From Opitutus sp. (GTDB lineage Bacteria > Verrucomicrobiota > Verrucomicrobiia > Opitutales > Opitutaceae): a stretch of DNA of 64,000 bases. Below are positions 1 through 64,000 of the stretch, piece by piece (position 1 is the first letter of the stretch; the number at the start of each line of letters is the position of its first letter). Below the pieces are notes generated by a model. It searched no databases and was not told the origin of the DNA. It was given only the letters and a program-made list of their open reading frames with translations. The DNA is taken from positions 1,488,001 through 1,552,000 of the forward strand of contig JANPZY010000001.1 of NCBI GenBank assembly GCA_024707325.1. The letters run 5' to 3'. The position numbers and the translations under genes are program-made.

Positions 1-177
1 GACCGCGTCGAGGTCTTCTGGCCGGTCACGGGCAAGACGCAGATTTTCCGGCAGCTTTCGCCGAACCAGACTTACCGGCTCGTCGAGGGAAAGCCCGAGG
101 CCGAGATCGTGAACTTGAAGTCGTTCTCCCTTCCCAAGACACCGTCTGCCGACGCATCGCATCATCACCACCACTGA
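1..177 (+). CDS. C-terminal fragment of an FG-GAP/ASPIC-UnbV (CRTAC-like) protein
   Basis: Frame 1 reads DRVEVFWPVTGKTQIFRQLSPNQTYRLVEGKPEAE...HHHHH*, typical of the ASPIC/UnbV C-terminal motif; truncated at the window edge. Confidence 0.75.
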   Translation, partial: DRVEVFWPVTGKTQIFRQLSPNQTYRLVEGKPEAEIVNLKSFSLPKTPSADASHHHHH

Positions 178-193
178 AGCGCCTCTTTTCCCC

Positions 194-904
194 ATGAGAC
201 TCTCCTTTCTGGCTCCCTCGCTCCTCGTTTTTGCCTTCGCCGCATCCGTTGCCTCGGCGGACACGTCGTCGTCGCAGACGTATCCACTTTCCACCTACGC
301 TGCACTGGGCTCGAGTTTCGCGCGGGATTCCGGTTTGCCGGCGCTGGGTTGGACCGAGGAGCAATTCAATGCTTTCGTCGAAGGCATGCGCGCGTCCGTG
401 CGCGGCCAGCCTTACCCGTCTGACGAACAAACCGCGCTGCTGAAAAAAGACATCGAGCAGCGGCTGCGGGCGCTGGCCGAGGAATATCAGCGCAGACAAC
501 TCGATTTCACCCAGCCCGGACGCCTCGACGAGTTCATGAAGAGCATGGTGAAGCAGCACTCGCTGCAGATGGCCGACAGCGGTTTGGCTTACGGATTGAT
601 GCCTGGCCGCGGACCGAAGTTTCAGCCGGCTCCCGAGGACACGGTGCTGTTGAGTTGCGAGGCGCTCGGGCCCGATGGGAAAACGCAACTGCCGAAGCTG
701 CGCCTCAGCGAGCAACGCGTGGTCGTCGAGTCGTTGATTCCGGGTTTGGCGGAGGGCGTGCAGATGATGACTCCCGGCAGCTCGGCGATCTTTATCGTGC
801 CACCGGATCTATCGTTCGACGAAACGGACTGGCCTGAGGATCTCGCGCCTGGCTCGCCGATCATCTACATGGTGCGCCTGCACGAGATTGTGTCTGCGCC
901 CTGA
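194..904 (+). CDS. FKBP-type peptidyl-prolyl isomerase-like secreted protein
   Basis: Signal peptide, then Mip/FKBP N-domain-like helices and a FKBP-like core (LIPGLAEGVQMMTPGSSAIFIVPPDL...). Confidence 0.65.
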   Translation: MRLSFLAPSLLVFAFAASVASADTSSSQTYPLSTYAALGSSFARDSGLPALGWTEEQFNAFVEGMRASVRGQPYPSDEQTALLKKDIEQRLRALAEEYQRRQLDFTQPGRLDEFMKSMVKQHSLQMADSGLAYGLMPGRGPKFQPAPEDTVLLSCEALGPDGKTQLPKLRLSEQRVVVESLIPGLAEGVQMMTPGSSAIFIVPPDLSFDETDWPEDLAPGSPIIYMVRLHEIVSAP

Positions 905-998
905 TCTGCGCGATCGGTGGGCGCCTGCATGGCGCCGCCGCGTGGCAGTTTCATAATCCGGCTCGTCGGCGCGTCGGCGTCTCCTCTAGCCTGCGCGC

Positions 999-3071
999 AT
1001 GAGAAGACTCCTCCGACGTGCTGTTATTGCTTCTTTCGTCGTCGCGGTGTTCTGGGGCGAGGCCCTGGCCGCTGACGCTCGTCCGCTCGAAATCGAAGAT
1101 CTCTTCCGCCTGCGCCGCGTGAGCGAGCCGCAGGTTTCTCCCGATGGGCAGCAGGTGGTCTATGTCGTCACCGAAGTGCTCAAAGCGGAAAACCGCACCA
1201 ATGCCGACCTCTGGCTTGTGCCGGTCGCGGGTGGCGAGCCGCGCCAGCTCACCACTTCGCCGAAGCACGATCGCCACCCGCGCTGGTCGCCCGACGGAAA
1301 ATGGATCGCGTTCGAATCCGCGCGCGATGGCCAATCGCAAATCTGGCTGCTCCCCGTCTCCGGTGGCGAACCCCGCAAGCTCACCACGCTCTCGACGGGC
1401 GCTTCGCAGCCCGTGTGGTCGCCGGACGGCAGGAAGCTGGCGTTCGTCTCGTCCGTGTATCCAGAATTCTCGGACAAGCCGTTTGCCGAGTCCGACAAGC
1501 TCAACAAGGAGAAGGCCGAGGCCGCCGAGTCCAGCAAGGTGAAGGCCCGCGTGTTCACCGAACTGCTCTACCGCCACTGGGACACATGGAGCGATGGCAC
1601 CCGTCAGCATGTGTTCGTGATCGACGTGGAAAACGGCGCCGCGGTCGGCGAGCCGCGTGACGTCACGCCCGGTCCCAACGATGCCGTGCCCAACTCGATG
1701 ACTTTTGACGCGGGCGACGAGTTCGCCTTTTCGCCCGATGGCTCCGAGTTGTTCTTCACGGCGCCGCCGGAGCAGATCCGCGAACAAGCGTGGAGCACCA
1801 ACTACGACATTTGGGCGGTCAACCTTCAGACGCTCGAGCGTCGCCGCGTCACCGATAATCCCGCCGCCGACGGCCAGCCGCGTTTCTCGCCCGACGGAAA
1901 GTTCGTCGCGTATCGCGCGCAGTCACGCCCCGGCGCGGAAGCCGATCGCTGGCAGCTCTTCGTGATCGATCGCGCGAGCGGTCAGCACCGCAGCCTCACT
2001 GCGGATTGGGATTTCTCGGTCGGTGACATCAAATGGTCGCCGGACAGCCGCGCGATCTACGTCGAGGCCGAGGAAAACGGCGCCAACGCCTACTTCCGCG
2101 TCGCGCTCTCCGGCGGTAAGCCCGAACGCGTGCTCAGCGGCGGCACCTTTAGTGATCTCAACATCACGCGCGACGGCACGTACGTCTTCTCCCGTGCGAA
2201 GCTCAACGCTCCGCCCGAAGTCTTCGCGCAGGCGAAAGGCGCTCGCGAGCCGCGCGCGATCACGCGCACCAATGCCGAGCTCCTTTCCGGCATCGCGATG
2301 AACGCGCCCGAGAGCGTCACCGTGCCCGGGGCCGGCGGCACGCCCGTGCAGATGTGGATACTCAAGCCGCCGCACTTCGATGCGTCGAAAAAATATCCGC
2401 TCGTCTTCTGGGTGCACGGCGGTCCGCAGGGCGCGTGGAACGACGGCTGGTCGACGCGCTGGAACGCTCAGGTCTGGGCCGCGCAGGGCTACGTGCTCGC
2501 GCTTCCGAATCCGCGCGGCAGCACCGGCTTCGGCCAAAAGTTCACCGACGAGATTTCGCACGATTGGGGCGGCAAGGTCTTCGAAGATCTCATGGCGTGC
2601 CTCGCGTATCTCGAGCAGCAGCCCTACATCGACACCACGCGCATGGCTTCGGCCGGCGCGAGCTACGGTGGTTACATGATGAACTGGTTCCAAGGGCACA
2701 CGGACAAGTTCCGCACGCTCATCACGCACTGTGGCGTCTACGACTTCATCAGCATGTATGGCACGACCGAGGAAGTCTGGTTCGACGAGTGGGAGCACGG
2801 CATTCCGTGGGAAACGCCTGACTTCGAGAAATTCTCGCCGCATCGCTTCGCCGCCAACTTCAAGACGCCGAATCTCATCATCCACAACGAACTCGATTTC
2901 CGCGTGCCGCTGAATCAGGGCCTGAGTCTCTTCACGACGCTGCAGCGCAAAGGCATTCCGTCGAAGCTGCTCGTGTTCCCCGACGAAGGTCACTGGGTGC
3001 TCAAGCCGCAGAACAGCGAACTCTGGCACCGCACGGTCTTCGACTGGCTCGCTGAGTATCTGAAAAATTGA
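999..3071 (+). CDS. S9 family peptidase (prolyl oligopeptidase / acylaminoacyl peptidase type)
   Basis: TolB-like WSPDG repeats, then an alpha/beta hydrolase domain with GASYGGYMMNW and a C-terminal DEGHWV. Confidence 0.9.
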   Translation: MRRLLRRAVIASFVVAVFWGEALAADARPLEIEDLFRLRRVSEPQVSPDGQQVVYVVTEVLKAENRTNADLWLVPVAGGEPRQLTTSPKHDRHPRWSPDGKWIAFESARDGQSQIWLLPVSGGEPRKLTTLSTGASQPVWSPDGRKLAFVSSVYPEFSDKPFAESDKLNKEKAEAAESSKVKARVFTELLYRHWDTWSDGTRQHVFVIDVENGAAVGEPRDVTPGPNDAVPNSMTFDAGDEFAFSPDGSELFFTAPPEQIREQAWSTNYDIWAVNLQTLERRRVTDNPAADGQPRFSPDGKFVAYRAQSRPGAEADRWQLFVIDRASGQHRSLTADWDFSVGDIKWSPDSRAIYVEAEENGANAYFRVALSGGKPERVLSGGTFSDLNITRDGTYVFSRAKLNAPPEVFAQAKGAREPRAITRTNAELLSGIAMNAPESVTVPGAGGTPVQMWILKPPHFDASKKYPLVFWVHGGPQGAWNDGWSTRWNAQVWAAQGYVLALPNPRGSTGFGQKFTDEISHDWGGKVFEDLMACLAYLEQQPYIDTTRMASAGASYGGYMMNWFQGHTDKFRTLITHCGVYDFISMYGTTEEVWFDEWEHGIPWETPDFEKFSPHRFAANFKTPNLIIHNELDFRVPLNQGLSLFTTLQRKGIPSKLLVFPDEGHWVLKPQNSELWHRTVFDWLAEYLKN

Positions 3072-3136
3072 TACGCAGGGGCGGCGTTCGCACCGCGAAA
3101 GATTCGTTCAACATCCGTGAGCCGGCTTGTGCCGGC

Positions 3137-5578
3137 TCACTTTTCTTCCGCTTCCGTGCCCTCGATCGCCGTGCGCAACGCCGCGACGAGCCGGGCCGAT
3201 TCGAAGGGCTTCTGCACGAAACCGGCGAGACCCATGCCCGCGAAGCGCTCCGTCGAGACGGATTCGCTGTAACCGCTCATGAGCAGCACCGGTGTTTGCG
3301 GCGCGATCACGCGGATTTCGCGATAAGCTTCTTCGCCATCCATCACCGGCATCATCAAGTCGAGCAGCACCGCGCAGAAGTCGTCGGGCGATTTGCGAAA
3401 TGCGGTGACGGCGTCGTGACCGTTGCCAACGGCGACCACCGTGAAGCCCGCCCGCTCGAGAATGCGCACGCTGATATCCCGGACGGCATCCTCGTCGTCG
3501 GCGATCAGCACGCGTCCTGAGCCGCGCCACGAATCCTCCGATTTCTCTTCTTCGGCTGCAGGCGCCGGCTCGGTTGCCGCGGCGGGCAACAAAAGTCGAA
3601 ACGTCGTGCCGCGTCCGGGGGCAGTATCCACTTTGACCGCGCCTTGATGGCCGCGGGCGATGCCGAGCACGGCCGACAATCCCAAGCCGTGACCGGTAAA
3701 CTTGGTGGTGAAAAATGGCTCGAAGATGCGGGTCAGCACTTCTTGCGTCATGCCGCACCCGTTGTCGCTCACTTCGAGAAAAACGAAATGCCCCGGATCG
3801 AGATCGGGCGCCAGATAGGTCGTGGCGAGATACGCGCGATCGGCGTGCATCGAGCCGGTGCGCACCACGATGTGGCCCGGCCGGTCGCCGATCGCATCGG
3901 CGGCGTTGATCACGAGATTCATCGCGATCTGGCTCAGCTGCGTGCTGTCGCCCTCGACCGCCGGCAGATGCGGATCGAGCGCAAACTCCAGCGTGCACTT
4001 CTTCGGAATCGAAACCTGCAAGAGATGCGTGGTGTCCTGCACGAGTTTGCTGAGGTCGACGAGCGACGACGTGATCCGGCTGCGCCCCGAATACGCGAGC
4101 ATCTGTTTGCACAGCTCCGCCGCGCGCAGCGCCGCGAGTTCGATCTGGTGAATCGATTTCTCTGCGGGACTGTCCGCCGGCACATCGAGTCGCGCGAGCG
4201 TCGCGTTGCCGAGCATGGCGGTGAGCAGATTGTTGAAGTCGTGCGCGATGCCGCCCGCGAGCACGCCCAGGCTCTCGAGTTTCTGGGCCTGGAGAAGATT
4301 GCGCTCGGTTTCGAGGCGTGCCTGCTCGGCCTGTTTCTGCGCGGTGATGTCGCGCATGATCGCCGACAACATCGAGGGCTGCCCGGCCTGGTCGTAGTGA
4401 GCGAAGATCAGCTGCGACACGGCCACTTCGCGACCTTCTGCGTCGATCAACGCCGTCTCGCCGCGCCAAAAGCCTTCGCGAAACGCCGTCGGCACGCCCT
4501 CGCGCAGGATCAGTTCCGTCGCCCAAGTCGGGTGGAAATCGTGCATGCGCGCTCCCTTCAGCTCATCTGCGTTTCGGCGCCCGCGGAAACGCGCCAGGGC
4601 GAGATTCGCGTAGAGCACCTGTCCGCCCTGACCGGTGGTGACGACGAAATCCGGTGCCGCTTCGATGATCGTCAGCAGACGGCTGCGATCCGCTTCCGCT
4701 TCGGCGCGGCGCGTCACCGCGATACCGAGGCCGAGTCCGACGCCCGAGATGGAAGCGACGAAAAGCAACAAATCCACCACCACATCTTCAGACCCGCCGA
4801 AGACGCGCACCGCCGCCAGGCTGCTCATCGTCAGTGCGCAGGTCGCGAGCGTCGCGCCGTGCATGCCGTGGCGCAGGCAAATCCAGATCAGCGGAACGAA
4901 CGACAGATAGTAGGCATGGAAACCGCGCAGAAACTCCGCGCCATTTACCGCCCAGACGCAGCCGAGGAGCGCCGCTGCCTGCAGCGCCACTTCTGCACGG
5001 TAACGCCACGTGCGCACCGGCTTCGCCGGCCGCGATTCGCCGAGGAGCCACGGAGCGAAATGCACGAGCATCAGCGGCACCACCGTGAGCACGCCCGTCA
5101 GATCGCCGATCCACCAGCTGAAGGCCATGCGCGCAAAGCCATCCGGTGTTGAAAAACCGGATACAAGCACCAGCAGCGAACCGGCCAGCGACGCGAGCAG
5201 CGGACCGGACAGCAGGATCGCAATGAAAACGCCGGTATCGAACGGTTTCACCGGCCGCGGATTCGGACCGAACATCTGCCGCGCCACCAGCGCGGTGGAC
5301 GCGTAGGAAATCGAAATCACGACGGGCAGCGTGTAGCGCAGCCAGTTGCCCGGCTCCACGCTCCCGATGTAAGCCGAGTAAAGATGCGCCACGAACACGG
5401 CCGGCACCGCACGCCAGCCGAAGATCACCACGATGGCGAACGACAGGCCCACCGGCGGATACCACAACGAAACACCCGGCGACACTTCAAACACGCGAGC
5501 CGCGTGATCGAGCAGCGCGTGAAGCAGGAGGTAGATGAGTAAAGCGACGGGAGTTTTCGATCCCGCGGGTAACTTCAT
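3137..5578 (-). CDS. MASE1-PAS hybrid sensor histidine kinase with C-terminal receiver domain
   Basis: MKLPAGSK... membrane MASE1-like region, [15 protein letters not shown]-box, HATPase [14 protein letters not shown] domain ...[14 protein letters not shown]. The longer ORF N-terminus is read-through of the 22-bp array. Confidence 0.88.
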
Positions 5579-5708
5579 GGGAATTCGCGCGATTGCAGCC
5601 GCGCGTTTCTCCCCCTGCAAGGAGCAAACTCTTCTTACACGTGAATAAAGCTCATCGTGCGCAAGGCGCTGGCAACCGCGCCACCCTTCGCACCAAACCC
5701 TGCCAAAT

Positions 5709-5884
5709 TGCGGCATGAGTTGGGACTCACTGCGGACCGGGTCGGACCAAGGTCCGCACCCGGTCGAGCCCATGTGCGGACACGGTCGCGACAAGGTGCG
5801 GCCACGGTCGAGCCGATGTGCGGACACGGTCGCGACGAGGTGGGGATCGTGTCGGGACAAAGTGCGGACCGGGTCGCGGCCTTG
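5709..5884 (-). repeat. 22-bp degenerate tandem array, locus 1 (8 units)
   Basis: Eight consecutive 22-nt units, e.g. TGCGGACACGGTCGCGACAAGG and TGCGGACCGGGTCGCGGCCTTG; reverse complement of the orientation seen at the other loci. Confidence 0.95.
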
Positions 5885-5976
5885 TTCCCGAGACCGCAGA
5901 GGCAGGGGCGGATCTCCGAGCTGTCCGCGTTGCGCGCTCGTGCTGCGGCGGGGGCGCCGCGGCTCCAGTTTTCAGC

Positions 5977-8238
5977 TCAGCGAACCGCGAGTTTCTGGCG
6001 GAGGTGCGTGAGGCGCTGCTTCGACTCGCTGTTGCGCACGGCCATCGCGTAGGCCGCGGGGTCACCGACGATGAAAACCTTTTTCTTTCCGCGCGTGATC
6101 GCGGTGTAGATGAGGTTTCGCTGCAGCATCATGAAGTGCGCCTTGAGCAGCGGCACGATCACGACGGGGTATTCGCTGCCCTGCGATTTGTGGATGCTGA
6201 TCGCGTAGGCGAGAGCGAGATCGCCGAACTCGCCGCGCTCGAAGGTGTGGCGCTCGCCGTCGAAGTCGGCTTCGAGTTTCGCGTTCTCGGCGTCGATGCT
6301 CACGACGGTGCCGATGTCGCCGTTGAAGAGGTTTTTGTCGTAGTTGTTGCGCAGCTGGATGACTTTGTCCCCGGGACGGTATTCGCCGCCGGGACCGCGC
6401 AGGCCGCGCGCGTGGCGGTTGAGCTGCGACTGGAGCTGCGCGTTGAAATTGGCGACGCCGGCGGTGCCTTTATGCATCGGCGCGAGGATTTGCACATCGT
6501 TGATCGGGTGCGGCCACTTGAGCTGGCGCGGAATGAAGTCGGTGCAGAGCTGCACGACTTTGCGCACGCAGTCGTCGGCGTCGTAGGCCGAGATGAAGTT
6601 GAGATCCGCCCAGACCTGCGCGTTGGCGACGTCGGGGAGGACGGCGTTGAGTTTCGGATCGCCGGCATTGATCGCGTGCGCGGTGGTGACGATTTCGCTC
6701 TGGCCCTGCTGGCGGAAAATCACGGCGAGTCGCGTGACCGCGATCGCGGTCGCGGCGGAACCGTTGGATGCGGCGCTCGCGGCGATGAGATCTTTGAGAA
6801 CATTGCCGGCGCCGACGCTCGGGAGCTGATCGGTGTCGCCGACGAGCAGGAGATGCGCGCGCACTGGCACGGCCTGCATGAGCGCGGCGGCGAGGCGCGT
6901 GTCGAGCATCGAGGCTTCGTCGACGATGAGAAAATCGGTCGCGAGCGGAGCGTTTTCGTTGGCGACGAAACCGCCGCGCGCGGGATCGTATTTCAGCAGA
7001 CGGTGAATTGTGGAAGCGAACCCGCCGGTGGTTTCCGCGAGCCGCTGTGCGGCGCGCCCGGTCGGCGCGGCGAGATGCACGCGGACTTTTTTCGCGAGCA
7101 GGATTTCCACGAGCGCGCGGAGGATCGTGGTTTTACCGGTTCCGGGTCCGCCGGTGAGAATCGAGATTTTATGCGTGAGCGCGTTTTTCAGCGCGGTGCG
7201 CTGGAGATCGGCGAACGCGAAGCCGGCTTTTTGTTCGGCCCACGTGACGGCGGCGTCGACTTTGATCGGCGGCAGGCCGCTCGCGACCTGCGTGAGACGG
7301 CCGACGACGTCGGAGATTTTTTGTTCGGCGCGATCGTTGTGCGGAAGCTGGATGAGCGGTGACGCGAGCGTGCCGTCGGGCGACGCGGGCGGTGTGTGGC
7401 GCACGAGTGCTTTTTCTTTCACGAGCGCTTCGATGCGCGCCTCGACGAAGCGGCGTTCGGTTTCGAGTTGGTTGGCCGAGTGATCGATGAGGTCGGCCTC
7501 GGGAAATGCGGTGTGACCTTCCTCCTGCAGCGTCTCGAGGGCGAAGAGAATGCCGGCGTCCAGACGCGGCGCGGCGTCGTTGGCGAAACCGAGATTGATC
7601 GCGATGCGGTCGGCGGTTTTGAAGCCGATGCCCTCGATCTCGCGCGCGACGCGATAGGGCTCGTTCATCAGGATCGGTTTCGCTTGGGCGCCGTAGCGCT
7701 GGACGAGTTTCACGCACTGGCTCGGTGTGACGCCGTAGGTCTGGAGGAAAATGTAGAGTTCGCGCTCGGTGCGTTTCTCGTCCCACGCAGCCTTGATGGA
7801 CGTGGCGCGCTTTTTGCCGATGCCCGGCACATCGCGCAGACGCCCCGACTCTTCGGTGAGCACGCGAAATGTGTCGGTGCCGAACGCGTCGACGATCTTG
7901 TTGGCGTAAACTTTGCCGATGCCGGGCACGAGGCCGCTGCCGAGGTATTTGCGAATCCCATACACGCTCGCGGGCAACTCGCTCTTGAAGCCGGCGACCT
8001 TGAACTGCGCGCCGTGTTGCGCGTGGTGCGTCCACTCGCCGGTCAGATGCAGCGTCTCGCCGCACTCCACGCCGGGCAGCGGACCGACGATGGTGACGGC
8101 GTCCGCGCGCTCCTTGCCCGAGCCGGCCGGAGGCAGATCGGGGCGGAACTCGGCGATCGTGTAGTGCGTTTCCTCGTTGAGAAAAATGATGCGCTCGACG
8201 ACGCCGGTGAGCGAAGCGGAGGAGGGTGAGGACGCCAC
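5977..8238 (-). CDS. recD2: RecD2-like SF1B ATP-dependent DNA helicase
   Basis: HhH region (GIGKVYANKIVDAFG, GIGKKRA), Walker A ILTGGPGTGKTTILRAL, SH3/UvrD_C2-like AYAISIHKSQGSEYPVVI; GTG start (VASSPSS) proposed at 8238. Confidence 0.88.
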   Translation of the reverse strand: MASSPSSASLTGVVERIIFLNEETHYTIAEFRPDLPPAGSGKERADAVTIVGPLPGVECGETLHLTGEWTHHAQHGAQFKVAGFKSELPASVYGIRKYLGSGLVPGIGKVYANKIVDAFGTDTFRVLTEESGRLRDVPGIGKKRATSIKAAWDEKRTERELYIFLQTYGVTPSQCVKLVQRYGAQAKPILMNEPYRVAREIEGIGFKTADRIAINLGFANDAAPRLDAGILFALETLQEEGHTAFPEADLIDHSANQLETERRFVEARIEALVKEKALVRHTPPASPDGTLASPLIQLPHNDRAEQKISDVVGRLTQVASGLPPIKVDAAVTWAEQKAGFAFADLQRTALKNALTHKISILTGGPGTGKTTILRALVEILLAKKVRVHLAAPTGRAAQRLAETTGGFASTIHRLLKYDPARGGFVANENAPLATDFLIVDEASMLDTRLAAALMQAVPVRAHLLLVGDTDQLPSVGAGNVLKDLIAASAASNGSAATAIAVTRLAVIFRQQGQSEIVTTAHAINAGDPKLNAVLPDVANAQVWADLNFISAYDADDCVRKVVQLCTDFIPRQLKWPHPINDVQILAPMHKGTAGVANFNAQLQSQLNRHARGLRGPGGEYRPGDKVIQLRNNYDKNLFNGDIGTVVSIDAENAKLEADFDGERHTFERGEFGDLALAYAISIHKSQGSEYPVVIVPLLKAHFMMLQRNLIYTAITRGKKKVFIVGDPAAYAMAVRNSESKQRLTHLRQKLAVR

Positions 8239-8354
8239 GGCGGCAGAGTTAAGAAGAGCCGGCGGAAAGAAAAGCGGCGAATGGCGAAGCACGGCTTTGC
8301 GCCGCGGGTGCGCTGGATCGTCGCTCCTACGCGCCAGGGATTGTCTCAAACCCC

Positions 8355-8375
8355 AAAGTCCGTAATACGGACTTT
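8355..8375. repeat. 21-bp perfect palindrome, copy 1 (AAAGTCCGTAATACGGACTTT)
   Basis: 10-bp arms around a central A; ends 1 nt before the ATG at 8377. Confidence 0.95.
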
Positions 8376-8376
8376 C

Positions 8377-8760
8377 ATGAGCGACTATTTGCATCCGGAC
8401 CTGCGGTTGCTGGCGGCGCTGGCGGAAGTGTTGGAGGTGTCGGCGCGCGAACTTTCGAAGAGGGCGCAGCAACACTATCATGCACGCACGCGGAAAAAAC
8501 GGGGCGGCACGCTGCGCCCGGGCTACGATACGCCGTTGTGGCAGGCGCTCGCGGCAGCCGTGCGTCCGCATCTGGCCAAGCGCGGAACGCGAGCTCTGCT
8601 CGCACGCGAACTGGGTGTGCATGTTTCGCGCGTCACAGAATACTTCGTCAAAGGGACCGCGATGCCGGACGCCGAACGCGCGTTGATCCTGATGCTTTGG
8701 CTCGCAAGACGTCGCGATACCAAGCCCTCACCGGCACCCCGTCCCACCCAAAGTCCGTAA
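8377..8760 (+). CDS. Small HTH-like putative DNA-binding protein
   Basis: 128 codons; C-terminal HTH-like segment KRGTRALLARELGVHVSRVTEYFVKGTAMPDAERALILMLWL; enclosed by palindromes. Confidence 0.7.
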   Translation: MSDYLHPDLRLLAALAEVLEVSARELSKRAQQHYHARTRKKRGGTLRPGYDTPLWQALAAAVRPHLAKRGTRALLARELGVHVSRVTEYFVKGTAMPDAERALILMLWLARRRDTKPSPAPRPTQSP

Positions 8761-8770
8761 TACGGACTTT
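8750..8770. repeat. 21-bp perfect palindrome, copy 2 (CCC-flanked, 27 bp in total)
   Basis: CCCAAAGTCCGTAATACGGACTTTGGG (8747-8773); contains the TAA stop of the HTH ORF (8758-8760). Confidence 0.95.
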
Positions 8771-8813
8771 GGGATTTAGCGATTTCCCTCGGGAGAAAGG
8801 GGATCGTCGGAGG

Positions 8814-8834
8814 AAAGTCCGTATTACGGACTTT
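8814..8834. repeat. 21-bp perfect palindrome, copy 3 (opposite centre, T)
   Basis: AAAGTCCGTATTACGGACTTT: same arms, central base T, so inverted relative to copies 1 and 2. Confidence 0.95.
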
Positions 8835-8867
8835 GGTGAGGGGCTGCTTGAACGGGGGAGTGGGGCA

Positions 8868-9518
8868 CTAGGCGGGGAGGTTGAGCGCGCGGGCGACGGC
8901 GAAGAGATCCGGGAAAACGCGCTCGGCGCCGGCGGCGAGGAGTTCGGCTTCGTTGTGCGTGCCGGTCGTGACGCACCATGCGGGAAAGCCGCCGTTGCGT
9001 GCCGCAGCGACGTCGTAGATCGAGTCGCCGATCAGGAGCGTCGAGGCGGCGTCGCGACCGAGCGTGGTGAGCGCGTGTTGCGCGAACTCGGGCTGCGGTT
9101 TCAGCCACGGCGTATCGGTCGCGCCGAAGTTGCCATCAAGGAAACGCGCGATGTCGAGGTGTTCGCAGATGCGGCGGCTGGAGGGGCCGTGCTTGTTGGT
9201 AAACACCGCGAGCTTGGCGCCACTACCGTGCAAGGCGGAGAGAAGTTCGCGGGCGCCGGGATAAAGCGCGACATCGTCGAGCATCGTGCGGTCCCAATAG
9301 GGGCGGTAAATGGGGAGGGCGCGGGCGACGTTTTCGGGGCCGGCAAGTCGGGAAATCGCCACCTCGAGGCCGGCGCCCACGGCGGCGCGCACTTGTTCGG
9401 GTGTCGGCGGCGGCAGCCCCAGCTCGCGCATCGTGTGACTGTGGGCGCGGTGAATCGCCGCGAAATGGTCCACGAGCGTGCCATCCAGATCGAAGAGATA
9501 GGTGCTAAACCGTGACAT
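8868..9518 (-). CDS. HAD-family hydrolase, phosphoglycolate phosphatase-like
   Basis: TYLFDLDGTLVDHF, ...VFTNKHG..., LLIGDSIYDVAAARNGG motifs. Confidence 0.88.
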   Translation of the reverse strand: MSRFSTYLFDLDGTLVDHFAAIHRAHSHTMRELGLPPPTPEQVRAAVGAGLEVAISRLAGPENVARALPIYRPYWDRTMLDDVALYPGARELLSALHGSGAKLAVFTNKHGPSSRRICEHLDIARFLDGNFGATDTPWLKPQPEFAQHALTTLGRDAASTLLIGDSIYDVAAARNGGFPAWCVTTGTHNEAELLAAGAERVFPDLFAVARALNLPA

Positions 9519-9572
9519 GAATCAGGCGAAAATTGGGTTGGCGGGGAGCGAAGTCACGAGTGAAGTGCCCCC

Positions 9573-10697
9573 ATGTCTGTCGCCGCTTCTGCATCTGCCG
9601 CCGCTGCCGTGCAATCGGTGGAGGATGGCGTCGAGGTGCGATTGTCGGGTCGTTGGCGGATCACCGAGCCGCGTCCGAGTTGGACGGAACTGAGCCGCAA
9701 GCTGAAGCCCGCGTTCGTGCGCGCGCGCATGGATGAAGTGGAGCAGTGGGACAGTTCGCTGGTGCTGTTTCTGTTTGAGATCAACGAGTGGTGCGCCGCG
9801 TCGGGCGTGACGTTCGACGACACCGCGTTGCCCGAGCGCGTGCGCGTGCTCGAGTCGCAGATCACCGCGTCGCACCAGGTCAGCGTGCCGCGTGATCGCT
9901 CGACGAATTTTTTCCAAGTCGTGGGCGAGGCCACGCTCGATCTCGGCGGCAAGACTCGCGACATCGTGCGCTTCGTCGGCGAGTGCGTGCTCAGCGCGAT
10001 TCAGGTGGCGAAACGTCCCGACAAGTTTCGCTGGCGCGACTGTCTCGCCGAAATGCAGCAGTGCGGTGCGATGGCGCTGCCGATCGTGAGTTTGATCAGC
10101 TTTCTCGTCGGTGTGACGCTCGCCTACACCGGTGCGCTCGTGCTGCGGCAATACGGCGGTGACATCTACGTCGCGGATCTGATCGGCATGGCGATGGTGC
10201 GCGAGATGGGCGCGATGATGACGGCGGTGGTGCTCGCGGGCCGGACGGGTGCGGCGTTTGCCGCGACGATCGGCAACATGAAAGCCAACGAGGAAATCGA
10301 CGCGCTCGAAACGCTTGGCATCCCCGCGGTGAAATTTCTCGTGCTGCCGCGCATCTTCGCGCTCGCGGTGATGATGCCGCTCCTCGCGCTCTACTCGAAT
10401 GCACTCGGCATCATCGGCGGCATGGCGGTCGCGGCTGGCGTCCTTTCGATTCCGCCCGCGGCGTATTGGGTCGAGATGCTCACGATCGTGACCCTCGGTG
10501 ACGTGTCGGTCGGCGTGATCAAGGCGATCGCGTTTGGCCTGATCGTCGGCCTCTCGGGCTGCTTGCGCGGACTGCAGGCCGACCGCAGCGCGGCGGGCGT
10601 GGGGCAGGCGGCAACCTCGGCGGTCGTGACCGCGATTCTGTTTATCATCGTGGCGGATGCGATTTTCGCCGTGGCCTTCAATGTTGTGGGACTCTGA
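9573..10697 (+). CDS. mlaE: MlaE-type ABC permease with N-terminal STAS (MlaB-like) domain
   Basis: N-terminal STAS-like segment, then MlaE permease motifs (AGRTGAAFAATIGNMKANEEIDALETLGI). Confidence 0.87.
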   Translation: MSVAASASAAAAVQSVEDGVEVRLSGRWRITEPRPSWTELSRKLKPAFVRARMDEVEQWDSSLVLFLFEINEWCAASGVTFDDTALPERVRVLESQITASHQVSVPRDRSTNFFQVVGEATLDLGGKTRDIVRFVGECVLSAIQVAKRPDKFRWRDCLAEMQQCGAMALPIVSLISFLVGVTLAYTGALVLRQYGGDIYVADLIGMAMVREMGAMMTAVVLAGRTGAAFAATIGNMKANEEIDALETLGIPAVKFLVLPRIFALAVMMPLLALYSNALGIIGGMAVAAGVLSIPPAAYWVEMLTIVTLGDVSVGVIKAIAFGLIVGLSGCLRGLQADRSAAGVGQAATSAVVTAILFIIVADAIFAVAFNVVGL

Positions 10698-10700
10698 CCG

Positions 10701-11481
10701 ATGGCTGACACCGGTTCCAACGCTCCCGCGATCGAAGTCACCGACCTGCGCTGCGGCTATGACGGGCGCGTGGTGCTCGATAACATCTCGTTCAACGTCG
10801 CGGGCGGTGAGATCTTCTTCATCATCGGCGGCTCCGGTTGCGGCAAAAGCACGCTGCTGAAAAAATCTCATCGGCATCTTTCAACCGATGTCCGGCACGG
10901 TGAAGTTCGGCGGGCGCGCGTTCACGACCGTCGATCCCTCCGCGCGTCGCGATCTGCTGAAGACCTTTGGGGTGCTCTATCAAGGTTCGGCGCTCTGGTC
11001 TTCGCTTACGCTCCGCCAAAACGTCGCACTGCCGCTCGAGGAATACACGACGCTCACGGCGCGCGAGATTCAGGAGATCGCCACGCTCAAGCTCGCGCAG
11101 GTCGGTCTCACCGGTTTCGAGGATTTTTATCCGGCGGAAATCAGCGGCGGCATGAAGAAACGCGCCGGCCTCGCGCGGGCGCTCGCGCTCGATCCGTCGA
11201 TCGTGTTTCTCGACGAGCCTTCGGCCGGACTCGATCCGCTGACCTCGCGCAAGCTCGACGAACTTGTTCTAGAGATTCGCGAGTTGTTCGGCACCACGCT
11301 CGTCGTCGTGTCGCACGAGCTCGCTTCGATCTTCAGCATCGCGGATCGCGTGATCATGCTCGATCGCGAAGAAAAAGGCATCATCGCCCAAGGGCCGCCG
11401 CGCGAACTCGCGCTGCATAGCAGCGACACGCGCGTGACGGAGTTTCTCCATCGCGGCGACAAACTCACGCCGTCCTCATGA
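10701..11481 (+). CDS. mlaF: MlaF-type ABC ATPase, interrupted by a single-base frameshift near 10861-10866
   Basis: Walker A IIGGSGCGKSTLLK in frame 10701; signature ISGGMKKRAGLARAL and Walker B IVFLDEPSAGLD in frame 10888; switch at an A6 run (ctgctgaaaaaatctcatc). Confidence 0.85.
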
Positions 11482-11566
11482 GCCGCTCCGCTCCGAACCC
11501 GCACTTGCTCCACCGGTCGGAGAACGTTCTGTTCAGTCCGGCCGATTCTCCCCACCTTCGAACCCT

Positions 11567-12571
11567 GTGAAGACCAAAGTCAGCCCCACCATCATTGGCG
11601 CGTTTGTGCTTGGCGCCGTTCTGCTTGGGATCGTGGCCCTGTTGGCCTTCGGCAGCGTGAGCTTCTTTTCGAAGCCGCAGCGCTTCGTCGTGTATTTCGA
11701 CGAATCGATCCACGGCCTCGATCTTGGCTCGCCGGTGAAACTCCGCGGCGTGCGCGTCGGTCGCGTGGTGGCGCTCAACGTGAGCTATCAAGCCGAGACG
11801 AACCGTTCCGTCGTGGCCGTGACCTGCGAGTTGAATCGCAACATCATCACCGACACGTCGGGCGAGCAGCTCGATGTTTCGAGTCGCGCCGAACTTCAGC
11901 GCCTTGTCGATCGCGGCATGCGCGCCCAGCTCGGCATTCTGGGTCTCGCGACCGGCCTGCTGTTCGTGGAGCTCGATTTTCAGGACCCGGAACTTTATCC
12001 GCCGGGCGAACTGCCGCCGCAGGCGCGCTACGTGACCGTGCCGGCCGTGCCGTCCGCGATTCAGGAGCTGCAGACCAATCTCTCGGAAATCCTGAACGAC
12101 CTCCGGAAAATCGATTTCGCCGGCATCTCCAACGAGTTCAAAGGTCTCATCGTGGACACGCGCAAGCAGCTCGCGGGCGTCGATCTCCGCGGCGCGGTCG
12201 AGCAATGGAAGAAAACCGGCGCACAAATCGAGACGCTCGCCAACCGCCCCGAGGTCGGTGAGCTCCTGACCAATCTCAACGGCGCCATCACGGATCTGCG
12301 CGGCTCGCTGGCGAAGCTCGACTCTCAAGTCGGCGCCAATGGCGACCAACTCCAAGCCACGCTCGCGCAGACGAAATCCACGCTGGAGAATTTCAACGCC
12401 GCCGCTGGCAGCATGCGTCGCTTCATCGCAGCGCAGAGCGGAGTAGGCGAGCAGGCCACGCGCGCGCTCGAAGAACTTGCCTCCGCGGCCGAGGCGGTGC
12501 GCCGGCTCGCGGATTTCCTCGAGCGCAATCCGCAGGCGCTGATCTCGGGACGCGCCTCCCGTCCGGAATAA
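11567..12571 (+). CDS. mlaD: MlaD / MCE-family substrate-binding protein
   Basis: FVVYFDESIHGLDLGSPVKLRGVRVGRV, typical of an MCE domain; adjacent to mlaEF. Confidence 0.88.
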   Translation: MKTKVSPTIIGAFVLGAVLLGIVALLAFGSVSFFSKPQRFVVYFDESIHGLDLGSPVKLRGVRVGRVVALNVSYQAETNRSVVAVTCELNRNIITDTSGEQLDVSSRAELQRLVDRGMRAQLGILGLATGLLFVELDFQDPELYPPGELPPQARYVTVPAVPSAIQELQTNLSEILNDLRKIDFAGISNEFKGLIVDTRKQLAGVDLRGAVEQWKKTGAQIETLANRPEVGELLTNLNGAITDLRGSLAKLDSQVGANGDQLQATLAQTKSTLENFNAAAGSMRRFIAAQSGVGEQATRALEELASAAEAVRRLADFLERNPQALISGRASRPE

Positions 12572-12603
12572 TCCCTCCTCATCTGAACGCGATTCGGCCA
12601 ACC

Positions 12604-13230
12604 ATGAAGCACGCGAAACTCTCTGTATCCAAGATCCTGATATGCGTGGGCGCCGCCGCGACCGTGTGGCTGGCCGGTTGTTCGCTGCCCGAAGCCAAGC
12701 CCGATCTCACGCGCTATTATCTGCTGACATCGTCGACGGCCAATCCGCCGAAGGAGGTCACCGGCGCTCAATGGAAACTCGGGCTGCGTCCCGTCGAAGT
12801 CGCACCGTTCTTGAAGCATCGCGCGATGCTGCTGCGCCGCGGCAGCAATGAAGTGCGTTTCGTCGAGGACGCGCGCTGGGCCGAACCGCTCGAGTCGGGC
12901 GTCGCTCGCGTGCTGCGCGAGAGCCTGGAATCGCGCAGCGATGTCGCCGGCGTGACGAATGTGACGCGCAGCTCGGAGACAGCGCGCGACTACGACGTGC
13001 TCGTGCGCATCCAGCGCTGCGAAGGTGTGCCCGAGCGCGGGCTCGCGCGTTTCGAGGCGGTGGTGGAAATTTACTCGACCGAGATCGATCCGGTGCGCGT
13101 GGGCCGCGAAGTCGTGACCGCCGAAACCGGTGGCTGGGATGCGGGGAACTACGAGGACCTCGCCCGCAAACTCAGCGCGGCGCTCGATCAAGTCGCCGAA
13201 CGCGCGATCGCGCTTCTTCCCGCGAAGTAA
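12604..13230 (+). CDS. ABC-type transport auxiliary lipoprotein (PqiC-like)
   Basis: Lipobox LAGC, DLTRYYLL, position after mlaD. Confidence 0.65.
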   Translation: MKHAKLSVSKILICVGAAATVWLAGCSLPEAKPDLTRYYLLTSSTANPPKEVTGAQWKLGLRPVEVAPFLKHRAMLLRRGSNEVRFVEDARWAEPLESGVARVLRESLESRSDVAGVTNVTRSSETARDYDVLVRIQRCEGVPERGLARFEAVVEIYSTEIDPVRVGREVVTAETGGWDAGNYEDLARKLSAALDQVAERAIALLPAK

Positions 13231-13294
13231 GCGCCGTATCGGGCGAACCCCGATCGCGTCCCGCTGGCATGCTTTTCGCTAAAGTGTGGCTGTT

Positions 13295-13594
13295 ATGGAC
13301 ACGCGTGATGTGGGGGCTTTCGCGGTGTTGAATTTCTCCCTGGCAAAGGGAGACGACGGCCAGCCGATCCAACGCACCGCCAGTTGCGGCACCTTCGTGG
13401 AAGTCGAACGGGCGTTTGCGGTGGCTCGGGCTCGAGCCTGGCAGGAGGTGTCGGAGCGTCGTTCGCAATCCGTCGACTCCGTGTTGGATATCCAAGTTTT
13501 GGATACCGAATGGGGTTACGACGTGCGCGCGGACAGCCTCGTCGTCTCGCGTTACTGGGTGCACGACCGCACCCCGTCGTGCCTCACGTCCTGA
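13295..13594 (+). CDS. Hypothetical small protein
   Basis: Open frame MDTRDVGAFAVLNFSLAKGDDG...; no family recognised. Confidence 0.45.
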   Translation: MDTRDVGAFAVLNFSLAKGDDGQPIQRTASCGTFVEVERAFAVARARAWQEVSERRSQSVDSVLDIQVLDTEWGYDVRADSLVVSRYWVHDRTPSCLTS

Positions 13595-13597
13595 ACC

Positions 13598-13770
13598 GTG
13601 CCGCTCACGGCCGCGAGCCGGTGCGGACCTGGTCGCGACGTGGGACGCACTTGGTCCCGACCGTGTCCGCACCTTGTCCCGACTTGGTGCGCACTCGGGC
13701 GCGACGTGGTGCGCAATCAGTCCCGACTCGGGACGGACCTTGGCGCGACATGGGCCGCACACGGCTGCGG
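13598..13770 (+). repeat. 22-bp degenerate tandem array, locus 2 (6 clear units plus degenerate ends)
   Basis: Units from 13621 every 22 nt: GTGCGGACCTGGTCGCGACGTG, GGACGCACTTGGTCCCGACCGT, GTCCGCACCTTGTCCCGACTTG, ... Confidence 0.95.
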
Positions 13771-13835
13771 GTCGGGAAAAGAAAACCCGCCGGGAGCGGC
13801 GGGTCTTCGGAAAGTTATCGTGTTGATGCGGTCGG

Positions 13836-15071
13836 TTACTCGACGCCGAAGAACTTGATGATGCGGTGGAGTGACTTCACGAGTGCGTCGACATCGGCGG
13901 GCGTGTTGTAGAGATAGAAACTCGCGCGCGTGGTGCTCGTGAGGCCGAGCTTCTTCATCAGCGGCTGGTTGCAGTGGTGACCGCCGCGGAGCGCGATGGC
14001 GTCTTCGTCGGCAAAGGTCACGATGTCGTGCGCGTGCACGCCTTCGAAGGAGAAGCTGATCACGCCGGAGCGTTTCTCGCCGCGACGCGGACCGAGAATG
14101 CGGATGCCGGGCAGCGTGGAGAGTTGCTCCATCGCGTAGGCGGAAAGTTCGGCGTCGTGTTGCGCGATGGCTTCGCGGCCGACTTGGTCGATGTAGTCGC
14201 ACGCAGCGGCGAGCGCGACGGCGTCACCGAAATTGGGCGTGCCGGCTTCGAAGCGTTCGGGCGAGGGTTTCCAACGACTGGCTTGGTAATCGACGACGGA
14301 GATCATGCCGCCGCCGCCTTGGTAAGGCGGCATCGCATCGAGGAGTTTTTGTCGTCCGTAGAGCACGCCGATGCCGGTCGGGCCGAGCATCTTGTGTCCG
14401 GAGAATGCGTAGAAATCGCACCCGAGCGAGCGGACGTCGACGGGCAGGTGGCCGATGGATTGGGCGCCGTCGATCACGGTCACGATGCCGCGCGCGCGGG
14501 CGAGCGAGCAAAGTTCGAACGCGGGTGTGATGGTGCCGAGCGTGTTGGACGCGTGCGTGAAGGCGAAGAGCTTCACGTCGGGCGAGAGGAGTTTCTCCGC
14601 GGCGGCAAGGTCGAGACCTTCGGCGTTTTCGCCGGTGAAAGGGACGAAGCGCAGCTGGGCGCCGGTGCGCTGGGCGATGAGTTGCCAGGGCACGAGGTTG
14701 GAGTGGTGCTCGATCTCGGTGAGGAGAATCGTGTCGCCGGGCTTCAGATTGGCGCCGCCCCAACTTGAGGCGACGAGATTGATGGACTCCGTGGTGCCGC
14801 GCGTGAAGACGATCTCGGCGGGATCGGCGGCGTTGATGAAGCGGGCGAGGCGCGCGCGGGCGCCTTCGAAGGCTTCCGTGGCGCGATTGGAGAGTGCGTG
14901 GAGGCCGCGGTGGACGTTGGAGTTATCGCGTTCGTAGAAACGCGTGAGCGTGTCGATAACGCTGCGCGGTTTGTGCGCGGTGGCGGCGTTGTCGAGATAG
15001 ACGAGCGGCTTGCCATTGACCTGCTGGTGCAGGGTGGGGAAGTCGTCGCGGAGCTGGGTCCAGTTGGGCAT
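13836..15071 (-). CDS. sufS: SufS-type cysteine desulfurase
   Basis: YLDNAATAHKP, VIDGAQSIGHLPVDV, FSGHKMLGPTGIGVLYG, LRGGHHCNQPLM. Confidence 0.93.
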   Translation of the reverse strand: MPNWTQLRDDFPTLHQQVNGKPLVYLDNAATAHKPRSVIDTLTRFYERDNSNVHRGLHALSNRATEAFEGARARLARFINAADPAEIVFTRGTTESINLVASSWGGANLKPGDTILLTEIEHHSNLVPWQLIAQRTGAQLRFVPFTGENAEGLDLAAAEKLLSPDVKLFAFTHASNTLGTITPAFELCSLARARGIVTVIDGAQSIGHLPVDVRSLGCDFYAFSGHKMLGPTGIGVLYGRQKLLDAMPPYQGGGGMISVVDYQASRWKPSPERFEAGTPNFGDAVALAAACDYIDQVGREAIAQHDAELSAYAMEQLSTLPGIRILGPRRGEKRSGVISFSFEGVHAHDIVTFADEDAIALRGGHHCNQPLMKKLGLTSTTRASFYLYNTPADVDALVKSLHRIIKFFGVE

Positions 15072-15082
15072 GGGAGGCGTAG

Positions 15083-15174
15083 TCGTGCTCTTGATCGTGC
15101 TCGTGCTCTTACTGCGGTGTTCGGCGAGGCGCGTTACGCTTCGAGCACGAGCACGATTACGAGCAAGAGCACGA
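15083..15174. repeat. Inverted repeat with hexamer-based arms (GAGCAC/GATTAC/GAGCAA words)
   Basis: tcgtgctcttgatcgtgctcgtgctc ... gagcacgagcacgattacgagcaagagcacga. Confidence 0.9.
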
Positions 15175-15179
15175 ATGGT

Positions 15180-15635
15180 TCAGTCGGTGTGGCTCTCCGT
15201 CGTCGTGGTGGACGGATCGTTTTTGAGGGCGTTGAGGGCGGCGTGCCAGCCGAGCGTGGCGCACTTGATGCGCGCGGGGAACGTGTGCACGCCGGCGAAG
15301 GCGCCGAGATCGCTGATCTCTTCCGGCGCTTCGCCGGTGGTCACGATGTGGTGGAACTCGTTGTAAAGTTTCTCCGCTTCCTCGGGGGACTTGCCCTTGA
15401 GCTGCGTGGTCATGAGCGACGCGCTCGCCTGCGAGATGGCGCAGCCGGAACCGTCGAACGTGATCTCCGCGATCTTGTCGCCGTCGAGGCGCAGATAGAC
15501 GCTGCACTGATCGCCGCAGGTCGGATTGTCGCCGTGCGCCACGCGGTTGGCCGTGGGCAACTTACCGCGGTTGCGGGGACGTTTGTTGTGGTCGAGGATG
15601 ACCTGCTGATAGAGCTCGGTGAGATCGGCGGACAT
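15180..15635 (-). CDS. sufU: SufU-type Fe-S cluster assembly scaffold
   Basis: YQQVILDHNKRPRNRGKL, NPTCGDQCSVYL, GSGCAISQASASLMT, RIKCATLGWHA. Confidence 0.92.
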   Translation of the reverse strand: MSADLTELYQQVILDHNKRPRNRGKLPTANRVAHGDNPTCGDQCSVYLRLDGDKIAEITFDGSGCAISQASASLMTTQLKGKSPEEAEKLYNEFHHIVTTGEAPEEISDLGAFAGVHTFPARIKCATLGWHAALNALKNDPSTTTTESHTD

Positions 15636-15728
15636 GACGGAAGGACCGTGAGTAAGGCCCTTCTGCGGACGAAGGCAAATCCGCGGTCCGTCAGTGACGG
15701 ACTCCGTCGACCGGCACAGCGATGCAAC

Positions 15729-16178
15729 TCACTCCCAATACTCGGCCCAGCTCGTGGCGGTTTCGGTGACGCGCACGCGTTCCAGTCGGGCGCCGGGTGC
15801 GAGTCGCGAATCGCCGGCTTGGAGGGCGAGATCGAGCGCGGCGCGGACATCGCGAAAGATCTCACGTGCGAGGACTTCGGTGGTCGGATCGGTTTCGATG
15901 AACGCGATCACGCGATCGCCGTAGGTGGCGCGGAGCTGCGCGAAGGCCGGATCGGTGGTGTTGAGCGTAAACGTGTGATCGTAGCGCTGCACCGCGTTGG
16001 AAGCGGCGGATTTCAACACGGCGAAATCGCACACCATGTCGCGCGCATCGAGTTCGTCGGACGTGAGGACGATCTCGATCGTGCGACTGTGACCGTGCGG
16101 AAAACGACACGCGCCGGGATGTTTCGTGAGCAGGTGGCCGCTCTCGACGGTGAAGGATTTTGCGATGCGAAATGGCAT
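15729..16178 (-). CDS. queD: 6-carboxytetrahydropterin synthase (QueD)-like protein
   Basis: FTVESGHLLTKHPGACRFPHGHSRTIEIVL, MVCDFAVLK, YDHTFTLN. Confidence 0.8.
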   Translation of the reverse strand: MPFRIAKSFTVESGHLLTKHPGACRFPHGHSRTIEIVLTSDELDARDMVCDFAVLKSAASNAVQRYDHTFTLNTTDPAFAQLRATYGDRVIAFIETDPTTEVLAREIFRDVRAALDLALQAGDSRLAPGARLERVRVTETATSWAEYWE

Positions 16179-16210
16179 GAAACGAAAAGGAATGTGCGCG
16201 GCGGGGCGGC

Positions 16211-17620
16211 CTAGATCGTGCGCGAGTGTTGAGTTTTGCCGGGCTGGAACGTCGCGTCGAAACGCATCGCGACCACGCGCAGGAGCGGCACGCCGATCGG
16301 CGTGACCTCGAATCCGGTGTCGGTGTGGCGCACGATGCCGTCGGCCTCGAGATCGGCGAGCGAGGCGAGCTCGTTTACATAGAGATCGGCAAAATCGAAA
16401 CCGAACTCGCGCGAGAGCGCGGCGAAATCCAGCCGGCGGTCGCACATGATCCGCATGATGATCGTGCGGCGGCGGATGTCCTCGGGCGTGAGCCGCAGGG
16501 CGCGTTCGACGGGGAGACGTCCGGCGTCGAGTGCGGCGCGCCACGCGGGGAGCGTTTTTTCGTTTTGGCGATACGTGTTCGCGGTCGAGGAGATCGACGA
16601 CATGCCGAAGCCGTAGAGCGAGGCGCCCGCGTGCGTGCTGTAGCCTTGGAAATTGCGCTGCAACGTGCCGGCGCGTTGGGCGAGCGCGAGTTCGTCATCG
16701 GGCCGCGCAAAGTGGTCGAGACCGATGTCGACGAAACCGGCGCGGGTGAGCTTCGCGTGCGCGACCGCGAACATCGCGAGTTTTTCCTCGGGCGAGGGGA
16801 GCTGCTCGCGATCGTCGAAGATGCGCTGCGCGGGCTTGATCCACGGCACGTGCGCGTAGCTGAAAACGGAGAGCCGGTCGGGCTTGAGCGAGAGCACGTC
16901 GTCGATCGTGCGCGTGAACGACGCGGCCGTTTGCAGCGGAAGGCCGTAGATCAGATCGACGTTGATCGACGAGAAACCGGCGGCGCGCAGCCAGGCAAAC
17001 GCCTGCTCGTTTTGGGCCTGCGGTTGGATGCGGTGAATGGCGAGTTGCACGCGCGGGTCGGTGTCCTGCACGCCGAGCGAAGCGCGCGTGGCGCCAATCG
17101 CACGGAGGGCCTGCACGTGCTCGAGCGTGAGACGGCGCGGATCGATCTCGACGCTGAACTCGGTGTCGGGCGTGAGCGTGAAGAACTCGCGCACGAGCGC
17201 ACCGAGCCGGAGCAATTGGTCGGGCGGAAGAAACGTGGGCGTGCCGCCGCCGAGGTGAATTTGAGCGACGGGACGCGAGCAATCCATGCGCGGGGCGGTG
17301 AGCCGCATCTCGCGCGCGATGTCGTCGAGGTAGTCGTGGGCGGAATCGCGCCGTTTCGTGATGACCGTGTTGCAGCCGCAGAACCAGCAGCGCGTTTCGC
17401 AGAACGGCAGGTGAAAATAGAGCGAGAGCGGTCCGGCGCCGGGGGTGTTGTCGTCGATGATGCCCGTTTCCCACTCGGTGGAGGCGAGATCACTCGTGAA
17501 CTGCGTGGCCGGCGGATAGGATGTGTAGCGCGGGCCGGGAATGGAATATTTGCGAACGAGATCGAGGTTGAGCGGCACACTCGGAAGAGGTGCGGCCAGC
17601 GGTTCGTGCGAAGCGATCAT
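16211..17620 (-). CDS. hemN: Oxygen-independent coproporphyrinogen III oxidase (HemN-type radical SAM)
   Basis: YTSYPPATQF, CETRCWFCGCNTVITKR radical SAM motif, GFGMSSIS. Confidence 0.92.
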   Translation of the reverse strand: MIASHEPLAAPLPSVPLNLDLVRKYSIPGPRYTSYPPATQFTSDLASTEWETGIIDDNTPGAGPLSLYFHLPFCETRCWFCGCNTVITKRRDSAHDYLDDIAREMRLTAPRMDCSRPVAQIHLGGGTPTFLPPDQLLRLGALVREFFTLTPDTEFSVEIDPRRLTLEHVQALRAIGATRASLGVQDTDPRVQLAIHRIQPQAQNEQAFAWLRAAGFSSINVDLIYGLPLQTAASFTRTIDDVLSLKPDRLSVFSYAHVPWIKPAQRIFDDREQLPSPEEKLAMFAVAHAKLTRAGFVDIGLDHFARPDDELALAQRAGTLQRNFQGYSTHAGASLYGFGMSSISSTANTYRQNEKTLPAWRAALDAGRLPVERALRLTPEDIRRRTIIMRIMCDRRLDFAALSREFGFDFADLYVNELASLADLEADGIVRHTDTGFEVTPIGVPLLRVVAMRFDATFQPGKTQHSRTI

Positions 17621-17848
17621 GGCGGAGTGGTGTGTATCTAGAGTGTGCCACACGCCGGGTGGGGTCGCTGCGCGAGGGTTGGCCAAGGGTGTGCGGATTT
17701 TGCGACGGGGCTCCGCGTTGATCGCAGCGAAGGCAAGCGGGCGAGTCGCAGGTGGGAAGTAATTACGCGTTGACCCGCGGCGAGGTGGGGACTTTGTTTC
17801 GCCCCTTCGTCCGCTGACAGGTCGCTCTGCGACCCGGTCAGGACACCT

Positions 17849-17938
<90 letters not shown>

Positions 17939-18414
17939 CTTTGATCGGTCTGCGTGGAATCGCGGACGATTGCGATGAAGGCTCCAGAATCGGAGTATTC
18001 CGGCCTCTCCGTGATACCTTTCGGCGATGCTATCGGCGCGCGACGCTGCTCGTTCAGGAATAAGCGGCGGATCGCAGGCAGGAAGGTCGCTGTTCCGTTA
18101 CGCAAAACGTCGGTTTGCTAACTTATTCTAAGCAGCGGATTTACCGACGCTACGCCGGTGCAGGAATTCTAATTTCAATAATTAGACCGGAAATCGGACA
18201 GCGTTTAGCGACTGCGGTGGATTGAGTCCGCCCACGCGACCTTTTTGGCCGCTCACCCCAGTTTACCCTCTTTTTACCCCCGCCTTGCGACCGCTGCGTG
18301 CGACGTGCCCCTGCTTCGCCCCTTTCCAAGCGCTACTGCGCGCTCCGGACGCTTCTGCGTGGACCTTTTTCGCGGCCAGATCCTGGGCTGCGGGATGCTA
18401 GGACAACTAACAAC

Positions 18415-21400
18415 ATGCAAAAACTACAACGAACTAAGAGCCGCCAATACGCAGTGGTTTCGGCCACCGCGGTATTGTTCGGAGCCTCGGTCGCCTTGGG
18501 ACAGGCGGCTAGCTCCTCCGCGTTGGCTCAGTCGGAAACGGAAGACACGATCGTGTTGAGTCCGTTTGAAGTGACGACTGATTCCAACAACGGATACACC
18601 GCTGCCACGACTCTGGCCGGTAACCGTCTCAATACGGAACTGCGCGACATCGGTAACGCGGTCACCGTAATCACCCCCCAGTTCCTTCAGGATATCGGTG
18701 CGACCAACAGCCAGACGCTGTTGCAATACACCGCCGGCACCGAAGTCGGTAACGTCCTCGGTAACTTCGCTGGTCTCGGTGACGGCAGCTTCCTCGATGA
18801 AGGCAGCCGTTTCTCCCGCCCCAATCAGAACACGCGCGTTCGTGGTCTGGCCGAAGCGGACAACACCCGCGACTACTTCCTGTCGGACATCCCGTGGGAT
18901 TCTTACAACGTTGATCGCGTCGACCTCCAGCGCGGCCCCAACTCGATTCTGTTCGGTTTGGGCAGCCCCGCGGGTCTGTTGAACATCGGCACCAAGCAGG
19001 CTGCCTTCAAGGACTCCAACGAAGTCCAGCTCCGTCTCGACAACTGGGGCACGGTGCGTCTGCAGGGTAACTTCAACAAGGTTCTCCTGCCTGGTGAACT
19101 CGCGGTCCGTCTCGATACGGTCCACGAGAAGAAGCAGTTCCAGCAGGATCCTGCCTTCGAAGACAACAAGCGCGTCTACGGTGCGCTGCGTTGGGAGCCC
19201 AAGTTCCTCAAGAAGGGTGACGCCCGCACGATCATCAAGGCGAACGCCGAGTATGGTAACATCGACAGCAACCAGCCTCGCGCCGTCCCGCCCCTCGATC
19301 GTATCACGCCGTGGTTCTACACCGGCACCTACGAGGGCACCTTCCGTGGTCAGGATCGCACGTTCAACAACCTGAACCGCGAGACCTTCAACCCGTTCCA
19401 GCTGCAGGACGACAACACCGGCCGCGCCAACCATGGTCAGCAGCGCCCCGTCATCAACGGCGGTCCGCTCGCTGGTAGCCCGAACCCGGCCTACAATCCG
19501 TGGATCGGCAACTTCGGCGACCAGTTCGGTGGCACCAATTCCTTCTACACCAGCGCCAACGCGACCACCCCGAGCAACAGCTTCGTGTGGGAAGGCACCA
19601 ATCCGCGCGCTATCGGCCCCGATGGCAACATCGACGGCGGTCTGGCTCGTTCGTTCCACCGTCCGGGGGCATCACGCGCTACGACCAGTTCGCGGTGAAT
19701 GCCGGTCTGCCGTATTCCGCTTTCGGTCTCTACAAGGCCAAGAGCCTCACGGACCCGACCGTCTTCGACTTCTACAACAACCTCATCGACGGTCCGAACA
19801 AGAACGAGTGGAACGACTGGCACTCTTACGATGTGAGCCTCGCCCAGACGTTCATGAACGACAAGTTCGGCTTCGATCTGACCTATCACAACGAGAAGTT
19901 CACGCGTGGCCAGGTCTCGCTGCTCTCGGGTGACCGTCAGGCCATCTACGTCGACATCAACAACGTTTACTCGGACGGCACGCCCGAGGGTCTCAATGGT
20001 GAGCCCTTCCAGGACGGCACGCCCAACCCGAACGTTGGTCGCGCCTTCATCTCCGACTCCGGTCGCGGTGGTAACAACGAATACATCAGCGAGCGCGATG
20101 CGCTGCGTTTGACCGCGTTCTTCACCCACGACTTCCGTTCCAACGGTGACTCGTGGTGGCGCCGCATCGTGGGCAAGCACACGTTCACGGGCCTCTACAA
20201 CGAGGACAACCAGAACGTTGATAGCCGTAACTGGAACCGCTACGCCATCGACGATGAAGGCTTCCGTGAGTTCCGCGGCATCAACACCCGCTTCTCGTCC
20301 AACGAGTTCGCGGTCAACCGCGTGATCTATCTCGGTGACGCCCTCACTTCGGCGGCGGGTGCCAATCTCCCGCGTCCGATGGCGGTCGCCTCCGTGCCTT
20401 CGCAGCTCACCGTTCGCGCGTGGGACTCGACCTGGGCCGGTGGTGACATCGATCCGGCGGCTCCGTGGGAAAATGCTTATTACCCGGAGGGCCACGCTTC
20501 CCGTCCTGACACGCAGTCGAACAACCCGAACAACTACGTCGGTTTCCGCGACATCAACGTCAACGTGATCGACGCCGAGGCTTCGAAAGCGAACCGCGAT
20601 CGCCTCACGACCGGTGCGCAACTCACCGAGACCGAGGTTACGTCGAAAGCGTTCGTCTGGCAGGGCTACCTGCTCGACCGCGCGGTTGTGGGCACGTGGG
20701 GCTGGCGCCAAGACATCGCCAAGTTCCGCGGCATGCAGCTCGCCGAGAACGACATCCCGAACGTCGGCGATGGCCGTCTCGATCTGTCGCCCACGAACTA
20801 TCGCATTCCGGACGTCGCTCCGAACCGTCTGGATGTGCAGTCGCGTGCTTACAGCATCATGGTCCACTTGAACGAGCTGCCCTACATCTCGCAGTTCGCG
20901 AAGGATCTGCCGATTCAGGTGTCCGCCTACTACAACCAGTCGGCGAACTTCCAGCCGGCGTCGTCGCGCGTCGACGTCTATGGCGAGCCCCTGGCTCCGC
21001 CGTCCGGTAAGACGATCGACCGCGGTATCCTCCTCGAGAGCCGTGACGGCAAGTATTCGCTCAAGGTCAACAAGTTCATCACGAGCTTGAAGGACGCCTC
21101 CAGCAACGCCCTCGGCGGTTCCTGGTTCATCGGCGCCTCGCAAGCTTGGGCTGGCAACTGGGCGAACCGCTTCGAGTATGACTACGCGGTTAACGGCCCG
21201 ATGACCATCGCTGGTCAGGCCAACAACCGTCCGGCTGGTTCTCCGAATCCTCCGGGCTACTCGCCGACCAACCGTCCGGGCAACCCCGACTTCGATCCGG
21301 AAAACTCCATGTATAACTATGGCACGGATCTCGGTGAGACGCTGGCTCAGGCCGCCGCCCGTGAACAGGCTGCTGTCGCCGCCTGGCGCGCTTGGCAGGC

Positions 21401-22202
21401 CAAGGTCGATCCCCGCTTCTATCAGGCTTGGGGCATCAACCTGAACGACTACACCCAGGAAATCGGCGCTTCGCAGCCCCTCGGCTTCACGGTCACGGAG
21501 GACAGCGTCTCCGAAGGTTATGAAATCGAGTTCAATGCGAACCCGACCCGTAACTGGCGCTTGACCTTCAATGCTACGAAGGTTGAGGCGCGCCGCAGCA
21601 ACGTCGGTGGCACCAACCTCCGTGAGTTCATCACCGCTTACGAGGACGCCCTCAACAACACCGCGGCGGGTGACCTCCGTATCTGGTGGGGCGGCGCTGG
21701 TAACGAGACGACCCTCTACCAGTGGCGCACCAACGTTGGTTCGGAGTGGGCCCAGAAGGCTCTCGCCGAAGGCACCAACGTGCCCGAGCTGCGTAAGTGG
21801 CGCTTCAATGCCATCACCACCTACAACTTCGAAGAAGGCTCCCTCAAGGGTCTCTTCGTCGGCGGCGGTGTGCGCTGGCAGGACAAGGTCGCCATCGGCT
21901 ATCCTCCGACCGGCTTCAAGGATGGCTCGACGACCGGCTACGAAAACTCGATCACGTTCGATCTGAACGACCCCTACTATGGTCCGACGGAAACGAACTT
22001 CGATGCTTGGATCGGCTACACCCGCAAGCTCTCGCGTCAGTTCTTCTCTCGTAACATCGAGTGGACGATTCAGCTGAACGCGTCGAACATTGGCCAGGGT
22101 AACGAACTGATCCCGGTCACGGTGCAGCCGGATGGCACTCCCGCCACCTTCCGCATCGCACCTCACCAATACTTCACGCTCACGAACACCTTCAGGTTCT
22201 AA
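18415..22202 (+). CDS. TonB-dependent receptor, interrupted by a single-base frameshift near 19665
   Basis: DTIVLSPFEVTTDSNNGYTAATTLAGNRLNTELRDIGNAVTVITPQFLQDIG plug in the first frame; barrel continues in frame 19500 to terminal ...YFTLTNTFRF; switch at a G5 run. Confidence 0.9.
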
Positions 22203-22225
22203 ACGAGCGTAGGGTAAGGTTTACT

Positions 22226-22258
22226 AGCGCTCCCCTCTCACCGGGGGAGCGCTTTTTT
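22226..22258 (+). terminator. Rho-independent terminator after the TonB receptor
   Basis: AGCGCTCCCC-TCTCACCG-GGGGAGCGCT followed by TTTTT. Confidence 0.92.
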
Positions 22259-22320
22259 ATTTCAAAAGCTTTCGTCCGCGCATCCCGCCTCTCTAGGTTT
22301 TGTCTTCCGGTTCTCCTGCG

Positions 22321-24564
22321 ATGTCCGCTCCCCCGCGAAAAGGCTTCCCGTTCCCCAGTCTGGTTTACGCCCTGGTGCTCGCGACGCTCGCGTTCGTCGT
22401 CTACTGGCCGTCGTTGCACGGTGAGTTTCTCTGGGACGATCCAGCGCACGTCACCCGCGTGGGATTGCAGTCGTGGAACGGCCTTTGGCGCATCTGGTTC
22501 GAGTTCGGCGCCACGCAGGAATTTTATCCGGTGCTGCACTCCGCATTCTGGGTGCAACACCGCTTCTGGGGCGACGCAACCACGCCCTATCACGTCGTGA
22601 ACGTGCTGCTCCACGTCACCAACGGCGTGTTGCTCGCGCTCCTGGTGCGCCGCATCGACGGCTTGCGCGAACGGCCCCTTTTCCGCTCCGCGCTTCCGGC
22701 GTGGCTGGCCGGCGCAGTCTTTGTTTTGCACCCGGTGGCCGTGGAATCGGTCGCCTGGGTCACCGAGCAAAAGAACACGCTCTCCACGGCATTCCTGCTC
22801 GCGTCGGCCTTTGTCTTTTTCCGGTTCTGGTCCGAGCGCCGTCGGCGCGACTACGCGCTCGCCTTCTTCCTCTTCTTTATGGCCCTCGGCGCCAAGACCG
22901 CGACCGTGGTGCTGCCGCCGGCCCTGCTTGTAGTGATTTGGTGGATACGTGGACGGATCGAGTGGTCGCGCGAAATTCGCCCGCTCGTGGCCTTCTTCCT
23001 CCTCGCCTTCGTGGCCGGCGCGTTGACGGTCTGGTTCGAGAGCTCCTGGGTGGGCGCGCAGGGTTCGCTCTACGCGCTCTCGCTCGATCAACGCACCCTG
23101 CTCGCTGCGCGAGTCGTGTGGTTTTACCTCGGTAAGCTCGTGTGGCCCGCGGACGTCACGTTCTTCTATCCGCGCTGGGATCTGCCGGCGGAGACCGGCC
23201 GCGGTTTGTTCTGCCTTGGCGCCGCACTGGCTTTCACCGCGGCCTTGTGGCTGTTTCGTCGACGCCTCCGCGGACCGCTCGCCGCGTGGCTGCTCTTCGC
23301 GGGCGTGCTGTTTCCCGTGATGGGCTTCTTCAACGTCTACGCCTTCGCGTTTTCCTACGTTGCCGACCATTTCCAGTATCTCGCCATTCCCGTCTTCGCG
23401 GGAGCGGTGATCGTCGGGGCGCAGGCCGGCCTCTCCGCCCTCGCGCCTCGCGTGCAATGGCTCGGCGGCCGCGTGCCACTCGTTGCGAGCCTCATCGTGC
23501 TCGCGATCTACGGCGTGAATTCGCAGCGCCTGAGCGGCCACTACGTGAACAACGAGACGCTCTTCCGCGCCAACATCGCGACGAATCCGCAGTCCTGGAT
23601 GGGGCACCACATCCTTGCCTCCGCGGTCGGCAAGGATCCCGCGCGACTCGAGGAATCGCTCGCGCTCTATCGCCGCGCGCTCGAACTCCGGCGCGACAAT
23701 TACGAATCGAACTACAAATACGGCTACATGCTGGCCCAGGCCGGCCGTGCGCACGAAGCGATCCCGCACTACCGCGAAGCGTTGCGCATCCGTCCTCATT
23801 ATCCCGAGGCGCACAATAGTCTTGGCGTCGCACTCCTCGATGTCGCCCAGCCTGAAGAGGCCGTGAAGCATTTCGAGGAAGCGCTCCGCCAGCGGCCGCG
23901 TTTCGGGCTCGCGCTTTCGAACCTGGCGATCGCGCTGTCCCGCATCCCCGGCCGCGAACAGGACGCCGTCGCTCGCTTCGAGGAAGTGCTGCGTCTGATG
24001 CCGGAGCATACGCCCTCGCATTTTCATTTCGGCGTGCTGCTCTCGCGTCTCCCCGGCCGTGCCGCCGATGCGGTGCAACATTTCGAGATCGCCCTCGCGG
24101 CAGATCCGACGTCCGCGGAGACGCAGTATTATCTCGGCACGACGCTTGTGGCCGCCGGTCGCGTGCCCGACGCGCTGCGCGTGTTGGGCAACGCTGTGCG
24201 GATGCATCCCAACGATTCAGTGCTGCGCGCCCACCTCGGCGCCACGCTCGCGCTTCTGCCTGAGCGTCGCAGTGAAGCCCTCGCGCAGTTCCGCGAAGCG
24301 CTGCGAATTGACCCGCGACAACCGTGGGTGCAGTTCAACTACGCGCTTCAGCTCTTCCAGTCCGACGCCATCGTCGAAGCGAAGCAGGCCGTGCAAACCG
24401 CGCTCAAACTCCACGCGGACTATACCGATGCGCTCAATCTTCTCGGTGTGATTCTCGCGAGCGAAGGCAACGTGACGGAAGCGCGCCACCACTGGCGTCG
24501 TGCGCTCGAGATCGATCCCGCTTACGAACCGGCGCGCCGAAATCTGGCTCGAGTCGGAGAGTAA
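22321..24564 (+). CDS. Multi-pass membrane protein with C-terminal TPRs (TMTC / O-mannosyltransferase-like)
   Basis: DDPAHVTRVGLQSWNGLWRIW, HPVAVESVAWVTEQKNTLSTAF, then multiple TPR motifs. Confidence 0.8.
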   Translation: MSAPPRKGFPFPSLVYALVLATLAFVVYWPSLHGEFLWDDPAHVTRVGLQSWNGLWRIWFEFGATQEFYPVLHSAFWVQHRFWGDATTPYHVVNVLLHVTNGVLLALLVRRIDGLRERPLFRSALPAWLAGAVFVLHPVAVESVAWVTEQKNTLSTAFLLASAFVFFRFWSERRRRDYALAFFLFFMALGAKTATVVLPPALLVVIWWIRGRIEWSREIRPLVAFFLLAFVAGALTVWFESSWVGAQGSLYALSLDQRTLLAARVVWFYLGKLVWPADVTFFYPRWDLPAETGRGLFCLGAALAFTAALWLFRRRLRGPLAAWLLFAGVLFPVMGFFNVYAFAFSYVADHFQYLAIPVFAGAVIVGAQAGLSALAPRVQWLGGRVPLVASLIVLAIYGVNSQRLSGHYVNNETLFRANIATNPQSWMGHHILASAVGKDPARLEESLALYRRALELRRDNYESNYKYGYMLAQAGRAHEAIPHYREALRIRPHYPEAHNSLGVALLDVAQPEEAVKHFEEALRQRPRFGLALSNLAIALSRIPGREQDAVARFEEVLRLMPEHTPSHFHFGVLLSRLPGRAADAVQHFEIALAADPTSAETQYYLGTTLVAAGRVPDALRVLGNAVRMHPNDSVLRAHLGATLALLPERRSEALAQFREALRIDPRQPWVQFNYALQLFQSDAIVEAKQAVQTALKLHADYTDALNLLGVILASEGNVTEARHHWRRALEIDPAYEPARRNLARVGE

Positions 24565-24732
24565 CGTGTCCCGAGTCGTGCCGCGCTGTGGCTCGACTCG
24601 GTGCGGACCTTGGCTCGACCCAAGCCGCACCGTGTCCCGACCGTGGACGGACCTTGGCTCGACCCGGGACGCACTTTGGCGCGACTCATGCCGCACTTTG
24701 TCCCGAGTCGGTCCGCGCTCGATCCCGACTCA
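24565..24732 (+). repeat. 22-bp degenerate tandem array, locus 3 (7 units plus partial)
   Basis: Units from 24579: TGCCGCGCTGTGGCTCGACTCG, GTGCGGACCTTGGCTCGACCCA, AGCCGCACCGTGTCCCGACCGT, ...; last unit overlaps the opposing stop codon. Confidence 0.95.
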
Positions 24733-27138
24733 GAACCCGCTGCGCAGTTCGGGCGGCAGGAGTTCGCGGGCGAGGCTGCGCATCGATTCGTCCGGGAGGG
24801 AAACGCCGAGCGCTTTGCACAAGTTGAGAAAACGGTAGAGCGGGAGCGTGGGCAGCGAGCGCAGGTCTTCTTCGCTCATGAATTCGAGACACGCTTCCAC
24901 TTCTTTTCGTGCGGCGGTGAAATCGCGGCTTTGCGCGAGCACGACCGCGAGACTCACGCGGCGATCCCACGGGAGGTCCTCGTCGTCGCCGGAGCTGATC
25001 TGCTCGTTGATCTTCGTGAGCAGCGCCGCCGTCCCGGACCTGTCTCCGCGGGCGATCGCCGTGTGAGCTCGAGCGATGAGCGAGCTGAGATCGGTGGGGA
25101 AGGACTCCGCCAGCGAGTCACCGAGCGCGATCGCGAGCCGGCCGCGACCCATGTCGACGAAGTATTCGGCGAGTCGGCTGAGTGCGATGTTGTTGTCCTG
25201 CACTTCGGTGATTTCGAAGAGCACGAGCCATTGGTCTTCGTAGCCTTCGATGCCGGGGAGTTGATAGGAGATCGGGCGGAGCCAGCGCGGCGGCAGCCAT
25301 TTGTGGAGCAGGCCCATCAACGAGTGCTCCGGCTGGTTGGCGCCGAGCCGCGCGTATTCGTCGAGAAAACCGTCCCACGACGGAATCACGATGTGCGTGA
25401 CCCCGCGGCGCTGCACGAGCGCGAGCGCTTCATCGGGCGAAGTCGCGCCAGCGATGCGGATCGACGCGCGGAAACCTTCCTCGTTTTCGCGATAGGGAGA
25501 ACCGAGTCCGCGCAGACCGCCGTGAAATATGAGCGACGTCGTGAGGCTCGGCGGGGCGAGCGCAACGGCGCCCGCCGGGCCAACGCGGCGCGCGAGCCAG
25601 TGCGCGAAATCGCGTTCGATCAGGCTTTGCAGATCGGTGGAGCTGACCTGCGGATTTTGCGGATCCACTTTTGCCGGCCAGATCGCGACGACTCCGAGAA
25701 GGGCGCAAAGAAGTGCGCCGCTTCCCAGCGCGAGCCGCACGCTCGGGCGCAGCGCCGAGCACACGGCCGGTGCAGCCGCGAGCGCGACGAGCGCCACAAT
25801 CACGAGATCGAGCTGCGCCCAGCGGCTGAGTTGCCAGCAGGCGAGCGGCAAGGCGACGGCAAGCGCGCCCGCGGTGATCCAGAGCGCGTCGCGCTGCGGA
25901 CGGGTGCGCGCTGATTTCCAGACAAACCAGAACGCGGCGAGCGCGACGAGCGCGGGCAACACCACGGCTGCGGTGCGGAGCGAAACGCCTTCGACCAGCC
26001 ACGTCGCGAGGTGACGCGACTCGATCCCGCCGTCGAGCATGCTGAGCCGGCCGCTGAACGAGCCCTCGGCGAGAAATGCCCAGGACTTCTTCCACAGCAT
26101 CACGGCGGGCAGAGCGACAAGCGCGAGCGCCGCAGCGATCGTTGCGAACAGATGCGATTTCGCCCACGGCATCGGGCGCGTCACGCGATGGATCAACTCG
26201 GCGCCGCCGAGCCACGCGAGTGCATAGAGCGGATGCACCTCGCCGAGTCGCCAAGCCGCGAAGTCGAAATGGTCGGGCGCATATTCGATCACAAACGTCG
26301 CGAGCACGGTCGCCGCGCCGGCTATGCCCCACGTCCGCCAGGGCCAGGCTGGCTGGGTCGCATCGTGCCGTGCGAGCCACGCGCAAACCAATCCGCCGAG
26401 TCCCAAGCCTACGAGCGTCGGTGCGGTAAACGTGCCAACCCAGAGTGCGAGTCCGCCCGCGATGCCGCTCCACAAAAACGCCCGCCGCGTGCGGCGCGGA
26501 TTTTCGCCCGCGCTCCAAACTCCGGTCACGAGCAGCAGCACGCTCAGCGCGAGAAACACCAGTGCGGGCGTGCGCGGATCGGGTGCGCCCGGCACGATCT
26601 GGCCGGTGAGCGGGAACAACGCCGCGATTGCGACGCCCGCCACCGCGCCCGCGCGCGCACCGAGCGCACGGCCCACCATCAACGTCGTGAGCGCGATCAA
26701 CAGGAGATGCAGAATCGAATCACTCCACAGCGCGGCGCGCTCGACTGCGAGGCCGAGCGGTTTTCCGAACACCGAGTGCCCGACGAACGCCAGACTCGCG
26801 AGCCACCACCGCGGCGCTGAGCTGGTGCGCACGGGACGGCCCTGGGGAGCGTTGTCGTAATCGGCCTGACGCAAGCGCCACTTGCCTTCCGCGAGCATCG
26901 TCTGCGTCTGCACGATGAGCTGGTAGCTCTCGTTGTTATGCCCGGGCACGATCAGCATTCGCACCCCGCCGGCGTAACCGGTGGGGGAGTCGGCGCTGGC
27001 GATCGCCGCAGGGTTGCCGAGCTCGGTGATCGCGTCGACCTGACGAACGCGGGAGCAGGAAAACCCGAAGACGACGACAGCTGCGAGGGCGGGTAACAAC
27101 AACCAGGCCTTGGCCAGGGAGCGGGGGAACGAACTCAT
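24730..27138 (-). CDS. Large multi-pass membrane protein, weak resemblance to STT3/GT66-type oligosaccharyltransferases
   Basis: Many TM segments; N-terminal region ESYQLIVQTQTMLAEGKWRLRQADYDNAPQGRPVRTSSAPRWWLASL; family call is tentative. Confidence 0.5.
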   Translation of the reverse strand: MSSFPRSLAKAWLLLPALAAVVVFGFSCSRVRQVDAITELGNPAAIASADSPTGYAGGVRMLIVPGHNNESYQLIVQTQTMLAEGKWRLRQADYDNAPQGRPVRTSSAPRWWLASLAFVGHSVFGKPLGLAVERAALWSDSILHLLLIALTTLMVGRALGARAGAVAGVAIAALFPLTGQIVPGAPDPRTPALVFLALSVLLLVTGVWSAGENPRRTRRAFLWSGIAGGLALWVGTFTAPTLVGLGLGGLVCAWLARHDATQPAWPWRTWGIAGAATVLATFVIEYAPDHFDFAAWRLGEVHPLYALAWLGGAELIHRVTRPMPWAKSHLFATIAAALALVALPAVMLWKKSWAFLAEGSFSGRLSMLDGGIESRHLATWLVEGVSLRTAAVVLPALVALAAFWFVWKSARTRPQRDALWITAGALAVALPLACWQLSRWAQLDLVIVALVALAAAPAVCSALRPSVRLALGSGALLCALLGVVAIWPAKVDPQNPQVSSTDLQSLIERDFAHWLARRVGPAGAVALAPPSLTTSLIFHGGLRGLGSPYRENEEGFRASIRIAGATSPDEALALVQRRGVTHIVIPSWDGFLDEYARLGANQPEHSLMGLLHKWLPPRWLRPISYQLPGIEGYEDQWLVLFEITEVQDNNIALSRLAEYFVDMGRGRLAIALGDSLAESFPTDLSSLIARAHTAIARGDRSGTAALLTKINEQISSGDDEDLPWDRRVSLAVVLAQSRDFTAARKEVEACLEFMSEEDLRSLPTLPLYRFLNLCKALGVSLPDESMRSLARELLPPELRSGF

Positions 27139-27222
27139 GTGGGGCGTGCGGAGACGCCATGCTGAAGGGCGGAAAACCCGGAGCCAGCCGAATCTCTACT
27201 ATAAATAGAATCTGGGCTCCGC

Positions 27223-30200
27223 TTGCCAGCGAGTGCCGTGGGTCGTTTGCTCGAAAACATGTTTCCCGGTCGGCTTCCGTGGCGCGCACCCCACAGCGCG
27301 CGGAAAGGGCGGCGCGCAGGGTGGCGCTGCCTCACGCTCGCACTCGTTGCGGCTGCACCTGCTTTTGCGGCTGACATCGATTCACGACCACTGGAGCCGC
27401 GCACGGCCGTGGCGGGACCGACGTTGTTCAAGGAACTCCGACCGGAGGAAACGGGCATCCTCGCCGATAATCCCTTCGCCGATCCCAAAATGTGGGGCGA
27501 GCGTTACCAGGAATTTGCTCTCGGCACCTTCGGCACGGGCGTCGCCATCGGCGACTACGACAACGACGGGCGGCCCGACGTCTTTGTCGTCAGCAAGACG
27601 GGACAGAGCCGGCTGTTTCGCAACCTCGGCGGTTGGAAGTTTCAGGATGTCACCGATGCCGCGGGATTGTCCTCGAAAGGCGCGCGGCGGGGCAACGTCC
27701 CGCGTGCGCTCGATTCGGTCGAGGCATGGAAACAGGGCGCCGCGTTTGCCGACGTGAACAACGACGGCTGGCTCGACCTGTATATCTGCCGCTTCAACGC
27801 GCCGAATCTACTCTATATCAATCAGGGCGACGGGCGGTTCGTGGAAAGCGCGGCGAGCTACGGGCTCGATCTCGTGGACGCGTCGGGCATGGCGGCATTT
27901 TGCGATTACGATCGCGATGGACTCCTCGATGTTTACATCACGACCAACATGCTCGACGGCACGCGCGAGCCCGGCGGACGACGCGGCCGCCTGTATCGGA
28001 ATAATGGAGACAACACCTTTCGCGAGGTGACCGCTGCGGCGGGAGTCGCGGGCGAAGGTCTGACGCACGCCGGCATCTGGTGGGATTACGATCAGGACGG
28101 CTGGCCCGATCTCTACATCGCCAACGACTTCGCGGGCCCGGATGTGCTGTTTCGCAATAATCGTGACGGCACCTTCACCAACGTGCTCGATGCGGTGATC
28201 CCGCAGACGCCGTATTCGTCGATGGGCGCGGATTTCGGCGACGTGAACAATGACGGTCTGCACGACTTCCTCGTCGCCGACATGGCCGCCACGACGCACG
28301 AAAAGGATCAGCGGACGATGGTGCATTCGCGGGAATTGAGCCGCCCCGAAAGCGAACTCCCGGACGTCGCCCCCCAGTATCTGCGCAACGTGCTTCTGGT
28401 TAACACCGGCACCGCGCACATGCAGGAAGCTGGTTGGCTGTCTGGTCTGGCTGCGACTGACTGGACGTGGTCGGTGCGTTTCGAAGACCTCGACAACGAC
28501 GGCCTCGTGGACGTGCACGTCACCAACGGCATGAACCGCGAATATCACAACGGCGATCTGCGCGAGCGCATCTTCGCGATGGAAACGCCCGCGGAGCGCG
28601 TGCGGGCGATGAAAGCCAGCCCGGTGCTCAATGAGCAGAACCTCGCGTATCGCAATCTCGGCGACCTGGGTTTCGAAGATGTCAGCGCTCGCTGGGGACT
28701 CGCGCACGTGGGCGTGAGTTTCGGCGCCGCCTTTGGCGATCTCGATGGCGACGGCGATCTCGACCTCGTGTATACCAACTACGAGGCGCCGCCGACCGTG
28801 TTGCGCAACGATGCGCCGGCCGGTCACCGCGTGCTGATCGCGCTCCGCGGCACGGCTTCGAATAAGTTCGGCGTGGGTTCGCGCGTGACGATCGAGACGG
28901 ATGCCGGTGTGCAAGTCCGCGACCTCGTGCTCGCGCGTGGCTATCTGTCCACCAGTGAACCCGTGCTGCATTTCGGTTTGGGGGAAATCGATCGCATTCG
29001 AAAGATGACGGTCGAGTGGCCGAGCGGCCGACGCCAGGTGTTCACCGATCTTGCCGCCGACCGCCGCTACACGATCACCGAACCGACTAGCGACTCGGTT
29101 GGAACGGCGTCGGAGTTTTCGAGGCCGAGTTATTCGCCGCTGCTCACTCCGCTCCCGGAAGAAGCGGGCTTCACGGTTTCCACGCGGGAGAAGAACAACG
29201 AGGAAAAGATGCGCCAGGCGTTTGTGCCGGTGACCTTTCATCGTCGCGGGCCTGCGGCGGCGGTGATGAATTCGCGTGCGCAGGGTTGGGAGATTCTTGT
29301 CGGCGGCACGTCCGCGGAGCCGCCGCGGCTGCTGAGCGTATCGTCAGGCCGCGCGACTGCGCAGCCGCTGCCGGCGCTCGCGATGCCGCCTGGCGCGCCG
29401 GCTGGTCCGCTGTTGGTTTTCGATGCCGATGGCGACAATCGCAACGATGTCGTGGTGACCGCGACGAGCGCCGCGCTCGCGAGTGCGGCGAGCGAACTGC
29501 GGGTGCGTTTGTTTCATGGTTCCTCCGGCGGCGCGTTTACCCCCGCGGCCGACGATGTTCTCGGCAACCTGCGCCTGAGTGTCGGTGCGCTGGCTGCGGT
29601 GGATGTGGACCGGGACGGGCGCTTGGATCTTTTCGTGGGCGCGCGCAACGTGCCGGGCCGCTATCCACTGTCCCCGCGGAGTGCGCTGTTGCTCAATCGC
29701 GGTGGCCGTTTCGAAGACGCGACGGAAACGCGCGCGCCCCTGTTGCGGGAAACCGGCTTGGTGACGGCGGCGGTGTGGACCGACGTCGATGATGACGGCT
29801 GGCCGGATCTCGTGGTCGCGACGGAGTGGGGGACGATCCGCTGCTTCCGCAATCGCGAGGGCGGCGGTTTCGAGGACTGGACCGAACGCGCCGGGTTTGC
29901 GGCGGCGGGCGCGGGTTGGTGGACTTCGCTGGCCGTCGCGGACTTCAACGGCGACGGCCGTCCCGATTTCGTGGCCGGTAATGTTGGTTTGAATACACCG
30001 TATCGTGCGACCGCAGAGCGGCCATCGTTGATCTACTACGGCCGCTTCGGCGGTTCGAGCGGCCCGCAGCTTGTCGAGGCCTACTACGAAGGCGATCGCG
30101 TGTATCCGCGGCGCTCGGCGAAAGTGCTCGGCAGCAAAATTCCGTTCGTGCTGCGCCGCTTCCCGCGCTCGGACGCGTATGCGCGGGCGGTGCTGGAGGA

Positions 30201-30909
30201 CGTTCTCGGCGCGGACGCGATCGCGGCGGCCCAGCGCTTTCAGGCGACTAATTTCTCCTCGGGCGTTTTTTTGAGCCAACCCAACGGCACTTGGCGTTTC
30301 GAGCCATTGCCGCGTGTCGCACAGATCGCGCCCGCGCAGGGCATCGTGTGTGCGGACTTCGATGGCGACGGGAACGAAGATATCCTGCTGGCTCAAAACT
30401 CTTACGCGCCGATTTCACAAATCGGCCGCTTCTCCGGCGGCATCGGACAATTGCTCGTTGGCGACGGTCGCGGCGGATTCACCGCCGTGTCCGTGCGCGA
30501 GAGTGGTGTAGTGATCCCCGGCGACGCGAAAGCCGCGTGCGTGCTGGACTTCGATGCGGACGGATGGCCCGATTTGTTTGTGACGCGAAACAACAGCACG
30601 ACACTCGCCTGGCGAAACACGGGCAGCGAATCGCGCCGCTCGTTTGCGGTGGGGTTTGATGCGGGCGCGGTGATCGCTCCGATCGTGGGGGCGAAAGTCA
30701 CCGTGGAATTTGCCGATGGCCGCGCCCACTCACGCTGGGTCACGGCTGGATCCAGCTACTACAGCCAGGACTCCGCGTCATGCTTCTTTGGATACGACGA
30801 AGCCGCTCCGCCGCGCCGCGTGCGTGTGCGCTGGGGCTCCGGCCAAACGACCGAGCATCCGGTGGCGGCGATCTCGCCGCAGCTCTGGCTCACGCCGCCT
30901 GCACAATGA
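27223..30909 (+). CDS. FG-GAP/VCBS repeat protein with ASPIC/UnbV domain (CRTAC-like), 1228 aa
   Basis: Repeated GDYDNDGRPDVFV, DVNNDGWLDLYICRF, DLDGDGDLDLVYTN; ASPIC-like RKMTVEWPSGRRQVF. Confidence 0.9.
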   Translation: MPASAVGRLLENMFPGRLPWRAPHSARKGRRAGWRCLTLALVAAAPAFAADIDSRPLEPRTAVAGPTLFKELRPEETGILADNPFADPKMWGERYQEFALGTFGTGVAIGDYDNDGRPDVFVVSKTGQSRLFRNLGGWKFQDVTDAAGLSSKGARRGNVPRALDSVEAWKQGAAFADVNNDGWLDLYICRFNAPNLLYINQGDGRFVESAASYGLDLVDASGMAAFCDYDRDGLLDVYITTNMLDGTREPGGRRGRLYRNNGDNTFREVTAAAGVAGEGLTHAGIWWDYDQDGWPDLYIANDFAGPDVLFRNNRDGTFTNVLDAVIPQTPYSSMGADFGDVNNDGLHDFLVADMAATTHEKDQRTMVHSRELSRPESELPDVAPQYLRNVLLVNTGTAHMQEAGWLSGLAATDWTWSVRFEDLDNDGLVDVHVTNGMNREYHNGDLRERIFAMETPAERVRAMKASPVLNEQNLAYRNLGDLGFEDVSARWGLAHVGVSFGAAFGDLDGDGDLDLVYTNYEAPPTVLRNDAPAGHRVLIALRGTASNKFGVGSRVTIETDAGVQVRDLVLARGYLSTSEPVLHFGLGEIDRIRKMTVEWPSGRRQVFTDLAADRRYTITEPTSDSVGTASEFSRPSYSPLLTPLPEEAGFTVSTREKNNEEKMRQAFVPVTFHRRGPAAAVMNSRAQGWEILVGGTSAEPPRLLSVSSGRATAQPLPALAMPPGAPAGPLLVFDADGDNRNDVVVTATSAALASAASELRVRLFHGSSGGAFTPAADDVLGNLRLSVGALAAVDVDRDGRLDLFVGARNVPGRYPLSPRSALLLNRGGRFEDATETRAPLLRETGLVTAAVWTDVDDDGWPDLVVATEWGTIRCFRNREGGGFEDWTERAGFAAAGAGWWTSLAVADFNGDGRPDFVAGNVGLNTPYRATAERPSLIYYGRFGGSSGPQLVEAYYEGDRVYPRRSAKVLGSKIPFVLRRFPRSDAYARAVLEDVLGADAIAAAQRFQATNFSSGVFLSQPNGTWRFEPLPRVAQIAPAQGIVCADFDGDGNEDILLAQNSYAPISQIGRFSGGIGQLLVGDGRGGFTAVSVRESGVVIPGDAKAACVLDFDADGWPDLFVTRNNSTTLAWRNTGSESRRSFAVGFDAGAVIAPIVGAKVTVEFADGRAHSRWVTAGSSYYSQDSASCFFGYDEAAPPRRVRVRWGSGQTTEHPVAAISPQLWLTPPAQ

Positions 30910-33851
30910 AGAGAGAGGTTCGTTTCGGAATTCGCGGCGCCGGTTGGGCGTTGATGGCGAAACTGACGTTCGGCGTGGTCGCGTTGGCCGCTGCGCCGAA
31001 CGTCTCGATGGAGCCCTTGGCGAAACCCACCGCGAAGAGCGGCGCGACGATGTTTCGCGAGATGTCGCCGGAGGAAACCGGTATCGTCGCCGCCAATAAC
31101 TACGACGATCCGCGCATGTGGGATCAGCGTTACCAGGAACTCGTTTATGGCGCGATCGGCACGGGCGTCGCGATCGCCGACTACGACGGCGATGGCCGCC
31201 CCGACGTGTTTGTCGTGAGCAAGGTCGGCAAGAGCCGGCTTTTTCGAAATCTCGGCGGTTGGAAATTTGAAGACGTCACCGACAAGGCCGGTGTCGCTCC
31301 GAGCAGCGCGGGCTGGAGCGGGCGGGCACGCAGTTGGCTCGGGCTCGGCGAAAGCTCCGAGCCCGGAGAGTGGACGCAGGGCGCAACGTTCGCCGATGTG
31401 AACAACGATGGTCGTCCCGATCTCTACATCTGCCGCTTCGCCGCGCCGAATCTGCTCTACATCAACCAGGGTGACGGCACGTTTCGCGAAGAGGGCGCGG
31501 CGCGCGGACTCGACGTTGTGGACTCGAGCGGGATGGCGGCCTTCGCCGACTACGATCGCGATGGCTGGCTCGATGTTTTCGTGCAGACCAATCTGCTCGA
31601 CGCCTCGAAACAACCCAACGGCCGCGTCGACCGCCTGTTTCGCAATCGCGGCGACGGCACCTTCGTCGAGGTGACCGCCACCGCCGGCATTGCGGGCGAG
31701 AGCGCCGGACACTCGGCCACGTGGTGGGATTACGATGGCGACGGCTGGCCCGATCTCTATGTCGCCAACGATTTCGCGACGCCGGATCGGTTGTATCGAA
31801 ATAATGGAGACGGCACGTTCACCGACGTCATTCACCGTGTCGTGCCGCACATGCCGTATTACGCGATGGGCGCGGATCTCGGCGACGTGAACAACGATGG
31901 CCTCATCGATTTCTTCGTCGCCGACATGCCCGCGACGACCCGCGAGAAGGATCAACGCGGCATGGCGGTGTCGCGCGCCCGCGCGCAGTTGCCGCCGAGC
32001 GATCCGGCCGAGGCCCCGCAATACATGCGCAACATGCTTTACGTGAACACCGGCCTCGGGCGTTTGCAGGAGGCGTCGTATCTGGCCGGCGTATCCGCGT
32101 CGGACTGGACGTGGTCGGCGCGTTTCGAGGACCTCGATAACGACGGCCGCCTCGATCTCCATCTGACGAACGGCATGATCCGCGAGTATCACAACGTGGA
32201 TCTGCTGGACCGCCTCATGGGCACGGAAAGTCCGACGGAATCCCGTCGCCTCGTGCGCAACAGTCCCGTGCTCGCCGAGGCCAATCTCGCGTTTCGCAAT
32301 CGCGGCGAGCTCGACTTCGAAAACGTTTCCGCGGCGTGGGGGCTCGACCAGGTCGGCGTGAGTTTCGGCACGACGCTCGCCGACCTCGATGGCGACGGCG
32401 ATCTCGATCTCGTCGTCAGCAATCTCGATCGCGATCCTGCCGTGTTCCGCAACGACAGCACCTCTGGCTATCGCGCGATCGTGAAACTCCGTGGCACGCG
32501 CTCCAATCGCGATGGCATCGGCGCGAAAATCAAAATCGAGACCGCGAGCGGTCTGCAGGTGCGCGAACTTTCGCTCGCCCGCGGTTATCTTTCCTCGAGC
32601 GAGCCGGTCGCGCATTTCGGTTTGGGCAGCGACGATCGCATCCGCCGACTCACGATCGAATGGCCGAGCGGTGTTCGTCAGACGCTCGAGGATTTGCCCG
32701 CGAATCATCGTTTCGTGATCACGGAGCCGTCCGATGCTCCCACGCCCGCGACACCGCGCGCGGCGACACGCTTTGAGCAAACGGCTTCACGTTCCGGTTC
32801 GCCGCTCGCGGTGGAGCCCGTGCGCGCGAGCGCGGACTTTGATCGCAGCGGAGCGCAGAGTGTCTTTATCGCGGGTGCGGTCGAAACGGATGCGTTTGCG
32901 CTCGATCCGCGGGCGGGTGCTTCGCGGCTCGTGCGCATGCAGGGCGAGAACGAGCACGACATCACCGATGCGATTGCTCCGGCACTGCGCACGCTCGGGC
33001 GCGTCAACGCTGCACTCTGGGTCGATCTCGATCGTGATGGCTGGCTCGACCTGATTGTCGCGGAGTCGTGGGGCGCCGTGCGCTATTTTCATAACCGCGA
33101 GGGTCGCGCGCTCGAAGACTGGACGGAGCGCGCCGGTTTCGCGGCGGCGGGCAATGGCATCTGGCTCTCACTCGCGGCCGGTGATTTCAACGGCGACGGA
33201 CGTCCCGATCTCGCGGTGGGCAATCTCGGACTCAACACGCGTTACCGCGCGAGCCGCGAGGAACCGGCACTCGTTTATCTCGGCCAGTTTGGTTCGAGCA
33301 CTCCGATCACGGTCGAGGCGCGTTGGGATGGTGGAAAAATCTATCCGTGGGAAACGCGGCCGGAACTCGCCGCGCGCGTGAAATCCGTGCTGCGGCGTTT
33401 CCCGAAGAACGACGCTTACTCACGCGCCACGCTCGCGGAAATTCTCGGCGCGAATCGCCTCGCCGCTGCGCGGCGCTTCGAAGCGGCGGAGCTGTCGAGC
33501 GGCGTGTTTCTGAGTCAGCCTGACGGCACGTGGAGCTTCCAGGCGTTTCCGCGTCTCGCGCAGCTTGCGCCGATCGTGCAGCTCGCGGTCGCTGATTTCG
33601 ATGGCGATGGCGCGTTGGATCTCGTCGCAGGACAAAACCTCTTCTCCACGCCAGCGCCGGTCGGACGTTTTGGCGGCGGGCTGGGACAACTGCTGCTCAA
33701 CGATGGCCGCGGTGGTTTTGTCGCGGAGCCGACGTCGCGCTCGGGACTGATCGTGCCGGGCGAAGTTGCGCAGATCGCCGTGAACAAAGGCGAAATCACC
33801 TTCGTGCAGCGCGACGGCCAGGTGATCACGTTCCGCAATCGCGGGAAGTAA
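30906..33851 (+). CDS. FG-GAP/VCBS repeat protein with ASPIC/UnbV domain, paralogue of the preceding gene
   Basis: Colinear similarity with 27223-30909 (EETGI.A.N...DP.MW..RYQE...GTGVAI.DYD.DGRPDVFVVSK.G.SRLFRNLGGWKF); ATGA overlap with the upstream stop. Confidence 0.9.
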   Translation: MKREVRFGIRGAGWALMAKLTFGVVALAAAPNVSMEPLAKPTAKSGATMFREMSPEETGIVAANNYDDPRMWDQRYQELVYGAIGTGVAIADYDGDGRPDVFVVSKVGKSRLFRNLGGWKFEDVTDKAGVAPSSAGWSGRARSWLGLGESSEPGEWTQGATFADVNNDGRPDLYICRFAAPNLLYINQGDGTFREEGAARGLDVVDSSGMAAFADYDRDGWLDVFVQTNLLDASKQPNGRVDRLFRNRGDGTFVEVTATAGIAGESAGHSATWWDYDGDGWPDLYVANDFATPDRLYRNNGDGTFTDVIHRVVPHMPYYAMGADLGDVNNDGLIDFFVADMPATTREKDQRGMAVSRARAQLPPSDPAEAPQYMRNMLYVNTGLGRLQEASYLAGVSASDWTWSARFEDLDNDGRLDLHLTNGMIREYHNVDLLDRLMGTESPTESRRLVRNSPVLAEANLAFRNRGELDFENVSAAWGLDQVGVSFGTTLADLDGDGDLDLVVSNLDRDPAVFRNDSTSGYRAIVKLRGTRSNRDGIGAKIKIETASGLQVRELSLARGYLSSSEPVAHFGLGSDDRIRRLTIEWPSGVRQTLEDLPANHRFVITEPSDAPTPATPRAATRFEQTASRSGSPLAVEPVRASADFDRSGAQSVFIAGAVETDAFALDPRAGASRLVRMQGENEHDITDAIAPALRTLGRVNAALWVDLDRDGWLDLIVAESWGAVRYFHNREGRALEDWTERAGFAAAGNGIWLSLAAGDFNGDGRPDLAVGNLGLNTRYRASREEPALVYLGQFGSSTPITVEARWDGGKIYPWETRPELAARVKSVLRRFPKNDAYSRATLAEILGANRLAAARRFEAAELSSGVFLSQPDGTWSFQAFPRLAQLAPIVQLAVADFDGDGALDLVAGQNLFSTPAPVGRFGGGLGQLLLNDGRGGFVAEPTSRSGLIVPGEVAQIAVNKGEITFVQRDGQVITFRNRGK

Positions 33852-33861
33852 GCTCGAGTCG

Positions 33862-33972
33862 AGCCGCACTCGGGCTCGACTCAGGCCGCACCTTGGCTCG
33901 ACTCGGGACGCAACGGGGCCCGACTCGGTGCGCATCGTGTCCCGGTTCGGGACGGACTTTGGCGCGGGTCGG
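33862..33972 (+). repeat. 22-bp degenerate tandem array, locus 4 (5 units)
   Basis: AGCCGCACTCGGGCTCGACTCA, GGCCGCACCTTGGCTCGACTCG, GGACGCAACGGGGCCCGACTCG, GTGCGCATCGTGTCCCGGTTCG, GGACGGACTTTGGCGCGGGTCG. Confidence 0.95.
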
Positions 33973-35409
33973 TCAGCGTTTGATCGAAGCGGGGGCGCCG
34001 AATTTTTTGCGATAGAGGTCCTGCAGTTGCTGGAACGCGGAAGCGGAGGCGCGCGGTTGTTGCGCGATGCGGTTGAGCCACTGATCGGCTTCGGCGCGAT
34101 CGCCGAGAGAGATGGTTTGAAACGCCATCACGGTGAGCGCGTGCGGATCGGCGGGATCGAGCGCGAGCGCGTCACGCATTTGTTGGATGCCTTCGTCAAC
34201 GCGGCCCAGCGAGATGAGCAGGTTGCCGAGTTCGAGGTAGGTGGGCGGCTCGTGCGGACGAAGTTGGATGGAGTAAGTGTAGGCGGCGATGGCTTCTTCG
34301 TTGCGACCGGCTTCGCGGAGGCGTCGGGCGCGGAGGAGATGCAGTCCGGGCGAGGTGGGGCAGTTGCTCAGGCCGGCGGCGAGCGCGCGCGCGGCGCCTT
34401 GGTGGTCGCCCATCTTGGCGAGCGTTTCGCTGAGGTTGCTCCAGCCGTCGGAGAAATCGGGAGCGAGCGTGGTGCAGCGGGCGAAGCGATCGCGGGCGGC
34501 GTCGAGGCGTCCGGTTTGGAGGAAAAGCGAGCCGAGCTGGAAGTGCGCGGAGACGTCGTTGGGCGCGAGGGCGACGGCGCGCTCGAGCAAACGCAGCGCA
34601 GTCGCGGTGTCGCCGGTGCGGGCGATGGCGCCGGCGGAAATCGCGATGCGATAGGAGTCGTAACATTTCTCCATGAGCGCGTCGGCCCACGGATCCGGCG
34701 GATCACGGTAGGCGCCGGAGGCTTTCGCGGCGCCGCGGATCGCGGCCGCGCGCTGGAGTTCACCGGTGCGTTCGTAGAGCGAGACGATGAGATCGTAGCC
34801 GAGTTGGTAATTGGTCTGGCGCACGATCGCTTCGAGGCGCGGGCGAGCGGCGGAGTCGCGTCCGGCTTCGAGATCGAGGCGCGCGAGACCAAGTTGCGCG
34901 TAGGGATCGTCGGGCGATTGCTTGAGCGCGCCTTCGTAGGCGGACTTGGCGGTGGCAAGATCGTTGGCCTTCAGCGCGGCATCGCCGAGTCGCAGGCGCG
35001 CGGGCAGGTAATCGGGCGCGAGGGCGACGGTGCGCTGCCAGAGTGAGATCGCGGCTTCGACTTCGCCGTAGCCGGCGAGGATCGTGGCGTGCAAGTGCGG
35101 CCAGCGAGCTTCGCGCGGCTGCAGCTCGGCGAGCGCGGTGTAGCAGCTCATCGCCTCCTCGAGGTATCCATTGGCATGATACAGAAGCGCGAGGTCGGCG
35201 AGGCCGGCCGGGGCGTCGGTAAGCGAGTGCGCCTTCTTTTCGGCGGCGTCGAGTTCTTCGCGCAGCGCGGGATGAACGCCCTCAACCGGCGGGGCAGGCG
35301 GGAGCGCAGCGATGGCGATGGACTGGCGGTGGGCGGCGGATTGCCACCACCAAAACGCGCCGCCGGCAGCGAGGACGAGGACGGCGACGATCAGAAGCTT
35401 GGGACGCAT
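33973..35409 (-). CDS. TPR-repeat protein with N-terminal membrane anchor
   Basis: Hydrophobic N-terminus, then tandem TPR-like motifs (DHQGAARALAAGLSNCPTSPGLHLLRARRL...). Confidence 0.82.
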   Translation of the reverse strand: MRPKLLIVAVLVLAAGGAFWWWQSAAHRQSIAIAALPPAPPVEGVHPALREELDAAEKKAHSLTDAPAGLADLALLYHANGYLEEAMSCYTALAELQPREARWPHLHATILAGYGEVEAAISLWQRTVALAPDYLPARLRLGDAALKANDLATAKSAYEGALKQSPDDPYAQLGLARLDLEAGRDSAARPRLEAIVRQTNYQLGYDLIVSLYERTGELQRAAAIRGAAKASGAYRDPPDPWADALMEKCYDSYRIAISAGAIARTGDTATALRLLERAVALAPNDVSAHFQLGSLFLQTGRLDAARDRFARCTTLAPDFSDGWSNLSETLAKMGDHQGAARALAAGLSNCPTSPGLHLLRARRLREAGRNEEAIAAYTYSIQLRPHEPPTYLELGNLLISLGRVDEGIQQMRDALALDPADPHALTVMAFQTISLGDRAEADQWLNRIAQQPRASASAFQQLQDLYRKKFGAPASIKR

Positions 35410-35419
35410 GAGCGAAAGA

Positions 35420-36733
35420 TCAGGGGTTGGTGCGGCGCCAGAGAGTGAGGCGGCTCAGCTCGACGTAGGGCGGATAAATATAGAAGCCGCCCGTCACGAG
35501 AACGGGCTGACCGTTGCCATCGAAATCGCCGGCGGCGAGCGTGATGAGATCGCGCGGCGAGCGGGCGAGCGCGCGGGCCTCGAAATTCATCTGGCCGTCG
35601 TTCTTGAACCACATGAGCGAAACGACGTTTCGGTTCTTGTTGCCCCAGTCGGCGTAGGCGGAGGACGCGACGACGTCGAGCGCGCCGTCGCCATCGAGAT
35701 CGACCGCGACCGGACTGTAAGCGCCGGGGAGCGCGCCAATGCGGTGGTAGCGGAAATTGCCGCTGCCTTTGTTTTCGAGCCACTGCACGCCGTGCCACGG
35801 ACGCGGGCCCGGCGTGGCGGCGGGGCCGAAGCCGTCGCCGTTGGTGTAGAGAATGTCGAGGCGGCCGTCGCGGTTGAGATCGTGAAGCGCGATGCCGCTG
35901 GAGCCGTAGTCTTCGTTGGTCGAACCGTAGATGCGCTTCGAGGTGAAGTTGCCGCGGCCGTCATTGAGGAAGATGTAGATCTCCTCCCACTGCTGCGAGA
36001 TGAGCGCGACGAGATCGGGCGTGCCGTTGCCATCGAGATCACCGACGCACGTGTTGATCGAACCGGAGAGCTCGAGCAGCACATGGCGGCGGAATTCCCA
36101 CGGGCCGGTGCGCTCGAGCCAGGTGACTTCGCCCTGATCGTAACCGAACTGCGCGAGCGCGAGATCCATTTTGCCATCGCCGTTGAGATCGGCGGCGCGC
36201 ACGTCGACGACGCGCGAGGTGTTATCGAGCACGAGGTGCGGCGTGAAGTTTTGGCGTCCGTCGTTTTCGAGGATGAAAACCGCGCCGATGCGGTCGTTGT
36301 TGGGAAACACCTCGGACATGCTGGCAACGAGCACGTCGAGGTGGCCGTCGCCGTTCATGTCGGCGGCTTCGACGTGCACGGGAGCGCGCATGCCGGACGC
36401 GAGCACGTGTTCCTCGAACGCGCCGTTCGCGAGCTGGCGGAACCAGATGATTTTGCTCTCGCGCGATTCGCACGCGAGGACGTCGAGCCGGCCGTCCTGG
36501 TCGAGATCGACGGGAAACACGTGCGCAATCCACGGCGGCTGGGTGGAGGAGGGGGCGTTGCCGATCGGAGACGGTGTGAGGTAATCGAGGTCGAGTTTCG
36601 GCGGGGCGGAGAGCCGAACCGAACTCGGTCGTGAACCGTCGGTTGAAGTGCTGGAGGGGCTGCGCCGGCAGGCGCTCACCCCGGCTACGATCAGAATCGC
36701 AAGGCCGAGCCGGAGGGGGGCGGGCAAAATCAT
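35420..36733 (-). CDS. FG-GAP/VCBS repeat lipoprotein
   Basis: Lipobox VSAC; repeats VDLDQDGRLDVLAC, DMNGDGHLDVLV, DLNGDGKMDLAL, DLDGNGTPDLV. Confidence 0.85.
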   Translation of the reverse strand: MILPAPLRLGLAILIVAGVSACRRSPSSTSTDGSRPSSVRLSAPPKLDLDYLTPSPIGNAPSSTQPPWIAHVFPVDLDQDGRLDVLACESRESKIIWFRQLANGAFEEHVLASGMRAPVHVEAADMNGDGHLDVLVASMSEVFPNNDRIGAVFILENDGRQNFTPHLVLDNTSRVVDVRAADLNGDGKMDLALAQFGYDQGEVTWLERTGPWEFRRHVLLELSGSINTCVGDLDGNGTPDLVALISQQWEEIYIFLNDGRGNFTSKRIYGSTNEDYGSSGIALHDLNRDGRLDILYTNGDGFGPAATPGPRPWHGVQWLENKGSGNFRYHRIGALPGAYSPVAVDLDGDGALDVVASSAYADWGNKNRNVVSLMWFKNDGQMNFEARALARSPRDLITLAAGDFDGNGQPVLVTGGFYIYPPYVELSRLTLWRRTNP

Positions 36734-36977
36734 CGCGTCAGGTTGGCACGATGGCGGAGAAGTTGCATTCCCAAAACATGCGATTGGCGCGCAAGAAACG
36801 CCGGCTGCGCGATGCAAGCACACTGCTTATGCGCAGCGGTCGCGCTTTGAGCATGGAACAGGCGATGCAGAAAGAACTTCCGCGGCGGTTAACCAACTTT
36901 TCCTAAAACCGTCTTGCACGCCCCCTCGGGCGGCACAACCCTTTGAGGGATTTTCCCTTTAGCCTAACCCGATCGCC

Positions 36978-37493
36978 ATGGTCTCCTCGAATACCGAACT
37001 CGCTTACGATCGAAAGATCGAGGGAGAGGTCATCGTTTCCCGCGCGGACGCGGTCATCAACTGGATCCGCACCAATTCCGTGTGGCCGATGCCCATGGGC
37101 TTGGCGTGCTGTGCCATCGAGCTGATGGCGGTGGGCAACGGCCGCTTCGACATCGCGCGTTTCGGCGCCGAAGTGATGCGTTTCTCGCCGCGCCAGTCCG
37201 ATTGCATGATCGTGGCCGGCACCGTGACTTACAAAATGGCTCCGCAGGTGCGCCGCATCTACGACCAGATGATGGCGCCGAAGTGGGTGATCGCGATGGG
37301 CGCGTGCGCCAGCTCCGGCGGCATGTATCGCAGCTATGCGACGCTGCAAGGCGTGGACCGCATCGTGCCGGTTGACGTGTATGTCAGCGGTTGCCCGCCG
37401 CGTCCGGAAGCGCTGCTCGATGCGCTGATCAAATTGCAGGAGAAGATCAAACGTGAGCCCGCTTCGAAGCGGCTGTTCAAGGCCTCGGCCTGA
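36978..37493 (+). CDS. nuoB: NADH-quinone oxidoreductase subunit B
   Basis: [52 protein letters not shown]. Confidence 0.96.
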
Positions 37494-37525
37494 TCCTGCC
37501 ACGTCAACCGATCCTGCTCACTGCA

Positions 37526-38152
37526 ATGTCCGCCTCCGCCGACGCCATCTCCGCTATTAAAGCCAGCTTTCCGCTCGTCACCGATCGTGCGAGCGCCGAT
37601 TGCCCGGCCGTAAACGTGCCGCTCACCGAGCTCAAAGCCGTGCTGCGCACCCTGCGCGACGCGCACAGCTTCGATTTCCTGTGCGACGTCACCGCGATCG
37701 ACTGGGCCGAGGGCGCTTCGCCGCGCTTCACGGTCGTCTATCATCTGTATTCGACGACGAACCGCGACTACGTGCGCGTGGCGGCGTTTTGTGACGGACC
37801 GGACGATGCGCCTGTCGCGCCGAGCGTCGTGGATATCTGGGCCGGCGCCAACTGGCACGAGCGCGAGTGCTACGACATGTTCGGCATCAAGTTCGAGGGC
37901 CATCCCGACCTGCGCCGCATCCTCATGTGGGACGGTTATCCTGGTTGGCCGCTGCGTAAGGAATTCCCGCTCGCGGGCGTGGAGACGGAGCTGCCCGCGC
38001 TTGATATCGCCGAGGAAACGCAGGCGAAGGTTCTTCCTGCGCCGATGGCCGGCGGACCGTTCGTCGCCTCTTCGGGCGAAATCAATTTGGCCGAAGCCGA
38101 GCCGCGCGCGAAGGACGAGAGCTGGAACGAACGCCGCAAGAAACCCGAATAA
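37526..38152 (+). CDS. nuoC: NADH-quinone oxidoreductase subunit C
   Basis: WHERECYDMFGIKFEGHPDLRRILM. Confidence 0.94.
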   Translation: MSASADAISAIKASFPLVTDRASADCPAVNVPLTELKAVLRTLRDAHSFDFLCDVTAIDWAEGASPRFTVVYHLYSTTNRDYVRVAAFCDGPDDAPVAPSVVDIWAGANWHERECYDMFGIKFEGHPDLRRILMWDGYPGWPLRKEFPLAGVETELPALDIAEETQAKVLPAPMAGGPFVASSGEINLAEAEPRAKDESWNERRKKPE

Positions 38153-38176
38153 GCCGCGCGCCCTTTAGACCAGACC

Positions 38177-39427
38177 ATGGCTACCGAATTTTCCGTTCCC
38201 GATACCGCCGCGAAGGCCGCAGCCGCCGCCCAAAAATCCGGCGCGAGCGCCGATTACGGCTCCGAGACGATGTCGCTCTCCATGGGCCCGTCGCACCCGT
38301 CCACGCACGGCGTGCTCCGGCTCCAGATGGAGCTCGATGGCGAGATCATCACGAAGATCGATCCGATCGTCGGCTACCTGCACCGCGGCGATGAGAAGAT
38401 CGCGGAGAACATGACTTATAACCAGTTCGTGCCCTACACGGACCGGTTGGACTACCTCGCGCCGCTGGCCAACAACATGGCTTACGCGATCGCGGTGGAA
38501 AATCTCGCGGGCCTCAAGGTCCCGCCGCGCTGCGAAGCGATCCGCGTGATCACCGCGGAAATGGCGCGCATCTCGTCGCACTTGATGGGTCTCGGCGCGT
38601 TCGGTCTCGATGTCGGCGCGTGGACCGTGCTCGTGCTTTCGCTGAACCAACGCGAGCACCTGTATAAACTTTTCGAAGAGCTCACCGGCGCGCGTTTCAC
38701 GACCAGCTACACACGTATCGGCGGCGTCTCGCGGGATATCCCTGATGGCTGGCTCGATCGCGTGGGCAAGTTCTGCGATCAGTTCGACGGCGCGCTCGAG
38801 GAGATTCTCGCGCTGCTCACGCGCAACAAGATCTTCCTCGATCGCACCGTGGACGTCGGCGTCATTACCAAGGAAGACGCGATCGCCTACGGCATCACCG
38901 GCCCGAATCTGCGCGGCTCCGGCGTCGCGCTCGATCTGCGCAAGGACAAGCCTTACTCCGGTTACGAACAGTATGAGTTCGACGTGCCCGTCGGCACGAA
39001 GGGCGACAGCTACGATCGCTATCTCGTCCGCGGCGAAGAAATGCGCCAGTCCGTGCGCATCATCCGCCAGGTCATCAAGACCATGCCGGACGGTCCGTGG
39101 TATGCGACCGATGCGAAGCGCATCTTTGCTCCGCCGAAGGACAAGGTGCTCTCCTCGATGGAGGAGCTGATCCAGAACTTCATGATCGTCACGACCGGCC
39201 CGCAGATCCCGCCGGGCGAAGTCTATTTCGAGGCGGAAAATCCCAAGGGCATCCTCGGCTTCTACATCGTCAGCCAGGGCGGTGGCGTGCCGTATCGCCT
39301 GAAGATCCGGTCACCCTCGTTCTGCAATCTCTCCATCCTCCAGAAAATCTGCCCCGGAAATCTTGTGTCCGACGTCGTCACGCTGCTCGGCTCGCTCGAT
39401 TTCGTGATGGGCGAATGCGACCGCTGA
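38177..39427 (+). CDS. nuoD: NADH-quinone oxidoreductase subunit D
   Basis: MGPSHPSTHGVLRL, GYLHRGDEKIAE, ...GSLDFVMGECDR. Confidence 0.96.
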   Translation: MATEFSVPDTAAKAAAAAQKSGASADYGSETMSLSMGPSHPSTHGVLRLQMELDGEIITKIDPIVGYLHRGDEKIAENMTYNQFVPYTDRLDYLAPLANNMAYAIAVENLAGLKVPPRCEAIRVITAEMARISSHLMGLGAFGLDVGAWTVLVLSLNQREHLYKLFEELTGARFTTSYTRIGGVSRDIPDGWLDRVGKFCDQFDGALEEILALLTRNKIFLDRTVDVGVITKEDAIAYGITGPNLRGSGVALDLRKDKPYSGYEQYEFDVPVGTKGDSYDRYLVRGEEMRQSVRIIRQVIKTMPDGPWYATDAKRIFAPPKDKVLSSMEELIQNFMIVTTGPQIPPGEVYFEAENPKGILGFYIVSQGGGVPYRLKIRSPSFCNLSILQKICPGNLVSDVVTLLGSLDFVMGECDR

Positions 39428-39435
39428 TTTTTCGA

Positions 39436-39526
39436 ACCACGAAAACCGCGAAACACACGAAAATGTCCCAACCGACGCACCTCAGCCGCACGATCTCACC
39501 TTCGTGTATCGGGTGTGTTTCGTGGT
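39436..39526. repeat. nuoD-nuoE intergenic hairpin, CACGAAA-type
   Basis: ACCACGAAAACCGCGAAACACACGAAAA ... TTCGTGTATCGGGTGTGTTTCGTGGT. Confidence 0.9.
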
Positions 39527-39547
39527 GATCCAATTTCTTCCGCGTTA

Positions 39548-40036
39548 ATGAATCTCAAGCCCGAAACCCTCGCCAAGATCGACGAGGTCATCACGCACTA
39601 CCCGGTCAAGCGCAGCGCCACGCTGCCGCTGCTGCACCTCATTCAGGAGGACCTCGGCTACATCCCGGAGGAGGCGATCACGTGGATTGCCACGAAGCTC
39701 GAGATCGCGCCGATCAACGTCTACGAAGTCGTGACGTTTTACCCGATGTTCCGGCGCAAGCCGATCGGTCGCCGCCATATCAAGGTCTGCCGCACGCTCT
39801 CGTGCGCGCTCATGGGCGGTTACAAGACCTGCGAGACGTTTGAGAAGGAGTTCAACACGCACCGCGGCGAGATCTCGCCCGATGGCGAAGTCACGATCGA
39901 GTTCGTCGAGTGCCTCGCGAGCTGTGGCACCGCGCCGGTGGTGATGATCGACGACGATCTCCACGAGAAGGTCGACTGCGCGAAGGCGAAACAGCTCGCC
40001 GAGCAGATCAAGAAAGAGGCCGCGCAACGCCGCTGA
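39548..40036 (+). CDS. nuoE: NADH-quinone oxidoreductase subunit E
   Basis: 2Fe-2S motif CRTLSCALMG...CLASCGTAP. Confidence 0.94.
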   Translation: MNLKPETLAKIDEVITHYPVKRSATLPLLHLIQEDLGYIPEEAITWIATKLEIAPINVYEVVTFYPMFRRKPIGRRHIKVCRTLSCALMGGYKTCETFEKEFNTHRGEISPDGEVTIEFVECLASCGTAPVVMIDDDLHEKVDCAKAKQLAEQIKKEAAQRR

Positions 40037-40078
40037 TCGAGCGTTCGAAAACCGAAATCGAAAATCGAAAATCTCGAC

Positions 40079-41440
40079 ATGCCCGCACCCGAACAACGCC
40101 GCATTATTTTCCAGCACATCGATGAGCCGGGTTACACCAACGGCATCGACTGCTACCTGCGCAATGGCGGTTACGAAGTTCTCAAGAAAGCCGTCACGCG
40201 TCAGCCGCAGGAGCTGATCGACGAGGTGAAGAAATCCGGTCTGCGCGGTCGCGGCGGCGCCGGTTTCCCCTGCGGCGTGAAGTGGGGTCTCGTGGACCGC
40301 AAGAGCGGCAAGCCGATCTATCTCATCGTCAACGCCGACGAGTCCGAACCCGGCACGTTCAAGGATCGCTACATCATCCACCAGGACCCGCACCAGTTGA
40401 TTGAGGGCACGATGATCGCGTGCTTCGCGAACAACGTGAAGCAGGCCTACATCTACATCCGCGGTGAGATGCCGCACGGCGCGCGGATCCTTGAAAAGGC
40501 GATCCAGGAAGCGCGCGACAAGGGCTTCGTGGGGAAGAACATTCTCGGCACGAATTACTCGTGCGACATCTTCGTTCACCGCGGCGCCGGCGCCTACATC
40601 TGCGGTGAGGAAACCGGTCTCATCGAGTCGCTCGAAGGCAAGCGCGCCAACCCGCGCATCAAGCCGCCGTATTTCCCCGCGGTGCTCGGCCTCTATCAGT
40701 GCCCGACGATCGTGAACAACGTCGAGACGCTCTGCCACGTGAAGTATATCGCGGAGCACGGCGGCGACGCCTACTCGAAGATCGGCACGCCCAACAACAC
40801 CGGCACCCGCATCTTCTGCGTGAGCGGTCACGTGCAGCGCCCCGGCTACTACGAGTTCGAGGCGGGCAAGATCACGATGGGCCAGCTCCTCTACGACGTC
40901 TGCGGCGGTCCGCTGCCCGGGCGCACATTCAAGGCCGTGATTCCCGGCGGTTCGTCCGCGAAGATCATGCGCTTTGGTGAGCGTTACAAAGGCAAGCGCA
41001 AGGTCGGCACCGAGATGGTCGACTACGATTGGGGCGTCGAAGACGTGCCGATGGATTTCGATTCGCTCGCGATGGTCGGCACGATGGGCGGCTCCGGCGG
41101 GGTGATCGTGATGGACGACACCGTCAACATGGTCGAAGCGCTGGCGAACATTAACTCGTTCTACCAGCACGAGAGCTGTGGCCAGTGCACCCCGTGCCGC
41201 GAAGGCTCGCTCTGGATGAAGCGCATCACGAGCCGTATGGTCCACGGCGAAGCCCGCCCCGAGGACGCCGCGCTGCTCAAGAGCGTCGCCGACCAGATTC
41301 CGGGCCGCACGATCTGCGCCTTCGGCGAAGCGTGCTCCTGGCCCACGCAGAGCTTCATCGCGAAGTTCGGCGACGAATTCAAAAACTACTACGAGACGAA
41401 GAAGACGCCCAAACCCGAAGGCGCCCTCGAACTCGTCTGA
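40079..41440 (+). CDS. nuoF: NADH-quinone oxidoreductase subunit F
   Basis: GLRGRGGAGFPCGVKW, NADESEPGTFKDR, ESCGQCTPCREG. Confidence 0.96.
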   Translation: MPAPEQRRIIFQHIDEPGYTNGIDCYLRNGGYEVLKKAVTRQPQELIDEVKKSGLRGRGGAGFPCGVKWGLVDRKSGKPIYLIVNADESEPGTFKDRYIIHQDPHQLIEGTMIACFANNVKQAYIYIRGEMPHGARILEKAIQEARDKGFVGKNILGTNYSCDIFVHRGAGAYICGEETGLIESLEGKRANPRIKPPYFPAVLGLYQCPTIVNNVETLCHVKYIAEHGGDAYSKIGTPNNTGTRIFCVSGHVQRPGYYEFEAGKITMGQLLYDVCGGPLPGRTFKAVIPGGSSAKIMRFGERYKGKRKVGTEMVDYDWGVEDVPMDFDSLAMVGTMGGSGGVIVMDDTVNMVEALANINSFYQHESCGQCTPCREGSLWMKRITSRMVHGEARPEDAALLKSVADQIPGRTICAFGEACSWPTQSFIAKFGDEFKNYYETKKTPKPEGALELV

Positions 41441-41444
41441 GTTG

Positions 41445-41540
41445 TAACCACGAAATTAACGAAACGCACGAATACCTGATGAAGCCGCAATACCCGAAGT
41501 CCTCTTCCGACTTTCGTGTAGTTCGTGTGTTTCGTGGTTA
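41445..41540. repeat. nuoF-nuoG intergenic hairpin, CACGAAA-type
   Basis: Perfect 11-bp ends TAACCACGAAA / TTTCGTGGTTA with repetitive inner arms. Confidence 0.92.
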
Positions 41541-41558
41541 AGCCCACCACCTTCCGAA

Positions 41559-43274
41559 ATGATTCAGCCTGCCAAACCCGACCTCGTCACCGTCAACATC
41601 GACGGCAAGGAAGTCGCCGTGCCCAAGGGCACCAACGTCATCGAGGCCGCACGCCTCGTCGGCGTCGACGTGCCGCATTACTGCTATCACCCGAAGCTCT
41701 CGGTGGTGGGCAATTGCCGCATGTGCCTTGTCGAGATGGGCATGCCCGCGGTCGATCCGGCCACGAAGGCGCCCATCATCGATCCGGCGACGGGCAAGCA
41801 GAAGATCAACTGGATCCCGCGTCCGCAGATCGGCTGCGGCACCAACGCGACGCCCGGCATGCACATCCGCACGAACACGCCGCTCGTGAAGGACTGCCGC
41901 GAGGGCGTGATGGAGTTCCTCCTCATCAATCACCCGCTCGACTGCCCGATCTGCGACCAGGCCGGTGAGTGCAAACTCCAGGAGCAATCCACCCAATACG
42001 GCCGCGGCTACTCGCGCTATATCGAGCAGAAGAACGTGAAGCCGAAGCGCACGCAGCTCGGTCCGCGCGTCACGCTCGACGACGAACGCTGCATCCTCTG
42101 CTCCCGCTGCATCCGTTTCTCAAAGGAAATCGCGAAGGACGACGTGCTCGGCTTCGTCGACCGTGGCAGCTATTCCACGCTCACGTGCTATCCCGGTCAC
42201 GAGCTGGCCAACAACTACTCGCTCAACACGGTCGATATCTGCCCGGTCGGCGCGCTCACCTCGACGGATTTCCGTTTCAAGATGCGCGTCTGGTTCCTCA
42301 AGCAGACGAACAGCATCGATCCCGAGTCGTCCGTCGGCGTGAACACGATCGTGTGGTCGCGCGAAGGCATCATCTATCGCCTCACACCGCGTCGTAACGA
42401 TGAGGTGAACGACACGTGGATGGCCGACAGCGGCCGCGTGCTCTACAAGCAGGTCAACGACTCCAGCCGCCTCGCGGCCCAAGTCGGGCTCGAGGACGCA
42501 CTGACTCAAGCCAAGGCCCTGCTCGCGTCGGGCTCCGTCGCGGTCGTGGGCTCGGGCCGTTCCTCGGTTGAAGAGCAATTCCTTACGAAGAAAATCGCCG
42601 CCGCGCTCAACGCGCCCGCGTATCTCGTCAGTCGAGTAGGTGAGGGCGACAAGCTCCTCATCTCTGCCGACCGCAACCCGAACGTCCGCGGCGCGCTCGT
42701 CACCGGTCTCATCGACAAGCTCCCCGAGCAGCGCCTCGCCGCGCTCGCCGAGGCGATCGATGCCGGTCGCGTGAAGACGGTGCTCTCGATCGGCGAAGAT
42801 CTCGCCGCGGCTGGTCTCACCGAGGCGCAGCTCGCCAAGGTTTCCGTCGTTTACCTCGGCACGCATGCCAACGCCACGTCGGCCGCCGCCAAGGTCGTGA
42901 TTCCGACACAGACGGTGTTCGAGAAGAGCGGCACGTTCATCAACCAGCAGTTCCGCATCCAGAAGTTCCACCGCGCGGTGCCCGGTTTCACGAAGGCCTT
43001 CGACGATCTCGTCGTGCTCTCCAAGCTGCTCGCCGAAGTCGGCGGCGGCGCGATCTCGTCCGACCTCAACGCGCTCTGGAGCGTGATCGCCGCGGAAGTC
43101 CCCGCGCTCGCTTCGACCTCGTTTGCGAAGATCCCCGACTCCGGACTGCTGCTCGACAGCACGCCCTACGCGGCGCTGCCGTTCGTCGAGGGAGAGACGC
43201 TTCATTACAAGCCCGCGGCGCCCGTGCCGCCGGCCGCTGGAATTCCGACGCCGCCGAAAGGCACGCCCGCTTAA
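41559..43274 (+). CDS. nuoG: NADH-quinone oxidoreductase subunit G
   Basis: N-terminal 2Fe-2S and 4Fe-4S motifs, CPICDQAGECKLQEQS, CILCSRCIRFSKEI. Confidence 0.93.
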   Translation: MIQPAKPDLVTVNIDGKEVAVPKGTNVIEAARLVGVDVPHYCYHPKLSVVGNCRMCLVEMGMPAVDPATKAPIIDPATGKQKINWIPRPQIGCGTNATPGMHIRTNTPLVKDCREGVMEFLLINHPLDCPICDQAGECKLQEQSTQYGRGYSRYIEQKNVKPKRTQLGPRVTLDDERCILCSRCIRFSKEIAKDDVLGFVDRGSYSTLTCYPGHELANNYSLNTVDICPVGALTSTDFRFKMRVWFLKQTNSIDPESSVGVNTIVWSREGIIYRLTPRRNDEVNDTWMADSGRVLYKQVNDSSRLAAQVGLEDALTQAKALLASGSVAVVGSGRSSVEEQFLTKKIAAALNAPAYLVSRVGEGDKLLISADRNPNVRGALVTGLIDKLPEQRLAALAEAIDAGRVKTVLSIGEDLAAAGLTEAQLAKVSVVYLGTHANATSAAAKVVIPTQTVFEKSGTFINQQFRIQKFHRAVPGFTKAFDDLVVLSKLLAEVGGGAISSDLNALWSVIAAEVPALASTSFAKIPDSGLLLDSTPYAALPFVEGETLHYKPAAPVPPAAGIPTPPKGTPA

Positions 43275-43289
43275 TGCGACATCACCGCC

Positions 43290-44441
43290 ATGCTCGCTGA
43301 TTTCTTCTTCAACCTTCATCCGATTGTGCAGGGCCTGATCAAGGGCCTCGCCGTGATCCTCGTGATCTTCCCGATCGCGGGCGTGTGCTCGATGGCCGAG
43401 CGCAAGGTCGCCGCGTGGGTGCAGGATCGCCCCGGCCCGAACCGCGCTGTCGTGCCGTGGGTCGCTTGGATTCCGTTTGTCGGCACCTTTCTCCAGCGGC
43501 TTGGCGTGTTTCACGTCATGGCCGACGGAGGCAAGATGCTCTTCAAGGAAGACTCCACGCCGGGCCACGTGAACAAGTTCTACTTCATCGCGGCGCCGGT
43601 GCTCGCGATGATTCCCGCGCTTACGACGGTCACCACGGTGCCGTTCGGTGCGTATCTCGACGCCGCGGGCAAGGTGATCCCGCTCGGCCTCGCGCCGATC
43701 GACATCGGCATCCTCGCCGTCTTCGCGGTGTCGTCGCTCGGTGTTTACTCGCTGATTCTCGCGGGCTGGGCGTCGAACTCGAAGTATCCGTTCCTCGGTT
43801 CGGTCCGCGCGTCGGCGCAGCTCATCTCTTACGAGCTCTCGATGACGCTCGCGGTCGTGCCGGTGTTTCTGTGGATCAACGTCCCCGGTTCCGATGCCAC
43901 GCTTGGTTTCGGCCGCGTCGTCGAACTGCAAAGCCAGCCCGGTTTCTGGGGCGGCGCGTGGTTCGGATTCCTGATGCCGATCTCGGCGTTCATCTTCCTC
44001 GTCGCGCTCTTTGCCGAGACGAACCGCCAGCCGTTCGACACCGTCGAATCCGAGGCGGACCTCGTCGGCAGCTTCCACACCGAATACGGCGCGTTCAAGT
44101 GGGGCCTTTTCTTCGTCGCGGAGTATTCTCACATGATCATCGGCTCTGCGGTGTTCATCCTCCTCTTCTTCGGCGGCTGGAATCCGTTGCCGTGGGTGCC
44201 GCTCGCGACGTTCGCGGAGTGGCTCAACATCGCCGACAAGCCTGTGGTGCTCGGCATCGTGTCGATCGTCATCTTCCTCGCGAAGGTGATCTTCATGATC
44301 TTCGTCTTCATGTGGGTCCGCTGGACGGTCCCGCGCTTCCGCTACGATCAAGTGATGAAGCTCGGCTGGCAGAAACTCCTGCCGCTCTCCATCGCGAACC
44401 TGATCTTCTACGCCGTCGCGATCGCCTTCATTCAAAAATGA
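43290..44441 (+). CDS. nuoH: NADH-quinone oxidoreductase subunit H
   Basis: AERKVAAWVQDRPGPNRA, ETNRQPFDTVESEADLVGSFHTEYG. Confidence 0.96.
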   Translation: MLADFFFNLHPIVQGLIKGLAVILVIFPIAGVCSMAERKVAAWVQDRPGPNRAVVPWVAWIPFVGTFLQRLGVFHVMADGGKMLFKEDSTPGHVNKFYFIAAPVLAMIPALTTVTTVPFGAYLDAAGKVIPLGLAPIDIGILAVFAVSSLGVYSLILAGWASNSKYPFLGSVRASAQLISYELSMTLAVVPVFLWINVPGSDATLGFGRVVELQSQPGFWGGAWFGFLMPISAFIFLVALFAETNRQPFDTVESEADLVGSFHTEYGAFKWGLFFVAEYSHMIIGSAVFILLFFGGWNPLPWVPLATFAEWLNIADKPVVLGIVSIVIFLAKVIFMIFVFMWVRWTVPRFRYDQVMKLGWQKLLPLSIANLIFYAVAIAFIQK

Positions 44442-44449
44442 AACCGATG

Positions 44450-44540
44450 AAACGCCAAGACGCGGAGATCCAAACCAAGGCTCGCAAAGCCTTGGCCGGC
44501 TTCCTTTGCGCGCCTTCGCGCTCTTCGCGTCTTTGCGTTT
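44450..44540. repeat. nuoH-nuoI intergenic hairpin, GCAAAGACGCGAAG-type
   Basis: Outer stem AAACGCCAAGACGCGGAGA / TCTTCGCGTCTTTGCGTTT (17 Watson-Crick plus 1 wobble of 19); inner stem AAGGCTCGCAAAG / CTTTGCGCGCCTT (12 of 13). Confidence 0.93.
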
Positions 44541-44561
44541 AATCCGAACACCTTTCCCGTC

Positions 44562-45110
44562 ATGGCCGTCATCCAAGTCGAACGTAAGCCTCTCTCCTTT
44601 GCCGAGCGCACCTACATCCCGCAGGTGCTCGGCGGGCTGAAGACGACCTTCAAGCATCTCATCAGCAAGAAGCAGACGCTCGAGTATCCCGAGCAGCGCC
44701 CGGAGATCCCGCCCGGCTACCGTGGCGTGCCGACGCTCGTGAAGGATCCCAACGGCCGCGAGAAGTGCGTGTCGTGCCAGCTGTGCGAGTTCGTCTGCCC
44801 GCCGAAGGCCATCCGCATCACGCCCGGCGAGATTCCCGCCGGCTCCGGTCGCGAGCACGTGGAGAAGGCGCCCAAGGCTTTCGACATCGACATGCTCCGC
44901 TGCATCTACTGCGGCTACTGCCAGGAGGTCTGCCCCGAGGAGGCGATCTTCCTGCAAAACCAGTTCTCGATGTCCGGTTACACCCGCGAGGAAATGGTGA
45001 ACCACAAGGACAAGCTCTACGAACTCGGCGGCACGCTCCCCGACCAGCACTTCAAGTGGGACAAGAAGAAGGCCGCTGAAATCGCCGCCGCCGAACACCC
45101 CTCGCACTGA
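44562..45110 (+). CDS. nuoI: NADH-quinone oxidoreductase subunit I
   Basis: CVSCQLCEFVCPPKAI, CIYCGYCQEVCPEEAI. Confidence 0.95.
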   Translation: MAVIQVERKPLSFAERTYIPQVLGGLKTTFKHLISKKQTLEYPEQRPEIPPGYRGVPTLVKDPNGREKCVSCQLCEFVCPPKAIRITPGEIPAGSGREHVEKAPKAFDIDMLRCIYCGYCQEVCPEEAIFLQNQFSMSGYTREEMVNHKDKLYELGGTLPDQHFKWDKKKAAEIAAAEHPSH

Positions 45111-45124
45111 GCTATTCGCTTCTA

Positions 45125-45637
45125 ATGGGCTCCTTACTCTTCAACTTTTTCGCGCTCCTGACGGTGATCTGTGCCGTCGGCGTCGTCGTGAACAAGAACG
45201 CGGTCAACGCCGCGATGTGCTTCCTCCTGAGCCTCGTCGGCGTGGCGGGTTTGTTCGTGCTGCTCGACGCCTACCTCCTGGCGTTTGTGCTGCTCCTCGT
45301 TTACGCGGGCGCCGTCGTCGCGCTGTTTCTCTTCATCATCATGCTGCTCGACGTGCAGTCGGGCGGTAAGGCGAAACTCCGCGGCATCACCGCCGGCGCC
45401 GCCGCGATCTCCGCGGCCGTGCTCGCGCTGGGCGTGCTCACGATCGTCCGCGCGCCGCAGACCGAGACCGCGCTCGCCGAAGTCGAGCCGGTTGGCGCCT
45501 CGCTCAAGCTCTACGCCTACCAACTCTTCACGACGTATCTCCTGCCGGTGCAGATCATGGGCTTCCTGCTCCTGATCGCGATGCTCGGCGTGATCGTCAT
45601 CAGCAAGAAGATCGAAGCCCGGGAGGACGTGAAATGA
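45125..45637 (+). CDS. nuoJ: NADH-quinone oxidoreductase subunit J
   Basis: Hydrophobic; [30 protein letters not shown]. Confidence 0.93.
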
Positions 45638-45942
45638 TCGAGCCCACGCTCAACAACTACGTGCTGATCAGCGCCGTGCTGTTCGCGATCGGCTTCTTCG
45701 GCGTCCTGCTGCGCCGCAACACGCTCATGATCTTCATGGGCCTCGAGCTCATGCTCGTTGCCTCCACGCTCGGCCTCGTCGCGTTCTCGCGCTTCAACGG
45801 TGTGCCCGACGGCAACGTTTTCGTGTTCTTCATCCTCACGGTTGCCGCGGCGGAAGTCGCCGTCGGCCTCGCCATCATCGTCGCCCTCTTCCGCAAGCGC
45901 GGAACGGTGCAGGTGGACGAGCTCAACGCGCTGAAAAACTGA
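45634..45942 (+). CDS. nuoK: NADH-quinone oxidoreductase subunit K
   Basis: [39 protein letters not shown]. Confidence 0.95.
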
Positions 45943-45947
45943 CGGCG

Positions 45948-46089
45948 AGTTACACCGAGAACACAGAGCACCGACACAGAGTTCACTGAGAAATCCAATC
46001 ATGACCCAGAGCCACATCTTCTCATCGAGCTGCACAAACCAGCGGGCCTCCGTGCCCTCTGTGGGCTGCGCTCCGTGTGCTCTGTGTAA
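45948..46089. repeat. nuoK-nuoL intergenic hairpin, ACACAGAG-type
   Basis: AGTTACACCGAGAACACAGAGCACCGACACAGAG ... CTCCGTGCCCTCTGTGGGCTGCGCTCCGTGTGCTCTGTGTAACT. Confidence 0.9.
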
Positions 46090-46116
46090 CTGATCGAGCC
46101 CGCTCCTTTCGCGTCC

Positions 46117-48008
46117 ATGTCGCCTTCCGCCACTCTCATCAGCATCCTGCTCGTGCCGCTCGCATCGGCCGCGGTGATTGCGCTGTTCATGCGCCGTCGC
46201 GGCACCATGGCGGCCACCGTCTCGGTCGCCGCCGCGCTCTTCGTCGCGTGGAACAGCCTCGTGCTCGCCTACGGCGGCCACCGCCTCAATCTCTCGTTTG
46301 AGTGGCTGCGTCTCGGCGATTTCGCGCTGTCGATCGGCTTCAAGTTCGACGATCTCGCCGCGCTCATGCTGAGCATCGTCGGCGTCGTCGGCCTCTGCGT
46401 GCATGTCTTCTCGCTGGGCTACATGTCCGACGATCAGGCCAAGGCGCGCTTCTTTGGCGGCCTGTCGATCTTCATGTTTTCGATGCTCGGCATCGTTTTC
46501 GCCGACAATCTTTTCATGATGTTCGTCTTCTGGGAGCTGGTCGGCTTCAGCTCCTATTTGCTGATCAATCACTGGCACGAGCGGCAGTCGGCCGCTGATG
46601 CTTCGAAGAAGGCGTTCATCACGAATCGCGTGGGCGACTTCGGCTTCCTCCTCGGCATCGTCATGTGCTACTGGGCCAACGGCACCGTCGATCTCTCGGC
46701 GCTCGCCGAGCAGAAGGATGCCGGTTCGCTCGTCTTCAGCACCGCGATTCCGCTGCTCCTCTTCTGCGGTGCGGTCGGCAAGTCTGCGCAGCTCCCGCTG
46801 CAGGTCTGGTTGCCTGACGCGATGGAAGGCCCGACGCCGGTCTCCGCGCTCATCCACGCCGCGACGATGGTCGCCGCCGGTATCTACATGCTGTGCCGCA
46901 TCAATGTCCTGATGGTGCCCGATGCGCTCACGGTCATCATGTGGGTTGGCACTGCGACCGCGCTCTACGCCGCGCTGTGCGCGATCGTGCAGAGCGACAT
47001 CAAGAAGGTCCTCGCTTATTCCACGCTCTCCCAACTCGGCTACATGGTCGCTGCGTTCGGTCTCGGTTCGACCGTCATCACGCACGGCGAGGGCGAACAC
47101 GCCCACCAGATGGTCCTCGCCGCCGGTGTCGGCGCCGCGATGTTCCACCTGACGACGCACGCGTTCTTCAAGGCCCTCATGTTCCTCGGCTCCGGCTCCG
47201 TCATCCACGGCTGCCACCACGAGCAGGACATTTTCAAGATGGGCGGCCTCGCGAAGAAGATGCCGCTGACGTTCATCACGTTCACGATCGGCGTGCTCGC
47301 GATCGCGGGCTTCCCGTTCCTCTCCGGTTTCTACTCGAAGGACGCGATCCTTCACCTCGCGCAGGAAAAGAACACCGCGGTGTTCGTGCTCCTCGTGCTC
47401 ACGGCCGTCATCACCTCGTTCTACATGGTTCGCATGTGGAAGCTCGTCTTCCTCGGCACGCCGCGCAGCGAACACACTGAGCACGCGCACGAGGGCGGTT
47501 TCGCGCTCACTGCGCCGCTCGTGATCCTGGGTGTTCTTTCCGTCGCGGGTGGTTGGACGACGCACGAGGGGGGGGATTGATCTATGGCGAATCCTTCCGC
47601 GCCGTGTGGTCGCAGATCCCGCACGCGTCGGGTCTGGGCGTTTTCCTCCTGAGCGGTGCGATTTTGCTCATTGGTGCCGGTGCCGCGCTCGCGCTCTACA
47701 AGCCCGCCGCCACGGACTCCCTGCAGCAAAAATCTCCCGCGCTCTTCGGCGCGCTCACCAAACTCCGCAACTCGTTCGACGCGCTCTACGGCTACTACGT
47801 CGCCAAGGTGCAGGATCGCTTCGCGATGTTCCTCAACATGCTCGAGCGCCTGCTGCTCGCGGGCCTCGTCATCCGCGGCCTCGCCGGCCTCGTCGGCCTG
47901 CTGGGCCTCGGCGCTCGCGCGCTCCACGTCGGCAAGATCAACGTCTACGTCTACTGGTTCTTCGGTGGCGTGATCGTCCTGTGGCTGTTTGTCACCGGCC
48001 TTCTCTGA
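46117..48008 (+). CDS. nuoL: NADH-quinone oxidoreductase subunit L, frameshifted at a G8 run near 47568-47575
   Basis: FWELVGFSSYLLINHW, LPDAMEGPTPVSALIHAATMVAAG in frame 46117; C-terminal portion LIYGESFRAVWSQ... in frame 47553. Confidence 0.92.
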
Positions 48009-48015
48009 TTTCTCG

Positions 48016-49549
48016 ATGAGCAACCTGCCCTTCGATCCGCTTCTCGTCTCGATCGCGACTCCGCTCGCGGTCGCGCTGCTCATTGCCTTCGGACTTTCCG
48101 AACGCTGGTCCGCGCGGCTCGCCTACGTGGGCTTCGGCCTGCCGGCGCTGCTGGCGCTGCACACGTGGTGGCATTTCTCCGCCCAGCCGCTGGTGCACGG
48201 TTACGCGTTTCTCACGCGTTACTCCACCGGCCTCGAAGGTCTCGGCATCTCGCTCATGCTGGGCCTCAACGGCATCGCGCTCCCGCTCTTCGTGCTCGCG
48301 GGTCTCGTCGGTCTCGCCGCCGGTCTCTACGCGATCCAGTCCAACGCCGAACGTCGCAAAACCTACCTCATGCTCCTCCTCGTCATGCAGGCGGGGCTCA
48401 TGGGCGTGTTCGCGAGCGTGGACGTGTTCTTCTTCTACTTCTTCCATGAACTCGCGCTGATCCCGACGTTCATCATGGTCGGCCTGTGGGGTGGACGCGA
48501 CCGCAGCTATGCGGCGATGAAGATGACGATCTATCTCACCGCCGGTGCGATGATTTCGCTCGCCGGTCTGATCGCTCTCTACGTCAAAGCCGGTGCGCGC
48601 TCTTTCGATCTCATCACGCTGCGCGCCGCACTGCTCGAGCGTCCGCTGGCCGAGACGCTGCAGGGCAATCTCTTCGCGCTGCTCATGTTCGGCTTCGGCA
48701 TTCTCGTTTCGCTCTGGCCGTTCCACACATGGGCGCCGCTCGGTTACGGTGCCGCTCCGAGTTCCGCGGCGATGCTTCACGCGGGCGTCCTGAAAAAGTT
48801 TGGTCTCTACGGTCTGATCCAGATCGCGCTGCCGCTCCTGCCCGCGGGTCTCGCGCACTGGTCCGGTCCGCTCGCCTGGCTCGCCGTGATCGGCAACGTC
48901 CTGATCGTTGGCTTCGTCACCATCGCGCAACGCGATCTCAAGCAACTCATCGGATACAGCTCGGTGATGCACATGGGCTATGCGTTCCTCGGCATCGCCG
49001 CGGGGTCGACGCTCGGTGCCGGTGGCGTGGTGCTCATGATGGTCGCGCACGGTTTTTCCGTCGCGCTGCTCTTCCTCCTTTCGACCTCGATCTACCATCG
49101 CACGCAGACCTTCGCGCTCGATGAAATGGGCGGACTCGGCCGCAACGCGCCGGTCATGGCGGCGTTCTTCGCCGCCGCGACGTTCGCGAGCGTTGGTCTC
49201 CCGGGCTTCGCCAACTTCTGGGGCGAACTCGCAATCTTCGTTGCCCTCTGGCAATTCTCTCCGCTCATCGCCGCGCTCGCCGTCGCCGGCATCGTGATCT
49301 CCGCGATCTACGGTCTCCGCGCCGCGGCCCGCGTGTTCTTCGGCGAGCCCACCGAGGCTTTCGCCAAGGTCGCCGCCCGTCAGCCCGTGACGGATCTGCG
49401 CTGGAGCGAAAAAGATTCCCGCTCTGATCCTGCTCGCCGCGCTGCTCTTCGTCGGCTTCTGGCCGAAGTCGGTTTCCACCGCGCTCGATGCCGAGCTTAA
49501 CGCGCGCGCCGCTTCCTCTTCCGCGGCCGCCCACGTCGCTTCCAAGTAA
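48016..49549 (+). CDS. nuoM: NADH-quinone oxidoreductase subunit M, frameshifted at an A5 run near 49410-49414
   Basis: FYFFHELALIPTFIMVGLWGG; natural continuation ...WSEKIPALILLAALLFVGFWPKSVSTALD requires deleting one A. Confidence 0.92.
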
Positions 49550-49561
49550 ACGCCCGCCGTG

Positions 49562-51083
49562 ATGAACCTCGAAGCTGTCAAATACGCCGCGTCGCTCAAC
49601 GACTGGCTCCTCATCTTCCCGGAACTTGCGCTCGCGGGCATCGCGCTGCTTTTGCTCGTCGCCGAGATGGTGCTGCCGAAGCGCCTGCACGATCACATCC
49701 CCGCGTTCGGCATCGCCGCGCAGCTCGGTCTGCTCGGCGGCCTGATCTCGCGGTTCCCGCAGTTCGGCGGTGAAGGCTACGCCAATTTCAACGGCCTGCT
49801 GCTGCACTCCTATCCGGGCAGCATCTTGCGTATTTTCTTCGTGCTCGCGTCGATTCTCGTCTGCGTGCTCGCGCGCTTTTTCGTTCAAGCGCCAGCGCGT
49901 CGCGAAGATCGAGTTCTATCACATCGTGATGATCTCGACCGCCGCGATGATGCTCCTCGCGCAGTCGAATCACTTCGTTCTCTTCTTTGCCGCGCTCGAG
50001 ACGCTCACCATCGGTCTCTACATTCTCGTCAGCTACTTCCGGGAGAACCCGCTCACGCTGGAGGCCGGCCTGAAGTATCTCATCAGCGGCGCGCTCAGCT
50101 CCTCGCTGCTGCTCTTCGGCATCGTGCTCCTCTACGGTGCCGCGGGTAATCCCGCTGCCGACGCGCACGCCGTGGATGCGTTCAACTTCACGCAGATCGA
50201 GCGCTTCCTCGCCAACAATCCCGGCAACTTCCTCGCGAGCGCTGGTATCGTCCTGATTCTGTCCGGCATCGCGTTCAAGATCGCCGCGTTTCCGTTCCAG
50301 ATCTGGGTGCCCGATGTTTATCAGGGCGCGCCCACGCCGGTCACCGCGTTCCTCGCCGTCTCGTCGAAGGCGGCCGGTTTCGCCGTCCTTCTCACGCTCA
50401 CGCAGGGCGTCTTCGCTCCGTATCAGTCGCTCGTGCAGACCGTGATCGTCGCGATGGCTGCGACCACGCTGATCTTCGGCAACATCGCCGCCCTCACGCA
50501 GAGCAACGTCAAACGTCTCATCGGTCTGTCCGGTGTCTCGCACGCGGGCTTCCTGCTTCTGGGCGTTGCCGCTGCGCCGACCGTGCCGCTAGCCAATGGC
50601 GCGATCTACTTCTACCTCTTCGCCTACCTGCTCGCGTCTTTCGCCGTCTTCGGCGTCATGACGCACCTCGCGCCGGTCAACGACGCGAACCAGGAACTCG
50701 ATCACTACCGCGGCCTCGCGAAAACGAATCCGTTCCTCGCCGGTGTGCTCACCGTCGGTCTCGGTTCGCTTGCCGGCATCCCGCCGCTGGCCGGTTTCAT
50801 GGGCAAGTTCTTCGTTTTCGTCGCCGCGTTCCAAGCCGGACTCTACTGGCTGCTCGCGCTCGCGATCGTCGGCGTGGTGATCTCGATCTATTACTACTTC
50901 GGCTGGATTCGCGCCGTTTACTTCGACAACCCCAGCGCTCCGCAGGAAGCCGCGTCCGAAGATCGCCCGGAGACTCCGCGCGTGACCGTTGGCGCCGGCG
51001 TCGTCCTCGGTGCTCTCGCGCTCGCGACGATCGTCCTCGGTTTCTACCAAGGCCCGCTCGGCGCGTGGCTCGTCACCCGCTGA
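49562..51083 (+). CDS. nuoN: NADH-quinone oxidoreductase subunit N, frameshifted at a T5 run near 49878-49882
   Basis: N-terminus in frame 49559; ...FKRQRVAKIEFYHIVMISTAAMMLL continues in frame 49770; VPDVYQGAPTPVTAFLAVSSK. Confidence 0.92.
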
Positions 51084-51204
51084 TCGAGCCTCGACAAGCT
51101 CTCTGCCGGAAGGCCGAGGCGTCCCCGCCGAGCCTCGCCTTTTGCGCGTAGGCCCCCGCTCGCGGGCGCTAAACCCGCACCTCCCCAAAATCTCCCCGTC
51201 CACG

Positions 51205-51249
51205 CGCAAAACTACAAAGTCAACCAATAGATGACATTGTAGTTTTGCG
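51205..51249. repeat. Inverted repeat with 18-bp arms (1 mismatch) around a 9-nt loop
   Basis: CGCAAAACTACAAAGTCA-ACCAATAGA-TGACATTGTAGTTTTGCG; outer 13 bp are perfect. Confidence 0.93.
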
Positions 51250-51268
51250 ATTCCCGCCAACTCGACTC

Positions 51269-51465
51269 GCTCGCACCTTGTCGCGACCCGATCCGCACAC
51301 GGGCACGACTCGGTCCGCACATCCGTGCGACTCCGGCGCACATTGTCCCAATTTGGTCCGAACATTGCCGCGACACGGTCCGGACATTGTCTCGACCGTG
51401 TCCGCACCTTGTCCCGCCCTGGTGCGCACTCGGTCGCGACTCGGTCCAATCCTCGGCACGAGTCA
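51269..51465 (+). repeat. 22-bp degenerate tandem array, locus 5 (about 9 units, one of 21 nt)
   Basis: GCTCGCACCTTGTCGCGACCCG, ATCCGCACACGGGCACGACTCG, GTCCGGACATTGTCTCGACCGT, GTGCGCACTCGGTCGCGACTCG, ... Confidence 0.95.
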
Positions 51466-51513
51466 TTCCCTTCTTGCGACTTTTGCGCGGCTTTGCGGCC
51501 ATGGACACAGCCC

Positions 51514-52860
51514 ATGAGAATCACCGGCCTCGCCCTCGTCCCGCCCCCGACTGCCGCCGATTTGCCCAAGGTCACTCCCGAGCTGCTCGCGTCCGTGCTC
51601 GCGCGTTACTCCCGCAGCAACGAGGGACTGGAAACGATTCTCTCCAAGGTCGATCTCGCCAACCCCGACGCGTCGATCGATCGCATCCTGAAGTTCGTCG
51701 ATTACGGTCACGCTTCGATCGGTGGACTCACCGGCGGCCTCGCGATCGCGCTCGACGGCGTTTCGATGTGGCTCGCGTATAAAATTTTCGAGCTCGCGCA
51801 AATGGCCGACGGCCAGGAATCGAGCACGCGCTACATCACGATGGATGCGACGAGCCTGCCGTCGCCCGAAGAAATCGGCATCCCCGCCGATCTCGCGGAT
51901 CGCTGGCGCAGCGTGATGAGCGACGCGTTTGCCGCCTACAACGCGGAATACGCCCGGCTCGACGCGGCCGCGCTCGAGAATCCTGCGCTCGTGCGTTTGC
52001 CGCCCGACGCGAAGCCCGCCGTCGTCACGCGCTTGCGCAAAAACTACGCGCTCGATCGCGCGCGCTATTTCATCCCTTTCGCCACGCGCACCAATCTCGG
52101 TCTCGTGCAGTCCTCGCGTATGTGGGCCGCGACCGTGAAGCATCTCGACTCGCTCGCTCACCCGGAAGCGAAGCTCGCCGCGCGACTCATCCGTGAGGAA
52201 CTGCTCAAACAATCGCCGCGCTTGATGCGGCACAGTTTTGCGGAGCGTTCGTATCAGGAGCAGGCGCAGCAGGAGCTCGCGATGAGTCTCTCGCTCGGGC
52301 TGAAGCGTTTGTCTGCCGAACCGCTCGCCGACGAAGTGTGGGTCAACGTCGAGCGCGCCGCGCCGCCGTTCCTGCCCGAAGTGCAGCCGGTCGCCGAGGC
52401 GCTGCGCCACCGCGCGAATCGCTACGGTTATCAAGGCACCGCGACGCGCCGCATGCGCGTGGCGTTCGCGTGGAACAACATGGCGCTCGCCGAACTGCGC
52501 GACCTCAACCGTCACCGCACGGGCCATCGCTACACGCCGCTCGTGCAGGCCGGGTTCTATCTGCCGCCCGAGATCAAGCACGCGGAACACGCGGCTCTGT
52601 TGCAGTCGCAACTCGAACTCACGCGCGAACTCATGCAGCGCGGCTCGCCGGCGTATGTTTACTCGCTGCTGCTCGGCGCACAGACACCGTTCGAGCACAG
52701 CACGCACGCCGACAAGTTCATCTACGAAGCCGAGCTGCGCACGGGCATGGGCGCGCACTTCCGCTATGCCGAGCACCTGAGCGCGGTGCTGAAGGCGTTC
52801 TTCGCGCAAGTGCCGGAGGCAAAAGAGTGGGTGGTCGAAGGCACCGCCGAGCCGGAGTGA
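51514..52860 (+). CDS. thyX: FAD-dependent thymidylate synthase (ThyX), long form of about 448 aa
   Basis: GHASIGGL...QESSTRY in the N-terminal half; NRHRTGHRYTPLVQAGFYLP ThyX-like motif in the C-terminal half. Confidence 0.82.
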   Translation: MRITGLALVPPPTAADLPKVTPELLASVLARYSRSNEGLETILSKVDLANPDASIDRILKFVDYGHASIGGLTGGLAIALDGVSMWLAYKIFELAQMADGQESSTRYITMDATSLPSPEEIGIPADLADRWRSVMSDAFAAYNAEYARLDAAALENPALVRLPPDAKPAVVTRLRKNYALDRARYFIPFATRTNLGLVQSSRMWAATVKHLDSLAHPEAKLAARLIREELLKQSPRLMRHSFAERSYQEQAQQELAMSLSLGLKRLSAEPLADEVWVNVERAAPPFLPEVQPVAEALRHRANRYGYQGTATRRMRVAFAWNNMALAELRDLNRHRTGHRYTPLVQAGFYLPPEIKHAEHAALLQSQLELTRELMQRGSPAYVYSLLLGAQTPFEHSTHADKFIYEAELRTGMGAHFRYAEHLSAVLKAFFAQVPEAKEWVVEGTAEPE

Positions 52861-52925
52861 GCCGCGCCGGCGCGGAATAAAAGTTTGCGAGCGCCGCGGG
52901 CCCTGCGTCCTATGCCAGCACGCGC

Positions 52926-53468
52926 ATGACCGTTCCCGGCTCACTCGCTTTCCGTCTGGTTTTGAGCGGAGTGCTCTTCGCTTCCGTCGCGTCGGCGGCG
53001 ATCGATCCGCAGCAGCGAAACGAGACCTATGGCAACACGTCGCCGAAGTCGGTCGACGTAAGGAATCCGACGGATTCCCAGCTAAAACCTGAATCGCAGC
53101 GCCCTTTCGCGCGCAGTCCGGAAACGAGCACCACGCTGCAACGCCGCGCTTCCATTGACGTTCGCGAAACGACTCCAAAGCAGACGCGCTCGTTTGGGGT
53201 GCGGCAGGTTGAGACACGCTCTCCGCTTCAGGAGGTTTACGCGCGCTCGCCGGGCGTGATTCGTCCGGCGTCATCGGCAGTGCCGACAAGCCGCGTCGAG
53301 AAATACCAGCGTGCGCTCCGTCCCGCTTCGGCCGTGAAGGTGGGGCGCATGCCCGCGCTGGCGCCCGGCACGAGCGTCACGATCAATCGTTTCGTCTTCA
53401 CCAAGGAAAAACCTGTTCCCGCTACGACCGGCGCGCCGCGCGCGGGCGGACGTGACGCGGAAGACTAG
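52926..53468 (+). CDS. Hypothetical secreted protein
   Basis: Signal-peptide-like N-terminus; low-complexity R/S/T-rich remainder. Confidence 0.5.
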   Translation: MTVPGSLAFRLVLSGVLFASVASAAIDPQQRNETYGNTSPKSVDVRNPTDSQLKPESQRPFARSPETSTTLQRRASIDVRETTPKQTRSFGVRQVETRSPLQEVYARSPGVIRPASSAVPTSRVEKYQRALRPASAVKVGRMPALAPGTSVTINRFVFTKEKPVPATTGAPRAGGRDAED

Positions 53469-53482
53469 CGGACATCCGGGCG

Positions 53483-54256
53483 ATGCCGTTTCGCGTTCTT
53501 CAGTTCAACATGCAGTTCGGGCAGGGCTGGGACGACGCGCAGCCCGACACCGCGCCGGTGAACCTCGGCGCAACGATCGCCGAGATCCGCCGTCACGATG
53601 CCGACATTGTGATGCTGCAGGAGGTCGAGCATGCGAATCCCGGCGGCGCACAAGTGTATCCGCCGCCCAACTACACCCGGATCCAGCGCGAGCTCGTGGG
53701 GTATCACGGATGGTTTTCCTACCCGAAGGCCGACTCGCTCGAGCTGCCGTTCGGCATCGGGCTCGCCATCTTCTCGCGCACGCCGCTGATCGACACGATG
53801 CGGCTCGATCTGCCGTCGCCGCCGATCGAGTTCACGTTTCAGGGACAAAGAATGACGCCGACGGACCGCGTCCTGATCGGCGCGCGCACGATGATCGGTG
53901 GTCGCGAACTCCAGCTCTACAACACGCACCTGCTCGCGTTTTTCATGCTCGGCACGAGCAGCCTCGCTCATCCGGAGCAGCGGCAGCTCGTCGTCGAGCA
54001 ACTCAAGCGCAGCGGGGCGACGCCGACGCTGCTGACCGGCGATTTCAACGTCAGCCATCACGAAGATCTCGTCTCGCAGATGGCCGCGGCAGGCTTCGCG
54101 ACCGCGCAGCACACGGAAACCACCTGGCGCCGCCGGCCCTACGTGCTCGATCACGTCTTCTACAACGCCGGCCTCCGCTGCGTCGCGCGCGCGGTGCGGC
54201 CGACTCCGGCGAGCGATCATCACGCGCTCGTCGCGGAGTTTGAGTTCGTTGGTTGA
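53483..54256 (+). CDS. Endonuclease/exonuclease/phosphatase family protein
   Basis: FRVLQFNMQFG, DIVMLQEVE, LYNTHLLAF, LTGDFNVSHHED, ASDHHALVAEFEF. Confidence 0.9.
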   Translation: MPFRVLQFNMQFGQGWDDAQPDTAPVNLGATIAEIRRHDADIVMLQEVEHANPGGAQVYPPPNYTRIQRELVGYHGWFSYPKADSLELPFGIGLAIFSRTPLIDTMRLDLPSPPIEFTFQGQRMTPTDRVLIGARTMIGGRELQLYNTHLLAFFMLGTSSLAHPEQRQLVVEQLKRSGATPTLLTGDFNVSHHEDLVSQMAAAGFATAQHTETTWRRRPYVLDHVFYNAGLRCVARAVRPTPASDHHALVAEFEFVG

Positions 54257-54277
54257 GCCGGTGCGGCTTCGGGCAGC

Positions 54278-54562
54278 TTATTTGGCGCGACGCACGCGTT
54301 CTTTCTCGTCCTCGCGTTCCTCGTCGAGGCGGGCCTTCTCGCTCGCGAGCTGCTGCTTGATTTGCTCGAGCTCGTCGAACTTCTGTTCGGCGAGGGCATC
54401 ATTGAGCTGCTTCTTCAAAAAGATCTCCCGCTCGGCCCATTTGCCTTGGTAAACGCGGTCGATCTCGGCGAGCCGCTGCTTCTGCTCGTCCGTGAGCGGA
54501 CGGCCTGCATCCGGGTCGGACTTGGCAAGACGTTCCATCGCGAGTTCGTAGGCGCTTTTCAT
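54278..54562 (-). CDS. Hypothetical coiled-coil protein
   Basis: Charged, heptad-like (LNDALAEQKFDELEQIKQQLASEKARLDEEREDEKERV). Confidence 0.6.
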   Translation of the reverse strand: MKSAYELAMERLAKSDPDAGRPLTDEQKQRLAEIDRVYQGKWAEREIFLKKQLNDALAEQKFDELEQIKQQLASEKARLDEEREDEKERVRRAK

Positions 54563-54610
54563 GATGCCACGTAGCGTGAGTCGAAACCGCGGTCCCGCAA
54601 GCCCGGCGGT

Positions 54611-56248
54611 TCACAGCAGTTTCACGCCGGCGGCGACTGCCACCAACACCACGGCCAGCGGCGCCCAATAGCCGCGGCTCGCACGCTGCCACCCCTGCGC
54701 GTAGCCGAAGCCGATCGCAAACAACAACGCCACGATCGAGAACCCGCCGACCCACGAGACGCGGAAAACCGCGTTGAACCACATGCCCGGCACGAGCACA
54801 AAACCCCGCACCGTTGCATCGAGAATCGCGAGCAGCAGCACCGAGGCGTGATTCGCGAGTGACGCGCCGCCGTCGAATCCGACCAGTCCGAGCAACAGCG
54901 AAACGAATCCACCGATCATCGCCAGCGAGGCAGCGGGCACGAATACGAGATTGAGGAACAGCGCTCCCGGCGTGAGCAGTTGAAAATACCAGACGCCGCA
55001 CAAGGTGCCGACGAGCGAGATGGCGAAGCCGATCGCAACCGAACTTGCGAACCCGCGCCAACACCACCCGGCGACGTGCCGCCACCACGGCCATGCGATT
55101 TTCGGGAGATCGCGTTCTGGCAACCACGCGCGCTGCAACGTCTCCGCCAACGGCAGTCCCAACATGAGCAGCGCCGCGACGATCGCGTAGCTCAGCCGAA
55201 AACTCGTGCTGAACGTCCCGAGCGGATCGAACACCGCCACGAGCCACGCCGATGTGGCCAGCGCCGCCACGGGATTCGCCGGCACACGCAACGCGAGCGA
55301 GGTCTGCACCAGTGCGACCATGGTGAACGCCCGGACCGCCGACGGCGCGCGACCGGTCACGTCCACATACAGCCACAACACCGTCAGTCCCACGATCAGT
55401 CGCGCCTTGGCCGGCACACGCAGCAGCAAAAGCAGCCCGTGGATCGCGCCCGCGATCACCGCGATGTGCAGACCGCTGATGGAAAAGATGTGCATCGTGC
55501 CGCTCCGGCGAAACGCCGCGCCTTGCTCCTCGGTGAGTTCTGCCTGTTGGCCGAGCAGCATCGCGCGATAAACGCCCGTGAGCTCCGGCCGTTTTGCTTC
55601 CACGCCGAGCCCGAGAATCGCGGACAATCGCGTGGCAGCGTTCGCGCAAAACTGCCGATACGCCGTCGGCGCACGCGTTTGCTCCAGAAAACGTCCGCGC
55701 GTCACGCGATAGTTCACGCCGGCGTCGGTGAGAAATTGATCGAACGACCCCGGTTCCGCCACGCGTGGCAGCCCCGCCAACACGCCGATGACTTCGTGCT
55801 GCGACGTTGCGACGAGATCACGCGAGCCCGCGCGTGTGTTCAGCGAAAAGTAAACACGATGCCCGCGCGTTTCCTGCAGATGCGGCGCGGTCTCGACGAT
55901 CCGTGCGACTCCCGAAATCCGCTTCTCTTCCTTTTGGGCAAACACACGTTCGATCTCGATCGTGAGACGCGCCTCGCGTGGCGGCAGTTGCTCCCACGCG
56001 GCGATTCGCGGGCGATGCAGCGCGTAGCTCGCCAAACCTGCGCAGAGCATCGCGAACACGATCGCGCCGTGCCACCGCACGCCGCCGCGTTCGCGGAAAA
56101 TCCACGCGACACTCACCGCCGCGACCGCCAGCGCGAGCGACCAGCCCACCGGCAGCATTAGGCCGGCATGTCCCAACGACAGCCCCGCCATCAAGGGAAC
56201 CACGAGCCACAGCAAGGGCGCGCGATGACCGAGGCTTCGGCTGGACAT
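54611..56248 (-). CDS. ComEC/Rec2-type competence membrane protein lacking a C-terminal metallo-beta-lactamase domain
   Basis: DUF4131-like N-terminus; ComEC core AMLLGQQAELTEEQGAAFRRSGTMHIFSISGLHIAVIAG; ends after the TM region. Confidence 0.82.
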   Translation of the reverse strand: MSSRSLGHRAPLLWLVVPLMAGLSLGHAGLMLPVGWSLALAVAAVSVAWIFRERGGVRWHGAIVFAMLCAGLASYALHRPRIAAWEQLPPREARLTIEIERVFAQKEEKRISGVARIVETAPHLQETRGHRVYFSLNTRAGSRDLVATSQHEVIGVLAGLPRVAEPGSFDQFLTDAGVNYRVTRGRFLEQTRAPTAYRQFCANAATRLSAILGLGVEAKRPELTGVYRAMLLGQQAELTEEQGAAFRRSGTMHIFSISGLHIAVIAGAIHGLLLLLRVPAKARLIVGLTVLWLYVDVTGRAPSAVRAFTMVALVQTSLALRVPANPVAALATSAWLVAVFDPLGTFSTSFRLSYAIVAALLMLGLPLAETLQRAWLPERDLPKIAWPWWRHVAGWCWRGFASSVAIGFAISLVGTLCGVWYFQLLTPGALFLNLVFVPAASLAMIGGFVSLLLGLVGFDGGASLANHASVLLLAILDATVRGFVLVPGMWFNAVFRVSWVGGFSIVALLFAIGFGYAQGWQRASRGYWAPLAVVLVAVAAGVKLL

Positions 56249-56359
56249 GGCCTGAGGCTGACGCGCTCGACTGGCCGACTCGACGTGAATTTGCGTCAGC
56301 ACTCGTCGCATCGCGGGTTGGCAATGGACGGCATTCGTGTTCATTGGCGCTTTCTCTCG

Positions 56360-57715
56360 ATGGCCGCGCCCGACCAAACCGATCTCTTTGCCGAGGAACC
56401 GCTGCCCGCCGCGCAGTCCACCTCAGCGTCGAAGTCCGCGCATCAGCCGCTCGCCGCGCGCATGCGTCCGCGGCGCTTGAGCGAAGTCGTCGGTCAGGAA
56501 CACATCCTCAAACCCGGCAGCCTCCTGCCGCGGCTCGTTGCGCAAAATCGGTTCGGCTCGCTCATCTTCTACGGACCGCCCGGCTGCGGAAAAACCAGCA
56601 TCGCGGAGGCGATCGCGCGCGAGACGCAGAGCCGTTTCGTGCGGATCAACGCCGTGATGTCCAACGTCGCCGAGCTCCGCGAAATCCTCGCCACGGCGCG
56701 GCGGCGTCCGGAAGCGGCGACGATTCTCTTCATCGACGAGCTGCACCGCTTCAACAAATCGCAACAGGACCTGCTGCTCCCTGATGTGGAGGAGGGCAGC
56801 GTGCGACTCATCGGCGCGACGACGCACAATCCGGGTTTCTACGTAAACCCGCCGCTGCTTTCGCGCAGTCATCTCTTCCGCCTCGAACCGCTTTCGACGG
56901 CAGCGGTCGCGGGCGTGCTGCGTCAGGCTTTGGTGGATACGGAGCGCGGACTCGGTGCGCGCGACGTCACCGCTACGGACGAAATTCTCTCCGATCTCGC
57001 CGTGCTCTGCGATGGCGACCTGCGTCGCGCGCTCAATGCGCTCGAAGTGCTCGTGCTCGGCTTGCCCGAAAACGGCGAACTCACCGCGCAGGATCTCGAA
57101 GTCTTCGCGCGCGAGCGGCGCATCCGCTACGACGCCGACGAAGACGAGCACTACGACACGATCTCAGCCTTCATCAAAAGCTGCCGCGGCAGCGATCCCG
57201 ATGCGGCGATGTATTGGCTCGCGAAGATGCTCGCCGGTGGCGAGGACCCGCGGTTCATCGCGCGGCGTCTCGTGATTCTCGCGAGCGAGGACGTGGGCCT
57301 GGCCGATCCGCAGGCGCTGCCGCTTACTGTCGCGGCGCATCACGCGGTCGATTTCATCGGTTTGCCCGAGGCGGAACTCACGCTCGCGCACGCCACGCTC
57401 TACATCGCGACCGCACCGAAGAGTAACACCGCCACGCTCGCGCTTGGCGCCGCCCATGCCGCGCTGAAATCCGCGCCCGTGCAACCGGTGCCGATCGCGC
57501 TGCGTGACAAAGGCGGACAGGCGAGCAAGCGCGCAGGCCATGGCAAGGGCTACCGCTACTCGCACGATTATCCCGAGAACATTTCCGGGCAGGACTATCT
57601 CGAGAAACCGCTCACGCTCTACACGCCGAAGCCGGTCGGGTGGGAGGCAAAGATCGCCGATCGCCTGGCGCGTTGGGCCGAGTTGAAGGCTGAGATGAAA
57701 CAACGCGCGCGCTGA
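56360..57715 (+). CDS. rarA: Replication-associated recombination protein A (RarA/MgsA AAA ATPase)
   Basis: ARMRPRRLSEVVGQEHIL, FYGPPGCGKTSIAEAIA, IDELHRFNKSQQD, ASEDVGLADPQAL. Confidence 0.94.
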   Translation: MAAPDQTDLFAEEPLPAAQSTSASKSAHQPLAARMRPRRLSEVVGQEHILKPGSLLPRLVAQNRFGSLIFYGPPGCGKTSIAEAIARETQSRFVRINAVMSNVAELREILATARRRPEAATILFIDELHRFNKSQQDLLLPDVEEGSVRLIGATTHNPGFYVNPPLLSRSHLFRLEPLSTAAVAGVLRQALVDTERGLGARDVTATDEILSDLAVLCDGDLRRALNALEVLVLGLPENGELTAQDLEVFARERRIRYDADEDEHYDTISAFIKSCRGSDPDAAMYWLAKMLAGGEDPRFIARRLVILASEDVGLADPQALPLTVAAHHAVDFIGLPEAELTLAHATLYIATAPKSNTATLALGAAHAALKSAPVQPVPIALRDKGGQASKRAGHGKGYRYSHDYPENISGQDYLEKPLTLYTPKPVGWEAKIADRLARWAELKAEMKQRAR

Positions 57716-57719
57716 GTCA

Positions 57720-57881
57720 CGCCGCACTCAGGCGCGACTCGAGCCGGACCTTGGCTCGACGAGGGACGCACCTTGTCGCGACCGTGTGCGCAACGTGGCA
57801 CGACCCGGTCCGCACTGTGTCCCGACCCGGTCCGCACGCGGGCTCGACCCGGTGCGCACCTTGGCGCGACTCACGCCGCGC
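57720..57881 (+). repeat. 22-bp degenerate tandem array, locus 6 (7 units plus partial)
   Basis: CGCCGCACTCAGGCGCGACTCG, AGCCGGACCTTGGCTCGACGAG, GGACGCACCTTGTCGCGACCGT, GTGCGCAACGTGGCACGACCCG, ... Confidence 0.95.
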
Positions 57882-59020
57882 TCAGAAGTGGATGCGCAGT
57901 TCGGTGCGAACTTGATCCGAGCGGTAGCTGGCGCCGCGGTCGGCTTCATAGCCGATCTGCACGAGCGAGCCATCGGTCCACGGCCATTGATACGCGAGGC
58001 CGACCGTGGTGTAGTCGGGCACGGCGGCGGCCTTGAAGAGGCGCGTCTGCGTGACCTGACCCACGAAACGATGCGCGGCGAAGGGCAGATCGAGTTCGGC
58101 AACGAGGCCGACCTTGCCGATGTGTTGATCCACCACTTTGTCGAATTCGTAGCCTTCGAAATCGAGCGGGATGCCGTGGAAAGTAGAGCCCATGAGAGCG
58201 CCGCCGAGGCGAAGGTCGTCCGTGATTTCGCGCATCACGTTGACCGCGCCGCCCCAAGTGTAGACCGCGCCGCCGGCAGCGAGGTTTTCCGAGCCGCGAA
58301 GGGCCGCGCCGGTGAAGAATGTCGCGCGAGAGTGCCAGCGGTTTTCCTCTTCATAGGGGATCAGGTCGCGCGAAATCGCGCCGGCCACACCGGCTCGAAA
58401 ATCTCGGCGTCGCCGGTTTCAGCGTAGTTCATCGGCGCGAGCAGCGTGAGGTAGGTGCGTTCGGAGGCGCGGTAGCCGATCTCCGGATCGAGCGCGAGCA
58501 CGCGACCGCTCAGCCGTCCGGAGTGCCACCAGCTCTCGCGGGGTTGGAGACTCACGTGGGTGCGTTGCTCCCGGTCGAGGTGGGAGGGCGAACGCGGCAG
58601 GCCGAAGCTGTTGAAAAACGTGCCCGCGAGGAGCGCGGTGGTGGCGTTGGGATTTCCGTCGGTCACGCCGGCGGAGGAGCGTTTGTTCACGACGCGGCGA
58701 AAACGCGCGAACTCGCGGCCGCCTTCGTTCTTGATCCACTTGGACACTGCGTTTTGCAGCTGCGCGGGAGTGTTGCCGGTGAAGGTGTGGACATAGCCGG
58801 TCGAAGGAATGCGGAGCGTCGCGGTGTTCCCCTCGAATGTGACGCTGACGCCCAACGCGCGAGGCAGGCCGAGGTAATCAATGTCGGCGGTGATCGGGCG
58901 GTCTTTGAACGCGGCGAACTCGTTCTGTTTACCGACGAGCGCGGAGATGAGATCCATGACGTCGCTGCCGCCCACGTGGATCGAAAGCGGAGGATCGGAG
59001 TGGGTCGTCACATCGACCAC
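57882..59020 (-). CDS. Hypothetical outer-membrane beta-barrel-like protein, frameshifted near 58390
   Basis: Two overlapping minus ORFs (58361-59020, 57882-58388) give a continuous product if one G is restored at ...FEP(G)VAGAISRD; ends in aromatic F. Confidence 0.6.
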
Positions 59021-59223
59021 AATCGGTTGCGCGCGCAGGCACGCGGAGAGCGCGAGTAAGGAGAAAAAAGGCGGAAGCGATCCATGGACATGAAGCGGTG
59101 CAGCAAATGGTTCGCCAATGGCGAGGCGAGTGGAAAGGCCAGGCGGAACGGATTAACACAGCGTTTACTGGACTGCGGGCAAACGCACTTGCGGGTTTTT
59201 TGCCGAAAAGACACGTTCGCCGC

Positions 59224-59643
59224 ATGATACGCGTCTGCCGGGCGGTGTTGATGATCGGATTGCTCGTGCTGGGCACTGCGCTTCGCGTCGAAGCCGCGGC
59301 CGGCCCGTCGGACGAACCCGAGCGCAAGATCGAAGGCTTCGTGATCGAGCGTCCTGGCGGCGGTTTTCTCGGTGTGCAGATCGTGGACGCCCGTTTCGTG
59401 GTGGCGTTCTACGATGCGGATCAGGAACGGGTCGCGCCGGACGTCGCGCGGGCCGTGCTCCGCTGGCCGGTGCGTTACCAGCCGGCGGATGAGCGTCTGG
59501 TGCTGAACCGGTCGGCCGACGGCACGGTGCTGACTTCGGCGCGCGTGATTCGGCCGCCGCATTCGTTTCGGTTGAGCCTCGCGCTGTTCGTCGAAGGGTC
59601 GGCCGAAGCGTTGGAAAGTTATACGGTCAATTTCTCGCCCTGA
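59224..59643 (+). CDS. Hypothetical secreted protein
   Basis: Signal peptide MIRVCRAVLMIGLLVLGTALRVEAAA. Confidence 0.6.
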   Translation: MIRVCRAVLMIGLLVLGTALRVEAAAGPSDEPERKIEGFVIERPGGGFLGVQIVDARFVVAFYDADQERVAPDVARAVLRWPVRYQPADERLVLNRSADGTVLTSARVIRPPHSFRLSLALFVEGSAEALESYTVNFSP

Positions 59644-59705
59644 AGTTGCACGCGCGTGGCCGCTGGCCGGTTGACAGGTCGCTGCCGGGACGAGAGTTTT
59701 GCGGA

Positions 59706-60809
59706 ATGTCTGGTTCCTTGCATGGGCAGTTCGACTCGGTGGAGTCAGCGATCGCGGATATCGCCGCGGGACGACTGATCATCGTGACGGATGACGAAGA
59801 TCGCGAAAACGAAGGCGATCTGATCATGGCCGCGTGCAAGGCCACGCCGGAGACGGTCAACATGATGATCCGCTACTGCAGCGGCATCGTGTGCGTGCCG
59901 ACGGTGGACCCGCAGTTACGCCGTCTGGGCCTCGGCCCGATGGTGCAACAGAATCGCGAAGTGCAGCGCACCGATTTCACGGTGACCGTCGACGCCGCGG
60001 AAGGCATCACGACGGGCATCAGCGCCTACGATCGCACGCAGACGATTCGCATCCTCGCCGACCCGCAGGCGCGGCCGGAGCAACTCGTGCAACCGGGCCA
60101 TGTTTTCCCGCTGCGCTCGCGTCCGGGTGGCGTGCTCGAGCGCGCCGGCCACACGGAAGCGGCGGTCGATCTCGCGACGCTCGCCGGCCTGCCGCCCGCG
60201 GGTGTTTTGTGCGAACTGGTCAATGACGACGGCACCGTGCAGCGTTTGCCCGAGCTCGTGGAGTTCAAGCATCGCTTCGGGCTCAAGATGATCTCGATCG
60301 CGCAGCTCATCGAGTATCGGGCGAAGCGCGACCAGCTCGTGGAGCTCGTGTGCACGCAGCCGTTCCCGTCGGAGTTCGGCGATTTCGTGCTGCATGTTTT
60401 CCGCAGCAAACTCGACAACCGCCACCACCTCGCGCTCGCGATGGGCGCGCTCGGCCCGGAGCCGACGCTGGTGCGCGTGCAAAGCGAGAATCTGCTCGGC
60501 GACGTGTTTCGCCTGCGCGGCTTGGAAACGCACGCGACGCTCGCCGGCTCGCTCGAAGCCATCGCCCGCGAAGGCCGCGGCGTGGTCCTCTACATGGAGC
60601 ACGCCAACGGCGGGGCCGAGCTTATCCAGCGCCTCATGGCGAAACCCGGCGAAGCACCGCCGCCGATGAGTTTCCGCGACTACGGCATCGGCGCGCAGAT
60701 CCTCGCCAAACTGGGCCTCAGCAAGATCCGGCTGCTCTCGAAGAGTAACCGACGCGTCGTCGGCCTCGATGGGCACGGCCTCGAGATCGTGGAGCAGGTG
60801 CCGCTCTGA
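59706..60809 (+). CDS. ribBA: RibBA-type protein: DHBP synthase fused to a degenerate GTP cyclohydrolase II domain
   Basis: DDEDRENEGDLIMAA, TDFTVTVDA, GHVFPLRSRPGGVLERAGHTEAAVDL; C-terminal GCHII fold without the canonical Zn cysteines. Confidence 0.9.
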   Translation: MSGSLHGQFDSVESAIADIAAGRLIIVTDDEDRENEGDLIMAACKATPETVNMMIRYCSGIVCVPTVDPQLRRLGLGPMVQQNREVQRTDFTVTVDAAEGITTGISAYDRTQTIRILADPQARPEQLVQPGHVFPLRSRPGGVLERAGHTEAAVDLATLAGLPPAGVLCELVNDDGTVQRLPELVEFKHRFGLKMISIAQLIEYRAKRDQLVELVCTQPFPSEFGDFVLHVFRSKLDNRHHLALAMGALGPEPTLVRVQSENLLGDVFRLRGLETHATLAGSLEAIAREGRGVVLYMEHANGGAELIQRLMAKPGEAPPPMSFRDYGIGAQILAKLGLSKIRLLSKSNRRVVGLDGHGLEIVEQVPL

Positions 60810-60886
60810 GCGCGCGATTTCCCATTTGCGCCAGCTCGCGACGTTTCCCCAAATCGAACCTTTTTCCTCCCGTTTCCGTTCACGCC

Positions 60887-61361
60887 ATGAGTCTTGAAGC
60901 TCCTACTTCCGCTGTTGTTTCCGGTGCCGCTTTCTCGGTTGGCATCGTGGCCGCGCGTTTCAACCAGGAGCTCGTCGACGCGCTCCTCGAGCGCGTGCTC
61001 GCCGGCTTGCGCGCCGCGGGTGTGAAGGGAACGCAAGATCGAGGTCGTGCGCGTGCCCGGTTCGCACGAGGTGCCGTGGGCGGCACACGCGCTCGCGAAG
61101 CGTCGCGGTCGCGATGTCGTGATCGGTCTCGGTGTCTTGATCGCGGGCGACACGAATCACCACGAGATGGTCGGCGACAGCGTCTCGCATGCGCTGCAAC
61201 ACGTCGCGATCACGACCGGCGTGCCGGTGATCAACGGCGTGATCGTTGCCAACACGCGTGCGCAGGCGGTCGCTCGGACCGCCGGCAAGATCGACCGCGG
61301 AGCGGAGTTCGCCGCCGCCGCGCTTGAGATGGCCGCCTTGAAGCGAAAGGTTTCCCGATGA
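60887..61361 (+). CDS. ribH: 6,7-dimethyl-8-ribityllumazine synthase, frameshifted at a GGG run near 61026-61028
   Basis: VGIVAARFNQELVDALL in frame 60887; RVPGSHEVPWAAHALAKR...GVLIAGDTNHHEMVGDSVSHALQ in frame 61047. Confidence 0.92.
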
Positions 61362-61801
61362 GCAAAGCGCAGTTCGCCCAACGTCGCGACGGCCGTGTGG
61401 CCGCGCTCCAATATCTTTTCGCGTGGAGTCTGAATTCTCCGCGCAATCTCACCGACGATCTCCGGGTCTTCTTCGAGAACCTCGAGCATCCGCGTGATTA
61501 CTACTCGTTCGGCGAGGAGCTGATCCACGGTGTCATCGAGCACTGCGAAGAGATCGACGGCCACATCCGCACGCTCGCGCAGAACTGGGAGTTCGACCGT
61601 ATCGCGAAGATCGACCTGGCGATCCTGCGTCTGGCGATCTTCGAAATGAAGCATCGCAAGGACATCCCGCCGGTCGTCTCGATCAACGAAGCGATCGACC
61701 TCTCGAAACAGTTCTCCAACGCGGACGCCAAACGCTTCATCAACGGCATCCTCGACCGCCTGAAAGACCAGCTCGGCCGCGACGCCCGCAAGGCGGAGTG
61801 A
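61358..61801 (+). CDS. nusB: Transcription antitermination factor NusB
   Basis: RRDGRVAALQYLFAW, RIAKIDLAILRLAIFEM, VVSINEAIDLSKQFSNADAKRFINGILDRL. Confidence 0.93.
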   Translation: MSKAQFAQRRDGRVAALQYLFAWSLNSPRNLTDDLRVFFENLEHPRDYYSFGEELIHGVIEHCEEIDGHIRTLAQNWEFDRIAKIDLAILRLAIFEMKHRKDIPPVVSINEAIDLSKQFSNADAKRFINGILDRLKDQLGRDARKAE

Positions 61802-61815
61802 GGCAGAGGCTGCTT

Positions 61816-61837
61816 ATCTGGAACTCAGGAAATCAGG
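61816..61837 (+). repeat. Left arm of a perfect 22-bp inverted repeat
   Basis: ATCTGGAACTCAGGAAATCAGG, immediately followed by the ATG of the GxxExxY gene. Confidence 0.97.
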
Positions 61838-62224
61838 ATGTCCGAACTTGGTAACAAGGAGTTGAGCGCACGCGTGATCGAAGCTGCGATCAAAGTGCAT
61901 CGAGTTCTTGGTCCTGGGTTCATCGAGTCCGTTTACGAAAACGCGTTGAGTCACGAACTCCGGCAGCGCGGGATCGCTTTCGAGCGCCAGAAGGCGGTGA
62001 AGTTATTTTACGACGGAGTGGAGGTCGGTGAGCACCGGCTCGATCTTCTGGTCGAGGGACAGCTGCTCGTGGAACTGAAGGCTGTGAAAGCCATGGAAGA
62101 TATTTTTTTCGCGGTGGGCCGCTCGTATATGAAGGCGATCGACGTTCAGGACGGTTTGCTCCTCAACTTTGCGAGCATGCCGCTCACGGTGCGAAGAATC
62201 GGACGGGAGTGGAACCACACCTGA
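61838..62224 (+). CDS. GxxExxY family protein (PD-(D/E)XK-like)
   Basis: VHRVLGPGFIESVYENAL contains GxxExxY; HRLDLLVEGQLLVELKAV resembles a PD-(D/E)XK core. Confidence 0.9.
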   Translation: MSELGNKELSARVIEAAIKVHRVLGPGFIESVYENALSHELRQRGIAFERQKAVKLFYDGVEVGEHRLDLLVEGQLLVELKAVKAMEDIFFAVGRSYMKAIDVQDGLLLNFASMPLTVRRIGREWNHT

Positions 62225-62241
62225 TTTCCTGAGTTCCAGAT
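62220..62241 (-). repeat. Right arm of a perfect 22-bp inverted repeat
   Basis: CCTGATTTCCTGAGTTCCAGAT, exact reverse complement of 61816-61837; contains the TGA stop of the GxxExxY gene. Confidence 0.97.
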
Positions 62242-62248
62242 TACACTC

Positions 62249-63202
62249 ATGTTCGGTCTCTTTAAAAAATTCAAAGAAGGCTTCTCGAAGACGGTCTCGG
62301 CCATCGCGTCGAAAACCCGCGGGCTTTTCGGCGGGCGAAAGATCGATGCGGCGTCGCTCGACGAACTCGAGGAAGCGCTGTTCACCGCCGATTTCGGCGT
62401 GGAGACGACCGGGGAGATTCTGGGCGAGATCAAGAAAGCCTACGCCAAGGACAAAGACCTGCAGGGCCGCCAGGCCGCCGAGATCGGCAGCGCCGTGTTG
62501 AAGCGCGTTCTCTCCGGCTCCGAGGGCAACATCGACCTCGCCGCGGGCACGCCGTCCGACGCCGCTTCTGCGACGGGAAAAATTCCCACCGTGATCGTGA
62601 TGATCGGGGTGAACGGTTCCGGCAAAACCACGACGACCGCGAAGCTTGCGTGGAAGCTGAAGCAGGAAGGCAAGTCCGTGGTCGTGGCCGCGTGCGACAC
62701 GTTTCGCGCTGCGGCGGTCGAGCAGCTCAAGTCCTGGGCGCAGCGGCTCGATCTCGAAATCATCGCGAGTCACACCGGCGCGGATGCCGCGGCGGTGGCG
62801 TTCGACGCGTTGCAGGCGGCGAAGAGCCGCAACCGCGATTTCCTCATCGTCGATACCGCCGGCCGTCTGCACACGAAGAGCAACCTCATGGAGGAACTCG
62901 CGAAGATTAAGCGCGTGATGCAGAAGCTCGAACCCTCCGCGCCGCATCACTCGTGGCTCGTCGTCGACGGTTCGCTCGGCAGCAACTCGATCGAGCAGGC
63001 GAAGATTTTCCACAAGAGTTTCGGTCTCACCGGACTCATCGTGACGAAGCTCGACGGCACCAGCCGCGGCGGCGCGATCGTCGGCATCTGGCGCGAGCTC
63101 AAGCTGCCGATCTATTTCGTGGGCCTCGGCGAGCAGCCGGAAGACCTGCAGCCGTTCAGCGCCGAAAACTACGCCAAGGCCGTTTTCGGTCTCGAAGACT
63201 GA
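62249..63202 (+). CDS. ftsY: Signal recognition particle receptor FtsY
   Basis: IGVNGSGKTTTTAKLA, ACDTFRAAAVEQL, LIVDTAGRLHTKSNLMEEL, TKLDGTSRGGAIVGI. Confidence 0.96.
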   Translation: MFGLFKKFKEGFSKTVSAIASKTRGLFGGRKIDAASLDELEEALFTADFGVETTGEILGEIKKAYAKDKDLQGRQAAEIGSAVLKRVLSGSEGNIDLAAGTPSDAASATGKIPTVIVMIGVNGSGKTTTTAKLAWKLKQEGKSVVVAACDTFRAAAVEQLKSWAQRLDLEIIASHTGADAAAVAFDALQAAKSRNRDFLIVDTAGRLHTKSNLMEELAKIKRVMQKLEPSAPHHSWLVVDGSLGSNSIEQAKIFHKSFGLTGLIVTKLDGTSRGGAIVGIWRELKLPIYFVGLGEQPEDLQPFSAENYAKAVFGLED

Positions 63203-63242
63203 TCAAGTCGCCGGCGCTCGAATCCCGGAGTGGAGCGGCGGT

Positions 63243-64000
63243 TTAGAAGGCCGCCTGCAATCCGACCACGAAGTTCCTGCCGGGCAGCGGCGCGATTTCC
63301 TTGAGAAAGGACGTGTGCACGCGTGCCTCCTCGTCCCCGAGGTTGGTGGCGCGCACGTAGAGTTCACAGGTGGCACGACCGACCGCCCAACGATAGGCGG
63401 CAAACGCGCCCGCCAACGTGTAGCCTGACGTCGGTCGCTCAAGCGGCGCCACGCGTGTCTGTTTCTGCACGCGCTGCACGTCGGCTCCGAGCGTCCAAGG
63501 TCCACGCGCCCACGTGAGTCCCGCCTTCACGCGCGCCGGCGTGATGCGCGGCAGTGGCGTGGCGAGCGTGGTGTTTTGTGCGCGCACAAAATCGCCGCCG
63601 AGTGTCAGGTCGAGCTGGTCACGTGTGTCGTGCAGCAAATGCACCACGGCCTCGAGCTCGGCACCATAGAAGCGCGCGTCGTGCTGCGCGAAACGATACA
63701 CCGCGAGACCGCCGTGCTCGGCTTCGGGATCGTCGGGTGAAACAAACTCGAACTCGCCTTCGTGCTCCACCGCGACGAGCCCGGTCGGCTGTTCGTAGAT
63801 GTAGCCGTTGAAGCGATTCGCGAAGAGCGTCAGCGCGCCGGTCACGAAGCCCGTGCGTTTGCGCAAGGTCAGATCCACCGCGAGCGAGCGTTCGGCGCCG
63901 AGTCCGCGATCGCCGAGCTCGTAGGCGCCGGTGCCGACATGCGGTCCGTCCGCGAAAAGCTCCTGCGCGTTGGCCGCGCGTTCGTTGTGGGAGAGCGACG
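63243..64000 (-). CDS. TonB-dependent receptor, C-terminal barrel fragment (runs off the window)
   Basis: SLSHNERAANAQELFADGPHVGTGAYELGDRGLGAERSLAVDLTLRK ... LYVRATNLGDEEARVHTSFLKEIAPLPGRNFVVGLQAAF. Confidence 0.88.
   Translation of the reverse strand, partial: SLSHNERAANAQELFADGPHVGTGAYELGDRGLGAERSLAVDLTLRKRTGFVTGALTLFANRFNGYIYEQPTGLVAVEHEGEFEFVSPDDPEAEHGGLAVYRFAQHDARFYGAELEAVVHLLHDTRDQLDLTLGGDFVRAQNTTLATPLPRITPARVKAGLTWARGPWTLGADVQRVQKQTRVAPLERPTSGYTLAGAFAAYRWAVGRATCELYVRATNLGDEEARVHTSFLKEIAPLPGRNFVVGLQAAF

Follow-up and report, generated by a model that had tools for sequence, protein, structure and literature searches.

A probable REP-like palindrome family with a predicted XRE-type partner protein in an Opitutus genome

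The analysis of a 64,000-nucleotide stretch of an Opitutus sp. genome (contig JANPZY010000001.1, positions 1,488,001–1,552,000; hereafter the window) revealed a 480-bp cassette in which a small helix-turn-helix (HTH) gene is associated with three copies of a 21-bp palindrome. These palindromes probably make up a REP-like repeat family whose partner is a co-evolving XRE-type binding protein rather than a RAYT transposase. The main fact is the presence of 29 dispersed copies throughout the genome, which lay beyond the reach of an earlier sequence-only reading of the window.

The cassette (8355–8834, forward strand) is located between recD2 and HAD and is missing from this junction in relatives. 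Palindrome copy 1 (8355–8375, A centre, AAAGTCCGTAATACGGACTTT) overlaps the 5′ leader of the HTH gene (8377–8760, forward strand), with one base between it and the ATG at 8377. The TAA stop codon (8758–8760) lies inside copy 2, whose core (8750–8770, A centre) is an exact AAAGTCCGTAATACGGACTTT and which extends to a perfect 27-bp palindrome (8747–8773) bounded by CCC and GGG. Copy 3 (8814–8834, AAAGTCCGTATTACGGACTTT) has a T centre; it and copy 2 are paired in inverted order with a spacing of 64 bp. The sequence-only reading had placed the three copies, the inverted centre of the third, the ATG and the stop codon at exactly these positions, but its length of 128 aa needs correction, since the coding part (8377–8757) encodes 127 residues. 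No other match with up to three mismatches was present in the window, and none was expected from shuffled sequence. Elsewhere in the window, a 22-bp unit (TGCGGACACGGTCGCGACAAGG-like; 5731–5884) is repeated seven times head to tail beside a large sensor-kinase-like ORF.

The HTH-like character proposed for the product was borne out by a match to Pfam HTH_3 at residues 71–105 (E = 1.9e-5; 25 bits against a gathering score of 23). Searches of NCBIfam, PHROGs and PADLOC yielded nothing informative, and PADLOC gave no assignment to an anti-phage defence family. An AlphaFold2 model built from 47 family members (mean pLDDT 79.6) exhibited a long N-terminal helix together with a helical HTH domain, and a fold search matched XRE, HigA, P22 C2, SinR and lambda repressor domains, all weakly and none with E < 0.001. 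From the HTH_3 match, the helices at residues 71–79 and 83–92, and the covariation described below, the HTH region was assigned to residues 71–96 (8587–8664, forward strand), with the recognition helix at approximately residues 83–92. The HTH_3 match, the model, the fold search and the homologues identify the 127-aa protein as a predicted lambda-repressor/XRE-type HTH. The best homologues across the family showed 41–54% identity, and dN/dS was 0–0.21 between close orthologues of other loci; this protein-level conservation and the low dN/dS show the HTH family to be real coding sequence. This genome carries four paralogues, and homologues were found in 16 of 56 relatives, all within the same family. 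A scan of genome contigs gave 80 HTH loci, some of them from the same genomes, all in Opitutae or Verrucomicrobia MAGs (one labelled Akkermansiaceae). The overall sample comprised one genome per species and incomplete MAGs.

The 21-bp palindrome was absent from all 56 relatives searched. A lack of palindromes near homologues, which would have spoken against the sequence-only reading, was not observed: many homologues adjoin palindromes of the same design with other arms. We counted odd palindromes (TA[A/T]TA centre, arms of 7 bp or more) no further than 400 bp from the HTH gene at 110 homologue loci, from which identical repeats of one stretch had been removed by sequence and which include some genomes under two handles. 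Such palindromes adjoined 59 of the 110 homologues (upstream 45, downstream 49, both sides 35), whereas the distal parts of the same loci contained 2 in 436 kb; approximately half of the homologues had no perfect palindrome within 400 bp. The arm types were GTCACG, GTCACC, GTCACT, GTCAAC, GTAACG, GTCATC, TTCACG, TTCATC, GAACCG and AGTCCG. The generic pattern occurred in 22 of 37 genomes of the family and in none of 20 genomes of other families in the order, with reversed controls near zero, and at least six copies were present in 12 of the 17 family genomes with an HTH homologue and in 0 of the 20 without one (P = 3e-6). At L038, L041, L047 and L148, the outer arms were copy-specific yet perfectly complementary out to 21–24 bp. 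Arms of this length exceed the needs of protein binding, and may have arisen by extension through template switching or by insertion into existing hairpins.

Alignment of the recognition-helix consensus, L[AG]RxLGLPRQRVHEFL, against the arm bases revealed a regular correspondence at the 59 loci. At helix position 9, R accompanied G1 at 50 of the 52 G1 sites and P accompanied T1 at 5 of 6; position 14 was D/E with C5, A with A5 and L/M with T5; position 8 was P with C5, D with A5 and S/T with T5; and at position 13, H accompanied C3 and N/Q accompanied A3. The modules combine, as TTCATC sites pair with the helix SPQRVHLC (P at 9, L at 14). The signal persisted in 34 representatives below 62% identity, a selection that removes relatedness in part, and among 666 column-base pairs tested the strongest lay in or beside the recognition helix, with moderate covariation also in some N-terminal columns. 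Two specificities occurred at one syntenic locus, GAACCG in this genome (L025) versus TTCACG in the same-genus genome G001 (L038). A held-out prediction of TCAT-type sites from helix sequence was followed by three perfect copies in G009 and failed in G026, which had one imperfect match; G021 and G027 each contained a single perfect TCAT-type copy that was not predicted. These data constitute strong computational evidence that each HTH protein would read its own palindrome, and this predicted recognition is the best supported of our claims.

In the whole genome (4.04 Mb, 4 contigs), 29 exact copies of AAAGTCCGTA[A/T]TACGGACTTT and one further copy with two mismatches were detected, including nine adjacent pairs spaced 45–181 bp apart, whose centre bases were opposite in six and the same in three. 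Approximately 24 of the 29 copies were extragenic, compared with about 9% intergenic DNA in the window (binomial P ~3e-21); this count used a simple home-made dicodon gene caller, and the five genic calls include some errors of the caller, the copy at 8355 being scored genic only because the caller extended recD2. A real genic pair preserves the reading frame of an ATP-dependent DNA ligase (L007), where it separates the N-terminal domain from the catalytic one. There, at L007:3001–3066, the pair inserts the linker KSVIRTLDHSPLSNSKSVLRTL; about 43 residues are missing at this position from the orthologues of G004, G006 and G012, and the orthologue of G001 has a different linker without palindromes. 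A palindrome type of its own, GAACCGTAATACGGTTC, belongs to the paralogue L025 and has seven exact copies in this genome. Other TA[A/T]TA palindromes, with GTMAM arms, account for fifteen more copies, probably belonging to paralogues L026–L028. The palindrome flanks in L010, L011, L014 and L019 have short repeats in common. A second dispersed repeat, GGTGGAGCCCGGCGTCCCCGCCGGGCTTTTT, with a hairpin and T-run, was observed at L005, L013, L017 and L018 (e.g., L013:2935), near palindromes at several loci, and looks from its sequence like a repeated terminator.

The recD2 and HAD genes are neighbours in many relatives, and comparison of their junction confirmed the existence of the empty orthologous sites that the sequence-only reading had asked about. 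The gap was 633 bp here and 153 bp in G001, and the gaps of G006 (163 bp), G017 (193 bp), G007 (175 bp), G005 (140 bp) and G019 (72 bp), like that of G001, contained no HTH gene or palindrome; in G023, G018, G024, G009 and G016 the gap was 419–734 bp with other content. The difference of 480 bp between this genome and G001 matches the length of 8355–8834, but sequence divergence at the empty junctions prevents the join from being placed to the base. The cassette was therefore gained in this lineage. In the close relatives G059, G060 and G061 (about 88–98% identity in aligned stretches), most sites were kept in place, and together with the pair G057 and G058 these genomes gave 14 orthologous site groups. 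Turnover was also evident among close relatives: arrays of 77–98-bp units with one palindrome each differed in unit number, G060 had one extra 45-bp palindrome copy, one site had decayed, and the site of L162 was missing in G060 and G061. A 61-bp palindrome-bearing stretch was present in L111 and not in the 96%-identical L112, reflecting an insertion or a deletion. Cores varied less than flanks (14/408 versus 227/2653, P = 1.5e-4), in a test partly biased in that most orthologous sites were picked by exact match. A stronger claim of overwhelming purifying selection on cores (4/324) was weakened to 14/408 because orthologues not chosen by exact match varied, with 1–2 mismatches and one decayed site.

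The specificity match between protein and palindrome, the extragenic bias, and the lineage gain of the cassette and some sites are shown or strongly supported, and on these we base the following model. The window would contain the source locus of a system of REP-like repeats, and the small XRE/lambda-repressor-type protein encoded there would bind the odd 17–21-bp palindrome around its own gene, probably as a dimer. Dimeric binding and autoregulation are suggested by the symmetry of the sites, the XRE fold and the sites located 11–31 bp ahead of the start codon. Copy 1, next to the ATG, would make the HTH gene autoregulated; position and helix/arm covariation both favour a predicted palindromic operator at its own promoter. 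At dispersed sites, the protein might act as a repressor, roadblock or bridging protein. New palindromes may arise when short stretches that include existing ones are copied, through slippage or template switching at hairpins, or alternatively by an enzyme acting in trans, neither route invoking catalysis by the HTH protein. Host processes on hairpin-forming repeats, or a trans-acting enzyme, would be the simplest means of spread because the protein has no recognizable catalytic domain. A broader proposal, possible rather than probable, is that protein and palindromes make up a two-part genome inhabitant, in which dispersed palindromes are replicated and maintained by a small non-catalytic DNA-binding protein, or on its behalf, and in which protein and palindrome have repeatedly changed specificity together via a residue-base code in the recognition helix.

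We also considered an ordinary autoregulated transcription factor, with the palindromes as operators and the dispersed copies marking a host regulon, which is unlikely. The XRE/Cro-like fold of the protein, the palindrome centre 11–31 bp 5′ of the start codon in several homologues, the orthologous sites kept between genomes of 93–98% identity and the purifying selection on the HTH gene agree with this explanation, but the dispersed sites exhibited no promoter bias, their intergenic positions comprising 12 tandem, 7 convergent and 5 divergent arrangements. In contrast to degenerate operators, the 21-bp sites were identical in 29 of 30 cases, and palindromes also occurred 3′ of the HTH gene and within coding sequence. 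The adjoining genes were functionally mixed, and a neighbour strongly similar to that of the G059–G061 sites was found at only 1 of 18 loci of this genome. With hardly any target genes in common between distant lineages, a conserved regulon is not supported, and we rejected it. Far less probable still is a compact element that its own protein mobilizes, the palindromes serving as its ends. The gain of the ~480-bp cassette at recD2-HAD and the 35 homologues flanked on both sides fit such an element; however, many homologues are syntenic between species and vertically inherited at fixed places, and the orientation of the flanking palindromes varies. No target-site duplication was evident by eye at the cassette, where the empty site is too diverged for a base-exact test. 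The protein consists of an HTH fold and a helical N-terminus, with no catalytic fold or transposase family match in Pfam, NCBIfam, PHROGs, the model or the fold search. The earlier proposals, an autoregulated DNA-binding protein or a mobile or selfish cassette, are thus partly supported: recognition of the palindrome by the protein, common to the two, is strongly supported by the adjoining palindromes and covariation, and there was no sign of a recombinase or transposase. A phage, plasmid or viral origin was rejected, as no relatives were found among phages, plasmids and viral contigs.

There is similarly little chance that the palindromes are RNA or single-strand hairpins (terminators or REP-type) and the HTH gene one of many neighbours. 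Covariation of the inner arms with the recognition helix is not expected of a passenger gene, although the palindromes do form stable stem-loops and the arms at homologue loci reach 24 bp with copy-specific, perfectly complementary outer parts. Complementarity in the outer extension of the palindromes of this genome was not significant (P ~0.05 at best), and selection on the outer stem was rejected on this ground. Comparison with known RNA families gave just two sub-threshold matches, far under gathering scores. The sole Y1-type transposase gene found in this genome (Y1_Tnp) had no TA[A/T]TA palindrome in its 3.3-kb locus, and a RAYT as partner was rejected.

We favour the REP-like family with an XRE-type partner, and no description of such a system was found in the open-licence literature, preprints excluded, where it may bear another name. 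REP-type repeats are usually tied to RAYT transposases. The pairing of similar repeats with a repressor-like protein would, if true, undo this association, and one would have to ask how repeats can spread when no enzyme is apparent. With its dozens of protein-palindrome pairs, the family also provides natural material for working out a one-domain DNA recognition code, and how a protein with tens of genomic sites can change its specificity becomes testable. The dispersed copies behave like REPs, being extragenic, lineage-specific, paired and sometimes within genes, with no targets common to the lineages. The likeness to REP/REPIN-RAYT systems, as described in PMC3116915, PMC3733652 and PMC8266576, extends to short extragenic palindromes in tens of copies, single or in close pairs, to a lineage-specific repeat type, to a gene flanked by its own repeats, and to occasional in-frame insertion in DNA-repair genes; tens of near-identical, mostly extragenic copies, which define REP/RAYT repeats, were found here. 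PMC3733652 reports REPs in DNA ligase and uvrA of Opitutus terrae, and DNA ligase is possibly a recurrent insertion target, there and here. By the features tested, the palindromes are nevertheless not members of the REP-RAYT family: the partner is a 127-aa HTH protein instead of an HUH/Y1 transposase, and the palindromes are perfect and odd, with a fixed TA[A/T]TA centre and without the GTAG or CGTC ends given in PMC3733652. CGTC-tagged REPs are likewise palindromic repeats reported without a dedicated transposase, but they carry the CGTC tag, and the passages of PMC3733652 consulted report no cognate binding protein for them. XRE/lambda-repressor autoregulators share the fold, the odd palindromic site of ~17–21 bp and its position at the gene start, whereas the system here has dozens of invariant genome-wide copies, also 3′ of the gene and inside genes, and no common target gene set. 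Mycobacteriophage stoperators (PMC9283540, PMC6550527) resemble it in that one repressor has many dispersed genomic sites and immunity specificities diverge between relatives. A search for phage relatives of the HTH system found none, and stoperators involve phage genomes, asymmetric sites and a two-domain monomer, in contrast to the bacterial chromosomes and symmetric sites described here.

Follow-up and report, generated by a model that had tools for sequence, protein, structure and literature searches.

Arrays of a 22-bp unit recur between the genes of this Opitutus genome, and they look more like genome-wide DNA-wrapping or supercoil-control sites than gene-end signals. Our preferred reading, to which we assign a probability of about 0.4, is that they would act as helically phased, supercoil-linked sites of DNA wrapping, present at about one per domain of ~10 kb.

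Census of the 22-bp arrays

For the count, 1.26 Mb of the genome served to train a weight matrix, which detected 115 arrays there and gave no array when that sequence was reversed. The matrix was then frozen and applied to a held-out 0.8 Mb, which yielded 73 arrays and again no control matches. The 2.06 Mb sampled from the 4.04-Mb genome thus contain 188 arrays with 1153 units, against none in the reversed controls, and about 370 arrays are extrapolated for the whole genome. Their density is fairly even, with 30–48 arrays per 400–464 kb across five sampled regions, and the median spacing is 8.9 kb. The most common array length is six units (132 bp), and the usual range is 110–176 bp. The assembly, which comprises four contigs and is 93.6% complete, was found to lack a 16S rRNA gene, suggesting that an rRNA operon is missing from it.

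Within the window, the whole stretch of 64,000 nucleotides, the core pattern with two mismatches allowed has 36 matches compared with 0.6 expected from shuffles. The weight-matrix scan recovered all six loci described in the initial annotation, as well as the reported position of loci 2, 3, 4 and 6 in convergent gaps and of loci 1 and 5 in tandem gaps. Array 1 (eight units, 5705–5880, minus strand) lies 3' of recD2, and array 5 (seven units, 51280–51454, plus strand) lies 3' of a nuoN-like gene. Array 2 (seven units, 13610–13763, plus strand) is flanked by a lipoprotein-like gene ending at 13230 and a cysteine-desulfurase-like gene ending at 13836. Array 3 (24565–24732, plus strand) has seven full units (24568–24721) and half-units at its edges, and fills the gap between a gene for a TPR/membrane protein (22321–24564, plus strand) and an opposing gene (24730–27138, minus strand) whose TGA is in phase with the array (TGA followed directly by GTCGGGATC). 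Array 4 (33851–33972, plus strand), with five full units (33851–33960) and edge half-units, likewise fills the gap between the gene for an FG-GAP/VCBS-type repeat protein (30954–33851, plus strand) and an opposing gene for a TPR protein (33973–35409, minus strand). Array 6 (57715–57884, plus strand) has seven full units (57731–57884) and is flanked by a rarA/mgsA-like gene, with its stop at 57713–57715, and a gene ending at 57882.

Beyond the full units found by the weight-matrix scan, degenerate half-units carry the arrays on to the stop codons: array 3 extends into the TCA (a stop on the minus strand) at 24730, and array 4 reaches the stop at 33973. The arrays at loci 3, 4 and 6 nearly fill their gaps from stop to stop, as proposed, and the one at locus 2 fits more loosely, lying 379 bp and 72 bp from its two stops. 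The interval 24565–33972 comprises two separate arrays, 3 and 4, and three intervening genes (24730–27138, 27409–30909 and 30954–33851). A search of Rfam across the window gave no match to the arrays; its sole match was a tRNA gene at 17849–17935.

Unit structure, composition and divergence

Each unit consists of two 11-bp halves, A (GKCN followed by CGAC and three bases) and B (GKNC followed by GSAC and three bases), both with an 8-bp dyad at the centre, of which one arm is near-fixed and the other variable. In the weight matrix, CGAC and CG-AC are near-invariant and recur on one face every 11 bp. Units are arranged head-to-tail in a single orientation within an array, and of the 965 spacings between successive units, 944 are exact multiples of 22 bp. 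The fixed CG steps fall at positions 5/6 and 15/16, or about every half turn, and the A/T minima at positions 7 and 18 are 11 bp apart. Exactly one A/T is present in the left arm in 849 cases for half A (562 expected) and in 928 cases for half B (645 expected), and a pyrimidine-purine step occurs at positions 10–12 in 96% of units (78% expected). Several positions are coupled: the combinations of G2 with C4 and of T2 with T4 were each seen 5 times against 61 expected, T-A at positions 13/14 was never seen against 54 expected, and positions 10/11 are coupled too. Much of this coupling reduces to the rule of one A/T per left arm together with the pyrimidine-purine step near 10–12. Such composition rules are to be expected if groove geometry and bending outweigh base identity, though CGAC and CG-AC are near-fixed.

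Nearly all units (1086 of the 1153 in 2.06 Mb) are distinct, and neighbouring units are no closer to each other (63.5% identity) than random pairs (61.9%). Adjacent units being no more similar than random ones, an origin by tandem duplication was rejected. Copying or transposition of whole arrays was not detected either, with the best 66-bp identity between arrays (0.806) being about that obtained with shuffled units (0.786). Ordinary tandem duplication or transposition would leave repeated units and copied arrays, and neither trace was seen. Because neighbouring units are unlike and yet the phase is kept, indels appear to have been excluded while bases drifted. Bacterial minisatellites and VNTRs resemble the arrays in having tandem units of fixed length, but their neighbouring units are the most alike, reflecting a history of slippage, whereas the arrays bear no sign of slippage duplication.

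Placement relative to genes

The suggestion that arrays belong at the 3' side of genes and in convergent gaps was borne out genome-wide. Among gaps of at least 50 bp in the 2.06 Mb, an array is present in 68 of 175 convergent, 89 of 666 tandem and 12 of 230 divergent gaps (Fisher p for convergent gaps ~1e-17 versus divergent and 6e-13 versus tandem). Gene calls came from a simple, purpose-written coding-potential model, with approximate starts and firmer stops, the latter being the basis of the conclusions. Of 56 tandem-gap arrays in the first 1.26 Mb, 45 are nearer to the upstream stop than to the downstream start, with median distances of 37 and 178 bp, respectively. Arrays point in the direction of the upstream gene about as often as against it. 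For arrays whose direction opposes that of the gene, a TGA in one constant phase forms 23 of the 63 close junctions, mostly as TGA followed by GTCG (p ~5e-14 after correction for 22 phases), which indicates that arrays occupy the non-coding space up to the stop, with the TGA serving as part of the repeat. For rarA, an orthologue in a congener (G001) that is 85% identical has no array behind it and ends at the same place to within about one residue, so in this case the array did not truncate the gene.

A hairpin family of the same genome, TCATTCTGAGCGCAGCGAAGAATCC, served as a control. It is found in 13%, 3.6% and 1% of convergent, tandem and divergent gaps; counted via its two halves, the numbers are 23/175 and 20/175 for convergent, 24/666 and 23/666 for tandem, and 2/230 and 0/230 for divergent gaps. 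Its relative gap preference is thus about equal to that of the arrays. REPs of other genomes are also mostly located in unidirectional and convergent gaps (PMC3733652). With an unrelated hairpin and REPs showing a like bias, location alone is a weak argument for a function at 3' ends; the placement on which the initial annotation based its functional proposals stands, but the argument drawn from it does not carry far. As a general method, such a repeat control indicates that a bias towards convergent gaps is not evidence of function, and that mutual exclusion may be. The palindrome repeat AAAGTCCGTAATACGGACTTT, with 20 sites, is too rare for its gap bias to be judged. As a separate observation in the 2.06 Mb sampled, outside the window, 41 of 84 core matches to TCATTCTGAGCGCAGCGAAGAATCC, a count in which single sites may be included twice, are no more than 600 bp away from a 22-bp array, which is above the level for uniform placement.

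Mutual exclusion and spacing of arrays

Arrays avoid one another at short range. Counting all pairs, only 3 lie less than 3 kb apart where 27 were expected; observed and expected numbers roughly agree from about 4 kb, and at 6–10 kb there is an excess, with 68 pairs seen against 55 expected. The proportion of neighbouring arrays separated by less than 3 kb is 1.9% for the first 1.26 Mb and 1.6% for the held-out 0.8 Mb, compared with about 16% expected (16.3% in the held-out region alone; p<1/3000 for each). The null distribution was obtained by permuting arrays among gaps of equal region, type and length class, and the first regions guided the choice of 2, 3 and 5 kb as thresholds, the result being repeated on regions fetched later. 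The TCATTCTGAGCGCAGCGAAGAATCC hairpin repeat lacks this behaviour, with 9% seen versus 5% expected. Mutual exclusion fits an element that serves a domain, whereas a terminator or RNA-stability element, serving its own gene, need not avoid a neighbour 2 kb away. The exclusion below ~3 kb and the preferred spacing of 6–10 kb therefore lend support to the part of the initial annotation that guessed at insulators or supercoil-related elements. The topological domain of E. coli and Salmonella has been quoted at ~10 kb (PMC3820752), and the median spacing of 8.9 kb resembles it; this is a resemblance and not a test.

Neighbouring arrays tend to share an orientation (110 of 183 pairs), a tendency that fades with neighbour order from 60% to 57% and 53% and for which a connection with gene strand or GC skew was sought and not found. 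A tie between array orientation and either the replication strand or the upstream gene was considered, and none was seen in the sampled genome.

Distribution among genomes

The exact pattern occurs 54 times in its own genome and was absent from 37 relatives and from 387 other genomes of the phylum, making this genome the one carrier among 388. A sequence-only covariance model run on 61 family genomes gave one weak match, located inside a coding gene, and nothing convincing in the 60 others. Gaps in a 400-kb sample of a congener have no autocorrelation at 22 bp, while the convergent gaps of the array-bearing genome have a 4.9-fold excess at lag 22. Among the matches listed in a wider scan of contigs were two single ones in unrelated taxa, viral contigs gave no matches, and literature searches returned no description of such arrays. 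Strict phase, no trace of duplication or copying and restriction to one lineage together pose an evolutionary puzzle.

A possible role in supercoil control

The phase of 11 bp, the length of ~132 bp, the independence of orientation, the convergent or 3' location and the domain-like spacing point to a supercoil-linked site of wrapping or binding. On this reading the array would be an element acting at the DNA level, its 22 bp corresponding to two turns of ~11 bp, and what would matter is the phase and where G/C and flexible steps fall, not the exact sequence. Each array may then provide a platform for wrapping or co-operative binding by which supercoils arising from transcription are fixed or removed where transcription units have their 3' ends, with roughly one array for every topological domain of ~10 kb. 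We infer that a protein binds the arrays and that the benefit is supercoil control; DNA gyrase is the likeliest putative partner, a nucleoid protein being next, and gyrase itself may account for perhaps half of the probability given above.

The genome encodes a GyrA with six C-terminal blades. In E. coli, the gyrase motif spans 130 bp with phased G/C arms, a distinct 36-bp centre being flanked by two periodic arms of 47 bp (PMC6379681), and in M. tuberculosis gyrase is enriched between convergent genes (PMC5433769). BIME-2 elements are strong gyrase sites independent of transcription, for which a topological role has been proposed (PMC6379681, PMC3733652), while recruitment of E. coli gyrase downstream of genes was reported not to be hard-wired in the sequence (PMC6379681). 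The arrays resemble the 130-bp motif and the strong gyrase site (SGS) of phage Mu in length scale, phased G/C and a location where positive supercoils collect, a likeness of form only. Unlike these sites the arrays are uniform, with near-invariant bases and no distinct central segment seen, and the link to gyrase is by resemblance. The missing centre and the near-fixed bases count against gyrase in particular, and the near-invariance of CGAC and CG-AC is as suggestive of a specific protein that reads the bases directly as of DNA mechanics. Against the supercoil reading as a whole stands the congener, which manages with no arrays.

Three other explanations were weighed against this reading. We consider it very improbable that the arrays are bidirectional terminators, barriers to read-through or elements protecting RNA 3' ends, as the initial annotation had inferred. 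Their position at stop codons and the preference of tandem-gap arrays for the stop over the next start agree with such a role, and both of their strands outperform dinucleotide shuffles in folding (z -2.1 and -2.3). This advantage vanishes when the comparison is with arrays put together from random units (z 0.07 and 0.15), a control that removed RNA structure as an array-specific signal, and complementarity specific to arrays (15-nt dyads within a unit) is at background level (1.8% versus 1.6%). Intrinsic terminators share with the arrays the site just past stop codons, but they consist of a stable hairpin followed by a T-tract, a combination that the arrays lack. The annotated lack of T-tract terminators was indeed observed: arrays 3 and 4 contain no terminator-like site within 24565–33972, and a run of five T or A is present in only 7 of 188 arrays. 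T-tract hairpins are about equally frequent at gene ends with and without arrays, orientation is random, and a 3' element acting per gene does not predict mutual exclusion.

Neutral or selfish repeats akin to REP/BIME, having spread in an ancestor, survived only where they did little harm (3' flanks and convergent gaps) and then diverged, are a stronger contender that we nonetheless regard as unlikely. The patchy phylogenetic distribution suits an invader, and the gap bias of the TCATTCTGAGCGCAGCGAAGAATCC hairpin and of REPs elsewhere is of the kind expected. Like E. coli BIME-2 and the GTAG- and CGTC-tagged REPs, the arrays are dispersed in the hundreds through intergenic regions, 3' of genes in convergent and tandem gaps. 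However, a REP/BIME is an imperfect palindrome of 20–40 bp forming a stem-loop and occurring in clusters of alternating orientation, whereas the units here have only 8-mer dyads with one variable arm and run head-to-tail in one orientation. REP/BIME copies are moreover numerous and near-identical, frequently accompanied by a RAYT transposase; the units here are almost all distinct. The rigid phase and composition rules despite drifted units, the arrays not being copies of each other, and the ~3 kb mutual exclusion that the control hairpin lacks all speak against such an origin. Rather improbable in our judgement is binding by a putative dedicated, sequence-specific nucleoid or chromosome-organising protein with no direct supercoiling role, such as a loop anchor, an SMC loader or a segregation mark. 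The near-invariant cores on one face every 11 bp, the orientation independence, the mutual exclusion and the quasi-regular spacing would suit such a protein, but the proposal leaves the convergent and 3' placement to be explained by tolerance alone. Sites that serve segregation are as a rule concentrated around ori or ter, in contrast to the fairly even density of the arrays.

Returning to supercoil-linked wrapping, a broader and more tentative possibility is that phased, sequence-degenerate arrays, about one to a topological domain and separated by a minimum distance, form a genome-encoded lattice of DNA-mechanical elements. Such a lattice would define supercoil domains, or where gyrase is loaded, at 3' ends, and would be kept by selection on helical phase and composition and not by copying. 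The borders of bacterial topological domains are generally thought to be stochastic and not fixed by sequence. If the lattice is real, ~370 visible, mutually exclusive and evenly spaced elements, located where positive supercoils accumulate, would make hard-wired domains directly testable.

A further repeat in the window is the perfect palindrome AAAGTCCGTAWTACGGACTTT, three copies of which (8355–8375, 8750–8770 and 8814–8834) surround a small ORF upstream of recD2. This palindrome has about 20 sites in the 2.06 Mb sampled.
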